Made by a program: the position numbers and the translations under genes. A stretch of DNA of 64,000 bases, from the NCBI GenBank assembly GCA_039619475.1, contig CM077116.1, forward strand, positions 19,093,443-19,157,442, written 5' to 3'. The notes under the pieces were generated by a model. That model was not told where the DNA came from. It worked only from the letters and a program-made list of their open reading frames with translations, and ran no database searches. How positions within the stretch are numbered: the stretch's first letter is position 1; the number at the start of each line of letters is the position of its first letter. This DNA comes from Icerya purchasi. Its lineage: Eukaryota > Arthropoda > Insecta > Hemiptera > Monophlebidae. This document shows, piece by piece, positions 1 through 64,000 of this stretch.

Positions 1-799
1 GCGACACACCGACAGCAACCGTTGCCTCTTGCGGTCACATGCGCAATGAATTTCTTCTAATTTCTAAAACAAGGAGGTGAGATACTAGGGGCGGCTACTA
101 GGACACTTTCCCTTGACAAATGCATCGTGTACAAAATAACACGAATTTTTTTCCGTAGGGGGCAAAATGCTCATAACGCGAACCCTCTAGCGTTATTAAC
201 CTATTTTCATTTGATAAATTAAACATCGAAGTGTTTTTTGAAAATTAGTTTCAAAATGGGCGTATAAGACGAAAGAGTATTTGAAAGGGCGTAATTTATT
301 AACGTTCGAAGGCATCGGCGGTCCGAAAAAATTTCAAAAAATAAGAAAAGGAAAACTTGGTGACATTCCCGAAATTCTAAGTCCGATTTAGCCGAATAGA
401 TTTCCGGTTGTGTGAAATATTGTATTTTATTTAGGATTACAAAGTTAGTTTAAAAAAAAAAAGTTACGGACAGTTTCCATGATTTTTAGTAACAATTCGC
501 AGAATATGTAATAACAAGTAAGCAGCATTTATAGAAGAAAAAAAAAAGGTCTAAAAATTACTAATAATAAATAGGAGGAGCTTTAAAACCGAATATAAAT
601 ATACTAAATAAATCGAGAATGTAAATCGTTTTTTTTCTTTTTTTTTGTTTTGGAACATTTCAGCTGGATAATATAATTTCATAATACTAGTTAAATTTTT
701 AAAGAAAAATAAATTTGACAAAGTACCATCAACTGGCATATTTGTTGTTTCGCGTACTTTATTAAAAATTTAATCTAATTTCATTTAATTATCCTTTTT
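1..799. other. AT-rich intergenic DNA, no gene seen
   Basis: No open frame here has coding character. The stretch is AT-rich with short A and T runs. The short frames on the minus strand read through T-runs and have no recognisable motif. Confidence 0.6.
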
Positions 800-1599
800 T
801 AACCGACTTCAAAAAAGGAGGAGGTATTCAATTCGACTGTATTTTTTTTTTTTTTTTTTTTTTATGTGTATTACCACAGAACTTTCTTCTAGATGAACCG
901 ATTTTGATGATTCTTCTTTTATTTGAAAGGTGGTGTTTGTCATGTGGTCCCATTTAAATTTGGTCAAGGTCCGACCGGTAGTTTTTGAGTTATCCTTAAT
1001 AATGCGGGAGATTGAAGCTTTTTGGATGCTTTTCATTCATGATTGTTTTCACCGTCGGATTAGATTTTTGACTTAAAATACTATAAATTTGCCAAATTAC
1101 CATGGAAATGTAGCTTTTGGTGTTTTTACCGTCTAAATAAATGTTTTAATTTAATTGAATAAAAATGCACTAAAAAGTAAAAAATAAAATGCTTTTTTAC
1201 AAAAAATAAATACCGACTTCAAGGTTTATTATAAAAATTTAAAAATGCACTAAAAAGTAAAAAATAATTACTCCCGATAAAATATATATATATCAGAGTG
1301 ATATAACTTAAGGTGATATCGTAATTCTTATACAACATTAATTTTTTGGAGTTGGCATCAAATTCATATTAAAAGAATAATTAAAAACTGCATTAAATGT
1401 TGATTAAATTGTTCCTAACATGAATTTAATTCCAACTCCAAAAAGTTAATGTTGTATAAGAATTACGATATCACCCTTAAGGTGTTATATCACTCTGATA
1501 TATATATATTTTATCGGGAGTAATTATTTTTTACTTTTTAGTGCATTTTTAAATTTTTATAATAAACCTTGAAGTCGGTATTTATTTTTTGTAAAAAAG
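800..1599 (+). repeat. 800-bp dispersed repeat, copy 1, with terminal foldback
   Basis: The unit starts with TTAACCGACTTCAAAAAAGG and ends shortly after CTTGAAGTCGGT, so its outer ends carry short inverted ACCGACTTCAA motifs. It recurs almost unchanged at 41019-41814: I see a 3-base difference near the start, one A/G change and a different T-run length. The first 400 bp contain a T-run of about 22. The last 400 bp form a large inverted repeat (1191-1367 against 1421-1600). The 27-bp segment starting AAAAATGCACTAAAAAG occurs twice in direct orientation and once inverted. I recall the ACCGACTTCAAAAAAGGAGG motif as common in arthropod genomes but cannot name a family with certainty. A short frame inside is a translation of this repeat, not a gene. 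Confidence 0.85.
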
Positions 1600-1600
1600 C
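1191..1600. repeat. foldback (inverted repeat) inside the 800-bp repeat, copy 1
   Basis: The left arm 1191-1367 and right arm 1421-1600 are reverse complements with a few small indels, around a loop at 1368-1420. Both arms carry the ACCGACTTCAAGG motif, the AATTACTCCCGATAAAATAT block and the TTCTTATACAACATTAA block. This is MITE-like architecture. The same structure is present in the copy at 41406-41815. Confidence 0.85.
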
Positions 1601-2952
1601 ATTTTATTATTTTGAAGTATCTAAAAAATATGCGTTCTCTGTTTATTATTAACAGATTTCAATGCCATTGGAAATCAACTAATAAACGTGCTATATTCTG
1701 TTATAAACTTACCCTCATAAATGGCGAATCCTGATTTTTTAACTGGTACACTCCTGTAAGATAGAAAAATGTTGAAATAAAATAAGCTCGACAAGCAACT
1801 AATAAACAAAATTAAATCAAGAAGGCTTCTTTTTTTTTTTTTTTTTTTTTTTTTTTTGGAAAAGTAACGAAAAACAAAAAATATTAAATTAATGTCAAAG
1901 AAAATGGATATTTAAATTTCGATAGAGGAAATTAACAGATCTACTATATGGGTTATTTGCATGAACAGCAAAAAGGAATAATGTAAAATGAATTCAAAAA
2001 TTAAATAAACAAATAAAGTGGAGATTATTAAGTAACTTTAATTTATGAAAACTATATAAAATTAAATATATGTACGCGCTTTCGTCTTTAAGTAAAAAAA
2101 TTGAAATACATTATTAAGGAAGACAATTAAGATCGCATTAAGAAATATCTATTTAAACTGAACATGCCCGCATTAACAAACTTTTCTAAATTGCCAATCT
2201 CGCACTGCCGCTTCTGTACCGCTTTTTGTTTGTCATTGGCGACAGATTTTCGCTTGATTTGCCAAGCATATTTACGAATTAGGCGCGTGAACATCATTTT
2301 GCTGTGAAAAGATAGCGTAGTCAGTTTCGCAGCGAAAGCTATGTAGCTGGTTTCTCTACAAAAGTAGTGCTGTACTTGTTAAACGTTCGATCCGATTGAT
2401 TGTTTATGCTGTTTTGTGCAGCTATTGTATAAGTGCATTCTTAGTGGCTGGCTAATGTTAAAAAAGTACTCACAAACAAAACACGAAAGGTGAAGAGATT
2501 ATCAAATTGCAATTCAGCCGTTACTCGACACTGACGTCTTACACATTAAGCATTTTTTCTCGCATGCTCAAATAGCGATTTCTCAGATTTCTAGCTAAAA
2601 ACTGTCTTGTCAGGTTAATATCTAAAGAAATACTAGCAGAGTTCTTTTTCAATTTGCTTTGCTCCCGTCTACTGTACTGTTTAAATGTTTAAGTGTTTGT
2701 CAAGAATATAGATATAGAAACATACAGTATATAATGATTAAACTGAAAGAACAAATATAAAAAGTACAGAACACTGACTAGTTTCGAACTAAATCGTTTA
2801 TGATCACAGCACGATGAACGATTTTATATTTTTTATATTTGTTTTTTCAATTTAATCATAAGTTACCGTCCTCAGAAATGAATATATTTGTAGGGTCGTA
2901 CATACATATATATTATATACACAAAACTCCTGACTAGTATAATAATAGTAGT
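1601..2952. other. AT-rich DNA, no gene seen
   Basis: No supported coding region or named repeat. There is a T homopolymer of about 28 at 1830-1857. The block around 2160-2690 is less AT-rich but is broken in all frames. Confidence 0.55.
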
Positions 2953-3110
2953 CATTAAGTTGACACTTAACCTACTTAAAACCCGGGAAAACGAATTTTG
3001 CCGCGGATTAGACCTTGACAGATCGGTTTCTTGGCCCAAAAAATCCCCCTAGTGTGCAAGTTTCGTGAAAATCGTTAGAGCCATTTTCGAGTTCGAGCGA
3101 CGTACAAATA
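2953..3110 (+). repeat. dispersed repeat, direct copy 1 (flanks the palindrome)
   Basis: A block of about 155 bp starting CATTAAGTTGACACTTAA and ending near GCCATTTTCGAGTTCGAG recurs in the same orientation at 19856-19994, with an estimated 85-90 percent identity by eye. It leads into a TATG/TGTG microsatellite at 3108-3131 that runs up to the left tip of the palindrome. Sequences of the type GTGAAAATCGTTAGAGCCATTTTCGAG followed by a short microsatellite are common at transposon ends in insects, but I cannot name the family. Confidence 0.7.
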
Positions 3111-3132
3111 TATATGTATGTATGTGTGTGCA

Positions 3133-3138
3133 TTTATG
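3133..3138. repeat. putative 6-bp target site duplication, left (TTTATG)
   Basis: TTTATG lies immediately outside the left tip of the palindrome. The same hexamer in the same orientation lies immediately outside the right tip at 19510-19515. The mirror identity of the arms stops exactly at these boundaries. Confidence 0.7.
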
Positions 3139-3169
3139 AGTAGCTAATAAATGGGCAAGCTGGTGCAGT

Positions 3170-4120
3170 TTCCCCCGAGTTTCCCCCGAGTGTCCAGGTT
3201 TTCCTCCGACATTCCTGGACAGTTCCCCCGATTTGCCATCCGAGTACTCAAATTTCACCCAAATTCCTGTCCAGGTACTCAAATTTAACCTAAATTCCCG
3301 TCCAGGTAGTCAAAATTCACCCCAATTTGTGTCTAGGTGTCCAAAATTCACCCAAGTTTCCCCACAGTTCCTCCGACTTCCCCACAATTTTCCTGGACAG
3401 TTCCGCTTATCCGAACCCCAATTTGTGTCCAGATGCCCAAAATTCACCCCAGACCGCTAATCCGAACTCAAAATTCACCCCAATTTGTATCCATGCGATC
3501 AAATTTAACCTAAATTCCTGTCCAGGTACTCAAAATTCACCTCAATCCCCGTCCATGTGATCAAATTTAACCTAAATTCCCGTCCAGGTAGTCAAAATTC
3601 ACCCAAGTTTCCCCACAGTTCCTCCGACTTCCCCACAATTTTCCTGGACAGTTCCGCTTATCCGAACCCCAATTTGTGTCCAGATGCCCAAAATTCACCC
3701 CAGACCGCTAATCCGAACTCAAAATTCACCCCAATTTGTATCCATGCGATCAAATTTAACCTAAATTCCTGTCCAGGTACTCAAAATTCACCTCAATCCC
3801 CGTCCATATGATCAAATTTCACCCAAATTCCCATCCAGCTACTCAAAATTCACCCCAATTTATGTCCGAGAGTCCAAAATTCACCCCAATTTATGTCCAG
3901 GTGCTCGAAATTCACCCAAGTTTCCCCCGATTCCTCCGAGTGTCCTCCAGACGGTTCCCGCACATTTCCAGTAAACCGAACGTCCAAACAGTGTCCAGAG
4001 GTCAATAAACTATCCAAAGTGTTATTCGGGGGCGCAAGTAACCCCAATTAGTGTCCAGGTGCTGAAAGTTCCCACAAGTTCCCTAAATTTCTTTGAAATT
4101 CACCTGTACGCGTCCTGCTC
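3170..4120. repeat. 31-bp minisatellite, left arm tip (C-rich plus strand)
   Basis: Degenerate units of about 31 bp follow the pattern GTCCAGGT, three variable bases, CAAAATTCACCCC, then AATTTGT. They are repeated with variants from the arm tip inward. Near the outer end a GTTTCCCCCGA unit occurs twice. Short frames rich in Asn, Pro and Ser in this stretch are translations of the repeat. Tandem repeats in the terminal inverted repeats are common in Maverick-like elements. The mirror lies at 18779-19478. Confidence 0.85.
3343..3844. repeat. 251-bp tandem duplication present only in the left arm
   Basis: Two consecutive units, 3343-3593 and 3594-3844, agree at a constant offset of 251 from the CAAAATTCACCCAAG block through the CTCAATCCCCGTCCAT block. 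The right arm has one unit only. This explains the change of mirror sum from 22648 to 22899. It is a copy-number change inside the minisatellite that arose, or was lost, after the palindrome formed. Confidence 0.85.
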
Positions 4121-4319
4121 GTTTCCGATAAACCGAACAGATTATTAATTAACATAAGTACATTAATTAACGTCCGAAAGTAAACCAAGTCTCCACTAGC
4201 CCCGCCCACCCGCTGCTTTACAACTATTTTTTTAAAAATTCCGAGGCCTAAGTATGAAAATTCCAAAATTTAACCCCAATATATTATTTAAAGCGTAAAT
4301 CTAACCTATAACTCCAGTT

Positions 4320-4640
4320 TACACCTCTCACACGTATATTTCGATCACGCGCACGCTCCGGTCGCCGACGCGAAAGCGCACGCGCCGATCCCACACATAT
4401 TCCGATCTCCGCCGCGATATCACACCCACACATACGCGCTCCGTTCCCGATACCGCGATTATTTCTTAAATATTTCAAAGTCTAAGTATACATAATATAA
4501 AATTAGCCGAAGCATATTTTTTTATTTTCATGATTCCCCGATCTTACTGCCATATGCCAAGACGCACGTCCCGATCGCGCGCATATATCTAACATAACGT
4601 TCTACGCCGCGATAGCGCACACGCCGATCCCCCGCACGTG
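4320..4640. repeat. CpG-rich imperfect repeats, left arm
   Basis: A locally GC- and CpG-rich patch in an AT-rich element. It repeats CCGATC, GCGCAC, GCGATA and CACACG motifs around 4330-4470 and 4560-4650. The open frame across it has many Arg residues because of CG-rich codons and shows no domain. The mirror lies at 18259-18579. Confidence 0.6.
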
Positions 4641-4953
4641 TCGTCCGTTTACGCTGCTTCAATTATTTTTTTAATTATTTTTTTTTTTTCACATAATAAC
4701 CCAATCCCTGCTCTGTTGTCTAAACCTAACCGGTTATCCAAAACATTTACAAATTAACAAATCAATTATTTTTATAGTCTAAATTAGCCTTAGTCTCCTT
4801 TACCCCTACCACCCTCTTTTCCGATCAATTTCGTTGTTTTAATATCGAATATATCGCATTCAATTTACTTTTACTACGACCATTAAACCCCCGATCGACG
4901 CTCCCGACGCCTCAGTCATCTCATATTGAGAGGTAATTATTTTTTATGTGACC

Positions 4954-5485
4954 GCTATGAATGCACACCGTCCATTCCCGCACACCAATCTGCTATCGTT
5001 AGTTCCCATACCGTTCATAATAACTTTTATTCAACTCCAAGTATTATGGAATTATTCCAATTATATATTTTCTTCACTCCCGATCATTTCTTCTGACCGT
5101 TCATAATATTTTTATTTTCCTCCGGTTCTAAAAATAAATCCTACAATGTCTTCAACGCGATGAATGCGCACACATCTTCTGCAGTTAGTTTCCATAACGA
5201 TCTTAATAATTTTTCAAGCCTAAATATTATAGAAATAGCCGAAGTACATTTTTTTCGTTTCTGATCATTTCTTCCGACCGTTCATAATATTTTTATTTTT
5301 CTCTGGTTCTAAAAATAAATCCTACAATGTCTTCAACGCGATGAATGCACACACATCTGCCGTCGTTAGTTCCCATACCGTTCATAATAACTTTTTTCCA
5401 CTCCAAGTATTATGGAATTATTCTAACTATATTTTTCACGTTTCCGATCATTTCTTCAGAGTGTTTATCATTTTTTATATTTTTT
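4954..5485. repeat. 181-bp tandem repeat, about three copies, left arm
   Basis: Three successive copies start near 4954, 5158 and 5339. Each contains GATGAATGCACAC-like text, then CCATACCGTTCATAATAA, AGTATTATGGAATTATTC and CCGATCATTTCTTC. The last two starts are 181 bp apart. Copies differ by scattered substitutions. The mirror lies at 17414-17945. Confidence 0.75.
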
Positions 5486-6120
5486 TAGCGTTTCCAAAAA
5501 TTCCTTTATCGTTCCCAGTCCCTCCAAGCCAAATCTTTCATAATATATTTTCCAGAGCCCCCCCAAACCATCAAACCTCTAAAGAAACATAGACGCTGTC
5601 TCCAACACCCATTTTACCATCAGTTATTGTATATTATTGTCAAATTATTTTTCCAAAAGCCTTTTTAAAATTTTTTCACGTTCGTACATATTTTTTATTT
5701 GCACGACATTCGTTTCCATGCACACACGTTTCCATACCGATTGTAATATTTATTTATTTTTCATCCCCTCCCAGACTTCATACACATCCCACTGGCACGT
5801 TCAACGATAGTTTCTTTATTGATCCTGTACATTTTTTCTGCATTAGCCGCGGGAGCGTAGCACATCAATCCATCCCACACACTATGCGTCCTCATATATT
5901 TAATTTTTAATTAACGATCTTTAATTATTTTTACTGGTATTATTTTTCCTACACAATCACTCCATCATACATACTTTACACTGTGAAAATAATTTTAGCC
6001 TTTCGATAGAGGAAATCTCCGATCACTAAATAATTGTTATAGGCGTCCTATTTTTAATATTATACACATCTCAGTATAATTATTAAACGAAGGAACTCAC
6101 AGCATCGTTGCTGCAATCGC
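5486..6120. other. left arm, unique AT-rich stretch
   Basis: No tandem structure or coding signal that I can support. The open frame ending at 5592 is an extension of the 181-bp repeat. The stretch is mirrored exactly at 16779-17413. Confidence 0.5.
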
Positions 6121-6122
6121 AC

Positions 6123-6895
6123 CAGTCTTTCTTTTTAGGAATCGTCAACCTCTGCAGGTATACGCCTCATCGCTACACCAGCCTTTGTCTGCACGGGTTG
6201 CTTATCTTTAAGGCCCCTCGTGTGTCGCACACTATTTACCGTTATTCGAAAGAAGTATATTTTTTACGCTCGCGCACGCACCTATACGCACACATTTAAC
6301 ATTAGGGTCATTGGTCAGGCGACATTTCCAAGAACAATCACTGCTCCGCTGTCTAAGCTGCATCACCGGTCGTTCGCAACATTATTGATGAAGCGCCTTT
6401 TTTTACAATAGGATAATTTATGACGTCTATACACCTTTTCTAGGAATCAAGGTAAAAGCGACCAATCTTTCCCACTGAAACCGGTTTTTAGACACGCCCC
6501 CAGTCTTTCTTTTTAGGAATTGACAACTTCTACAGGTATACATCTCCTTGACATGACAGCCTTTGTATGCGAGGGTTCTTTATCTTCAAGGTCATTTATG
6601 TGTCGCATGCTATCTACCATTATTCAGCAGAAGAATATATATTTTTTTTTTTGCGTTCGCATACACCTGTACGCACACATTTAACATCAGGCTCGTTTTC
6701 AAGAACAACAATCGCTGCTCCACAACCTAAACCGCCTCGTCTCGCCATTCACCCGCAACATTATTGAAGCCTCTATCATGTACCTGCATTTACGACCTTT
6801 TACAACAGGATAATTTATGACGTCTATACACGTTTTCTAGGAATCAAGGTGAAAGCGGTCAATCTCTCCCGCTGAAACCGGTTTTTCACACACGT
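6123..6895. repeat. tandem duplication of about 380 bp, left arm
   Basis: Two copies, starting at 6123 and 6501 with CAGTCTTTCTTTTTAGGAAT, align through CACACATTTAACAT, GCAACATTATTGA, AATTTATGACGTCTATACAC and CTGAAACCGGTTTT. Both copies preserve on the minus strand a short C-terminal coding segment and its stop, described under the decayed modules. The mirror lies at 16004-16776. Confidence 0.8.
6427..6495 (-). pseudogene. decayed coding module V, left-arm copy (C-terminal remnant)
   Basis: Mirror of 16404-16472. It encodes 22 codons plus stop that closely match the C-terminus of module IV. Only this end of the module is preserved. Confidence 0.45.
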
Positions 6896-7189
6896 TACAC
6901 AATGGTATAATGTGTAGTTCAGGGCTTCGTCTTCCACCGCTCGTTTCTGGAGGTACCGTTTGTTAGCATTAACATGAATATGATACTGCCGTGTGGTAAG
7001 AGCATCATACAGAACGATCACGTCCTCGTCATCGACGCATAACCCGCATGCTTATGTAACTGATCTATACACTAAAGAAATCCTCCTTAACCGATCCTGT
7101 TAGACTGGTGGAGAGTAATGGCCTCGCACTACTATTTACCGATAACGCCTCAGCTTCAATCACCTCTGCACAGCCATGTAGTAAACGTT
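6824..7189 (-). pseudogene. decayed coding module IV, left-arm copy
   Basis: Exact mirror of 15710-16075; see that entry. The C-terminal 65 codons are open (6824-7021) and upstream sequence is frameshifted relative to the sibling modules. Function unknown. Confidence 0.45.
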
Positions 7190-7362
7190 ATCTTCATTAT
7201 TACAATCTTATGTTTTAACATTGTTACACTATTTTTCTCATTTTTAACTAATTATACCCCGTTTTCCACTATTTCACCCCATTTTCATACATTTTAGCAC
7301 TTTTACACTGTTTTCGTCAATTCCTGCTATTTCTCACCGTTTTTTCAGTGCTTTTAGCCCTT

Positions 7363-7899
7363 TCACACAATTTTCCTCAATTTTTCGCGATCTTTCTTAC
7401 TTTTTTCTTCCAACTCTTTACTATGCCTATATTCAACCGCGATAACCTTCTCTAGGCTTTCTTTCAACCCCTCAGTCTCTACTAGGCACCTCACCCACTT
7501 AGCGACCATCGCCGCAGAAGAATGTTTTAGGTATTCCATGGGGGTCCTCACTTGCATATGGAGATGTACCAGTTGAATCAATCAAATCTTTGAGAGGGTG
7601 GTATGATGCATCAAATCGGGAGTTGTCTTCGGTTATTCCGCTGCTAGAGCTCCTCCCAACATTTTCAATGTGACTATTATACTGATGTGCGATAAGAGCG
7701 TCCATCAGTTCAAACGTGTCCTAGATATTGACTAGACATCTGCCCAACACGCTTATGTAACTGATCTATGGACATCTTTAAGCACCCCCTCTCCCCCGAA
7801 ATCGTTCCTATTAGGCTGGTATGAGTAAGGGCCTCCTGCAACCATTTATCAATTACCATGTTCTCGTCAATCACCACTGCACAGGTATGTAGGAATTAT
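7363..7899 (-). pseudogene. decayed coding module III, left-arm copy
   Basis: Exact mirror of 15000-15536; see that entry. Open segments are 7499-7705 and 7363-7581, overlapping in different frames. Function unknown. Confidence 0.45.
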
Positions 7900-7998
7900 T
7901 TTCCTCTATAAAATATTCTCGCGTTTAACACTGTTACGCCATTTTTACAGTGCTTTTAGTACCTTTCACACAATTTTCCTCATTTTTTCATGATTTTT

Positions 7999-8514
7999 TC
8001 TTACTTTTTTTTTTCTTCCAACTCTTTACTAAGCAGATATTCAACCGCGATAACCTTCTCTAGACTCTCTTTTAGCCCCTCAGTCTCTGCCAAGGCACAT
8101 CTCACGCTTAACGACCATCACCGCAGTAGAATGTTTTAAGTATTTCAAGGAGCTCTCCACTTGCATATGGAGGTGTAACGGTTGAATCGATCACATCTTT
8201 GAACGGGTTGTCTGATGCATCAAATCGGGAGGTGTCTTCGATCATTCCACTGCTAGAGGCTCCGCTCGAGATCTTCCATGTGATTATTATGCTGAAGAGC
8301 GTTCATCAGTTCAAACGGGTCCTAGATTTTGACCAGACATCTGCCCCAGCATGTTTACACAGCTACTCAGTACAGTAAGGATATCTTTAAGCACTCCCTC
8401 CCCCCGTAATCGTTCCTATTAGGCGGGTATGAGCAAAGGCCTCATGCAACCATTTATCAATTACTATGTTCTCGGCAATCATCGATGCACAGACATATAG
8501 GAAATGTTTTCCTC
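7999..8514 (-). pseudogene. decayed coding module II, left-arm copy
   Basis: Exact mirror of 14385-14900; see that entry. It is more broken than module III, with an extra base around the Ser-rich segment and stops downstream. Function unknown. Confidence 0.4.
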
Positions 8515-9258
8515 CTCATAATATTCTCGTGTTTAACACTTACACTGTTTCCATCATCTTTAAGTAATTATAAACAATTTTTCACTATTTCTCTACATTT
8601 TCATGCATTATACTACTTTTACATTGATTTAGACAATTTTTGATGTTTCTCACCATTTTCCTTTGTTTTAGCTCCTTTCACACAACTTTCTTCAGTTTCT
8701 CACTGTCTTTGTAAGGTTTTTTTATTTCTTACAATTCTTAACTACATTATTCTTCGTATGCATATGCTTCAGGAATATGTTCTACTATATCTACAACAAA
8801 TCAATGCTAATATAACTTGCTAACCTATGATATGATGCGGTGTGTAGGTGTATGTTTATATGTATAGGTGAGCGAGGACGGGTGATTGTATATGTTTGTA
8901 TGCTTCTGCGAGTGAATGTGGGAGTCTATGCAAGTGTGTGGGGGTGCGACATGCACGTGATTATTACATTGTTGTAGTCCTCGTCATCGACGCATCATCA
9001 TAATTATTATAAAAATTGTAAAAACATATTTGTCATCGTAATAACTGAAATTAACATTAGTACATTCCATCAGGCACCCAATATACTTTAGAGGCAGAGT
9101 TAAAATGGGATGCGGCCAGTGGAGAAATAGCCGTGACTGAAATCTCAACTAGATATACGGTTTTCATCACCAAATTTTAAGAAGATGTATATTTTTTCTA
9201 CAAGTTGGGAATAGTAGTCTCTTGAATAGCATGCAAAATGTCAGAGCGACGGTTACAA
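8515..9258. other. left arm, T-rich spacer and unique stretch
   Basis: 8540-8750 is a T-rich stretch of short CTATTTCTC / TTTTCACT / CATTTTAG phrases that recurs next to each module (also 7250-7400, 7930-8010 and 9420-9580). 8760-9250 is unique apart from its mirror at 13641-14140. Confidence 0.5.
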
Positions 9259-9394
9259 TGTTCAGGTCTATAAGCATGCTTCTTTTAAGCCAGTGAGAGC
9301 AAGGGACTCATGCAACTGCTTCCCAATCACTTCCAGCACATAAGCCTCAGTCGCATGCACTGTCATGCAGGAATTGTATCCATCATTATCATAT
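9259..9394 (-). pseudogene. decayed coding module I, left-arm copy
   Basis: Exact mirror of 13505-13640; see that entry. Only the N-terminal-like conserved block is recognisable. Confidence 0.35.
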
Positions 9395-9584
9395 TTTTAT
9401 GCTTTAAACACCGCTTTTTCCTCAATTTAAATAATTATAGCCAATTTTCAACCACTTCTCCTCATTTTCTTACATTTTAGTACTTTTACACTGTTTTAGT
9501 CAATTTCTGCTATTTCTCACCATTTTCAAATGTTTTTACCACCTTTCACACAATTTTTCCTCAATTTTCACAATCTTTGTAAGG

Positions 9585-10820
9585 GTTTTTTTCCTAAATG
9601 TGGGTACTTTAGTCATAAATGGAGTAATTTTCTGCGTGAGGAGTACTTTTCAGCTCGACGTGTATACTTCGTGATATGACATTCAATTCATTATTAATCT
9701 ATGTTTCAACAGGTTTGTGGTCGATTGTTGGAGGTTTACAGAACTTTTTGTTGCATTGCTTATAGTATAATGGTTCTTGTGTGCTAGTGAGATGATGGTG
9801 TTTGGTTGGGAATAATAAACATGGGTAAGAGAAGGAGTGCGTCCCATGAAGCAGGGGGAGTGTTGCTTCGTAATTAACTTGGGTATTGCGCGCATTGCAT
9901 GGCAGTTATAATATGCTCGAGCGAAAATTAGTCGCTGTACTCGCATGGCGTTCATGTTATTCATTAAATGTTCACACTGAGAGATGCAATGGGCTCATCA
10001 ACTTATGGATCCATCCGATCACTTCGATTTTTATAATTGTAATATGCACTGAGCATGTATGTATTCCAACAAACCCATCAACTCTGTTACAGATAGTAAT
10101 GTTTGAGGATAGATAGTGAAACGTTCATTAGAACATGAATGTGTATACAAAGTGTTGTTACATCACATGTATGTCATCAAATTAACTAGAATGTTGCGTC
10201 TATAGTAAAAAAAAAAGAAATGAGGGGTTTTCCCTAAGAGGGCGACTATAATAAAATTGATGCGATTTTAAATGGAAATGGGGTATTTTACAGTAAAAAC
10301 GCTGTTTTGCACCTAAATGGTGAATATTCTGGAGGTTAAACGGTATTTTTCACACAAAATTTGATGTTTTTTTATAAATGTGGCTATTTTACTCCTACAT
10401 GGAGTAATTTCTGCATGAGGAGTACTTTTTGGACTGACATGTATAATTCTTGATGTGGTATTCAATTCATTCTGAAGCTATGTTTGAACAGCTTTGTAAA
10501 TGGTTGGGGGGAAGTTTACAGAACTTTTCTGTTGCATCAGTTATAGTATAGTAGTTTTTTGGTGCTAGTGAGATGAAGGTATTTGGTTAGGAATAATAAA
10601 TATGGGTAAGAGGTGGAGTGCATCCCCATCAAGCATGGGAGAGTATTGTTTGGGAATTAACTCCATTATTTGCACACATTGCAATACAATTATAATCAGT
10701 TTTGGTCAAAATTACTTGTTGTATATCGTTCATGTTATACATTAAACATTCACACTGAGAAACGGACTGGACTCTTCAACATCAAGATCCATGCGATCGT
10801 TACACTCTTTTTCAACAATT
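9585..10820. repeat. 780-bp tandem duplication, left arm (inner)
   Basis: The block starting near 9600 (AATGTGGGTACTTTAGTC) aligns with one starting near 10378 at a 780-bp offset and roughly 75-80 percent identity by eye. Shared anchors are GGAGTAATTT, GAGGAGTACTTTT, TTTACAGAACTTTT, GGTAAGAG and CATTCACACTGAGA. The open frames of 93 codons (minus strand) and 76 codons (plus strand) at 9683-10116 overlap on opposite strands. The second copy breaks both, so I do not call a gene. The mirror lies at 12079-13314. Confidence 0.7.
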
Positions 10821-11164
10821 TGTGACGTTTCATACTATTTTTTAATGTTTTGAACGGCTCTTATGATGTATTTCAGCACATTTTCACAGGTACAAAGTTC
10901 GTAATGCGAAATAATTTGAATTATTTCGACAGTCTTTACACACAAATAAAATACTATACCATTAACACACTCAACATGAAACAAATCATTACAAATAGAA
11001 ATATTAACGAAATTGCTCAGAAATTTTAATGAAATTCAAGAAGCATAGTGTATATGAAAATGAATATATTCTTTAAATCAACACTCCAAACTTGCAGTTT
11101 CAGAATTGTATCAGACCCTGACTAAGAACCCCATTGTTCCTTTTGCTGCATATATATGTATATA
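10821..11164. other. left arm, unique stretch next to the axis
   Basis: AT-rich, no tandem structure and no open frame of note. It is mirrored exactly at 11735-12078. Confidence 0.5.
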
Positions 11165-11735
11165 ATCATATAATATTAAATTATACCTATACCTACATAT
11201 ATACATATATATATCTAAATATATACATATATATATCTACATATATACATACATATATCTACATATATATACATATATACCTACATATATATATATATAT
11301 ATATCTACATATACACATATATATATCTACATATATACATATATATCTACATATATACATATATATATCTACATATATACATATATATATATCTACATGT
11401 ATACAAATATATATCTACATATATAGACGTATGTATATATGTATTTATGTAGATATATATATGTATATATGTAGATATATATGTATATATATGTAGATAT
11501 ATATATATGTATATATGCAGATATATATGTATGTATGTAGGTATATATATATGTATATATGTAGATATATATATGTATATATGCAGATATATATGTATAT
11601 ATGTAGATATATATATGTGTATATGTAGATATATATGTATATATGTAGGTATATATGTATATATATGTAGATATATGTATGTATATATGTAGATATATAT
11701 ATGTAGGTATAGGTATAATTTAATATTATATGATT
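11165..11735. repeat. TA-rich microsatellite at the palindrome axis
   Basis: Degenerate 18-20 bp units of CTACATATATACATATATAT run on the left. Near 11430 they switch to the complementary GTAGATATATATGTATATAT on the right. The axis of the outer arms (11449/11450) falls inside this block. Tyr/Ile-rich frames on both strands (for example 11134-11496 and 11445-11765) are translations of the microsatellite, not proteins. Confidence 0.9.
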
Positions 11736-12078
11736 ATATACATATATATGCAGCAAAAGGAACAATGGGGTTCTTAGTCAGGGTCTGATACAATTCTGAA
11801 ACTGCAAGTTTGGAGTGTTGATTTAAAGAATATATTCATTTTCATATACACTATGCTTCTTGAATTTCATTAAAATTTCTGAGCAATTTCGTTAATATTT
11901 CTATTTGTAATGATTTGTTTCATGTTGAGTGTGTTAATGGTATAGTATTTTATTTGTGTGTAAAGACTGTCGAAATAATTCAAATTATTTCGCATTACGA
12001 ACTTTGTACCTGTGAAAATGTGCTGAAATACATCATAAGAGCCGTTCAAAACATTAAAAAATAGTATGAAACGTCACA

Positions 12079-13314
12079 AATTGTTGAAAAAGAGTGTAAC
12101 GATCGCATGGATCTTGATGTTGAAGAGTCCAGTCCGTTTCTCAGTGTGAATGTTTAATGTATAACATGAACGATATACAACAAGTAATTTTGACCAAAAC
12201 TGATTATAATTGTATTGCAATGTGTGCAAATAATGGAGTTAATTCCCAAACAATACTCTCCCATGCTTGATGGGGATGCACTCCACCTCTTACCCATATT
12301 TATTATTCCTAACCAAATACCTTCATCTCACTAGCACCAAAAAACTACTATACTATAACTGATGCAACAGAAAAGTTCTGTAAACTTCCCCCCAACCATT
12401 TACAAAGCTGTTCAAACATAGCTTCAGAATGAATTGAATACCACATCAAGAATTATACATGTCAGTCCAAAAAGTACTCCTCATGCAGAAATTACTCCAT
12501 GTAGGAGTAAAATAGCCACATTTATAAAAAAACATCAAATTTTGTGTGAAAAATACCGTTTAACCTCCAGAATATTCACCATTTAGGTGCAAAACAGCGT
12601 TTTTACTGTAAAATACCCCATTTCCATTTAAAATCGCATCAATTTTATTATAGTCGCCCTCTTAGGGAAAACCCCTCATTTCTTTTTTTTTTACTATAGA
12701 CGCAACATTCTAGTTAATTTGATGACATACATGTGATGTAACAACACTTTGTATACACATTCATGTTCTAATGAACGTTTCACTATCTATCCTCAAACAT
12801 TACTATCTGTAACAGAGTTGATGGGTTTGTTGGAATACATACATGCTCAGTGCATATTACAATTATAAAAATCGAAGTGATCGGATGGATCCATAAGTTG
12901 ATGAGCCCATTGCATCTCTCAGTGTGAACATTTAATGAATAACATGAACGCCATGCGAGTACAGCGACTAATTTTCGCTCGAGCATATTATAACTGCCAT
13001 GCAATGCGCGCAATACCCAAGTTAATTACGAAGCAACACTCCCCCTGCTTCATGGGACGCACTCCTTCTCTTACCCATGTTTATTATTCCCAACCAAACA
13101 CCATCATCTCACTAGCACACAAGAACCATTATACTATAAGCAATGCAACAAAAAGTTCTGTAAACCTCCAACAATCGACCACAAACCTGTTGAAACATAG
13201 ATTAATAATGAATTGAATGTCATATCACGAAGTATACACGTCGAGCTGAAAAGTACTCCTCACGCAGAAAATTACTCCATTTATGACTAAAGTACCCACA
13301 TTTAGGAAAAAAAC
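12079..13314. repeat. 780-bp tandem duplication, right arm (inner)
   Basis: Mirror of 9585-10820, with the same anchors in reverse complement and no difference seen in the translated segments. Confidence 0.7.
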
Positions 13315-13504
13315 CCTTACAAAGATTGTGAAAATTGAGGAAAAATTGTGTGAAAGGTGGTAAAAACATTTGAAAATGGTGAGAAATAGCAGAAATTGAC
13401 TAAAACAGTGTAAAAGTACTAAAATGTAAGAAAATGAGGAGAAGTGGTTGAAAATTGGCTATAATTATTTAAATTGAGGAAAAAGCGGTGTTTAAAGCAT
13501 AAAA

Positions 13505-13640
13505 ATATGATAATGATGGATACAATTCCTGCATGACAGTGCATGCGACTGAGGCTTATGTGCTGGAAGTGATTGGGAAGCAGTTGCATGAGTCCCTTGC
13601 TCTCACTGGCTTAAAAGAAGCATGCTTATAGACCTGAACA
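13505..13640 (+). pseudogene. decayed coding module I, right arm
   Basis: Follows an A-rich spacer (13305-13500). The readable segment ends with LHESLALTGLKEACL and then stops. It aligns to the first conserved block of modules II and III (pattern W/Q-L-Q/H-E-A/S-L/F, T/A, T, L). It is short, with no further conserved block downstream, so it is the most reduced copy. Confidence 0.35.
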
Positions 13641-14384
13641 TTGTAACCGTCGCTCTGACATTTTGCATGCTATTCAAGAGACTACTATTCCCAACTTGTA
13701 GAAAAAATATACATCTTCTTAAAATTTGGTGATGAAAACCGTATATCTAGTTGAGATTTCAGTCACGGCTATTTCTCCACTGGCCGCATCCCATTTTAAC
13801 TCTGCCTCTAAAGTATATTGGGTGCCTGATGGAATGTACTAATGTTAATTTCAGTTATTACGATGACAAATATGTTTTTACAATTTTTATAATAATTATG
13901 ATGATGCGTCGATGACGAGGACTACAACAATGTAATAATCACGTGCATGTCGCACCCCCACACACTTGCATAGACTCCCACATTCACTCGCAGAAGCATA
14001 CAAACATATACAATCACCCGTCCTCGCTCACCTATACATATAAACATACACCTACACACCGCATCATATCATAGGTTAGCAAGTTATATTAGCATTGATT
14101 TGTTGTAGATATAGTAGAACATATTCCTGAAGCATATGCATACGAAGAATAATGTAGTTAAGAATTGTAAGAAATAAAAAAACCTTACAAAGACAGTGAG
14201 AAACTGAAGAAAGTTGTGTGAAAGGAGCTAAAACAAAGGAAAATGGTGAGAAACATCAAAAATTGTCTAAATCAATGTAAAAGTAGTATAATGCATGAAA
14301 ATGTAGAGAAATAGTGAAAAATTGTTTATAATTACTTAAAGATGATGGAAACAGTGTAAGTGTTAAACACGAGAATATTATGAG
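13641..14384. other. right arm, unique stretch and A-rich spacer
   Basis: No gene seen. Mirror of 8515-9258. 14160-14380 is the A-rich spacer that precedes module II. Confidence 0.5.
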
Positions 14385-14900
14385 GAGGAAAACATTTCCT
14401 ATATGTCTGTGCATCGATGATTGCCGAGAACATAGTAATTGATAAATGGTTGCATGAGGCCTTTGCTCATACCCGCCTAATAGGAACGATTACGGGGGGA
14501 GGGAGTGCTTAAAGATATCCTTACTGTACTGAGTAGCTGTGTAAACATGCTGGGGCAGATGTCTGGTCAAAATCTAGGACCCGTTTGAACTGATGAACGC
14601 TCTTCAGCATAATAATCACATGGAAGATCTCGAGCGGAGCCTCTAGCAGTGGAATGATCGAAGACACCTCCCGATTTGATGCATCAGACAACCCGTTCAA
14701 AGATGTGATCGATTCAACCGTTACACCTCCATATGCAAGTGGAGAGCTCCTTGAAATACTTAAAACATTCTACTGCGGTGATGGTCGTTAAGCGTGAGAT
14801 GTGCCTTGGCAGAGACTGAGGGGCTAAAAGAGAGTCTAGAGAAGGTTATCGCGGTTGAATATCTGCTTAGTAAAGAGTTGGAAGAAAAAAAAAAGTAAGA
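14385..14900 (+). pseudogene. decayed coding module II, right arm
   Basis: Aligns with module III along its length: first block around VIDKWLHEAF, then the segment after CAGATGTCTGGTCAAAATCT, the block ending SRFDAS, and the charged C-terminal block (ETEGLKESLEKVIAVEY). One extra base near 14643 relative to module III breaks the Ser-rich segment, and a further frame change separates the last two blocks. No family is recognised. I infer a relic of the same gene as module III. Confidence 0.45.
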
Positions 14901-14999
14901 AAAAATCATGAAAAAATGAGGAAAATTGTGTGAAAGGTACTAAAAGCACTGTAAAAATGGCGTAACAGTGTTAAACGCGAGAATATTTTATAGAGGAAA

Positions 15000-15536
15000 A
15001 TAATTCCTACATACCTGTGCAGTGGTGATTGACGAGAACATGGTAATTGATAAATGGTTGCAGGAGGCCCTTACTCATACCAGCCTAATAGGAACGATTT
15101 CGGGGGAGAGGGGGTGCTTAAAGATGTCCATAGATCAGTTACATAAGCGTGTTGGGCAGATGTCTAGTCAATATCTAGGACACGTTTGAACTGATGGACG
15201 CTCTTATCGCACATCAGTATAATAGTCACATTGAAAATGTTGGGAGGAGCTCTAGCAGCGGAATAACCGAAGACAACTCCCGATTTGATGCATCATACCA
15301 CCCTCTCAAAGATTTGATTGATTCAACTGGTACATCTCCATATGCAAGTGAGGACCCCCATGGAATACCTAAAACATTCTTCTGCGGCGATGGTCGCTAA
15401 GTGGGTGAGGTGCCTAGTAGAGACTGAGGGGTTGAAAGAAAGCCTAGAGAAGGTTATCGCGGTTGAATATAGGCATAGTAAAGAGTTGGAAGAAAAAAGT
15501 AAGAAAGATCGCGAAAAATTGAGGAAAATTGTGTGA
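15000..15536 (+). pseudogene. decayed coding module III, right arm (best preserved)
   Basis: Three conserved blocks lie in order in different frames. The first, at about 15025-15190, includes VIDKWLQEALTHTSLIGT. The second, 15194-15400, starts MDALIAHQYNSHIENVG. The third, 15318-15536, carries ETEGLKESLEKVIAVEY and a Lys/Glu-rich, coiled-coil-like tail. Because blocks rather than single frames are conserved between modules, I infer a former protein interrupted by frameshifts or small introns near 15188 and 15345. An A-rich spacer of GTGAAA / TAAAAG phrases follows. Product unknown: no catalytic motif, signal peptide or membrane segment seen. It may be a cargo or structural gene of the element. 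Confidence 0.5.
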
Positions 15537-15709
15537 AAGGGCTAAAAGCACTGAAAAAACGGTGAGAAATAGCAGGAATTGACGAAAACAGTGTAAAAGT
15601 GCTAAAATGTATGAAAATGGGGTGAAATAGTGGAAAACGGGGTATAATTAGTTAAAAATGAGAAAAATAGTGTAACAATGTTAAAACATAAGATTGTAAT
15701 AATGAAGAT

Positions 15710-16075
15710 AACGTTTACTACATGGCTGTGCAGAGGTGATTGAAGCTGAGGCGTTATCGGTAAATAGTAGTGCGAGGCCATTACTCTCCACCAGTCTAAC
15801 AGGATCGGTTAAGGAGGATTTCTTTAGTGTATAGATCAGTTACATAAGCATGCGGGTTATGCGTCGATGACGAGGACGTGATCGTTCTGTATGATGCTCT
15901 TACCACACGGCAGTATCATATTCATGTTAATGCTAACAAACGGTACCTCCAGAAACGAGCGGTGGAAGACGAAGCCCTGAACTACACATTATACCATTGT
16001 GTAACGTGTGTGAAAAACCGGTTTCAGCGGGAGAGATTGACCGCTTTCACCTTGATTCCTAGAAAACGTGTATAG
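15710..16075 (+). pseudogene. decayed coding module IV, right arm
   Basis: The open segment 15878-16075 aligns at its start to the second block of module III (YDALTTRQYH against MDALIAHQYN). It then continues into a different tail with three Cys/His residues (TLYHCVTC) and the C-terminus KNRFQRERLTAFTLIPRKRV followed by a stop. Upstream, 15720-15830 matches the first block of the other modules but is shifted. The C-terminus is repeated with conservative changes in module V, which supports past coding. Family not recognised. Confidence 0.5.
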
Positions 16076-16776
16076 ACGTCATAAATTATCCTGTTGTAAA
16101 AGGTCGTAAATGCAGGTACATGATAGAGGCTTCAATAATGTTGCGGGTGAATGGCGAGACGAGGCGGTTTAGGTTGTGGAGCAGCGATTGTTGTTCTTGA
16201 AAACGAGCCTGATGTTAAATGTGTGCGTACAGGTGTATGCGAACGCAAAAAAAAAAATATATATTCTTCTGCTGAATAATGGTAGATAGCATGCGACACA
16301 TAAATGACCTTGAAGATAAAGAACCCTCGCATACAAAGGCTGTCATGTCAAGGAGATGTATACCTGTAGAAGTTGTCAATTCCTAAAAAGAAAGACTGGG
16401 GGCGTGTCTAAAAACCGGTTTCAGTGGGAAAGATTGGTCGCTTTTACCTTGATTCCTAGAAAAGGTGTATAGACGTCATAAATTATCCTATTGTAAAAAA
16501 AGGCGCTTCATCAATAATGTTGCGAACGACCGGTGATGCAGCTTAGACAGCGGAGCAGTGATTGTTCTTGGAAATGTCGCCTGACCAATGACCCTAATGT
16601 TAAATGTGTGCGTATAGGTGCGTGCGCGAGCGTAAAAAATATACTTCTTTCGAATAACGGTAAATAGTGTGCGACACACGAGGGGCCTTAAAGATAAGCA
16701 ACCCGTGCAGACAAAGGCTGGTGTAGCGATGAGGCGTATACCTGCAGAGGTTGACGATTCCTAAAAAGAAAGACTG
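16004..16776. repeat. tandem duplication of about 380 bp, right arm
   Basis: Mirror of 6123-6895. In this orientation each copy starts with the conserved C-terminal coding segment of modules IV and V and ends with CCTAAAAAGAAAGACTG. Confidence 0.8.
16404..16472 (+). pseudogene. decayed coding module V, right arm (C-terminal remnant)
   Basis: Encodes KNRFQWERLVAFTLIPRKGV followed by a stop. It differs from module IV at three residues (R/W, T/V, R/G) with the frame and stop kept. It sits one tandem unit downstream of module IV with no upstream blocks. Confidence 0.45.
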
Positions 16777-16778
16777 GT

Positions 16779-17413
16779 GCGATTGCAGCAACGATGCTGT
16801 GAGTTCCTTCGTTTAATAATTATACTGAGATGTGTATAATATTAAAAATAGGACGCCTATAACAATTATTTAGTGATCGGAGATTTCCTCTATCGAAAGG
16901 CTAAAATTATTTTCACAGTGTAAAGTATGTATGATGGAGTGATTGTGTAGGAAAAATAATACCAGTAAAAATAATTAAAGATCGTTAATTAAAAATTAAA
17001 TATATGAGGACGCATAGTGTGTGGGATGGATTGATGTGCTACGCTCCCGCGGCTAATGCAGAAAAAATGTACAGGATCAATAAAGAAACTATCGTTGAAC
17101 GTGCCAGTGGGATGTGTATGAAGTCTGGGAGGGGATGAAAAATAAATAAATATTACAATCGGTATGGAAACGTGTGTGCATGGAAACGAATGTCGTGCAA
17201 ATAAAAAATATGTACGAACGTGAAAAAATTTTAAAAAGGCTTTTGGAAAAATAATTTGACAATAATATACAATAACTGATGGTAAAATGGGTGTTGGAGA
17301 CAGCGTCTATGTTTCTTTAGAGGTTTGATGGTTTGGGGGGGCTCTGGAAAATATATTATGAAAGATTTGGCTTGGAGGGACTGGGAACGATAAAGGAATT
17401 TTTGGAAACGCTA
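16779..17413. other. right arm, unique AT-rich stretch
   Basis: Mirror of 5486-6120; nothing further seen. Confidence 0.5.
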
Positions 17414-17945
17414 AAAAAATATAAAAAATGATAAACACTCTGAAGAAATGATCGGAAACGTGAAAAATATAGTTAGAATAATTCCATAATACTTGGAGTG
17501 GAAAAAAGTTATTATGAACGGTATGGGAACTAACGACGGCAGATGTGTGTGCATTCATCGCGTTGAAGACATTGTAGGATTTATTTTTAGAACCAGAGAA
17601 AAATAAAAATATTATGAACGGTCGGAAGAAATGATCAGAAACGAAAAAAATGTACTTCGGCTATTTCTATAATATTTAGGCTTGAAAAATTATTAAGATC
17701 GTTATGGAAACTAACTGCAGAAGATGTGTGCGCATTCATCGCGTTGAAGACATTGTAGGATTTATTTTTAGAACCGGAGGAAAATAAAAATATTATGAAC
17801 GGTCAGAAGAAATGATCGGGAGTGAAGAAAATATATAATTGGAATAATTCCATAATACTTGGAGTTGAATAAAAGTTATTATGAACGGTATGGGAACTAA
17901 CGATAGCAGATTGGTGTGCGGGAATGGACGGTGTGCATTCATAGC
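17414..17945. repeat. 181-bp tandem repeat, right arm
   Basis: Mirror of 4954-5485, about three copies. Confidence 0.75.
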
Positions 17946-18258
17946 GGTCACATAAAAAATAATTACCTCTCAATATGAGATGACTGAGGCGTCGGGAGCG
18001 TCGATCGGGGGTTTAATGGTCGTAGTAAAAGTAAATTGAATGCGATATATTCGATATTAAAACAACGAAATTGATCGGAAAAGAGGGTGGTAGGGGTAAA
18101 GGAGACTAAGGCTAATTTAGACTATAAAAATAATTGATTTGTTAATTTGTAAATGTTTTGGATAACCGGTTAGGTTTAGACAACAGAGCAGGGATTGGGT
18201 TATTATGTGAAAAAAAAAAAATAATTAAAAAAATAATTGAAGCAGCGTAAACGGACGA
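17946..18258. other. right arm, unique stretch
   Basis: No gene or repeat unit seen other than the mirror of 4641-4953. Confidence 0.5.
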
Positions 18259-18579
18259 CACGTGCGGGGGATCGGCGTGTGCGCTATCGCGGCGTAGAAC
18301 GTTATGTTAGATATATGCGCGCGATCGGGACGTGCGTCTTGGCATATGGCAGTAAGATCGGGGAATCATGAAAATAAAAAAATATGCTTCGGCTAATTTT
18401 ATATTATGTATACTTAGACTTTGAAATATTTAAGAAATAATCGCGGTATCGGGAACGGAGCGCGTATGTGTGGGTGTGATATCGCGGCGGAGATCGGAAT
18501 ATGTGTGGGATCGGCGCGTGCGCTTTCGCGTCGGCGACCGGAGCGTGCGCGTGATCGAAATATACGTGTGAGAGGTGTA
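18259..18579. repeat. CpG-rich imperfect repeats, right arm
   Basis: Mirror of 4320-4640. It repeats GATCGGCG, GCGCGAT and GTGTGCGCTATCGCG motifs. Confidence 0.6.
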
Positions 18580-18778
18580 AACTGGAGTTATAGGTTAGAT
18601 TTACGCTTTAAATAATATATTGGGGTTAAATTTTGGAATTTTCATACTTAGGCCTCGGAATTTTTAAAAAAATAGTTGTAAAGCAGCGGGTGGGCGGGGC
18701 TAGTGGAGACTTGGTTTACTTTCGGACGTTAATTAATGTACTTATGTTAATTAATAATCTGTTCGGTTTATCGGAAAC

Positions 18779-19478
18779 GAGCAGGACGCGTACAGGTGAA
18801 TTTCAAAGAAATTTAGGGAACTTGTGGGAACTTTCAGCACCCGGACACTAATTGGGGTTACTTGCGCCCCCGAATAACACTTTGGATAGTTTATTGACCT
18901 CTGGACACTGTTTGGACGTTCGGTTTACTGGAAATGTGCGGGAACCGTCTGGAGGACACTCGGAGGAATCGGGGGAAACTTGGGTGAATTTCGAGCACCT
19001 GGACATAAATTGGGGTGAATTTTGGACTCTCGGACATAAATTGGGGTGAATTTTGAGTAGCTGGATGGGAATTTGGGTGAAATTTGATCACATGGACGGG
19101 GATTGAGGTGAATTTTGAGTACCTGGACAGGAATTTAGGTTAAATTTGATCGCATGGATACAAATTGGGGTGAATTTTGAGTTCGGATTAGCGGTCTGGG
19201 GTGAATTTTGGGCATCTGGACACAAATTGGGGTTCGGATAAGCGGAACTGTCCAGGAAAATTGTGGGGAAGTCGGAGGAACTGTGGGGAAACTTGGGTGA
19301 ATTTTGGACACCTGGACACAAATTGGGGTGAATTTTGACTACCTGGACGGGAATTTAGGTTAAATTTGAGTACCTGGACAGGAATTTGGGTGAAATTTGA
19401 GTACTCGGATGGCAAATCGGGGGAACTGTCCAGGAATGTCGGAGGAAAACCTGGACACTCGGGGGAAACTCGGGGGAA
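18779..19478. repeat. 31-bp minisatellite, right arm tip (G-rich plus strand)
   Basis: Reverse complement of the left-tip minisatellite. The G-rich strand carries GGGGTGAATTTTG and CTGGACA phrases and, at the outer end, two CTCGGGGGAAA units. It lacks the extra 251-bp unit. Confidence 0.85.
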
Positions 19479-19509
19479 ACTGCACCAGCTTGCCCATTTA
19501 TTAGCTACT

Positions 19510-19515
19510 TTTATG
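19510..19515. repeat. putative 6-bp target site duplication, right (TTTATG)
   Basis: Direct copy of 3133-3138, abutting the terminal ...GCTACT of the palindrome. Confidence 0.7.
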
Positions 19516-19855
19516 TATATTTTCGTATTTTCGAAAAACTACTCGAGCATTGTATAATGCGAGGAAAATAAAGCAGCCAGTATTTCATTGCACTGTTTTG
19601 ATTAAGAGCTGCAAAGAGAGAACACAAATGGTCGAATGACCTCACTTAATAAACAAAAATTTTAAATTTTCCAAATTTTAAAATTTGAGACTGTCGACAC
19701 TTAAATCATTGCAAATTTACTGGTATAGAAATTTTTATTATTTATTTAATTATTCAATTATTTATTTAAAAAACCACCTACGATTATTCATTTTATTTTA
19801 AATAATTACTGGCCAGGTTGGTTTTTTATTCAGTTTTAAGTTTATTCATTAAGTT
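19516..19855. other. AT-rich DNA right of the palindrome
   Basis: No gene seen. The sequence differs from the left flank of the palindrome, so the mirror symmetry does not extend outside the tips. Confidence 0.55.
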
Positions 19856-19994
19856 GACACTTAAACCTCTTAAAACCCGCGAAAACAAATTTTGCCGTGG
19901 ATTAGACCTTCACAGATCGATTTCTTAGCCCAATAGTGTATAAATTTCGTGAAAATCTTTCGAGCCATTTTCGAGTTCAAGGAACGTGCAAATT
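19856..19994 (+). repeat. dispersed repeat, direct copy 2 (flanks the palindrome)
   Basis: Same orientation as 2953-3110, starting CATTAAGTTGACACTTAAA. It is a little shorter and lies about 340 bp outside the right tip. Confidence 0.7.
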
Positions 19995-20084
19995 GTATAT
20001 AGTATATGTACAATTCCTGGCTCGTGTATCATAATATATCGTATGCTTTTGTATAGCTGTGTTATTAATTGAGTGAATGTATTC

Positions 20085-20292
20085 TATGTTTATTAAAAAT
20101 TTTATAAAAACATGTATTACAGAAAATTGTATTTTAAAAAATATTAAAAAGACCGACATGTTTCGGAAATTATGACATTAATGAATAAAGTTATAACATT
20201 TATATACGTACTTCTTTATAGATATTTGAGTAATAAATGTTGGTGTCCATTTTCTGTTATCGCTTTATTAAAAATTTTATAAAAACATGTGT
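20085..20292 (-). mobile_element. Penelope-like 3' end fragment (tentative)
   Basis: Resembles the 3' untranslated part of the fragment at 57690-58030: both have ACATGTATTACAGAAAATT or its variant, an A/T-rich linker, and the CCGACATGTTTCGG / CCGACACGTTCCGG signature. The phrase TTTATTAAAAATTTTATAAA occurs twice in direct orientation (near 20089 and 20264), as would be seen with a partial tandem element or pLTR. No coding part is preserved. Confidence 0.35.
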
Positions 20293-22955
20293 TAAAATGC
20301 TTACGATTAAGTGTTTGTGTTTATTTTTGAAATTCGCCTAAACCTAGATTTAGCAGCCACCCGATTACGGTAAAAGAACAAGTGTGTAAAGCAGATCGAA
20401 TACTATAATAAGATACAACGGAGGAATACCTCCCCGGTTTTACGAAAAAATAATGATTTCTTACACTTACCAGCGTGTAGTTTTAAAATAATTAATAATC
20501 AGAGTAATGCCATTTTCGGACCGTTGTTGACAACTGACGTTTACTACAGTCGCAAAAGAACGTAATAAGAAAAGAGCTAGTGTTTTTTTTTTTTTTTATT
20601 GCCCCATCTCGTCCGCTATGGACGCATTAACTTTTTAATAATGCCATCTAATTACCAGCAGCAGAAACTCCGCTAACTAACTAGGTTAGTTTCAACATTG
20701 TTAAAGAACGCTTGCCGAATTTATTTAGATTCGGAAACACACGTCGTCAAGAAGAGGAGGACGATTAGAAATGACTCTTTTCCGAATTGATTTAATTATT
20801 TCTACGGCTAGATGAACCGTTCAAAAGTTTACATGTCATATACGTAATAGAAGAGTGATTTTTTTTTTTTAATATTGCGACTCTCGGGGACTACTGAAAT
20901 CAGCTTTGAACTAAATGCGCCGGTGATCCGTGTGTACAACACCGTTGTGTAAAAATTAATGTGGAAACCGGTTTGTAGCCGATCGCATTGTGTCTCTGTA
21001 ACGCAGATTCATTGTCATTTCTCGTTTCATAGTACTCTTCTAATTAAGCGCCGTTACTGAGCTAATTGCTGCGGGCACTGTTGTTAATATATCCGAATCC
21101 GGCGGCAGTTGCGCGTACAGGTAACGTTATTGAGAATGATATAATAGTTGTATCTGAACTATGAACGATGCCATTTCACCGGCTTTCCCGATCACAGATT
21201 ATTATCACATTTCTGCCATGCCGTCGTTACATTTACTGTTATTATTATCATCATCATTATTATCATTATCACTATTACTATTATTATTTTTCATTCACAT
21301 TGCGTACTTACACGTGATAACAAACGTCTGACGCTATCCCGTTCAACGAATAGGAAACAAGATTAGATCTTTTGAAAATAAATGCATCAAGATACTTCTT
21401 CGGGCCGGCTTTAGTTATCGCGGTGACTATCAGAAAGTAACGTTACTCGCATGCTATCCGGAATGTGCTTCGAATCGACTATTGGGCGAGTGGCTATTTT
21501 CTATTTTCGGGCATTTATCGTCATTACACGCTCGGCGAATAATTCAACTTCTCCCGTTAATGCCGGGCGGTGAAAATTCTGAAATTAACCGATGGAGAAA
21601 CGAAAAGTCACGATATGACGAGCGTGAATGTTTTGATAAGTTTCAGCGTATGGGTCACGGTAATTTTTAATATTTCACGAAAGAACAGTGAAAAGAGAAT
21701 GAACGGCATTTAGCGGGAAACGCGCCGATAGCAGACTTTGCCGAAACGATCCTTCGCAGACCTGCGTGGTTTTCTGTGTTTTATTAGATTTTGCGGATAT
21801 AAATAATTTCAATCATCCGGAATAGTCTTAAAAAGTTATTTTTCTCTTGCACTGCCTTGTTCTCTGATTGATCGGATCAATGAAAAACTAGCAGACTTAT
21901 TGGTTTTTTGATCGCATTTACGCGGAGCTCAGAACTCGGACTTCCTATAATCGGTCATTCCTACGATGTACGGTGCGATTAGATTTTAAATTTCTCTCTG
22001 ACTTAGCAAAAGTCGATATAATAATAAATAAGCGAAAGGAAAAACGAGTCATCGATTATTTATTTAACCGTAATCCATAGTCGAACATTTACGGAGCTGT
22101 TAATAAAATAAATCACATATTAAAGGAAAACCAGTAGAATAAAAGCACCGTTACATTGAAATGACGCGCGCACAAAGTTATCCAATCCCGGTTGCGCAAA
22201 AGTCTCATATCCATCGAGTGCGAGAAAGAAACCGCGATTGGCTATATTGAAACTTTCGAAACATAGTTTGAAACGTTGCGTATGTAACACAAAATATGTG
22301 AGCGTGCGATGAATCAGTCTTAGGCGTTGTGACGTATGTGGAGCACCTTCCCGCTGCATCAAGTACGTTAACGGCTGCATAGCCGGCAAACGGACTACTC
22401 GATTAGATGGAAATATATGGCGAATCTTCGTTAACACACCTTTACAAACACATTTAGGAAAAATATTTTCGCTTGAACTTAATTTTCTAATTTAAAAGTC
22501 GATTAAAAGACATCTCTAAACGTAATCTGATAGAACTCATTAAATAACGGCTCTATATTCTGGCCGTTTTTAGAATTTTAACGACCAGTCGCTGATTTAG
22601 CCACTAGTTTTAATGGATTTACATCGATTCGGATTTTTTCCCCTCTCTTTTCCGTAATTTAAAGCACCGTTCATACAGATTATTGAATAAAATTCAACAG
22701 CTCCGAGGAACCGCTTGGAGTTTATAAACTTGCAATTGAAAAGCATAATTAAAACACGCTCTATAAAATAAATTCCGGCAAATTAAAAAAAAAAAAAAAA
22801 AAAACAATTAAAAAATTTATGTTTATCTTTCAATTAGAATAAATCCCATAAAACGTGAAATTTAAAATGTACGTAATAAAAATTTTAAAAAAGTTTCTGA
22901 AGTAAATCAAGTTCTCACTAACCGGTTAATTTAATAACGTAGAAAAAGTTCGCAA
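20293..22955. other. unique DNA, no gene recognised
   Basis: Contains a TTA/TCA microsatellite at about 21238-21292. Two less AT-rich patches hold unassigned open frames: 21482-21670 on the plus strand, and 22120-22437 on the minus strand (105 codons, rich in Arg, Phe and Leu, no ATG support, no domain). I cannot support either as a gene. Short T-runs at 20583 and 20860 may mark old retroposed tails. Confidence 0.45.
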
Positions 22956-23039
22956 ATACGTTTTTGGGTTTTGGATTTATTAGCAGTACTTTTATGTTTA
23001 TAAAAGTACTGAAAATAAATCCAAAACCCAAAAACGTAT
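22956..23039. repeat. 84-bp near-perfect hairpin
   Basis: The left stem 22956-22995 and right stem 23000-23039 pair over 40 positions with two mismatches, around a 4-base loop (GTTT). The stem contains GTTTTTGGGTTTTGGATTT and its complement. No flanking target duplication is obvious. Candidates are a tiny MITE, a small-RNA precursor or a simple inverted duplication. Confidence 0.85.
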
Positions 23040-23549
23040 ATAGAGTTAAATTTAAAAAGGATAAAATTTACACCTTCGGCTAATTTCTTTCTCAGGGAAT
23101 ATTCTATGTTCCCTTTTTTATGCGTAATGGAAATTTCGATCTCGGTAGCAGCACGTACATATTAAAGTTTTTAAAAGGCACTCTCTTTGTAAATACGTAA
23201 TTTACGGGGGGGCTCAAATTGAACCGTATCGTGTAATTATAAATATCTTTAAAAAAGAGTTTTCAGCGCCATGCTTAACTGAAACAAACGAGAGTCGAGT
23301 TTTGAGATAATGAACTCTGCATGAAATAAGCCTCTTTCTTTTTTATTTGTTTCTTTTTTCCATCTCCGTGCATTGCTCTATAGCTCGCGCACACAACTAA
23401 ACGGATCGAGTCTGGCGTCACCAGGCAACCGATGGTTTATCAAAAATTACTCGTAACTCGGCTACGCTACGAGGTTTATTAAAGCTTAAACACGTCCTTC
23501 CAAAAGCATGTATAACTTCCATTAATCATCATTATTGTCTAACATTCTG
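23040..23549. other. unique DNA, no gene seen
   Basis: No coding signal or repeat supported. It ends at the T-run that marks the tail of the next LINE. Confidence 0.5.
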
Positions 23550-23744
23550 TTTTTTTTTTGGAGGGTGGGGGGGGGGGTACGCTAACGAAAAGCAACAGCA
23601 TATGGAATCTAAATAATAGCTCAAAAGGAGCATAACATGTCAAATTTTAATCCGGTGCGAGATAGAATGAATGAAAGAAGCTAGAATACAGTTGACAAGG
23701 AAGAAAATGAGAAAACATAAGAGTTATTGTATGAAGTAGGAAGA

Positions 23745-24631
23745 TCAAGATCTGAGAGCGCTCCGAACAAAGTAAGCATCAAACAGAAAGAAGGAATTTT
23801 CTGGGTGAAGAGGACACCGCGGAGGAGAAACGAGGGAAAAACGAAAAAGTGACGAAGGGGGAAAGCTATGACCGAAACAAAGGCGACATATGGCAGTGAT
23901 CAGGGGACGACTAAGAGAAGGAAACTTGACCAACCAACTGGTGAGAGAAGGTAAAGGCTGGACGGAAAGATAAAAGGAATTCGGATTGGGAAAAAGAGAT
24001 AAATAAATATCATTCAATGATATAATATGAAACTGTCTGGATATATGATTAATATTGTAAGCAAAAAATTTAAGAAGAGGATGACCATTCGAAGCCCCTA
24101 AGTGAGCCAAAGAATCAACCACCTCATTGCCCTCAATTCCAGCATGACTAGAAATTTACAGTAGATCTATTTGGTTAGAACGAAACAGGAATAATTCGTG
24201 AATTAGATTACGAATGAGAAGAACGAAAGGTTCAAAAAAGAGCAACGGTAAGAGAGAGGAAATCGTCTGCAAGACACTTTCAGAGTCAACTATTAAAAGA
24301 AATTTATTCGAGAGGAAAGAAGAGGAAGAGATAAAAAGAGCTGCATAAAGTATGGCAGCAGATTCAGCAGTAAATATAGAACAGCAGGAAGGAAGTTTAA
24401 AGGATTCAGAGTAGTTATGAGAAGGGAAAACAAAGGCGGCACCAACCCTACCAGCCCTCTCAAAATAACGAAATGATTTGGATATAAAGAATTTAAAACC
24501 ATGTGAAATTCATATCTAACTATGAGGAGTGAGGGAGTAATTTATTTATCATAGGAGAAAATATAGGCAGAAAAATTGGCAAGATGAACAGAAATGAAAG
24601 ATAAAACTGTAATTCTATTCGGGGTAAAACA
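23745..24631 (-). pseudogene. LINE RNase H and C-terminal region, broken
   Basis: The RNase H remnants include SSHAGIEGNE near 24140, equivalent to PSHSGIEGNE in the right-edge LINE. They are followed by an open segment (24122-23745) with AICRLCFGHS and RCPLHPENS, the C-terminal region that in intact copies carries CPLH...C...H....C. Internal frames are shifted. Confidence 0.75.
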
Positions 24632-25960
24632 TTAATTATGAGAGATTGAGCAGTAAGCAGCTATAATCCTAGTGGGAAAAGAGGGAAGACGTTTCATTAA
24701 GAAACGATGGCCTAGATAGGATATGTGGATGAACAAAGGGAGTGATTCTGATTCGGAGAGGATGCCAGGAATTGGAGTAGATTTACGTGCACCCAGACAA
24801 AGACGAAGACAGGGATTTAGAATGTGGTCAAGCTTTAACAGAAGAGACTTAGAGAAGTTGCCGTATATATAAGAACAGTAGTCCAACCTGAAAAGAATAA
24901 GGGACTTAAACAATAAAGAAAGAATGTAAAGAACTCCAACTGTACGACGAGAGTGATTTTAAAAGATTAATCCTTTTAAGGCAAGAAACAGGCGACTGAT
25001 ATGCTCCTGAAAGGAAAAACAGCCGTTAAGGAGCACACCCATGCAGCAGAAGCACTCCACAAGAGGGACAGGATAATGACTTAAGGTTAGATTGATTGAG
25101 GAAGGATTATATGAACGGAAAATAAAAACCATGGCCGCGGATTTAAGAGGAGAGACGAATGTTGAAGAGAGCATTTTCTATAAATGACCTATTTAATTCT
25201 AAACCAGTATCTGTGACAATGCGGGAAGCAGAGTAAATAAAGATATAATCTGCATAGATCAAAGACGATAAATTTAGCTGAAAGGAGGCAATTTGAGCGA
25301 TATGGATGTTAAAGAGAGTGGGACTAAGACAGGAACCCTGAAGAATATCACGAAACACTTTTCTTGAAGTGGAACAACAAGAAGTAGATAGATATACAGT
25401 CCGGTTTTGGAAGTAACTAATAATAATGATAACAACATGGACCGGAAGATGCAATGACAGCATTATATTTCTGAGATTAGGGAGGTGAACATTGCCATAC
25501 TGGAAACATCAATAAAGGCTGCGATAGTAAAATTTTTGTTTATATAGGAATTATAAATGTCGGAAAGGAAAACGCTAGATTAAGTTATTGCGTTCGAAAA
25601 CCAGACAAGCCGTTTATTTAACGTGCTCTCAAAGAGCTTTCTTAGACAAGGAGTAAGTGAGATAGGTCGAAAAGAAGAGGAGTTTTTCTTTGGTATAAGT
25701 ATAACGATAAAAGCATTCCAAAAAGGGGAAGTGGAACAAGAGAGAAGAAAATAATTATATATACTAAGAAGAGTCTCAAGAGATTGAATAGAGCGTTTTT
25801 TTATGATAAGAAAAGATATACCATCAATACCGTGGGAGGATTTGGAAGGGGAATTACTTAAAGAAGCACGAAGTTCATTCAGACTGAAGCTGGAAGATAA
25901 GAAGTGAGAAGTAAAATTAATAGAAGGAGGAGGACATTGAAGCTCTTCGAGACTGGAGCT
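24632..25960 (-). pseudogene. LINE reverse transcriptase domain, broken
   Basis: Recognisable blocks are FRPISLTP near 25650, LQGSCLSPTLFN near 25330, and the active-site segment YADYIFIYS near 25240. The second Asp of the usual (Y/F)ADD is Tyr, so this copy would be inactive even without its stops. The segment 24913-24632 matches the RT-to-RNase H connector of the right-edge LINE (CLRLCLGA then RKSTPIPG). Confidence 0.8.
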
Positions 25961-26245
25961 GCGGGGTCTATGAATGAAATCAGACTATCTTCCGGGATAT
26001 TAAGATAAACGGGGCGTTCCCATGAAGGAGTTCTAAACGCTTTAGCCATTTTCAAGACATGTGGAAGTGGAACGGAAGAAAGAAGAACAGAACTTTATCC
26101 AAGCGGCTCTTTTTGGGCGTTTAAAAACAAACCTAGCCTTAACATTAGCTCTTTTATGTGCAAGGAAGTTAGGAAAAAAGGAGAAGGAGCGAAAAGATCT
26201 AAAAGTGGAAGTACAAAGGCCAAACGCAGACTTGCAATCATTATT

Positions 26246-27116
26246 TCACCACAAGGATGAAGTATATAAAAGTCTATTTTTCAATGAAGAATGGTATGGA
26301 GGAGCAAACAGGGAAAAATCAAAGGAAATGGATTGAATGAATGACTGATACTGGGACATAGGATTCCTGTCGACTTTGATGTAAGGAAGAGATGAATCGA
26401 CAATACAGCGAAACTTCGACCAGTCGGTTTTGGGAAGGTACCAATGCGGAGTATGAAGGAGTACAGGCTGTACAGGAGGAGAAAAGTTTTTGAGGGATAT
26501 GATTATGGCAATATGGTCGCTTCGAAATGTGCAATTTAAGGTTTTCCACAAACAGTTAAGATCGAGGTTAGGAGATGTAAAGGTTAAGTCGATTGAACTA
26601 AATGTAGTAGGATTCCTATAAAAAGTACGAGAATTATCATTGAGCAGAATAATATGATTACCGGGAAAATTTTGTCTTCAAGAATAACACCGATATTATT
26701 ATAATCGGAACAACGCCAAAGAGGAAAACGAGCGTTCCAGTCCCCTGTTATAATAAAAAGTAAAGGAAGCGAATTAAAAAAACCGGAAAAAGGAAAGTTA
26801 CTAAGTCAAAATTAGGAAGAATATAGGCAGAGATAAAGTTAGATTAGGAAGGAGGGAGGAGGATGTATTAAGGAACCGAATATCGTGTGAACAGAAAAGA
26901 ATGCCATTTCTAATCAAAACAGCAGCTCCTCCATAGCCATCGTTTCGACGGGAACCGACCAATACCTCTAATGTTGAGGTCAGAAGAATCCTTTAGCCAT
27001 ATTTCAGAAAGCAAAACCACTTCAATTTTGTGATGGTACAGCAAGCCCTCCAAAGCATCCTTGTTGGCTCTGAGACTGTAACAGTTCCGTTGCGGAGTAT
27101 TAGGTTTGTGGGCCAT
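26246..27116 (-). pseudogene. LINE endonuclease domain, broken
   Basis: The N-terminal part (27116 to 26910) reads NCYSLRANK and VVLLSEIWLK, matching the first and second conserved blocks of LINE endonucleases (Asn, then Ser-Glu-Thr/Ile-Trp). The C-terminal part (26551 to 26246) has SDHIAI, the terminal Ser-Asp-His motif. Between and after these, frames shift repeatedly. It would have nicked target DNA to prime reverse transcription. It cannot be translated as one protein now. Confidence 0.75.
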
Positions 27117-27320
27117 TGTGAATATAGATCAGGAGTAAATTAAGGTGGGCGAAGACACGAAGAAAGCAGGAGTAGGTAAAAAAAATATAACGAGCTAGTA
27201 TATAAGTAATAGGAAGGATAGTAGGAAAAAAGGGGAAAAAAATAGAAAAAAAAAAAAAAATAAGAAGAACGGAGCATACCAACTGCAGTAACAAGGCCAT
27301 TAAAGTTACGTTCACATAAT

Positions 27321-28157
27321 TACGTGTATATATTAAAAGGACTCATCGCCAATTACAAACCGAATTATTTAAAGGGATTGAGCGACAGAGACTAGTTGAA
27401 TTTAAAAAAAGAGAAAACTGTCCTTTCCCACAACCAACCACCTTAAGAAAAGTGACGTACAAAAGAGACAGAAACAAGGAAAAAAAGGATAAAAAAAAAA
27501 CAAAGAAGCAAAAAATCAAAACAAGAATAACAGAGAAACAGACGATATGAAAGCAAAGGAACAAAAACTCTTCCTCATGTACTCCATATTATTTTCCTTT
27601 TATCTTTTTTCAACTATCTTGTTCGCAGACGTTTTGCCACCCTAGAATCATCTACAGAACTATTTTTTCCCCAACCTACACGTCGTCTTCTTATTTTATC
27701 ATAGGCGCATGCATACGTGTCTGCACCGTTATTCCAAACTTTATGTACATAGCTAAAAAAACTACATAAAAATGTTTTGTTTTTTTCCCCATTGAATTAC
27801 CGTTTTTAACTACTAAGGTTACCACGGTGAGAGCTGCCTAGGCTACTTAAAGACCACTCAACAGTCCGTCATACCGAATGTACTTCTTCGAAGAGTTATA
27901 TGATTTGTCATCCAATACTTCTGTTAACGTCCGTAAAAGTGCTCGGGTGGACTGCGTTAAAACTGCGTCATTCAATTTGATATGTTATATTGACGGATAT
28001 TTTAATCCAGCACAGTATGGACACGTGCTTAATGGAGAGTTACCCTTTGCAGTATGTGGTCATGACTTTTAGCTGTATGCCCTATTCTTAGCCGATTGAT
28101 AGTTGTGTATTCGACACTCGGACTAGTAGTCGGCGCCGACCATGGTTTCGATCATCA
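27321..28157. other. low-complexity and unique DNA, no gene seen
   Basis: 27343-27564 is A-rich on the plus strand and may be the 5' end of the LINE on the left. The rest is unique. The 64-codon frame at 27878-28072 has no recognisable motif. Confidence 0.45.
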
Positions 28158-28672
28158 GCTTTATTTCTCGCGTTTATTTTTAAGTTCGTTTTAATTGATT
28201 AATTCAATATTCAACTAAGAAATTTCTAGTATTTTATATTTTATTAATAAAAATAAACAATTCGAGTACAACTTCGTTCGAATCTCCTTGAAAAGTACAA
28301 AAAATTATCACTTTCTTCTTTTCTATTGTAATATATTACCTTTTTTTATACATACATAAAAAAAGGAAAAAAGCAATTAACGTCATCTGAAAACTACTTT
28401 TTTTTTACAAACTAGCCGAACGATCTAAATATTTTATTAGTTTGTACATTTCAAAAATTTCCGTATTAACTTTAAAATTGTAGACTGATCAACTGTGGGG
28501 CCATTAACGCAGCTCGATGAAAATTTTCTTGTACTTTTCAAAGAGATTCAAACGACTCGAACGGGCTTTTTCATCAATATATACGTATATACTAAGTACT
28601 TTCTTAGTTAAATACCGAATTAACCAATTAAGACGAACTTAAAAATAAACGTGGGAGAAACTCTAGGAATAT
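28158..28672. repeat. old foldback (inverted repeat) element
   Basis: The left arm 28158-28320 and right arm 28500-28672 are imperfect reverse complements (about 75-80 percent by eye). Anchors are CGTTTATTTTTAAGTTCGT at 28171 against its complement at 28633-28651, and GAATCTCCTTGAAAAGTAC at 28280 against 28531-28549. The loop is AT-rich. MITE-like, family unknown. Confidence 0.65.
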
Positions 28673-31140
28673 TTTCATAGTTTTTTTAGCTGTAAATATT
28701 AACGTATAAATTTTGGAATACAGAATACGACGAGTTGAACGTTAAAAAATGGACTGTTAGCACGCTTAAGTTTTTTTTTTCAGAAAAACTATTGCCATGC
28801 TAAAAGATGTTTTTCATTTACAAAATTAGCGTTATAAAAATTTTCTAAAAAATTTGACAAAAGTTGCTTTAATGTTTGAATCCTAATGAAAAATACATAT
28901 CTCTGTTAAGCAAAATATAAACAATAAAGTGTCCGCAGTCTAGATGAAGAATTTTTTTTTTTTCTTAATCGACGTAATATCGAAATATTGGAAATATTTT
29001 CAACTCCCGAGATTTTGAAAAATTCGAAATTTTAGAAAATGGAATATATATGTTTACAGCTGAAAAGACGACAAATTTGAGAAAAATCCACGTTTTGTAG
29101 TAGCTAGAGAATAGATTTCTATTTTTTTAATCGACGTATTTCCGTGGATAGAATGTAGATAAAGTCTGAACGCGCACAACAACTTAATGATTTAAATTTT
29201 GAACGGCGATGAATCTACAAGTGATAAACAGAATCGAAGACATTAATGCGGTTGTTAACGTCTAATAATATTTCTCTCGCTTACGTCATTTAGTTAGCGG
29301 TTTTAGGTTTCGAGGTATTTTAATTCAAAGTTCTAGAATTTTGATTTTTACCTCTAATTGAAAAGATACTTCAAACATTCCATCACCGGCTGAAGACCGT
29401 GTAAACGCAGTTAAGTTCTGAATTTTCTTCTTCAGATAATGATATGTTCTCGAATAGTATTTTGTTACTGATTTTTTTGCTTTTAATTAATTTATTATAT
29501 TCCTTTCAATATGCTTAAACGGTAGTATGCTTAATCATTTCGATTTTTTAAATTCGATTTCTCTTTTTACTCTTTTATTCATTACGGATGCCAGATAATT
29601 ATTGAATAGAAAAATAAAAATGATACTGTACAAGGAAAAAATAAGGAAATTCCTGATGAACTAAAAGCATGTTTTCGATGTAAATTATTGCTTGTATTGA
29701 AATAATTTTAATTGCGTATTCCGATACAATCTCAGGATAAGGACAGATTGAATGTGCACAAATTATGCCGATAGTACAAATTTGTTTAATGATATAAAAC
29801 CGATTTTCGATTTTTTTTTTCTTTTTTGTTCAAATGGAATTAAGTGACAGTTTGAAGCCCGTCAGGGAAGAAAGTTAAACTCGTACACGACAGAGTAACC
29901 ATTTTTGGCGAAAATAGCGTGACCGTCGTTCAGTATTTAATGTAAACGCCCATTCTCGTATTTTCATCCTTGTTTTAATGAGAGCCTATTATATCTGAAA
30001 AAAAAAGCAAAAAGGTAACAAGAAACATGAAAATTAGTCTAATTAGCATCTGGCTAGTTCGTGTTTGCCGCCCGGTGTAACTCTGTGTTGTAATTGCTTT
30101 GTATTGTGTACTTGTTGTGACATTCACACACCTATGATGGCTCAATTATGCGAAGTTTTCATTAGATTATTTAATGTGTAACAAAAGGTGCGCACATATG
30201 AAATAAATCGATTGCATCAGTTGGTCGTTTTTCTAATAGGAATGCAGAGCATGAATCGCAGTGGTCGTTATTTAATCTGTTGTCTTGAACTAAAAGTTTA
30301 TCCAATGAAACGGCGAAATCTTTAAAATGGATTGTTCGCTGCCAGCTACCTTCTATTCGATTGCAAAAGTTAGAAGATTCATTATAAACTAGGTTTTAAA
30401 CAGTCATCGAGATTGCCGGATTGCTAGAGCAATAGAACTACCATGTACAGAGGGTTGATCCCGAATTAAGTAGCAGCGACAAGTAAAACTTATCAAAAAG
30501 AAAATAATCTCTTAATGTAAAAAACATGCAAACCGTCATAAACATAGGCATATCGACGTACATGCGTACTTCGCACTAACGTTAAAAAATCAAACATTTA
30601 TAGTATCAAATACAGAACATATTCGGTCGCCACTTCCCTAAAACTAAATATGCACAATAAAAAATTTAATACATACAATCAATAATTTACATAAAAAAGA
30701 AAGTTGTTTTTAGTTCGCTTACTTTCCAGATGACGTACATAAAAATTTACCTATTTTTTTCCTAAGAATATTAATTTTTTTACTAATCAAAAACAGCGTA
30801 CATATAAAAAATTAATAGACTAATGGTGAAAAGTAAAAATGTTTAAAACTTTTGTGACAACTCGGAGATTATACGGGATGTGTAAGAAATAAAAGGGAGT
30901 TAAAAAACGAAGTAAAAAAAGAAACTAAAAGAATTGAAACACACTGCCGACTAAGCAATTGAAGGAAATAATAAATTAACTAGAAAAAAGAAGACGAATA
31001 TAAACTGAGTTCTTAGTTTAGGAACATATTCCGAAATATGTCTCAACATTAGCTAAAGAACAAGGTTCAGAATTTGATTGCGTTTTCCTGGTCTTTGGCC
31101 GATGATGGGAAATTTCTGAATACGTTCTTGTTTACTATTG
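28673..31140. other. AT-rich unique DNA, no gene seen
   Basis: Almost 2.5 kb without a supported feature. All frames are short. It contains T-runs and TTAATCGACGTA-type phrases at 28966 and 29136 that are too short to call a repeat. Confidence 0.5.
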
Positions 31141-31142
31141 TG

Positions 31143-31173
<31 letters not shown>

Positions 31174-31378
31174 TTTTAATGGGTTCGTCAACATGGACAT
31201 TGGCCCAAGAACAGTGGAACAGAGAGAAAAGAGAGACTCAGATCCTTACACGATCAGAGATAGCTGACAGAAAGGAATCAAGAGCTAGAATAACCGAAGG
31301 AGAAGGAAGGGAGAGAATGAATGAAGCACAGTATGGAGCGGAAATACCGGTTTGTAAGAGGAAGGAATAAAAGGCTTT
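31141..31378 (-). mobile_element. LINE 3' end fragment, minus strand
   Basis: A T-run of about 26 is followed by ATGGGTTCGTCAACATGG and then sequence matching 61925-62115, the 3' end of the right-edge LINE, including GAAGGAGAAGGAAGGGA. It covers only the last 60 or so codons and the 3' untranslated region. The plus-strand frame of 98 codons here is antisense to it. Confidence 0.75.
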
Positions 31379-31431
31379 TTTCCCTTCCATACAATTTCTT
31401 TGTGATGCTGATCACATTTTGTTTGAGTGTG
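31379..31431 (+). mobile_element. LINE 3' end fragment, plus strand, left part (split)
   Basis: Translates to the C-terminal cysteine/histidine block of the same LINE group (LCDADHILFECAFF). It continues without loss at 34667 as SAKQSAFYS once the foldback element and one copy of its 8-bp target duplication are removed. Confidence 0.75.
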
Positions 31432-31439
31432 CCTTTTTC
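31432..31439. repeat. 8-bp target site duplication, left (CCTTTTTC)
   Basis: CCTTTTTC is repeated at 34659-34666, immediately outside the foldback element on the other side. The interrupted LINE reading frame is restored across it. Confidence 0.8.
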
Positions 31440-31443
31440 GGTG

Positions 31444-32051
31444 AATTCCCATTTCGCCTAATTCCCATTTCGCCTAAATTTAGGGTCGGGTTACTCAAGT
31501 AATAAAAAAAAGGTCAGACGAACATACGAATGATTTCGTGTTGGCAACAGCGCGTCATCATTATCGAATTTTAAGCAGACTAAACGCATCATTTTTTTTT
31601 TCTATTTGATTCCACTGTTAATCTTTTCTTTCCGAAATGCAACAAAAAGGTTTATATGAAAATCAGAAGTGAAAAAATACCGCTAAAAATGTTTGATGTA
31701 AATATACGCGAAACGACCACTCCAATTAATATTTGCGAGTTATTTTATTGGATGTCCAGTGCTGTATAAATCCCACCCGCCTTATCAGTCAGTATATAAA
31801 AGCCTTATTGATATTTAGTGTGACATGAACATTAAGGTTCGGAGTTGCAGAAAAAATAATAAAAAAGCTAAATTATAATTAGATGTAGTTTCGAAGTGAT
31901 CGCGTTTATGAAAGGAAAAAGGAATAAAAATCGAATAGAATTAACAATAATGACATAACATCGAATGATTATTACAGCGGTAATTTCATTATTGATTATT
32001 AAAATTACAATTATAAGTACATACAAAAAGTAAATGTTAAAATTAGGAAAA
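31444..32051 (+). repeat. foldback element, left arm
   Basis: Starts AATTCCCATTTCGCCT in tandem and ends TTAAAATTAGGAAAA. Reverse complement of 34031-34638. Confidence 0.9.
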
Positions 32052-33009
32052 CATAAATAAAGCTCCATTTAGTTCACCCTGCCTTTTTGCCTTTTCTAGG
32101 CTTTTTATCAAAATAACTTCTTCCGGCTCAACGTAGCACGGTACGCATTTCAAACGCCTATACTGTCAGGAAATGCTCTATTTTCGCTTCTCGGCCACGC
32201 GCAACGAAACTAGTTCGCTACCTCTGCGAAGCGGTCAGATCCTTCGATTTTTTAACCGAGAATGCGTCTTTGACAAACAATGCCACGTTTGCCGGCTTCG
32301 AGACCTTCCGAGAAATTGAATGATTATTACCAAAATTGTAATATTTTCAAAGGTCGTAAGAAATGCCAAATCCATCTCAATATGCTGAAAATCGCCGCAT
32401 ACTGACTGTTTTACGCTATGAGGTTACAATTTGTTCTGGGTTGAGTGCTATGTGTATCAACGTTCTGAAGGAAACTATTCTTCTATCTTGAATATTTAAA
32501 TTTTCGCTTGTGAATAAACCAAAAATTTAGAGTCAGGCTAATATAGCAATGGATATATCATTTATAAAAACCAATCGAGCAGGTAAATAATACATATATT
32601 TATCTAATATTTGTATATTGAAATATTTATTGCAAATTACATTTTAAATGAAATGGTATTCAATTAGATTTTGACAACAGAGAATAAAAAAAATTATCAT
32701 CCATTAAAAAATTATTTTCGCTTAATTGCTATAAATTTTTATTTTGTACGTCAAAAGCGTATGATAAAATATTTGGTTAATTGAATAGCGTCTTTTTATA
32801 TTCTCTTTCTTTTTCCTTTTTGTAATGTTAAATCGTAATCTTTCGGCAATTTATTGAATTAAGACATGTGAAATAGTAAGATAGAAAGTTTTTTTTCTTT
32901 GCCTTTTTTTGGATTTGCCGAAAAATCTGGCAGACTTAACAGATTGCAAAAGAAAGAAGAAAAATATTATAATCTAATTCGATTGGACACTGGGGAAATA
33001 GAAGAAACA
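32052..33009. other. foldback spacer, unique DNA
   Basis: No transposase or other gene seen. The patch at 32120-32330 is less AT-rich but has no open frame of note. Confidence 0.5.
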
Positions 33010-33231
33010 AGAGTAAGGAGGACAGTGTCACTTTATTCCAATCTTCTGCGCTTTGACCTCCCCACTCCTTACAGTGCCAAAGCCATTCTTGCTTTCTCCT
33101 CTCTCAATATAGTTCCTTTGTTAGCTTTCTTTATCTCCTCAATTTTTAATCTTTTCCTTATATAATGTACAGTTCTCTGCGTTGGGTAAGTTCTACTGTT
33201 GACGTGCCCAAAAAATTGAAAAAAAAAAAAA
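33010..33231 (+). mobile_element. LINE 3' end fragment inside the foldback spacer
   Basis: Encodes LYSNLLRFDLPTPYSAKAIL, matching the LINE C-terminus (FYSSLLSNNVPTPYCAAFIL in the right-edge copy). A stop, a short 3' untranslated region with GTTGACGTGCCCA, and an A-run at 33219-33231 follow. The frame from 32899 is not LINE before about 33027. Confidence 0.7.
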
Positions 33232-34030
33232 TTTTTTTTACTTTGTCAGAAACTCTAAAAACAACATTTTTTGCGTTTTATTTATTTTTTTCATTCCAAT
33301 TATTGAAATTACTTGAAAAACATCGTCATTATAGTAAACGTGACTAATTTGAAGAGGAATTGTTCAAAGTCCAACAGCAACCATTTAGGCTTCTGGAGAA
33401 GTTATTTATACCTTAAAATTCGATTTTAGAAGTATTTTTAACAACATACGCCAAGTTTTACCGTTTCATCTTGTAAAATGGAGAAAAAAATCATGACTGT
33501 ATCTTCTAAAATTTTTTTTATACCGTGCGACACATCTAAAAATGTAATAACCCCTTATTACAACCAATTTTTCGCCATTTTTTAATAAATTGTCCTTATT
33601 TTCACTGCTTTCTACAACTAAAAATCTATTGTTAAAGATTATCAAATATAACAAATATACTCGATAGATATAATAATATTTAAAATATACATTTTTTTGA
33701 TATGGTGCTTTTAAATCTATGCTCATTTATTAATCCCATAAAAGCCATGAACTGACCCCATATAACAGGGTCTTCACCTTGTTTATTCCTTGCTTACTCC
33801 TCTTTTTCTGCTGTACACAGAGTTTAATAGTAAATCTAGTAATTTTTCTCGTCCTAATATCCAAATTTTGAAAAATCTCTTGTAATCGTATACGTTACTG
33901 TTGATTATTTATTCAAATCCGAAGCAATATTTAATTTTTAAATTCTTTCGATTTGCAAATTCACTTTTTTTGAATTAAAGAAAAATGAAATTAGGTTCAG
34001 GAACTTTTGTTAAAAAAAAAGAAACAACTC
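33232..34030. other. foldback spacer, AT-rich DNA
   Basis: No supported gene. The minus-strand frame at 33466-33726 (86 codons, Tyr-rich) has no motif. Confidence 0.45.
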
Positions 34031-34638
34031 TTTTCCTAATTTTAATATTTACTTTTTGTATGTACTTATAATTGTAATTTTAATAATCAATAATAAAATT
34101 ACCGCTGTAATAATCATTCGATGTCATGTCATTATTGTTAATTTTATTCGATTTTTATTCCTTTTTCCTTATATAAACGCGACCACTTCGAAACTACATC
34201 TAATTATAATTTAGCTTTTTTATTATTTTTTCTGCAACTCCGAACCTTAATGTTCATATCACACTAAATATCAATAAGGCTTTTATATACTGACTGATAA
34301 GGCGGGTGGGATTTATACAGCACTGGACATCCAATAAAATAACTCGCAAATATTAATTGGAGTGGTCGTTTCGCGTATATTTACATCAAACATTTTTAGC
34401 GGTATTTTTTCACTTCTGATTTTCATATAAACCTTTTTGTTGCATTTCGGAAAGAAAAGATTAACAGTGGAATCAAATAGAAAAAAAAAATGATGCGTTT
34501 AATCTGCTTAAAATTCGATAATGATGACGCGCTGTTGCCAACACGAAATCATTCGTATGTTCGTCTGACCTTTTTTTTATTACTTGAGTAACCCGACCCT
34601 AAATTTAGGCGAAATGGGAATTAGGCGAATTGGGAATT
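34031..34638 (-). repeat. foldback element, right arm
   Basis: Reverse complement of 31444-32051. Confidence 0.9.
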
Positions 34639-34658
34639 AGGCGAAATGGTACCAGACC

Positions 34659-34666
34659 CCTTTTTC
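34659..34666. repeat. 8-bp target site duplication, right (CCTTTTTC)
   Basis: Direct copy of 31432-31439. Confidence 0.8.
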
Positions 34667-34926
34667 TGCTAAGCAATCGGCCTTCTATTCTTTCCGGTTT
34701 AAACTTTTTTTTGAGGGGGGGCGTTCCGACAACATAATTCAGAACTTAGTATCTCAACTCCTTACAGCGTTGCTTGTATTCTCTCATTTCCTTCTGCTTG
34801 CCTCTTTGAATTATTTTTATCCTCTGTTTGTAAACATATAAGAATATAAAATTATTTTCTTCTCCTTTCTATTTTTTTGGCTTACTTCCTCGCTGAAAAA
34901 CCCATAAAAAAAAATAAATAAAATAA
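34667..34926 (+). mobile_element. LINE 3' end fragment, plus strand, right part (split)
   Basis: Continues the frame interrupted at 31431 (SAKQSAFYS). It runs into degenerate C-terminal sequence and ends in a 3' untranslated region with CCTCGCTGAAAAACCCATAA, then an A-rich tail at 34904-34926. The tail phrase matches GACGAACCCAT of the other copies. Confidence 0.7.
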
Positions 34927-35434
34927 AAAGTGGCTTTTTGTTATTTTCAAATACTTGCACTTTTCATTATTCGCATGCGCGATATTTATTTTTGAATTAC
35001 TTTCTCTATCTTTTTCGTCATCTCCCATCAGTTTCAAAATTAACTACTACCTAATTTATAAAATTTAATTAGTGATTTTTAATAAATCATTAGATCGGTT
35101 ACTTTAAAAAAGACAAAAAGAAAATCAAACACGTATTATTATATACTTTTTATAATTATTAAATATAAAATATCATCCGGTAATTCTTTTACCGCTTCTT
35201 TTACCTTTTTTTTTTTTTGTTTGAAGCTTTTAAATCTTTTAATTTTTATTTATTCATTATAAAACCGGCTTTAGCCGCCCTTTAATACTAATACTATACT
35301 AGGGGCTAATAATTACTCTCTCGTGTACTGCAGATTAATGCATTTATTATTACTTAATATATACTAGGGGCTGGGTTTCGCGACTCTAAATTATATGCTG
35401 TAATAGTTTAAACTAATTTTCATTAGTTCTAAAA

Positions 35435-35482
<48 letters not shown>

Positions 35483-36194
35483 TATACATATATGTTTTTG
35501 AGTTGAAATAGTTAATAATGGGAGTCAATCATTCACGGTTGCAAGCGGACTTGAATGTTTTTAATTTTTATCCGCGGATGACAGTGTTTTTTTAGTTTCG
35601 TTTAATTTTTGTTTCTTTTTATTTGTAATAGTTTTATTTAAATGAAGAATATTGTTTTATAAATTTCTGTTTGAAATATTTAAAAAGTAACGACATTAAG
35701 TCAAGATGGTGATAAGGCCCAGGAGCACTGACTTTTACATGTTTTTCTGCTCTTTTTTTTTCCTTCCAAATATGCATCCAAGTAAAAGAGCATTTACAAA
35801 GTAAAAAATGTATAAAAAAGTGAAAGTCACGAAAATTGCGTCAACAATCGGGTAATAAATGTTTCTATTCGACGGATGCGTCGGTCACTTTTATTTGTTC
35901 TAAGATTTCAGAATTCTACGTAAAGCAAACATTGTAAAAATTGTACAACGAGAAGAAGAATAAAATCGGTGAGGAAGATGAAACTGAAATTACATCATTG
36001 AACGAGTTATAGTAATGCGGTCGAAAGTATAAAACGAGTTTTGTTGAAAGATATTGAAGTATTGGTAATTACTTTTTTTTTTTTGCGTTGGTAGTTCCCC
36101 TTTTGCACATGACTGTACTGAATATTTATTATATTTTTGCATTTAACCTATCTGGCTGATGGATTTGTTTAACGGACGGAAATATTTAATGGAA
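34927..36194. other. AT-rich DNA with a TA microsatellite
   Basis: (TA)n at about 35441-35479. The phrase TACTAGGGGCT occurs twice (35298 and 35362). No gene seen. Confidence 0.5.
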
Positions 36195-36427
36195 CTTACT
36201 CAAAAAGGTATTTGTCGGACGATGCACAAGCTCTTTCTGAAATCACTACGACAGTATGAACGCTTTTATTCTGTCATTGGATAATGAAAAATAGTCGTTT
36301 CTTTTATATTACCGGATTCATTGTAAAAGACAATAAACCGGTTCGCGTACTGATATCGAAAACAGCGATTTAGTTGATAAACTTATTTTCAAATTAAGGA
36401 ATTGAAAACAAAAAATATAATGAAGCA

Positions 36428-36670
36428 TTGTTCTTAGATATTACTAAAGCGTTCGGTAAAATATGGCATGAAGGCCTATTATTCAAAATTAAAGCGGCTG
36501 TCCCTGAAACATACTACTCATTGTTAAAATCTTGTTTAGTTGACCGACAAGTTCAAGTCAAACATAATGAAGAATACTCACAAATATATCCTATTAATGC
36601 TGGAATCCCACAGGAAAGTGTATTGGGATCTCTTTTGTACACGCTATGTGCGCAGCGGATCTTCCCATGA
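36428..36670 (+). pseudogene. Jockey-like reverse transcriptase core, fragment
   Basis: An 80-codon open piece covering the DITKAF...WHEGLL block (RT motif A region, the catalytic Asp of LDI present) and the AGIPQESVLGSLLYTL block (motif B; QG of the usual PQGS is QE). The frame is lost before FADD. Not functional. Confidence 0.8.
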
Positions 36671-37024
36671 AGGAAAATGTGCATAAATGGCCGAATTTGC
36701 TGATGATGCGATGATAATTGCTTCAAACAAGAATCCTGTCATTGCAACCGCGGTTTTACAAAAAAAAAAAAAAAAAAAAAAAAACGTGAACGCCATTTTA
36801 CAATGGTCAAAGATATGGAAATTTAGGCAATAATAAATCCAGATAAGTGTGTACATGTGTCACCTTCGAATAAAAGGGATCGGAGCAATCAGATATTTTT
36901 AGGATACAAATGTAGTTCCGAAAGGAAACAATGTAAATATCTTGGAGTACACTTAAACTGAACGCTTAATTAGAAACTTCGAATGTTAAAGAAAAGAAAG
37001 GAGCTGGATCAGAAGCTGAAAAAA

Positions 37025-37039
37025 CTATATTGGCTTATA
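37025..37039. repeat. 15-bp target site duplication of the SINE, left
   Basis: CTATATTGGCTTATA, identical to 37313-37327. Confidence 0.9.
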
Positions 37040-37312
37040 AAGTAAAGTAAAGTGAGTTCCATACCCTTGACAGGGCGTCGGGATTGTGAAGTTAAGGTTC
37101 ACAATGTACTAAACCTAATGGATCTAAGGAGAATACTGAGGCCAGTTCCTTTCTCTCGGCCGCCTTTACTTTCCCAGATTTCTCTGGTATAACCAATTCA
37201 ATTTCAGGCTGGATAAGCTTGGGGGCGACTTGGATCCGGGACGAGACAAGTCTCAAACCCGTGACCTCCGACTTGGTAGCCAAGCACCTTAAACACTAGG
37301 CTACCACGCTGC
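37040..37312 (-). mobile_element. tRNA-derived SINE
   Basis: On the minus strand it starts GCAGCGTGGTAGCCTAGTG. It has a Pol III A box, TAGCCTAGTGTTTAAGG (37287-37303), and a B box, GGTTTGAGACTTG (37247-37259), spaced as in a tRNA. A tRNA-unrelated body follows, ending in a TTACT/TTTAC-type tail at 37040-37055. It is flanked by 15-bp direct repeats CTATATTGGCTTATA (37025-37039 and 37313-37327). It inserted into the Jockey-like RT gene, whose frame resumes on the far side. The tRNA parent cannot be named safely. Confidence 0.88.
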
Positions 37313-37327
37313 CTATATTGGCTTATA
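37313..37327. repeat. 15-bp target site duplication of the SINE, right
   Basis: CTATATTGGCTTATA, identical to 37025-37039. Confidence 0.9.
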
Positions 37328-37981
37328 TCCGGTCGTAACTGACTCTAAAGAGCAGAGTTTTAATATACAAAATGGTATTTAAACCAATATGGACCTTCGC
37401 AACGTCGCTTTGAGGATGTGCAAAGAAAACTAAAAAACTCTACAACGGTTTCAGAATAAAACACTTGGAATGATTTATCGGGGATGCCATAGTATGTTAC
37501 GAACCACCTGATACATAGAGACCTGAAAATCTACACGGTTGATGAAGTTATTGAAGAGCAAGCTCAGAAACGTCTGGCGCGATTACATGGACATTGCAAC
37601 GAGTTAGCAGCTACTCTGCCAGATAAACCAGTTACGAGGCGATTGAAGTAAAGTTCAGGACTTAGTTTGGAAAAAATAGAGAAGAATACATCATTGGATG
37701 TATTCCGCACACACACATACATTTGAACATGCAAGAGACCATTTGTTTGATAGCCAACTAGGCTAGATACAAATTAGCAAGAATAAGGGAAAAAATGATT
37801 TGTTCCTTTTTTTTTTTTTTTAATGGGTACGCCAACGAAGAGCAACAGCCCAATCAGCCAAGGAATCTAAGTAATAGTTCAAAAGGAGAATAACATATTA
37901 GATTTCAATCTGGTGCGAGATGGAATGAATGAAAGAAGCTAGAATAGGAACAAATGACAAGGAAGGAAATGAGAGAACATA

Positions 37982-37992
37982 AGTCATTGTAT
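37982..37992. repeat. 11-bp target site duplication, left (AGTCATTGTAT)
   Basis: Identical to 38400-38410; the LINE sequence is continuous when one copy and the insert are removed. Confidence 0.8.
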
Positions 37993-38399
37993 AATAAAAC
38001 AAACTTTAATAACAAACAATAAGGGTAAATAATTTATAACAATAAATTAGATAAATACCTTAATTAGAAACGTTTTCGGGCATAACCCATCATCAGCTAA
38101 AACTAACTTAGTGGAAACTTAAAACCCACTGGAGTGAATATATGGAATACATGTGTATATATAGTAGATACATAGGAGGAACAAAACATAGAAGGTATAA
38201 AAATCAATATAGTGAAATTAATAATACTTAATACAAAATGTAAAATGAAGTAGGAGGAGCCTAAAGTTAAATTTTTATATTATAAAGTGGATTATTATTA
38301 TTTGGTAATTGGTCATTTAAAATATTATCTTTATATTTATTTATATAATAATTTTCAGCAATGGTTTAACAAACAAGTATGTATTCACCTACATATAAG
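37993..38399 (-). mobile_element. Penelope-like element, 5'-truncated 3' end
   Basis: On the minus strand it begins with the tail of an open frame (KYKDNILNDQLPNNNNPLYN and a stop, about 38360-38270). This resembles the C-terminus of the GIY-YIG nuclease of Penelope-like elements. A 3' untranslated region follows with CTGATGATGGGTTATGCCCG and GAAAACGTTTC, a phrase type typical of these elements. It is flanked by 11-bp direct repeats. The identification rests on the C-terminal pattern and this signature and has not been checked by a search. Confidence 0.6.
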
Positions 38400-38410
38400 A
38401 GTCATTGTAT
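38400..38410. repeat. 11-bp target site duplication, right (AGTCATTGTAT)
   Basis: Identical to 37982-37992. Confidence 0.8.
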
Positions 38411-38690
38411 GGAGTAGGAAGACAAAGATCCAAAAGCCAAGAATAGAAGAGAGAACGTTCTGAAGAGAGTGAGGAACATTTGAAGAAGACGTGATTGATA
38501 TCACGCAGAAAAAAATTGATTATAGGAAGAAAAAAGTTCAGAATATTATTTTTCAGTGCAGTCCTATACCAGCGTTTCTGAACGTTTTTGCTGAGTGACC
38601 AAATGTATCTCTTTATGGTCGTACTGCGATCGTTCGCTTTATAATTTACAAAGGTACGTCTCGGAAGACATTTCATTGTTTTCCTTCCAC

Positions 38691-40395
38691 ACAGAATCGA
38701 TCTAAAGTCGATTTGTAAATATATTTAAAAAAAAAAAAATAATCAAACAACAAAATATAAACATATCTCAAATTAGAATGTATTGTGAACAAATCATGGT
38801 AAATGAAACAACGAAAAATAACAGCAAACCAAAAAAAAACAAAAAAAAAAAAAACAAAAAAAAAAAAAAACAAAAAAAAAACACATTTTTATACTGCACG
38901 AAATGTATTAAAAACCCTGCAAAGTATAAATTAATTTTTATCCGTATTCTGAAATTTCTTTTTAGCCTGCTTCTATTTTTACTAATTTAAATTTCTTTCG
39001 CTCTTCGCTTTTTACTTACTTTTCTAAATTTTGTTGCAAAAAAAGCGGATGAGAGAGCTTTTTAACGTAGATTAATAACATGCAAGGACACATTGTATAC
39101 ACTAAAGACAATCTTCGCCCCGGGGTTAATTTAAAAAAAGCGTTTAAAAACCCGTCATGAAATATGTAAAACTGAAGTTGTAAAAGAAATTTCTACGCAA
39201 AACTATATAAAAATTCATTTTTTAAAAAAAAAAAAAAAATAGGAAAAAACCAACATCTGCCGATCCGGGTGGCCTAAAGAATGATCCTTTCATATACATT
39301 ATAATTCTCGCTGATAGGTTTTTAAAAAAATTGTTTCAATGAACCCTCTATCCATCCACATGATCCCGTGTGGCGCGTTCAGTGAAATCTGATTTTGCAG
39401 CATGAATCGAAAAAAAGCTCAACTTTCATGGTCTGTAGGAGGAAACCAAATGTAAACACAAATTACATCACAGTGGAAATATGCACGGGCGGTATCTGTT
39501 TTCGCTCACTAGCGCTACGACTGGTAAGTGGTTAGTGTTGAGAACGTCACTGACGTCTGGTATACGTTTCCGACATCGTTCCATTTTAGTTTCTGTGTTG
39601 TACTTTGTGCGATATATGTGTGTATTTTACGTACTATACCTTTTTCGCTTTCGCAAATCGAATTATTTGTAATCTTTCAAAATTTTCGAACGTGTTACCA
39701 TTTCGGCTCTTAAATAAGGAACAATTTCTTCAGTGTAAGTATTTCAAACTTTATTCTAGCGATTATTTTTTTCGCTTTAATTAGAATTATTTTGCGAATT
39801 ATTTTGCGTTTTCTTTCTTTCACCTGATTGTTTACTTCGGAGTACACATACGGTAACAAAAAACGTCATCACCGGTCTCTTGTTTTATTATCATTAATTT
39901 CTTTTATTGAGAATGTAACCGAAAAAAAAAAAAAAAGGAAGTACGAAGCGTATTTATTTTTTTTTTATTAATAATTCGTATCGGATGAATACTAAAAATT
40001 ATTGCTTTGAATTTTCTCGCCTCTTTAGCTAATTTTTTTTCGGTTTTTTGCAATGTAGAACGAACGGACGCGTAATATTTAATTTCCGAGGTGTATGGCT
40101 GGTGCATGATGCGTGATGCTATTATTTTTAAAATATACTGTGCATATAAGGGGCAGTTTTGCGCCATTCAAATTTAAATTTTTGCTTATTCATTTCGGTG
40201 CCATTGTTTATTTTTTTTTTTATAAAAATGCCGATTTTTAGCGAGAACAAAAAAAGCCTTCATGCAAAAATAAGAAACTAATTAATGTAGATTTTCCTTG
40301 AAAAAAAAATTGGGAAAATAAACGCATTCTCAGATAGTATTATCAAGGATGGTAGAGTGAACATTATAAAAACCACGAAAGACAAAAAAAAATAA
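38691..40395. other. AT-rich DNA with an A-rich microsatellite, no gene seen
   Basis: 38827-38882 is an (A9-10 C)n microsatellite that produces Lys-rich frames. The rest, including the less AT-rich 39350-39700, has only short frames without motifs. Confidence 0.45.
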
Positions 40396-40419
40396 TAAGA
40401 AACTCACCTCGACGAACGA

Positions 40420-40845
40420 TTGGAGATAGAGTTGTGGTCGTTATTTGGTCCGCAAGTTATTAAAAAACTTTTTCCAAACATGTTCCTAACTTTCCCGGTA
40501 TCGACTTTGACGGATTTTTATCGCTTCGAGCATCTTTTCCAAGTCTCTGAAGACGGATGCTGTGATTTTCCACTTGTCGCGATGCTTCAAACATTCGCTA
40601 GTAGACTGAAGTTCACTCGAAAGAATTCCAAAATGATGATGCGTGCGAAGTTTTGCCGAATTTTCGGCTCTGAGTTTAGTCTTTTCGAAACTGCTAACAA
40701 CGCTGACTGTTCAGAGCCGATGGCTCGGTATTTTCTCTACCATCGTGACTTCAGACAAGCTTGTTCTCTGTTGATACGCGTTAGTCCGGATAGAGATGTT
40801 AATCTGTTTCTTCGCCACTACGATAATCGCGATAGGGTAGTTTAA
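40420..40845 (+). CDS. unassigned open frame, 141 codons
   Basis: A 426-bp open frame in a patch clearly less AT-rich than its surroundings, so its openness is more notable than that of most frames here. It starts with TTG, not ATG; the first in-frame ATG comes well inside. The product would be basic and aromatic-rich, with one Cys pair (DGCCDF), no signal peptide, no membrane segment and no domain that I recognise. On the opposite strand a good splice-donor match, CGAG/GTGAGT, lies at about 40403-40412, but that strand has no long frame leading into it. It could be a decayed exon of either strand or chance. Low confidence that it is a gene. Confidence 0.2.
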   Translation: MEIELWSLFGPQVIKKLFPNMFLTFPVSTLTDFYRFEHLFQVSEDGCCDFPLVAMLQTFASRLKFTRKNSKMMMRAKFCRIFGSEFSLFETANNADCSEPMARYFLYHRDFRQACSLLIRVSPDRDVNLFLRHYDNRDRVV

Positions 40846-41018
40846 AGAAATAATTAGCTCATTAATCCAGAAAAAAAAAGAAAAAAGGAAAAAAGAAAAG
40901 GCACTAGAAAATTAGACACGTGATCTTCAGAATTCGCGGCATTTTTCGATTAGTTCGAGCGTATTTTTTAAATTGTACGCTGAAATTTGGCGGCCGAACT
41001 GTGTGATAATCCGTTTAT
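40846..41018. other. short spacer
   Basis: Nothing seen; it leads into the second copy of the 800-bp repeat. Confidence 0.5.
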
Positions 41019-41814
41019 TAACCGACTTCAAAAAAGGAGGTATTCAATTCGACTGTATTTTTTTTTTTTTTTTTTTTTATGTGTGTTACCACAGAACTTT
41101 CTTCTAGATGAACCGATTTTGATGATTCTTCTTTTATTTGAAAGGTGGTGTTTGTCATGTGGTCCCATTTAAATTTGGTCAAGGTCCGACCGGTAGTTTT
41201 TGAGTTATCCTTAATAATGCGGGAGATTGAAGCTTTTTGGATGCTTTTCATTCATGATTGTTTTCACCGTCGGATTAGATTTTTGACTTAAAATACTATA
41301 AATTTGCCAAATTACCATGGAAATGTAGCTTTTGGTGTTTTTACCGTCTAAATAAATGTTTTAATTTAATTGAATAAAAATGCACTAAAAAGTAAAAAAT
41401 AAAATGCTTTTTTACAAAAAATAAATACCGACTTCAAGGTTTATTATAAAAATTTAAAAATGCACTAAAAAGTAAAAAATAATTACTCCCGATAAAATAT
41501 ATATATATCAGAGTGATATAACTTAAGGTGATATCGTAATTCTTATACAACATTAATTTTTTGGAGTTGGCATCAAATTCATATTAAAAGAATAATTAAA
41601 AACTGCATTAAATGTTGATTAAATTGTTCCTAACATGAATTTAATTCCAACTCCAAAAAGTTAATGTTGTATAAGAATTACGATATCACCCTTAAGGTGT
41701 TATATCACTCTGATATATATATATTTTATCGGGAGTAATTATTTTTTACTTTTTAGTGCATTTTTAAATTTTTATAATAAACCTTGAAGTCGGTATTTAT
41801 TTTTTGTAAAAAAG
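41019..41814 (+). repeat. 800-bp dispersed repeat, copy 2, with terminal foldback
   Basis: Almost identical to 800-1599 and in the same orientation, 40 kb away. Differences seen are GGAGG versus GGAGGAGG near the start, a shorter T-run, GTGTGTTACC versus GTGTATTACC, and flanks that differ immediately outside. The foldback part is 41406-41815. Such identity between copies in otherwise decayed DNA points to recent mobility or gene conversion. Confidence 0.88.
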
Positions 41815-44800
41815 GATTTTTAAATGACAATTTTCCGAGTTACCGAGAATAACAACTGATAAACATGTTCACAGCATCGGAAAGTAGGTTCTGCATCTCT
41901 GCGTTTATGTTTAAGTTCTTTCAGTATATATTATGATGGATAAAAATAAGGTGTACAAATTTCGCGGCGTTTGATAACGCATTTTCATGAAAAGACGCGA
42001 TAAAAATTTAAGAAGGCGTAGAAAAACACATATTCGCACATAAACACACGCACAGAACAGAAGTGTGATAAGGGGAAACTGAACAATGAAGATCTTGGGA
42101 TAGTAGGATTAATTATGTGCGCGTTCATGAAGCAATGAATACGCTACGGGAAGAGTTAAATTTGTATAATAATTTTAATACTATTACGGTGAAACGCGAA
42201 AGGTTAAGCGATAAATCGATAGCCCCCTCAAAAAAAAAAAAAAAAAGGCTGAATCGTAATTTATCGCAAAAAGTGCTGGGCAGGTAAAAATTCTAGAACA
42301 CGTACTTTCATTTTTTTTTTTTGTTCGTATTTTAGTTAATTCTCGAAATAATAGTCTACCCAATTTATTATACGAAAGTCGCCAATGAAGTTTCGCCAGT
42401 AAGTTTTAAATTTGTATTCACTTATTTTCTTTCTCGCTCTTTTTTTAAAAATTAAATTCCGCAAACTCGTCTGTAATTTTTGAAAATTTCCGTCATCGAC
42501 CTAAACTAACATTGTATTTCTACAAATAAGTATAGAAATGTACATTCTTCTTTTTAAATTATTCCATTTTAGAAAAAGACTTCTGTTACGAGCCGTGTAT
42601 AATTTGATCTATGATATTGTCGCGTTTGAAATCCGATAATTTTTATTCACTTTAAAATAAACAAGATGATAGATCAACTCTATATATTCCATTGCAGTTT
42701 ATCTAACTGTTCGATTTTTAAAATTCTTTCACCTTTTTTTCTGTTCTGTTTTTTCTATACCATTAACTCTAAAGGATGATGAACACATTTTTGAGGTTCA
42801 ATGTTGTGCGGATTAAGTATTAAAATAATGTAATTAATTAAACTATTTAACAAATTATTTTCAATTAGGCGCGCGCTTTATTACGAACGCCTCGGAATAA
42901 ACGGTGTCTTCTACTTCCGTCGCGAGGTAGATGAGGGAATGTTTTGGAGTTTTCAGAAGATCTGTCTGGTCGAAACAGCGACGGAATGAAAGGAATCGAT
43001 TTAGTTTTGAATAGGGTAGTCGCGATTTAACCGTTCAATTTGAATTATAAAATTGAGGATAATGTTTCGGGGAGCGATTAGCACTTTTGATCAGCGATAA
43101 ATGACGTTGTAACATTTTTATTTTCTCGGTCTCCGCTGAAAGTACTAATTGTAATAATCAATCGACATTATTATTTACACTGGATTAATAATTAAGGCTT
43201 CTCAGGGTGGCGGTGGAACGTTTTCCTTTGAAGTTTGCGTTTTTAATGGAAAATTAAGTATAATATAAAGAGTAGTATCGAATATTCACCCGCCGAATAA
43301 TTACGATCTCTGAAGTCAGGCGTTTTCATTGTCGTCGTAACTTCCTCAAACGATCGATAAAAATTTGAATTTTTACGTTGTAAAAATTTTCGAAAAAAAA
43401 AAAAAAAAATAGAAAATATTACGCGAATATAAATTATTCGCAAATAAATCATAAGGGCCGTTTTTTGTCCTTCACGGACATTCGTAAAGTGTTAAATTCC
43501 GGATGGTCGGGAAAAAAAAACTTTTCGTTATTCCATTATGACTTATCCACACCGTTTCAAACTTTTCTACATATTGTTCGCTGATATATATATTTTCTGA
43601 ATTTTCTAGCTGTTAAAATTTCATTCTCTAGTATATATTTTTAATTTGTATATGTGATATTTTCGAGAGTTTGTTCTACCTTTAATCGATTTTTGATTGC
43701 AAATACTGTGATATGTTTTTCTATTTCTAAGTATAAAAGTAATATTCCCGCTATAACTAATACATTTGTATAATTTATTGTTTTGTAAGCTTTGATTATT
43801 TTTTTTTTAATATACGCCATGTACAGCAACTAGGCCAGGAGCGTGCAAGCTAATTTAATAACGGGTTATATTAAATGGAAGAAACCAGTAGATTTTAGGA
43901 AAGAGGACATAGAGGAAATTGTATTAGGGTCATCCTGAAGAATGGTAGCAACGTTACCGCTGATGTACATATCGTATACAAAAAACAACCGTAAACAAAT
44001 AATTACTTAAAATTTTCAGTTTACATGCGATAATTACGAATGTTCTTCCATCGCCGTCTCAAGCTTTTCGTACTAAATTTTTTAATTTACACATTTTCGT
44101 ATTTGAAGAAAACTTGGTGTAACATTCTTGTTCCCTTTTTTGAAAACTAATTTTTCCTATAGTTTCTATGAAAGATATTGGTTAGAAGAAAGAAAATGAT
44201 TTTTTCCGCCCTCTCAGTAGCCATAATGTACAACTTGTAAAACAAGTCAACACATTGTTCGTCGAAGATATTTCGGATCCTCATCGAACGGGTTAAAGGA
44301 TTTATTAGGTGTAATAGTTGTTTTGTTTTTTTTTTTAACAAATTCCAGTTTTACAGCGAACAAATTCGTGGCAGAAATAGGAATCTATGTTCTGCGCTAA
44401 GAATGCACCTGTAATCTAGTGCTGATTTCGAGCAAGAAGCGGCGAAGAATACTCCCGGCTGTTGTGTAGCGAAAAATGGATCAATAATTAACAAACCGCT
44501 CGGTTAACGAGCCAAAAAAAAAAAAAAAAAACAACCGCAGCCTCAATAAATTCGCCGAATGATCTTAGCATTTCTCAGCACCATTTCATGTTAAAATTCT
44601 CCGAGATTGTTTCTATAGCTTCGCAATAATAATTCAATCGGCTCGTGTCCTGATTTGACGAGCGTTGTGTATCGGAAAAGAATTATAAAAAAGCGGATAA
44701 AGTTTTTGGGCGAATGCAAAAAGATGATCGCTAAGTGTACTTTTAAAACTTTCCCCGAGTAATTCGATCGAACTGTTATGGTAAAATCGGATTCCGTATT

Positions 44801-45208
44801 GAGCGTGCCTTTGGGAATCAAGCATGCATGAATGACGGTTTACTGATTACACGTCAAAACCCAGATGTTTATAGAAATTTTAATCAACCGTAAAAATTCG
44901 TCCGATAAAGAGATTTTGATTGAAGACACACAACGCGCCGCCGGACGTACATATCTAGTTTTGATGTTAAACGGAAAATCAATATTGTTGATATTTAGCG
45001 AGCGTATCAAATTTGCAAATGTGCTTCGGTTTCCAACTAAACTAATCGATATTGATGTGACACTGGGAATAGTGATAATTGTAATGGCGGATTTCACTAT
45101 TGACGTTAAAAGTAGCCAGATAATACAAAGTTGTTAAGCAACACGTTACTAACGATCACTTTAAATCTAATAACAAACTGTACCATTAATATATTCTACA
45201 AAAAAAAA
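41815..45208. other. AT-rich unique DNA, no gene recognised
   Basis: 3.4 kb with no supported feature. Overlapping open frames of 85-90 codons on both strands at 44840-45137 have no motif. A-runs occur at 42229, 43390 and 44513. 42870-43030 is less AT-rich but has no frame. Confidence 0.45.
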
Positions 45209-45395
45209 TTTTTTTTTTTTCTTTTTTTTGGGGGGGATTCGTCTACAAGGACATTGCCCCAAGAACAAAGGAAAAAAGACGCAAGAAACTCAGACCTTTA
45301 CATGATCATAGATAGCCGACAAAAAGGAATCAAGAGCCTGAACAACAGAAGAAGAAGGAAGAGAGAGCTTGCGGCTGTGTATAAAAGACACGTTG
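45209..45395 (-). mobile_element. LINE 3' end fragment, minus strand
   Basis: A T-run is followed by GGGGATTCGTCTACAAGGAC and sequence matching 31170-31330 and 61930-62060 (CATTGCCCCAAGAACAAAGG, then GATAGCCGACAAAAAGGAAT). Only the untranslated end and a few codons remain. Confidence 0.65.
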
Positions 45396-46483
45396 TTTCT
45401 ATCCGGTTTTTTTTTCTTTTCTTTTTTTCTACAAAACAGAAAAATATTGTCCTTTCTTTATCATTATTCATCCTTCGTTTTGTTCGGGAAAATGCTAAAC
45501 CGTACTTAAATATTTTCATTGGCGATTTTTAACGGGAACGAAATAACATTTTTCCCCTACGGAGAAAAAAAAACACCGCTTCGTTCCTTCATAACGGTTT
45601 TTGCGTATTCCCAGAATTTCTTCAACCGAATAATTTACTAATTATTTCAGTTCGCAAATATCTCGATAGCTTTACTTTTTTCGGTTGTGTTTTAAGATTT
45701 TTCAAATTTCGAAGATGCCAGCTTTCCGCTCAGCGTTAAATTCTTGAAGTATCAAAAAACGTTTAAGTGTTCGATTTATTTACCGTCCGGGGGGAAGTCA
45801 GTGCTCGTGGAATTTACTCGATTTTATTTACTTCATAATTGTTATTATCTTGAAAACGGGAAAATTGAATTGCTTTTTTAGCATTCAATCTGTGCAAATA
45901 TTTCTATGTACCGCTAAAAAACGACATTTACAACGGTAAAATCAAACGAACTACATAAGTACGTTAGAATGATACGTATATATTTCTAAATGGCCAAGCT
46001 GCTCCGAGGTGGTCCGCACAGTTGAATGATGAATTCGTTGATAGTCTAAACTCGGAACTTCGGATAGCGGAAAAGGTGAAATTCGAAAATTAATAAATTA
46101 AGAAAATGCGACAATTCTTTAAAACGAATTCCTGATCATTCCAGACATTCGATATATCTGTTCGTTGAGCGAAGAACTCAAATCTGAAAAGCAACTATCG
46201 AACTTTTTCGTACTCATCACCTAATCGGCTATGCCATTTTTCATCCGTATATCCACCGCCATCGAAATTGACCAATCTACAGCCCTAATCTGCCGTTGCG
46301 CCCCATTCAGTTTCAACATAAATAAAACGATGAAAAGCTAGTTTTCATGTACCATTCCTTCACCGCGCTCTAATTTCATTTAATATCTTTATTTTTTACT
46401 TTCTTGCACGTAGTAAAGGAAGTATTGTAATCATGAAAAATGTTTAATGCCATATTTCGACCATCCCTGATTACTTCCCCTCG
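45396..46483. other. unique DNA, no gene seen
   Basis: Frames are short; no repeat recognised. Confidence 0.45.
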
Positions 46484-46525
46484 CCCTGTCAAAGATATGG
46501 GACTTACTTCACTTTCATTATCTCA
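46484..46525 (+). mobile_element. degenerate SINE 3' end fragment
   Basis: CGCCCTGTCAAAGATATGGG followed by ACTTACTTCACTTTC matches, with several changes, the reverse complement of 37040-37083, the 3' end of the SINE in the Jockey-like LINE. No A or B box is preserved. Confidence 0.5.
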
Positions 46526-46939
46526 CAATTTTCGTTAATACCAAGCTCTTCTTGTTAAATTTTAATATGCTTTCTAATTTCAAAATGCATTCCGAGGTGT
46601 TTGGTTTGATCAATATTCGAAATAGGCTTTCCATTTATAGCTGACGGAATCTAACCGATAGAGCGTAAGGAAAAATGACTTTTTATAAATTTACAAAATT
46701 TCCATTGTGACTACCTCCGGATCCATTTTTAAGTCGTTTCTCGTAACATACATTGGGGGTATGCATGTATGTATCACGCACTACTCAAAAAAGTCTAGTC
46801 GCAGACAATTTAAATTTTAAATTTAGTTCTCTTTTAACATTTAGTCGTGCACTTCCGATTTTGATTACAATCTGTTGAGCCGAAGGCGCACTTCTTTCGG
46901 AGGGTTTCGTAAAAGTTTTCTCATAATTCAAAAACGGGT

Positions 46940-47470
46940 AGTCGTAGAAAGAAAGTAATAAACCTTTATTGATTAAATTCTTAAACTATATAACAAACAT
47001 GAATGAAAAACTAAATATTAAATTTCCTCGGCCCATGACCAGCAAACGTTTCCTGTAATCTCTCCCATTCAATCCTACCTATGGCTACTTTTTTTGAAAA
47101 TTTTTGTTCAATAAAAAATTACTAAAATCATCCCTTCACCTATGCCCCCTTCTTCTTTTATAATGTGCAAGAAACCAGAAAGTATATGTCCATCTGTCAT
47201 CCTTCATTCTCGCTACATGACCAGCCCAAGCCTATTTTTGTCTTTTAGTATATCCGACTGCATCTGTATTATTTTTTAATTTTTGTTCTATCAGTTTGAG
47301 TGGTACTTTATCTTTTTTCTTAATATTTAAAATGGACCGTTTGATGGTATTTTGTGTCACCTTTATTTTATTAATCATTTTTGAAGTCAGACACTAGGTT
47401 TGACTGCCGTATGTTAAACTGGGTATAATAGTCGCGTTGAAAGTTAGACTCTTGTGGTAATTGTTAAAAG
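46940..47470 (-). mobile_element. LINE reverse transcriptase C-terminal remnant
   Basis: Minus-strand translation across frames gives FNATIIPSLTYGSQT (near 47430), KVTQNTIKRSILNIKKKDK (near 47330), GLGWSC (near 47230) and WERLQETFAGHGP (near 47050). These are the thumb and C-terminal pattern of RTE/CR1-type LINE polymerases (LTYG...W, RS.L.I...DK, the W-rich tail). Stops are frequent. An AATAAA is present near the 3' end (about 46960). Clade assignment is tentative. Confidence 0.55.
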
Positions 47471-48160
47471 GGCCTTAACATTTATTTATTACTCACTCGT
47501 TTTAATGTTTAATAGTTTTACAAGGGTGTTGCCCACATCAGATTTTTTTTATTTATTTACCTATTTACTTTTTATTTCTACCTCGGTTATACCTGTATAC
47601 ATAACAATGTAATATGTACACATTGCATCGTGTACTGCTCAATTAAACGGGACTTTTGCAAAGTACGTAATATAACGGCATTTTCGTATTTTTTTGTTAA
47701 AAGTGAGCTCAATGAGAGATTATCCAATTTCAATGTTTAACTTTGTTCTTTTCCAGTCTATCTTTTTTTCGAGTATGTAATCCCCCCCTCCCCAAAAAAA
47801 AAAATAAATATAAGATAATAATAACATAAATACTTTTATTACGATAAAAACATATCTCGTATTATTTTTTAAATTTACATATATATCGCGAATAATGAGG
47901 AATAAATTGAATAAATCAATTTCTGGAAACGGTTAAAGGATAAAATAGATCCACGCTTTCAGACGTGTATTTTTTTTTTCATTATTTAATTCCGGTTTTA
48001 AGTAGAGCTTCACACGATTACTATTTATGGAAAATATGAAATTAATTTTAGCCAACAATTCGCGATGTTTTATATTAGATTATTGAACCAGAAAGAGGTG
48101 ACAATTTGCCTATTTTCCCGGTTATTTTTGCTGGTGTCGAAATATTAAATCTTGTCAATA
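47471..48160. other. AT-rich DNA, no gene seen
   Basis: Nothing supported. Confidence 0.5.
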
Positions 48161-48176
48161 AATTCTGGTCATGTTG

Positions 48177-48222
48177 GGATAAACACTGATAATTCTACAA
48201 AACATGTATTTAAAAATTCTGG
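48177..48222. repeat. 46-bp direct repeat, left of the RTE-like LINE
   Basis: A 46-bp block starting GGATAAACACTGATAATTC is identical to 48795-48840. On this side it also overlaps a 55-bp local duplication: AATTCTGGTCATGTTGGGAT occurs at 48161 and again at 48216. Confidence 0.8.
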
Positions 48223-48794
48223 TCATGTTGGGATCATCATCATCATAGTTGCTTCTCCTGAGTCAGGAGATTACATACATTCATATTATTCGTTCCCGGG
48301 AAAGAGTTATTATTTTCTGTAAGTTTTTGCATGGCGGATTTATTGGTAGGTTCGCTGTTGTTAATTCTAACCGTCTCCTTCCTCTTATTGATTTTCCAGG
48401 AATTTTCCCCTGCACCGCCATCATGAAAATTCCATTTTCTCGGATCTTATGAGCAAGGTATTTCAGTTTTCTATCTTTGATATCATCCAGCAGTGTTCTC
48501 TTTTCTTCTCCTACTTTTGTCAATACAGCGTTATTTGTTGTGTGTGTGGTCCACGATATCTTCATCAGCCGTCTGTAACACCACATTTCCAATTCGGCTA
48601 TCTTCCTTTCGCAATCTGCTCCCATTGTCCATGTTTCGCAGGCGTATTTTAATACGCTCCAGACATAACATTTCATTATTCTTTTCCGTAAACTTAGACT
48701 CATGCTTTGATTTCCGAGCACCAAATTATTAAATGCCGTTTTCGCCATACCAATCCGCGTTCGTATTTCTTTACGATCTCTTCCGTCTGTATTT
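48223..48794 (-). mobile_element. RTE-like LINE 3' end, 5'-truncated
   Basis: The open frame 48823-48281 contains KYACETWTMGADCERKIAEL, EMWCYRRLMKISWTTHTTN and IRGRRRLE, the C-terminal pattern of RTE-group LINE polymerases (CETWT, W.RR.M.I.WT, G.R.RGR). The frame is read from within the flanking repeat, so the N-terminal dozen codons are not LINE. The stop is followed by a 7-bp-stem palindrome (48255-48269) and a short ATGATG tail (48232-48246), as usual for this group, which ends in microsatellites rather than poly-A. It is flanked by 46-bp direct repeats. Confidence 0.75.
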
Positions 48795-48840
48795 GGATAA
48801 ACACTGATAATTCTACAAAACATGTATTTAAAAATTCTGG
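48795..48840. repeat. 46-bp direct repeat, right of the RTE-like LINE
   Basis: Identical to 48177-48222; it marks the truncated 5' side of the insertion. Confidence 0.8.
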
Positions 48841-48867
48841 CAATTTTCCGTTATTTTTTCTTTCTTT

Positions 48868-48911
<44 letters not shown>
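48841..48911. repeat. TTTC/TA microsatellite
   Basis: (TTTC)n followed by (TA)n of about 48 bp at 48864-48911. Confidence 0.9.
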
Positions 48912-50799
48912 GAGTGTGTATATTCGTATACGTACATATAGCAGACTATCCAAAACGCGCTGCTTTTACCATCAAAGTGCTCATATATGTTATATATATA
49001 TGGTTAATTTAGTAGCTTTAAAGAAGGACAAATTCAGTTGTTGTCGAAGAATACTTGTGAAAGTACCACTGCTATTCCAAGGTGCTCAGAAGGCGAAAAA
49101 TAGCGGACATGGAATGAAGGAGCGATATTTTGGAGACAGAATGAGCAACTTGTATGGAGTGGAGCTTCTCAGAATATAAAAGCACGGGACAAGGCTATCG
49201 ATCGCTGTTGACTAAGAGGGCAAAACTCTCCACGGAAAATGTTTTTCTGTAGCCACCTGAAATTAATTAGGTTTATTCTTTGGTCTGACATGAGATCTAT
49301 AATTTCCGGAAGTACTTTATTAGCGGAATTTCGAGCATCAAGTAGAAACAGATTATGAGTGAAATGTAGAAAGGTTCTTCGGTGCGTGTAACACTCTGCG
49401 AAATATTTTGACGGAGGAATTTGAAGTAACGCAGGTGCTTTATAAAAATTATGAACGTGGTCGCCGGTAGCAGGATTTTTCCTCGCAGAGAGCATGGGAA
49501 AATAGTTTTTTTAATCAATTTGTTATTGACTTTTAAAAATTTTTCAGCGTAAAATTGTTTTAATAAAAATATTAAACAGCGCGTTTTTAATTCGTGCGAA
49601 TTTTTTATTCCCACTAAAAATCGACCTTAGCGGCTTTTTTTCATTAAATTATAAAAAAGAAAGCGAATTTTTTTCAAATTTATCGCTAAAGGAACCAATA
49701 CTGAGAAGGAAATAATTAAATAAATTCAAGCAACCGAACATGCATGCCAGGAAATTTTTTATTTTAGCCAGCCGAAATAATTTCGGAATGAAAAATCTCG
49801 TCACTTTTCTCGTTCATCGCGGTAAAACAACCGGCGATTATCAATAGCGATGACGAGAACATAAAGGAGCAAAATATTGACGGGAAATAATCTATTCGTT
49901 AAAACGTACAGATTTATAAATAGGAGAAAAGTTATTACAACATATTCCATGCATCGATACAAAAATACAGCGTCTCTCGTGTGGAATGTATTCAGTAATC
50001 GATTAAACCGACTTGGAATAGCAAAAAACAATGATCAATTGATATTTTGTTTTGCACAATTTCACGATCATTTTGTCGCAAGGGAGGGAGAGAAATTACG
50101 GCTTCGCGTATATATAAAGAAAACTGAGGCTGGATGAAAATATTGCGATATCATTGTAAACAGTTGCCGATAACGATTTTTGTCTGTGGCGCAATTATAA
50201 ACAAAGAGGGCACTGCGCTGCTAGAACATTTCAAAGTTTTGACGGGCGCGACAAAAAATGCTGAGACGCGGGCTTTTTTTAGGACATCATTAAAGTCGGA
50301 TATGTTACCATTTCGAAATTGGGCTTTTGTCAGCCTCGCGAGTCCCCTGCGTCTTATCTGGTGTCGCTCGTATCTTCCATTCTTATATAAATAAGGTGAC
50401 GACATTATTCCGATGGACAAATACGTTTTTCGTATACAGTCTTCTAAAAGTGAAATGTAATGATGACGAAAAAATAATACATCGGGGGCTCTGGAAATAT
50501 TTCACTCGGTTCCAACGCTACTTAAAATTCTAAAAACTCGCTGAAAAAAAATATTTCCACCGTGTAATATTGTTTTCACACTTTGCTCAGAAAACCGAAA
50601 TTAGAAGTGATATTTTCTTTTTTTTCTGTTTGTATTACGAAGCGTTTTTAATTAGTGTGGTCGTTGGGAAGAACTTTTAGTTTTATCTAGTAAGGACATT
50701 TTATTTTCTTTCATAACTTTCAGTGACGCGGCGGATACGGCTAATAAAGTGGCACGTTGTAAATACAGAAAGACAAATTTTTTAACAAATAGTTAATAT
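48912..50799. other. unique DNA with unassigned open frames
   Basis: Several frames of 70-108 codons lie on both strands (49169-49614 minus, 49877-50137 plus, 50134-50394 plus, 50151-50420 minus). They overlap on opposite strands, lack motifs, and several lack an ATG. The block 49900-50500 is less AT-rich. I cannot support a gene. Confidence 0.4.
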
Positions 50800-51765
50800 T
50801 TTTTTGAGGGGGGGGGGGGTTGTCGGTCAGAGATCTTTACCCAGAAACTATTAGAAAGGAAAATGAATTAGTTATATTTTGATGCGGTCAGATATTATTA
50901 GTAGGAAGAAACAAACAATGTGAACGATATGTGGAGGAGGAAAAGACAGGATATAAGAGGCACAATACGGAGTAGGCAATTCGTAGCAAATTGGAATAGA
51001 AAACAGAACGCTCGATTGAAAGCGGTGAACACTTAATAAACACATGATCAGCATCGCAAACATGCTCTTCGTTGAAAGGGGACAATACAGAGAGGAAACC
51101 GATGAAACACGAAAACGGAAGGAAGATAACAGAGTATTGCTTAAGAACGTAGACGAATAATGGGAACAACAACAGAACGACGAAGTGAAGAAAACAAAGA
51201 GAACCGCAGATTGACAGGAAGACTAGGTTCAAAGATAAAAAGAACAATTGTTAGAAAAAGAGAAAACGTATATATCTGATACCGTAATTTAAGATGAAAA
51301 CTTTTACACGGCGGAAGGAGATTAAAAGATGGCATTTTTCTTAAGAAAATAAGCCAGAAAAAGTAACAGCCTGAGTACGAAAGAATCCATCGCTCTATTA
51401 CTGAAAATGCCCGAATGGTTAGGAATCCGTAGTAAATATCAATATAAATGGAATGGAGAGACGAAAGAGCGTGGAGAATAATAACAATACAGGAATGATC
51501 AGGTGAAAGAGAATAGATTGAAGGGCGGACATGGAATCTGATACAATCAAGAATTTTTAGAGGATAGGTGATTGGAGGAAATAAAAATAACCGAACGTAG
51601 GATAGCCATTAGTTCGTTTATGAATGTGAAACAGAAAAGAGGTAAACGAAAAGATTCTGAAAAATCAGAATCTGGGAGGATAAAAGAGGCACCGATACCA
51701 GCCGACCTCTCCGAACCATCTTTAAATACGGTTACATGAAATGGAAATTGACAATTGATAGCACT
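50800..51765 (-). mobile_element. I-like LINE 3' fragment, broken
   Basis: A T-run plus G-run at 50800-50820 marks the tail. Minus-strand segments are VCDADHVFIKCSPLS near 51040 (the C-terminal Cys/His block, equivalent to VCDPDHIMFECSSLS of the right-edge copy) and, at 51550-51750, VFKDGSERSAGIGASFILP, the RNase H start with its first Asp, followed by INELMAILRSV with the Glu. Frames shift several times. 5'-truncated near 51765; upstream codons of the open frame to 51975 are not LINE. Confidence 0.75.
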
Positions 51766-52589
51766 CTGTGGAATTCTGTTCGTTCGAAATTTTAATTTAG
51801 CCGTAATTGCAAGTAATTTTGAAGAATATAAACTAATTTTAAATTGTTTTGCACAAACTTTCTGAATCACAATTACTGATAGTACACGTATTATTTCAGA
51901 AGTAATAATAGTGCCTTTCCGCGTTATAACTGGCTGTCTTCGATTAGCACGGAACGCGTAATTACAGTTTTGCAAAATACATAACAGCGCAGAGCGAAAA
52001 AAAGTGTTCGGAAAATAATTTTAATAAACCTGCAATAATCATCAATGTAAGAGCCCAAACACTAAAATAACGCTGATCGTTGTAAAATACGTGAATTGTA
52101 GCTTAACCGTAATTGTCGATAACGAGCGGTTATTGCCTGTTACGCTCATTATAAAAATTGAAAATTAAAAAGGTATGTTTACCTATCCAGCACTTACTGG
52201 CATATGGTAGATTATATTTATTTACTTGAAAAATGTATGTCATTTTGAAGCAATAGTATTTTCAAGAAGTCTGCATCTTTCAAATAAAACTAAAGAAAGA
52301 TCTGAAAATGAGGTTGGATAGGTGGATGTAAATATGCGTAACCGATGGGAAGGAGAAAATGATTTTTTCAAACTGATAGTAATTAAAATATTTCTTACAA
52401 AGTAGACAGAAATGGAATATATCTGTACCGTAAAGGAACTTATAAAAGAGCTATTTCAATTTTAAAAAGTTTCAAAACTCTTCCTAATATCTCTCTTCAA
52501 AGTATGCTCGGTCGCGATTTGAAATCCACCTTTAAATTCAAAAAGATTGACAGCAATGCCTTTAATACTTACTGACTAAGCGTCTTTCG
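51766..52589. other. unique DNA, no gene seen
   Basis: Nothing supported. Confidence 0.5.
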
Positions 52590-52916
52590 TCCATCCTTTT
52601 TTCCTTTTTGAATTCAAAAAAGAAAAATACTATTCTCTTCCATGTCCTAGGAAATTCTACGCCCATCGAAATTCCTACCTTGTTTCAGGACTGATCCACT
52701 CGCACCCCTTCATTGATCAACTGTCAACATTCTGGTGTAGATCTCCTAGTATTTATCCCATTTCGGCTCCATCTCTCATCATCCCCTTATCATCAATCTT
52801 GTCCGGCTCTTCTTTCATCACCTTTTTCTCCTCGAGAGAATATCTCCATACTAAACTATTCTTTTCCATTCAAATTACGGAAGCATGTAAAGTTGAAACG
52901 TCTGTTAAGAGATTTC
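52590..52916 (+). other. C/T-rich stretch, possible retroposed fragment
   Basis: Composition differs from its neighbours (C-rich, Ser/Pro/Phe-rich in translation, like the LINE coding strands), and it ends directly in an A-rich tail. I find no recognisable domain. A 5'-truncated LINE or processed sequence is possible but unproven. Confidence 0.3.
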
Positions 52917-53036
52917 AAAAAAAAAAAAACAAAAAAAAAACAAAAAAAAAAACAAAAACAAAAAAAAACAAAAAAAAACAAAAAAAAACAAAAAAAAAAC
53001 AAAAACAAAAAAACAAAAACAAAACAAACAAAAATA
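52917..53036. repeat. (A4-9 C)n microsatellite
   Basis: About 120 bp of A-runs separated by single C residues. It yields Lys/Thr/Gln-rich frames that are not proteins. Confidence 0.9.
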
Positions 53037-54689
53037 CATGACTTTTAAAAACTTTTCCTTTAGGAAGTTTTGGGTAAAAATCATCAGATGTATTTTTACT
53101 TTTTTCTTCTATTTAATTAATCTTTTATTCTATGACTGTACTTCGTTATTTGGAGGATTGACCAGCAACAGCGTATACTACACATTTACAGAAATAACAT
53201 GAAAAGAAACATTTTCGAATTTAATAATTGCCATCGTTTAGGTGACTAGATTAACGGGGAAAAAAAAACAGGAAATTCAAAAGGCGACACTCGAAATGCG
53301 TAAAGGGAACTTTGCCGGTATGAAATATAAAAAAACGAACGAAAATGGCACCGGGACCATGATTATTTGTTGGACTCAGTGGTTCCAAAACTGATGGCCG
53401 CTTGAATGTTCAATGGCTTTCAACATTTTTACGCATTATCGTATACTTAAAAATAGCCTATTTTTCGTAAACCTTTAAAGGAGGTTTTTTCTAAGCAACC
53501 GAAATGTTATTATTCCAAATAGCAAACGTTCCCCCGCATCGAGAAATGATAAGACATTTTGCAAGTGACCGAAAGAATGACACTTTTACTGATTTTATTC
53601 CTTGGTCGATTTTATAAAATCCGGAGTTTTTTTGTTTTTTAAAGCGGTGCGCAATTCGAGTTCTCAGCAGACGGGCTATAGTCACTGTGTAGTGTTGCTG
53701 CGCAATTCGGGTGTCCCCATTGAAAAGGTACTATTTATCAGAAATCTGTATAAGTCTGATGGTATATATTATTGTGTTTGCGTATTATCTATGTAAATTG
53801 GCCAAAAATATTGGTTGTCGAAGAACGAAGTAGCATCTGTTCTAATAATATTAATTCAACGCGAATATCCGCGAGTTTACGCATTAACAGAATCTGGCTA
53901 ATAATAGTTTGCATGCTATGCTTCCTTGAAATAATGTTTAACAACATACTCGTATGTAGCAAATGCATTATATCGCATTGCGAAGTATACATAGATGAGC
54001 GAAAAAATTTGTCTGCTAAACAACAAATGAATAATTCCCACGCACTCATTAACGGCGTGGCTACATATTCAGGTAATTACCTCCTCGGTTGCGTAGCAGA
54101 TACCTATATTTATTTATATATTTTTCTCCCTGCTGACGTAACTTGGTGCCTCTGTTACTAATTTTGTTGTGTAAATCTAATAATTTCCTACACATTAGAC
54201 ACGTTCAATGGTACAAATTTTGGCATGTATCTATTTTTCCCTTAAAAAACCGGTTCACTTCAATGTGGCGCGTTGTCTCCGTTTTAAGATGATTTCGAAC
54301 TATTAATATACATGTGTGCACCACTGTGCATGATTTTTATACGGTCCAAAAATTTGCATATTGCGTGCTCGTAACGAAACGGTGAATTTCACGCAGAACT
54401 GAAAGACTGAACGGAAATAACTTTGCGCCTGGGAATTTGCAAATTGTTTATTATTTAAATGAGACTGACGTCTTTGTCATTGCTGTAGACACTCTTTATA
54501 GAAACTGGAACTTTAATAAATATAAAAATCGATTAACCGCATCTTTCGTTTGTTATCACTCCGTTATATGTGCAGGCTCTTTTTCTTCTTTTCGATTATA
54601 TTGAAGTAATTAAAATGCAGTCTCCTATATTCTGGGCGCGCGAACGAATCTCTTAATCTCATTACTGACCAGCTGATGCGGCGGCGGTA
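53037..54689. other. unique DNA, unassigned open frames only
   Basis: The longest frame, 53772-54161 plus (129 codons), overlaps an 86-codon minus-strand frame and has no recognisable domain. No gene is supported. Confidence 0.4.
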
Positions 54690-54905
54690 TTTTTACCAAC
54701 GTGCAATTCGCCAACATCTAGCTTTACTAATATATAAAAAATTTATAAAGCATCGCAAAATAGAAATATAGACATTAAAAGTAAGAGGATTCCTATAAAA
54801 TAATAGCCTGTAATGGGTTAAGGGAAAAGAACAAACTAGCCAAATGGCGAAGAAGCCAAAAAAAAAAATAAATAAATAAAAGTAAATAAAAATAATAAAA
54901 AGTAA
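54690..54905 (+). mobile_element. possible retroposed 3' end with A-rich tail
   Basis: AATAGCCTGTAATGGG and CAAATGGCGAAGAAGCC run into A11 then (AAAT)n at 54860-54905. The form is that of a LINE 3' untranslated end on the plus strand. No coding part is recognisable, so the family is unknown. Confidence 0.3.
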
Positions 54906-55339
54906 AAAAGAAATACTCATTTTTAATAACGATGTAAAGTTTTTGTGAAAAAACTGATATATTATCAATCGTTAATACTTTAGTATCATATTGGAAAGTT
55001 GTAGCTAAACATTTTTTTAAAAAATATACCCCGGTCTAAGTGTTCGAAGAAAGCACAGTCCATTGCATAGACTGTAATATATAAATAAATCGTCGAAAAA
55101 TACAGGAATGTGTGTAAATTCGCGAAATAAAAAAATTAACCCTACTGCATTTTTGTCGCATACTCTACTCCATAACGGTACATGTGTCTCTGACTATAAA
55201 GGACGGTTTGAAACAATTCTGTTCAGTCCAAAGAGTAGAAAAAGAAGAAGAAAAAAAAAAAAAAGCTTCGGAACAGGTACAAAAATGAAAATTAACGTTA
55301 AACTCACCGCCGTCACACTGTTTATTTAAAAGATAGTGG
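54906..55339. other. AT-rich spacer
   Basis: Nothing supported. Confidence 0.5.
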
Positions 55340-55836
55340 CATTATTGTGCAGCTTAAATGGACACCGGGACATGGCGGGTTTGTAGGAAATAGCATTTCA
55401 GTGAACTTACCAGAAGGGTTTCAACCTGGCGGTGACTGGCGATTAACCGTCGGTGTTAGGTATCCTTGGACGGAATTTAGGACTATCGTACGAATTAATG
55501 CTCAAATACAACGGGGTAATAAGTTTAAAGAAAGTAGTAATAGCGGCGGTAAATATTATCATCAGATTCAGAATAATGTTGTCAGGAATAGTTGAATTAC
55601 ACGTGACAAGAGACTATATTCGCGCTCTGGTTACGTTAAGAACGGGACACTGCTGGACACCAGAAATGTTGGTAAGATTTAATATGATGGAATCAGATTT
55701 ACGTACTTGTGGAAAGCGAGGCTCTGTTGTACACATGATTCGGAGTTGCAGATTATACAGTAATAATAGGAGTGTATTACACAAGGACCTGCGTCGAATA
55801 TACACTATACATTACCCGTTAGCGTTCCACAGATAA
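55340..55836 (+). mobile_element. LINE RNase H end and C-terminal region, broken
   Basis: LKWTPGHGGFVGN near 55350 is the final RNase H motif (usually W-I-P-S/G-H-x-G-I-x-G-N). Downstream, LVTLRTGHCWTPEML near 55630 and CGKRGSVVHMIRSCRLY near 55715 match the C-terminal zinc-binding tail of R1/I-type LINEs (L.TGH, C...G...H....C). The two parts lie in different frames. No A-tail is found. It differs from the LINE group at the right edge. Confidence 0.65.
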
Positions 55837-56569
55837 TGGCTGACCCAGCAAGCGAAGGAGCTGCTGCCATATATAAATATATAAAAATAAGCGGATTAAG
55901 GCTCTGAAGTGGTAAGTCTGGATTTCGATTGATTGCATATAGCCCCTTATGTATTAGAACAAAGATCAGTTAAGCGATAAAATATTTCAAGATAATTGAA
56001 GTAGACTGGCTAAATGGGGTTCAATCCGTGCCGAGAAAAAAAACAAAAAACTAATGAGTAATCGTACGTTGGCAGATAACCGTTGACGCCCTTTAAGTTC
56101 TTGTTTTACCTCCGAATATAGGAAAAAGATATTAATTAAACGAGATTATAAACAGACCCCCTTGTTCTTTACTGAAAGTTTTATCATTGCCACTTTTTCC
56201 TCTGAAAACTTTAGAAAATAAACGTGACCACCGTAATTGAGATTCTAAATAAACAAGACTTTTTCAATTTGCTTAATTTCATTGACTATGTAATGAATAA
56301 TAAAACAAAACACGCAATAATTAATAAATAACAGCAGTGAAAATTAGAAACTCTGGCTGAGAAACCGTGCGCAATTCCACAAAAAGAAAAAAAAAAAAAG
56401 AAAAAAAAAAAGAAAAAAAAAAGATTTTAAATGGGCTTTTCGTAAATTACGAGGAAAATCAAGACCGGTTCAGCTTTTCTTTCACCGAAATTAATTTAAG
56501 ATCTTGTTGTTATTTCTCGTGAAAAGCGAACGAAAAATTTTTTAAATATTAGCGAAAAAATAAATAAAT
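55837..56569. other. unique DNA with an A/G microsatellite
   Basis: (A8-12 G)n at about 56384-56424; otherwise nothing supported. Confidence 0.5.
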
Positions 56570-57640
56570 AAATGGTGAAAAAAGAAAATTCCAAGGAAGC
56601 GAAGGCATATCAGATTGAACCATATCGTAATATCTACCAGTATTCTGCCTATCTCTATAAGCTATCCGATAAAGCAGTGGCCTGACTACTGTGATGTAAG
56701 TCTGAGGAAGGAATGAACGGGAATATAATTCCATTCGAGGCAGCGCATTTAGCCGCGGCATCAACGTCATCATTTAGCTCAATTACGCGATGACTGGGAA
56801 TCCAACAAAAGTTTAAACAGCCATTGTTATTAATAATTTGAATGTATTTAGCGTTGATCTGGTAAATAAGCGGGTGGCATTTATACTTAAAAGAACTATG
56901 ATTTAATGTAATTAGGGCACCCAGGCTATCGGAGAAAATTGTAAATTTATTATCCGGGTTAAGAATATTCTATATGAAATCAAGAGCCTTATCGATAGCC
57001 AACAGTTCGGCGGTAAAAACAGACGCATCAGGAGGAAGCTTGAATTTTTGAATTGTAACGTTAGCTACAATGAAAGCGGAACCAGTGAGACTGTAAGGAC
57101 CTGTGCGCTTAGCACCATCTGTAAATATTTTGATACAATCCGGAAATTTATTATTAATAAAATGATTGAACCACAGTACGGATAACGATAGATTAGTATC
57201 TTTAATTTTCTGAACTAACGTGGTGTCAGTGTTTATATTTATCATATTAATAAAAAAACGTATAAGAGAAATAGTGAGATGGAACCTTAGGAATAAGAGC
57301 AAGGCAATATTTGCGATAGATCGGGATTCGTTTTGCTAATAATGGTAACTTGGAAGAAACAAATTTCCAGTGGGTGCTGATAACTTTGAGTTGATGCACT
57401 AGAGAGGGGAATCGGTAATTACAATATTTGAGCGCATGTCGATCAGTAAGAACATTCCTTCTTATAAATAAGGGAGGTGTTTTATTCTCGATCTGGAGAC
57501 AAGCAATCGAGGAGAAGATCTCAGATTGCCGATAATAATGCGCAGGCGAAGGTTTTGTATAATATTAAATTTAGACAGATTAGATCTGGAGGCCGAACTG
57601 TAGAACATAGAACCATAATCAAGAGACGAGAAATAATTAG
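56570..57640 (-). mobile_element. LINE with RNase H, broken 3' part
   Basis: Minus strand. The RT C-terminal connector is near 57600-57480 (YYGSMFYSSAS, IIQNLRLRIIIG). RNase H is at about 57145-56780: KIFTDGAKRTGPYSLTGSAF, FTAELLAIDKAL, then TIFSDSLGALITL and FCWIPSHRVIELNDDVDAAA. All four acidic/His positions of RNase H can be seen, although the last is in a damaged context. Frameshifts and stops occur in both domains. It is a different subfamily from the right-edge LINE. Confidence 0.75.
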
Positions 57641-57690
57641 GGTTTTAAAAATTAAGTTAAAAATTCTAATTATTTCTCGTTTTGACTATG
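57613..57690. repeat. inverted repeat at the LINE / Penelope-like junction
   Basis: The sequence at 57613-57640 (ACCATAATCAAGAGACGAGA, AATAATTAG) is repeated inverted at 57663-57690 (CTAATTATTTCTCG, TTTTGACTATGGT). It lies exactly where the minus-strand LINE ends and the Penelope-like fragment begins. Confidence 0.75.
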
Positions 57691-58030
57691 GTGTTCTTTA
57701 TTAAATGTATAGATAAATACACGTATTACAGAAAATTATAGTTATCAAAAATATAAAATATAGCCGACACGTTCCGGAGTTACACACTCCATATTCATGG
57801 CAATAATAAATAAAGTTAAAAGTACATAAACGATATCATATGTGTCTTCCTTAAAATCTATTCGATATATCGATACGTTATAATTGATTGTTGATTTTAA
57901 ATAACTGGTTATTAGTCACGATCAGATTATTATTAATTAGATTATCTTTAAATTTCTTTTTCATTGCGTTTTCCACCGATTTATGTTCAGTCTTTGTTTC
58001 ACAAATCGTCTCAGTATCGAAATGATATCC
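57690..58030 (-). mobile_element. Penelope-like element, 3' end
   Basis: The minus-strand frame about 58020-57880 reads CETKTEHKSVENAMKKKFKD and later NNQLFKINNQL with a stop. This resembles the GIY-YIG C-terminus of Penelope-like elements and the insert at 37993-38399 (NNNNPLYNIKI). The 3' untranslated part has GGAGTGTGTAACTCCGGAAC followed by GTGTCGG, the hairpin-plus-GAAACG signature of the group. Identification not verified by search. Confidence 0.55.
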
Positions 58031-59984
58031 TACTTTTATTCAACCGGAAAAGTAAGAAACGTTAATTTTTTAATGGGTCTAAGAAGCCGATTCTGAAATG
58101 AAAAAAAGTTGTAGCCTTTCCGAAATGTCTCTAAAGTAATTTCTTTCTTCACTCCAGCATTACCGAGAGCGAAAACATCATCATTTTAAAATGCCGCTCG
58201 GAAAGTAACCGTATGCGATTCCGATGGAAGTCCAGCAGGCAACGGCCTCAGTTAAGATAATCAGTGGTCTGGCGCTGTTTCATTTAAAGCTAATAAAAAA
58301 TTAGGTACACCTGGCTGACCTCGGTAAAAAAGGAAAGAAACAAGCCAATTTCACAGAAACACGACAACCAATCAGAAATGGAAGCTCCGATGAGGAATAA
58401 TTAAACGGACCACTCTAATGGAAAGAGACAATTTGCAGCGTAAAAATGTATTTTAATTGCTGTTCTATTTTTAATTTTTTTCCTCCTCCGAGTAAGTTAA
58501 AAGAAATTTGAAATTCATTTTCATTGCAGGAACCAAAATTTCTCGGTGACGGCTGTCTTGCACAGTTGACTAGCCGCAATGGTTACAGTAAAAACACACA
58601 CACAAGTCGTAACGAAATATTATCGGGGCCGGCTTGTATATTATCAGATTAGACGCGTTAAATCTCTGTTCAACATTAATCGCTTTACTAGGCGCAGTGC
58701 TAATCTGAAGGACATCACTAATACACTCGGGACCGTTCGATCGATTCTGAAATAGACCAGAACTGCTGACTAGAGTTACACGTAGGCCAGATAAACACAT
58801 AATCCATCTACATAATCCATCTACGTAATCCATCTATATATAATACATCTACGCAAAAAGTATCGTAGATTCCCTGGCAAACTGACTGTTACACTTTTAC
58901 TGATTTCGTCGATTTCCTCTTATTTAGGGGGAACTGAAATGCGAGCAGTTTGTTGCTCCACGCGCGAATCCGGTACGGGAGAGTGCGATGAGTTATATTA
59001 AGATTATTAAAACGAATCGGCTTTCAATACTTACCAGATTCATTTTAATAAATTCTACTCCGTAAAGGTTTCTAGGCGACTTTATCGATGATCAAACTTT
59101 TCGTACTTATTTCGGCTCAGGAAACTAAACGTCCGGTTAGTGATTCGTTTTCTATAATTATGGAGCAGCACGGAACCAACGGAGCAATACTGTATAGTAG
59201 CTGAAAAGTATAAGCCAATAAAAATGAGAAAAGTCCACTTCAGCTGAACACCGTCATAATCCAAACAGATTGGTATGATGCGTAGTTCGTCGTATATTTC
59301 GACTAGTAACGGAGCTTGCGTTTCTCACGACGGCTCCAGAAAGGAATCAGGCGCGAACTCGAACTCGATGCGTATCATCGTGAGCTCTTTATTCAATTGG
59401 GTCTGCAGGCGCAAAACAGGAACCTATAAATATCACAATAAACCGTGCAAGCAGATTTCTTCGCAATGCTGATCAGTTTAAAAAAAACTTCTTCCTTAAG
59501 AATCAAAAGGATCTCTATATGGATCCACGCCTGCGGTAAGACTGTATGGAGCCACGAAACGTAAAGTTACTTATCGGTACAACTCTCAAGCCTCGTTAAT
59601 GTCAAAGTAACTACCCCGTAAGTAATGGGTTATCATCTTTATTTCTATAAGAGAAACAAATGTTTTTACTTCACCGATGTCTTCATTTGTTTCCCCTAAA
59701 ACGTAAAATATTATAAATTCCCGTGGCCATCTTTTTCTATCTGTAAAACTATTGTCTACGCAGCGGATTACCTAAATCGAGATTAACTATGATGTATGTT
59801 TTCTCTCAGTCATTACAGTTTATTTTATATATGCCACTATTTTCATATATATTATTATTTCCTTTATTTATAGTAATTATTTTATTTTTTTTAGTTTATT
59901 ATCGGTTTTAAATGCTACTTTTAATCCTTGTTTTTAAAAGTATAATTTTTTTTTTTTTTTTTTTTTAAATTGTGTTTCTAAGAA
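58031..59984. other. unique DNA, no gene recognised
   Basis: 58798-58852 has four imperfect 13-15 bp units of CATAATCCATCTA. Open frames of 60-87 codons have no motif. 59940-59968 is a T-run. Confidence 0.45.
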
Positions 59985-60765
59985 TACCTAAAAATTGAAT
60001 AAACTCGCACTAAAAAGTAACTCGATAAGAAATAATATGAATAATATAACTTAAGAGGGGATTAATCCCTTCTCCTTATTTAGCCGATGTTAGTTCACTG
60101 CCGATCGGAGAAGGCTCCAATAATTTTTCCTAGACGTCGCAATCTTACGGCTCTTCTCAACGATTCTCGATTTATCTAATCGGCTATTTTTGTTTCTAGC
60201 CACATAACGAGACTGTGTTTCTACATTTATTCTTTTTAACGACACTTATTGCTTTGTTGTTTCTCGGGTGAGTTTTCGCTCATTTGGTAGACCCCGTTCC
60301 ATTTTTTGTTCTAACATTTTTGTCCCGTGTTTCGCCTAGTAAAAGGTTAAGGCTGGCAGAACACACTACTGGTCCAATGGTCTTCTTTTTGTCAGACTTC
60401 AGCGTATTTTAACCTCTTCAGAATGCTAATGTTAATCTTCTCGATATTTATTCGTAAACATTAATATTATAAGAAACCGCATTAAACGAACGTTATAAAA
60501 CCACTCAATATCCATAAGGAAACTGTTGAAAGCATTAGACAAATATTTTTAATCGTTTTAATTTTAATTTGGCGTACGGTAACTCTAATTAAGGTATGAA
60601 TATGTTGTTTGACACTAATTGTAATATGACTCCTTTTAAGATTAGTCCGGCATATATTGGGGGTAACTGTTTTTTTTTTTTGTTTTTTTTTGTTACTTTT
60701 TAATTAAACTTCAAAGTAAATTTTGAAGTCGATATTTTGTTTATTTACTTTTTTGAAACAATTTT
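59985..60765 (+). repeat. diverged copy 3 of the 800-bp foldback repeat (tentative)
   Basis: The left end has AATTGAATAAA, CACTAAAAAGTAA, CTCGATAAGAAAT and AATATAACTTAAG in the order found at 1155-1310. The right end has TTACTTTTTAATTAAACTTC and TTTTGAAGTCGATATTTTGT, like 1530-1590. The middle is not alignable by eye. Confidence 0.45.
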
Positions 60766-61245
60766 GTTTTGCAATTTTTAATAGGATACACTAACAAAAA
60801 CTTCCGCGCTCTGTAAAGCTCTGTGTTGCTTGGTATAAGGCGCATAAGCGTGCTATCTCCATTGGTGATCTGTAAATCTATGGAGCGTTCCGAATTATAT
60901 TCGAATCTGCACCTCCATAGGAAACTAAAGTTAATAATAGCGTAGGCTGTTTGATTTTAGTTTTCCCGGTGTTCTAGTCGAATTTTTCTTTCGCTAATTT
61001 TTGTATAATAAGTAAAGAAAGTATATCTCTAAGGAGACTATTTTGTTTACTTAAATAAGTACTCCGTGAGTAACCGCCGGGGTGGTAATCTTGGCTACTC
61101 ATACGGGACGGAATGAAACACTTCCGGGGGAACAAAGAATATGGAATCAGCTGACGGGGTCATAAATTAACGCGGTTTGATACACGTAATCAGTAGTTTT
61201 TTAATTATGACCGTTTCAAAATCCTTTTTCATTATTCCGAATCTA
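60766..61245. other. unique DNA, no gene seen
   Basis: Nothing supported. Confidence 0.5.
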
Positions 61246-61590
61246 TATTTTTTTTTTTTTTAAATGGGCTCGGTGTTAACACAGACCCAACTACATGGAC
61301 TTAGATCACCTACTCAGATTCTGAGGCGATCGGAGGTAGAAAGTATAAAGGAAAGAAGGAGGGGAATAACGGCTGGAGATGAGAAGGAAAGGATAAAGGA
61401 AGCATTGAAAGGGGTAGGAAGATCCAACGCCAAAAATGTATAGATGAGAGCACTCAGGAAAAAGAGCAGGGCATTCAAAAAGGATATGGTTGGGGTCGCA
61501 TATAAAGGGAGGATAGAATGGAGAGGGCAAAAGGGAGAAGGTGAAAGAGAAAAAGAAAAACGAGAAAAGGGAAGAAAGGAATGACCATGT
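61246..61590 (-). mobile_element. I-like LINE 3' fragment, minus strand
   Basis: A T-run at 61246-61260 is followed by AATGGGCTCGGTGTTAACAC and a coding remnant with FICDPNHILFECPALFPE, the C-terminal Cys/His block of the right-edge LINE (VCDPDHIMFEC). 5'-truncated after about 350 bp. Confidence 0.75.
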
Positions 61591-61909
61591 CTCAGTCTGA
61601 TTAAAGAAACAATAACCGAGCGCCGAGAAAACTATATATATATATTTAATTTTTCTATCTGGCTTTATTAAAAATTAGCTTTCAACCTATGTTTTCTCGG
61701 TGAATAGCGCTAATATTATTTGAAGCGGCAACGAAGATTGCTGTTTTTTTATCAAAATTTCTCCAAAAAGGAAAGCCCTTAGGCACGTTACTGAAACGCT
61801 ACCGGTAGTACCTGTTTTTTCACTAATAATACTCGTCACTATTAATATAGAGAATCATCATATCAGCCCTGGTGCACTTTCGGGTAAACAAAAAATCATT
61901 GAAATCGGT
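61591..61909. other. AT-rich spacer between two LINE insertions
   Basis: Nothing supported. Confidence 0.5.
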
Positions 61910-61985
61910 ATCAATTTTTTTTTTAATATTTACTATGGGTTCGTCAGCGAGGACATTAGCCCAAGAAATGGGAATAGAGAAAAAA

Positions 61986-63188
61986 TCAGATTTTTATGAG
62001 GCGTGAAACATTCAACAAGAATGTATCAAGCGCCTGGATGACAGAAGGAGAAGGAAGGGAAAGAATAAACGCAGCACAATAGGGAGTAGGAACATTGTTT
62101 GATAAGAGAGAGGAGTAAAAGGAAGATTGTTCAGATGAAAGTGATGAACATTCGAACATTATGTGATCAGGATCGCATACATGTTGACTGTTAAGAGGAT
62201 GTAAAGGACAATACGGAGATGCCGCGAGAGAGAATCGGAAAAGCGACGAGGGAAGCCAGCTGTGCCCAAAGCGGAGGCGGCATATTGCCGAGATGCTGGA
62301 GCGACGCATAAAAGGGAAGTCAAGAAACCAGGAACAGAAAGGAAGAGAAGGCTGGATGGACAAGTAAAAGGAATCCGGGTTTGAGAATGAGGAGTAGTAG
62401 GAGTTAAACCATAATTGGTTGTGCGCTGCAGAGGACAGAAGATTAATATTGACGGATGGAAAAGTAGTAAGGAACCTGCCGGAAGAAGAAGCTCGCCGAG
62501 CTAATAAGTCAACTGACTCATTTCCTTCTATTCCAGAATGGCTAGGGATCCAAAGGAAATTAACCTCGATTGCACAAAAAAGAAAGAGGTCATGGATCAA
62601 GGAACGTATAGAAAGGATTACATAATCAGTAGAGTGGGGAGGCAGAGGAGATGCAACAGCCTGTAGCACGCTTTGAGAGTCTGATAGAATAAGGAAATTA
62701 CGAGAGACCTTCGAAGATCTGATGAAGAAAAGTGCATAGAGGATAGCAATAGACTCGGCACAGAAAGTCGAACAGAAGGAAGGAAGTTTAAAGGACTCAG
62801 AGTGATTTAATGAAGGATAAAGAAAGGCTGCACCAACTCCACTTGGGCTCTTGGAACCGTCCGTGTAGATTGTAACGTGGTTAGAATAGTGGGAGTTTAA
62901 GGTATGTAAAAATTCCGATCTAACGGCGTGATGCAGAACGGCTGTAGGGGGAGCAGAAGAGTAAAAGCAATTAATTGGATGAAGAAAGGAGGAAAAGTTA
63001 AAAGAAAAATATGGGAGCTTATCGCAAGTGTGAATGTATGGTAAAAATTGAAGGAGTCGAGTAGAAATAAGAGACAGAATTGGTGTTTTATTGGCACTAA
63101 ATCGCCAATCCTGTAGAATGAGGGAATAAGAAGGAATAAGTGAAGAAGAGGAGATAGGAAGACGTTTAATAAGGAAGCGGTAGCCCAA
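61986..63188 (-). CDS. LINE RNase H and C-terminal zinc region (continuation of the RT frame)
   Basis: 400 codons, in frame with the RT downstream of the TAG at 63258. The nominal start codon at 63188 is not a true start; sequence between 63257 and 63188 is also coding. The RNase H catalytic set is complete: Asp110 (YTDGS), Glu145 (CAESIAIL), Asp170 (LSDSQSV), His217 and Asp227 (PSHSGIEGNESVD). It removes the RNA strand during second-strand synthesis. Residues 327-347 hold CPLH...C...H....C, a putative zinc-binding tail seen in this LINE group. A normal stop and a short 3' untranslated region follow. Confidence 0.8.
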   Translation of the reverse strand: MGYRFLIKRLPISSSSLIPSYSLILQDWRFSANKTPILSLISTRLLQFLPYIHTCDKLPYFSFNFSSFLHPINCFYSSAPPTAVLHHAVRSEFLHTLNSHYSNHVTIYTDGSKSPSGVGAAFLYPSLNHSESFKLPSFCSTFCAESIAILYALFFIRSSKVSRNFLILSDSQSVLQAVASPLPPHSTDYVILSIRSLIHDLFLFCAIEVNFLWIPSHSGIEGNESVDLLARRASSSGRFLTTFPSVNINLLSSAAHNQLWFNSYYSSFSNPDSFYLSIQPSLPFCSWFLDFPFMRRSSISAICRLRFGHSWLPSSLFRFSLAASPYCPLHPLNSQHVCDPDHIMFECSSLSSEQSSFYSSLLSNNVPTPYCAAFILSLPSPSVIQALDTFLLNVSRLIKI

Positions 63189-63257
63189 ATAGGAACGCCG
63201 AATAAAGAGTGGAGGAATGTGGGTTTCCGCTTGAATAGCAGGGATAGGAGAAGATTT

Positions 63258-63959
63258 CTAAGCTCCAAGACAGAGGCGGAGGCAAGTATTTTGGACGCGA
63301 TCGAGCTTGGAGAGCAAAGACCTGGAAGAGTTACCATAAATAAAACAGCAATAATCTAGAATAGAACGGATACAGGATTTGTAGAACATGAGCAAAATGC
63401 ACGGATCACCTCCCCAGTTCGTATGTGAAAGGGACTTAATAAGGTTGAGCCTTTTTAGTGATGACACGTATATATAGTTAATATGCTTGTGGAACGAAAG
63501 ACGGCTATCCAAAAATACTCCTAAGTAACGGAAATGGTTAGCCAGGGGGATCGGATTACTATTTAAGGAAAGACTAACTAAGTAGGGGTCAAAAGGACGA
63601 AGAGTAAAGACAACAGCAGAGGATTTCGTTGGAGAGATAGACAGATGAATATTAGATAAAGCGCTTTCCAAAATCGTTAAGTAATGTTGCAGCTGGGAAT
63701 TAGCGGTGGAGATACTACGATGGGTGGAGTAAATGAGGATGTCGTCAGCAAAAAAAAGGGAAGAGGAGATTGTTGACAGAGAAGCAGTTTTTATAAGGTA
63801 AATGTTAAAAAGGGTTGGACTTAGACAAGAGCCCTGCGGTAGTCCACGAAAGACCAGTCTAGAAATAGGTTCGAGCGGAGAAGAGAGAAAGATAGTCCTA
63901 GATTGGAAAAGGCTAATGACAAGAGCAGAGAAGAAGGGTGGAATATTCAAGGAGAGCAT
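63258..63959 (-). CDS. LINE reverse transcriptase, partial (window edge and internal stop)
   Basis: The 233-codon open part of a non-LTR reverse transcriptase copies the element RNA into DNA at the nicked target. Visible motifs: GLPQGSCLSPTLFN at residues 39-52 (motif B) and FADDILIYS at residues 70-78 (catalytic Asp pair). Upstream the same frame continues to the window edge with AFDNVHLP, the motif A region, so the ATG-like start at 63959 is not the true start. It ends at TAG (63258-63260), just after CLRLCLGA. The homologous dead copy has Arg there (GARKSTPIP), so the stop is probably a recent lesion or an assembly error. Confidence 0.8.
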   Translation of the reverse strand: MLSLNIPPFFSALVISLFQSRTIFLSSPLEPISRLVFRGLPQGSCLSPTLFNIYLIKTASLSTISSSLFFADDILIYSTHRSISTANSQLQHYLTILESALSNIHLSISPTKSSAVVFTLRPFDPYLVSLSLNSNPIPLANHFRYLGVFLDSRLSFHKHINYIYVSSLKRLNLIKSLSHTNWGGDPCILLMFYKSCIRSILDYCCFIYGNSSRSLLSKLDRVQNTCLRLCLGA

Positions 63960-64000
63960 GGAATCGAATAGGGTGGGAAGGTGGACATTATCGAAGGCAG

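Follow-up and report, generated by a model that had tools for sequence, protein, structure and literature searches.

The cottony cushion scale, Icerya purchasi, carries a mobile element, here called W, that spans positions 3139-19509 of the window (the whole 64,000-nucleotide stretch of DNA that was analysed) and whose 16,371 bp form one giant palindrome, without direction as a whole. W is probably a non-autonomous, palindromic (inverted-dimer) Polinton/Maverick, a satellite of coding Polintons in the same genome that is copied and integrated in trans; it would have arisen by snap-back, be maintained through a hairpin and have its length set by a size limit. We read it as a Polinton derivative because its tips are common to two coding Polintons, because it has 6-bp target-site duplications, and because palindromes with a related centre keep Polinton genes. 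An earlier report of such palindromic Polintons was not found in the openly available literature.

Structure of the palindrome

W begins and ends at the very bases that the earlier note had claimed for it: the tips read AGTAGC...GCTACT, the hexamer TTTATG stands as a direct repeat outside both (positions 3133-3138 and 19510-19515, neither stranded), and the flanks are dissimilar. The left tip (3139-3209, plus strand) is mirrored in the right tip (19439-19509, minus strand), and the right arm (11700-19509, minus strand) is the left arm mirrored, minus one 251-bp tandem unit. The additional unit of the left arm sits in its subterminal minisatellite of 31/62-bp units (3244-3924, plus strand), and it explains why the mirror sums noted before, 22648 for the outer and 22899 for the inner part, are both correct and yet differ. 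The further claim that the arms mirror each other exactly is nearly true: outside the AT-rich centre the arm alignment contains two substitutions in ~8 kb and the 251-bp unit, while the exact run from the tip measures only 195 bp. The centre (approximately 11200-11700, unstranded) is an AT-rich microsatellite where the sequence turns over and arm pairing is imperfect, with six further mismatches and five gaps between the arms.

Three other stretches of the left arm, all on the plus strand, have relatives elsewhere. A tandem array of ~181-bp units (4979-5484, with its mirror copy at 17415-17920) is kin to arrays in the palindromes I and M considered below. The segment at 6013-6895 (arm positions 2875-3757) has its homologue in the inner terminal repeat of B and C, two coding Polintons, where the main pieces match at ~73-91 percent. 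The inner arm (9412-11200) is common to the M palindromes, at 90 percent over 1.8 kb, rising to 95 percent in its inner 1.5 kb.

Kinship with coding Polintons

The earlier note had proposed looking for full Polintons with the tips of W, and two of the 11 W-tip elements, B (L011/L012; 16,695 bp) and C (L013/L014; 16,589 bp), are such coding elements. Their first 71 bp are identical to those of W base for base at both ends; beyond the 71-bp tip, the related terminal-repeat pieces are only ~67-91 percent alike. Protein families were searched for B, and C has the same frames. The gene set of B comprises a type-B polymerase, an rve integrase (PF00665), an A32-type ATPase (PF04665), a double-jelly-roll capsid protein (PF21738) and a weakly matched adenovirus-type protease, and its family matches include PF08398. 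Residues 480-1200 of the polymerase retrieved 3408 homologues; among the 120 listed, PF03175 occurs in 3, and some bear the name DNA polymerase. The same polymerase found no match among solved structures at E up to 1.

W yielded no gene for a polymerase, an integrase or a capsid protein, the left arms of W, F and G hold no Polinton genes, and the ten Polinton proteins of B gave no match to the W arm at E 0.001. We therefore class W among the non-autonomous relatives and not as a Polinton proper, much as the earlier note had proposed; the tips shared with B and C and the 6-bp duplications like theirs support that description. W seems to spread by borrowing Polinton enzymes.

Polintons, or Mavericks, are 15-20 kb in size. 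PMC8097293 gives them a 6-bp target-site duplication and gives vertebrate Mavericks ends that are commonly (AGT)2//(ACT)2. W and its relatives resemble these elements in their 6-bp duplications, AGT-type ends and lengths of 15-17 kb, as well as in the occurrence of W tips on coding copies B and C, and the M family ends exactly in (AGT)2//(ACT)2, as described for vertebrate Mavericks (PMC8097293). W differs from Polintons in the extent of its inverted repeat, which is the entire element and not a terminal stretch.

Target-site duplications and related copies

Other palindromic copies with different 6-bp duplications, another of the proposed checks, were found both among elements with W-type tips and in a second set, the M palindromes, which share the inner arm and centre of W. 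Elements with W-type tips that were readable at both ends numbered 11, of which 8 have a perfect duplication, 2 have one mismatch and 1 has none; of the 16 M palindromes examined, 11 were readable at both ends and all 11 have perfect duplications. Pooled, 19 of 22 elements have perfect 6-bp duplications, all 19 distinct, with one mismatch in 2 and none in 1; the chance probability of a single match is 4^-6. A chance palindrome was rejected, given this set of perfect, mutually different duplications and the recurrence of the feature genome-wide.

These counts describe samples. The first genome search scored the best 40 of 211 candidates, a sample of top matches; the inner-arm search likewise scored the best 40 of 760, where 760 reflects a loose first pass and not copy number. 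M-type tips retrieved 14 loci, 9 readable at both ends and 5 unreadable. The 30 inner-arm loci, retrieved with W's own arm and including W, A, D and H, are a non-random sample, in which 28 are inverted about the centre and the remaining 2 are undecided. Shortened copies also exist, since the sequence runs backwards in 3 of the 13 palindrome-type slices that lie inward of unpaired tips.

The duplications bear directly on a Foldback/Galileo-type origin, in which W would have no kinship to Polintons and belong to the P superfamily of transposons, as a member whose inverted repeats are very long and repetitive. Foldback duplications are 9 bp long. Galileo makes 7-8-bp duplications and has a P-type transposase, and the inverted repeats of Foldback and Galileo, long, repetitive and with tandem arrays near the ends (PMC4168063), do resemble W, which is mostly long inverted repeats plus tandem arrays. 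However, the 19 perfect cases here are of 6 bp, against the 7 or 8 bp given for Galileo (PMC4168063); the coding copies B and C, judging from the families found in B, have an rve integrase in place of the P-type transposase described there; the tips of W are those of coding Polintons; and related palindromes enclose Polinton genes. We consider this origin very improbable and rejected membership in the Galileo/Foldback group on the duplication length (6 bp, not 7-9) and the shared tips.

A further candidate is an assembly artefact, a palindrome made from a collapsed repeat or from a read that folds back on itself. Long palindromes are difficult to assemble, and in copy G the inverted duplication continues 919 bp beyond the tips, into flank, with the direct 6-bp duplication absent. 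The earlier note had held that arms running past the boundary would count against its reading; they do so in G, which is 1 of the 22 elements read, and G alone may be an artefact. As an account of the palindromes in general, this explanation is extremely improbable and was rejected: matching 6-bp duplications stand between dissimilar flanks at 19 of 22 elements, the substitutions that separate copies occur in both arms, and the Icerya purchasi assembly was built, according to PMC11183206, from HiFi reads at a mean depth of 31.

Divergence of the arms within and between copies

Within a copy, the arms differ at 1-11 positions per 6.3-7.8 kb in A, D, F (10 of 7086), G, M1 and M2, at 2 in W, and at 3/6462 plus 5/724 in H. 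Different copies in the W family are separated by 22-147 differences, a count that takes in the minisatellite; beyond it, the figures are 32-38 for W-A, 4-8 for W-D, 93-110 for W-G and 106-118 for A-G. The two arms of W show 18 differences in the multi-copy comparison, where the 251-bp unit shifts the register, and 2 when aligned directly. The difference between W and D is as small as that within copies, and M1 and M2 differ at 15-19 positions, against 11 within M2, so that it is A, F, G and H that carry the case for co-evolving arms.

It is possible, but unlikely, that these are ordinary inverted-repeat transposons whose arms are homogenised on the chromosome by gene conversion, the process that keeps the arms of Y-chromosome palindromes alike; the arm identity of W, near 99.97 percent, is of the same order as in those palindromes. 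However, the arms of an old copy, E, are 1.2 percent apart in their longest block, and its 6-bp duplication also has a mismatch (a single copy); deletions confined to one arm are kept in 6 of the 30 inner-arm loci; and H retains an insert of ~4.5 kb in one arm only. Conversion after insertion is therefore at best weak. The inserts in H and I, judged from their open reading frames, appear to be LINEs.

We also weighed, and think improbable, a replicating form that is linear and 8 kb long, with a Polinton end and a closed AT-rich hairpin like the closed hairpin ends of poxviruses and parvoviruses, the integrated palindrome being a replicative dimer remade in every cycle. The imperfect AT-rich turn-over at the centre speaks for such a form, and so does the fact that arms within a copy are far closer than those of most different copies. 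However, none of the 30 inner-arm loci was recognised as a half-length integrated copy (28 turn back and 2 are undecided), the dissimilar tips at the two ends of copy 58 would not occur in a dimer of one half, and the one-arm 251-bp unit of W would have to be a later gain.

Proposed origin, maintenance and length

For the preferred reading of W as a full-length palindromic satellite, we infer both the birth of the palindrome and the cause of its likeness in length to coding Polintons. Against that reading stand the shortened copies, the dissimilar tips of copy 58 and the missing duplication of G. In the ancestor, a defective Polinton copy would have folded back by snap-back at an AT-rich microsatellite that pairs with itself, either in the strand being made or in the one displaced, yielding an inverted dimer that has a good end on each side. 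A coding Polinton would supply the polymerase and integrase that recognise the tips of W; protein-primed strand displacement would copy W starting at each end, and the copy would then be inserted. Persistence could follow from the displaced palindromic strand, which may fold along its full length into a hairpin whose tip offers a double-stranded origin, and the arms would be kept alike as this hairpin is copied and its mismatches are repaired.

The 16 palindromes measured are 15,003-17,422 bp long (mean 16,608), beside 16,695 and 16,589 bp for coding B and C (n=2); for 9 of the 16, tips were required to lie within 300 bp of positions predicted from the M arm, so these were length-selected and the match is partly built in. 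Five further loci handled alike were unreadable and so fall outside the 16, and three palindromes were excluded: E (11,187 bp) and the insert-bearing H (20,538 bp) and I (18,821 bp). By analogy with undersized adenovirus vectors, a length of ~16.6 kb, near that of the coding elements, may reflect a packaging or replication size limit.

Comparable derivatives are known from viruses. Defective-interfering snap-back genomes are self-complementary and keep the replication ends while losing genes, as W does; W differs in existing as integrated, transposon-like copies of a lasting lineage, with protein-primed copying that we infer. The Ad12 symmetric recombinant SYREC is a palindromic derivative of about helper-genome length. 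According to PMC4189039, helper-dependent adenovirus vectors of 15 kb are packaged as direct and inverted dimers, and the likeness to W lies in a palindromic derivative of a protein-primed, capsid-forming element, and perhaps in a length near that of the helper. Unlike those dimers, the W form is inherited in the host genome in many copies. W-like palindromes would parallel, as natural residents of an animal genome, the palindromic defective genomes of adenoviruses, and would be a source of long chromosomal palindromes.

What is known of Polinton particles and of Polinton replication comes mostly by deduction from gene content. Derivatives that keep the tips, the symmetry and perhaps the length while shedding genes may point to features needed in cis, and W-like palindromes would make two questions testable: whether Polinton replication starts at protein-primed ends and passes through hairpin or panhandle strands, and whether a size limit governs the packaging of Polinton genomes. 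More tentatively, these elements could be long-lived palindromic satellite viruses of Polintons, which would have lost all or nearly all genes, kept helper length through capsid packaging, swapped tips to follow different helpers, and passed through a hairpin in every replication cycle, which would hold their two arms identical.

Palindromes that retain Polinton genes

Palindrome I holds two mirrored Polinton genes, X and Y, and the M palindromes hold one, X, mirrored with 0 differences between the arms. Searches with gene X gave one homologue match among 398 candidates for the Polinton form and none among 218 for the M form; comparison with Pfam, PHROGs and solved structures returned domain matches too weak for use only. 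Beside the centre, palindromes I and M are ~80 percent alike. Most simply, this likeness would make the palindromic form older than the two families; recombination between the families could also account for it.

Palindromic elements and coding Polintons share tips

The element at 3139-19509 (W, 16,371 bp) is a palindrome whose halves, in a global alignment, differ by 8 mismatches and six gaps. Its AT-rich centre holds 6 of the mismatches and 5 of the gaps, and outside the centre the halves differ by 2 mismatches and by a 251-bp tandem unit that the right arm lacks. The earlier note's description of arms that mirror each other exactly to the tips is therefore nearly true. The tips read AGTAGC...GCTACT and TTTATG adjoins both, just as that note had it. 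Outside the centre the arms contain no open frame of 100 codons when a start codon is required; if frames are taken between stop codons, a few of 100-117 codons appear in the left arm.

The published Icerya purchasi assembly is described as 1,103.38 Mb, nearly all in two chromosomes and built from PacBio HiFi reads (PMC11183206); the genome searched here comprised 1,103,370,081 bases in 41 contigs, including two of 601.7 and 497.3 Mb (C2 and C1 below are contigs of the assembly). With the first 100 bp of W as query, and the best 40 of 211 candidates scored, 41 matches were recovered, among them 12 facing pairs 5-28 kb apart, W's own included. Ten of the other pairs were fetched (elements A-J) and one, K, was read as slices, both of which contain Polinton gene pieces. 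Two pairs bound coding Polintons, B (C2:6063896-6080590; 16,695 bp) and C (C1:245642779-245659367; 16,589 bp), bearing out the suggestion that full Polintons might share these tips: the first 71 bp are identical in W, B and C at both ends, while the remaining related pieces of the terminal repeats (about 1.4-1.7 kb in B and C) are only about 67-91 percent alike.

The genes of B specify a polymerase of 1250 residues, an integrase of the rve type (PF00665), an ATPase of the A32 type (PF04665), a capsid protein with the double jelly roll (PF21738) and two further proteins, one resembling phospholipase A2 (PF08398) and one weakly resembling adenovirus protease (PF00770; E 0.0012, which falls short of the curated cut-off). 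The same frames are present in C. A Pfam search of B gave no polymerase match; for residues 480-1200 of its polymerase there are 3408 homologues, and among the 120 matches listed PF03175 occurs in 3 and the name DNA polymerase type B is given to one. Element J is a coding copy shortened by deletion to 5,124 bp. At 16 more tips that had no facing partner, slices taken 3.1-3.9 kb inward held palindrome-type arms in 13 cases, integrase in one and no match in two; 3 of the 13 arms run backwards, as shortened palindromes would.

Insertion and length

Both ends were read in 11 tip-matched elements. A perfect 6-bp duplication flanks eight of them (W, A, B, C, D, F, H and J), and a duplication with one mismatch flanks E and I. 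Only G lacks one: it (L021/L022 with L034/L035) is an inverted duplication reaching 919 bp into flanks that are unlike beyond that point. Arms running past the boundary, which the earlier note held would tell against a non-autonomous, wholly palindromic Maverick relative, thus do occur in G, 1 of 22 elements read at both ends.

Sixteen symmetric palindromes measure 15,003-17,422 bp (mean 16,608; predicted length had guided the choice of 9 of them). This set leaves out E (11,187 bp), H (20,538 bp) and I (18,821 bp); by our reading of the frames, the inserts in H and I are LINE-type. The mean lies near the 16,695 and 16,589 bp of B and C, the two full coding elements, a likeness that is suggestive only, with nine lengths preselected and two coding elements.

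A second palindrome family

A query from the inner arm (window 10850-11149; best 40 of 760 first-look candidates scored) gave matches of 98 to 100 percent identity at 30 loci, including W, A, D and H. Ten loci are facing pairs. Among the remaining 20, a mirrored partner lies within the fetched 1.9 kb in 12 (partial in one), and in six (L036, L038, L044, L046, L048, L055) part of one arm next to the centre is gone and the mirrored arm resumes farther out, a pattern to be expected were perfect centres unstable. Therefore 28 of the 30 are palindromic about the centre, and two could not be classified.

Among them is a second family, M, which shares W's inner arm and centre. Its copies M1 (16,748 bp, duplication GTTAGT) and M2 (16,808 bp, AATGCG), read from end to end, both have tips AGTAGTGTATAAATAG; AGTAGT is reported as the commonest start of vertebrate Mavericks (PMC8097293). 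For 14 more M loci, 601-base pieces around the predicted tips were taken; nine were readable at both ends, five were not, and all nine have perfect 6-bp duplications. Three kinds of tip occur on M-type bodies: the M tip, the W tip (copy 64) and a third (copies 68, 74 and 82). Copy 58 (L058/L059, C1:187402841-187420063) has a window-like tip on the left, an M tip on the right and a perfect duplication, ATTATA. Different duplications in other copies, which the earlier note had proposed as a check, are thus found in M1, M2 and 58 against TTTATG in W.

Arm likeness within and between copies

Besides the 2 differences in W outside the centre and the 251-bp unit, the arms of a copy differ at 2/7750 positions in A, 5/7750 in D, 10/7086 in F, 3/7490 in G, 3/6462 plus 5/724 in H, 1/7750 in M1 and 11/6316 in M2; in I, one block shows 3/3352 and two others show 28/1209 and 12/703. 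Left arms from different W-family copies, compared in 15 pairings, are separated by 22-147 differences across about 6.9-7.4 kb. W and D resemble each other as closely as the two arms of either do, and M1 and M2 differ at 15-19 positions; the contrast therefore rests on A, F, G and H. Because the longest block of the old copy E, whose duplication has its one mismatch, shows 1.2 percent divergence between the arms, and because arm-specific deletions and inserts persist in single arms, the sequences favour arm likeness having been fixed before or at insertion, rather than by strong later conversion.

Gene content and age of the palindromic form

Palindrome I carries two Polinton genes, X and Y, as mirrored pairs about an AT-rich centre, Y as two overlapping frames in each arm. 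Its X, the same in both arms, shares 76 percent identity with B's X (pairwise dN 0.14, dS 0.37); the ratio spans B's branch too, so constraint within palindromes is not proven. In M, X is the sole recognised Polinton gene (24 percent identity to B's X over 229 residues), open in the four M1 and M2 arms read, with zero arm-to-arm differences within each copy. Ten Polinton proteins found no match in the left arms of W, F and G. Gene X lies at L030:3020-3883, L026:3984-4910 and, in B, L011:6704-7567; domain searches recognised nothing in it, and the protein database gave nothing usable beyond one short relative.

Next to the centre, likeness is 80 percent between I and M (508 bp), 87 percent between I and W (214 bp) and 90 percent between W and M (1.8 kb). 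Given this common sequence, the simplest reading would be that the palindromic form predates the split of the three families, although recombinational exchange of centres may also have produced the likeness. If the form is indeed older than the split, the gene content (X and Y in I, X in M, none in W) would reflect loss of genes while the palindromic form stood.

A possible mechanism

Tips are shared, 6-bp duplications flank the elements, bodies are palindromic, gene content is graded and the centre is related. Coding Polintons probably replicate and integrate the palindromes in trans. A palindrome could be born by snap-back at a self-complementary AT-rich microsatellite and maintained via a hairpin strand, and packaging might set a size limit. 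Palindromes and coding elements may also swap tips, an exchange favoured because W shares 71 bp with the tips of B and C and only 37 bp with its close relative D, and because the ends of copy 58 are mixed. We found no earlier report of palindromic Polintons among the listed papers of an open library, which covers few subscription papers and no preprints.

Other repeats in the window

An element of about 3.2 kb at 31444-34638 has inverted repeats of 608 bp that are 98.4 percent identical, and its ends carry a tandem unit of 16 bp. An 818-bp repeat occurs in two copies 98.9 percent identical (788-1605 and 41006-41820); its inner 430 bp or so form an imperfect palindrome, with AACCGACTTCAAAAA at one end. 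On the minus strand, 61986-63959 holds LINE-like reverse transcriptase and RNase H frames.
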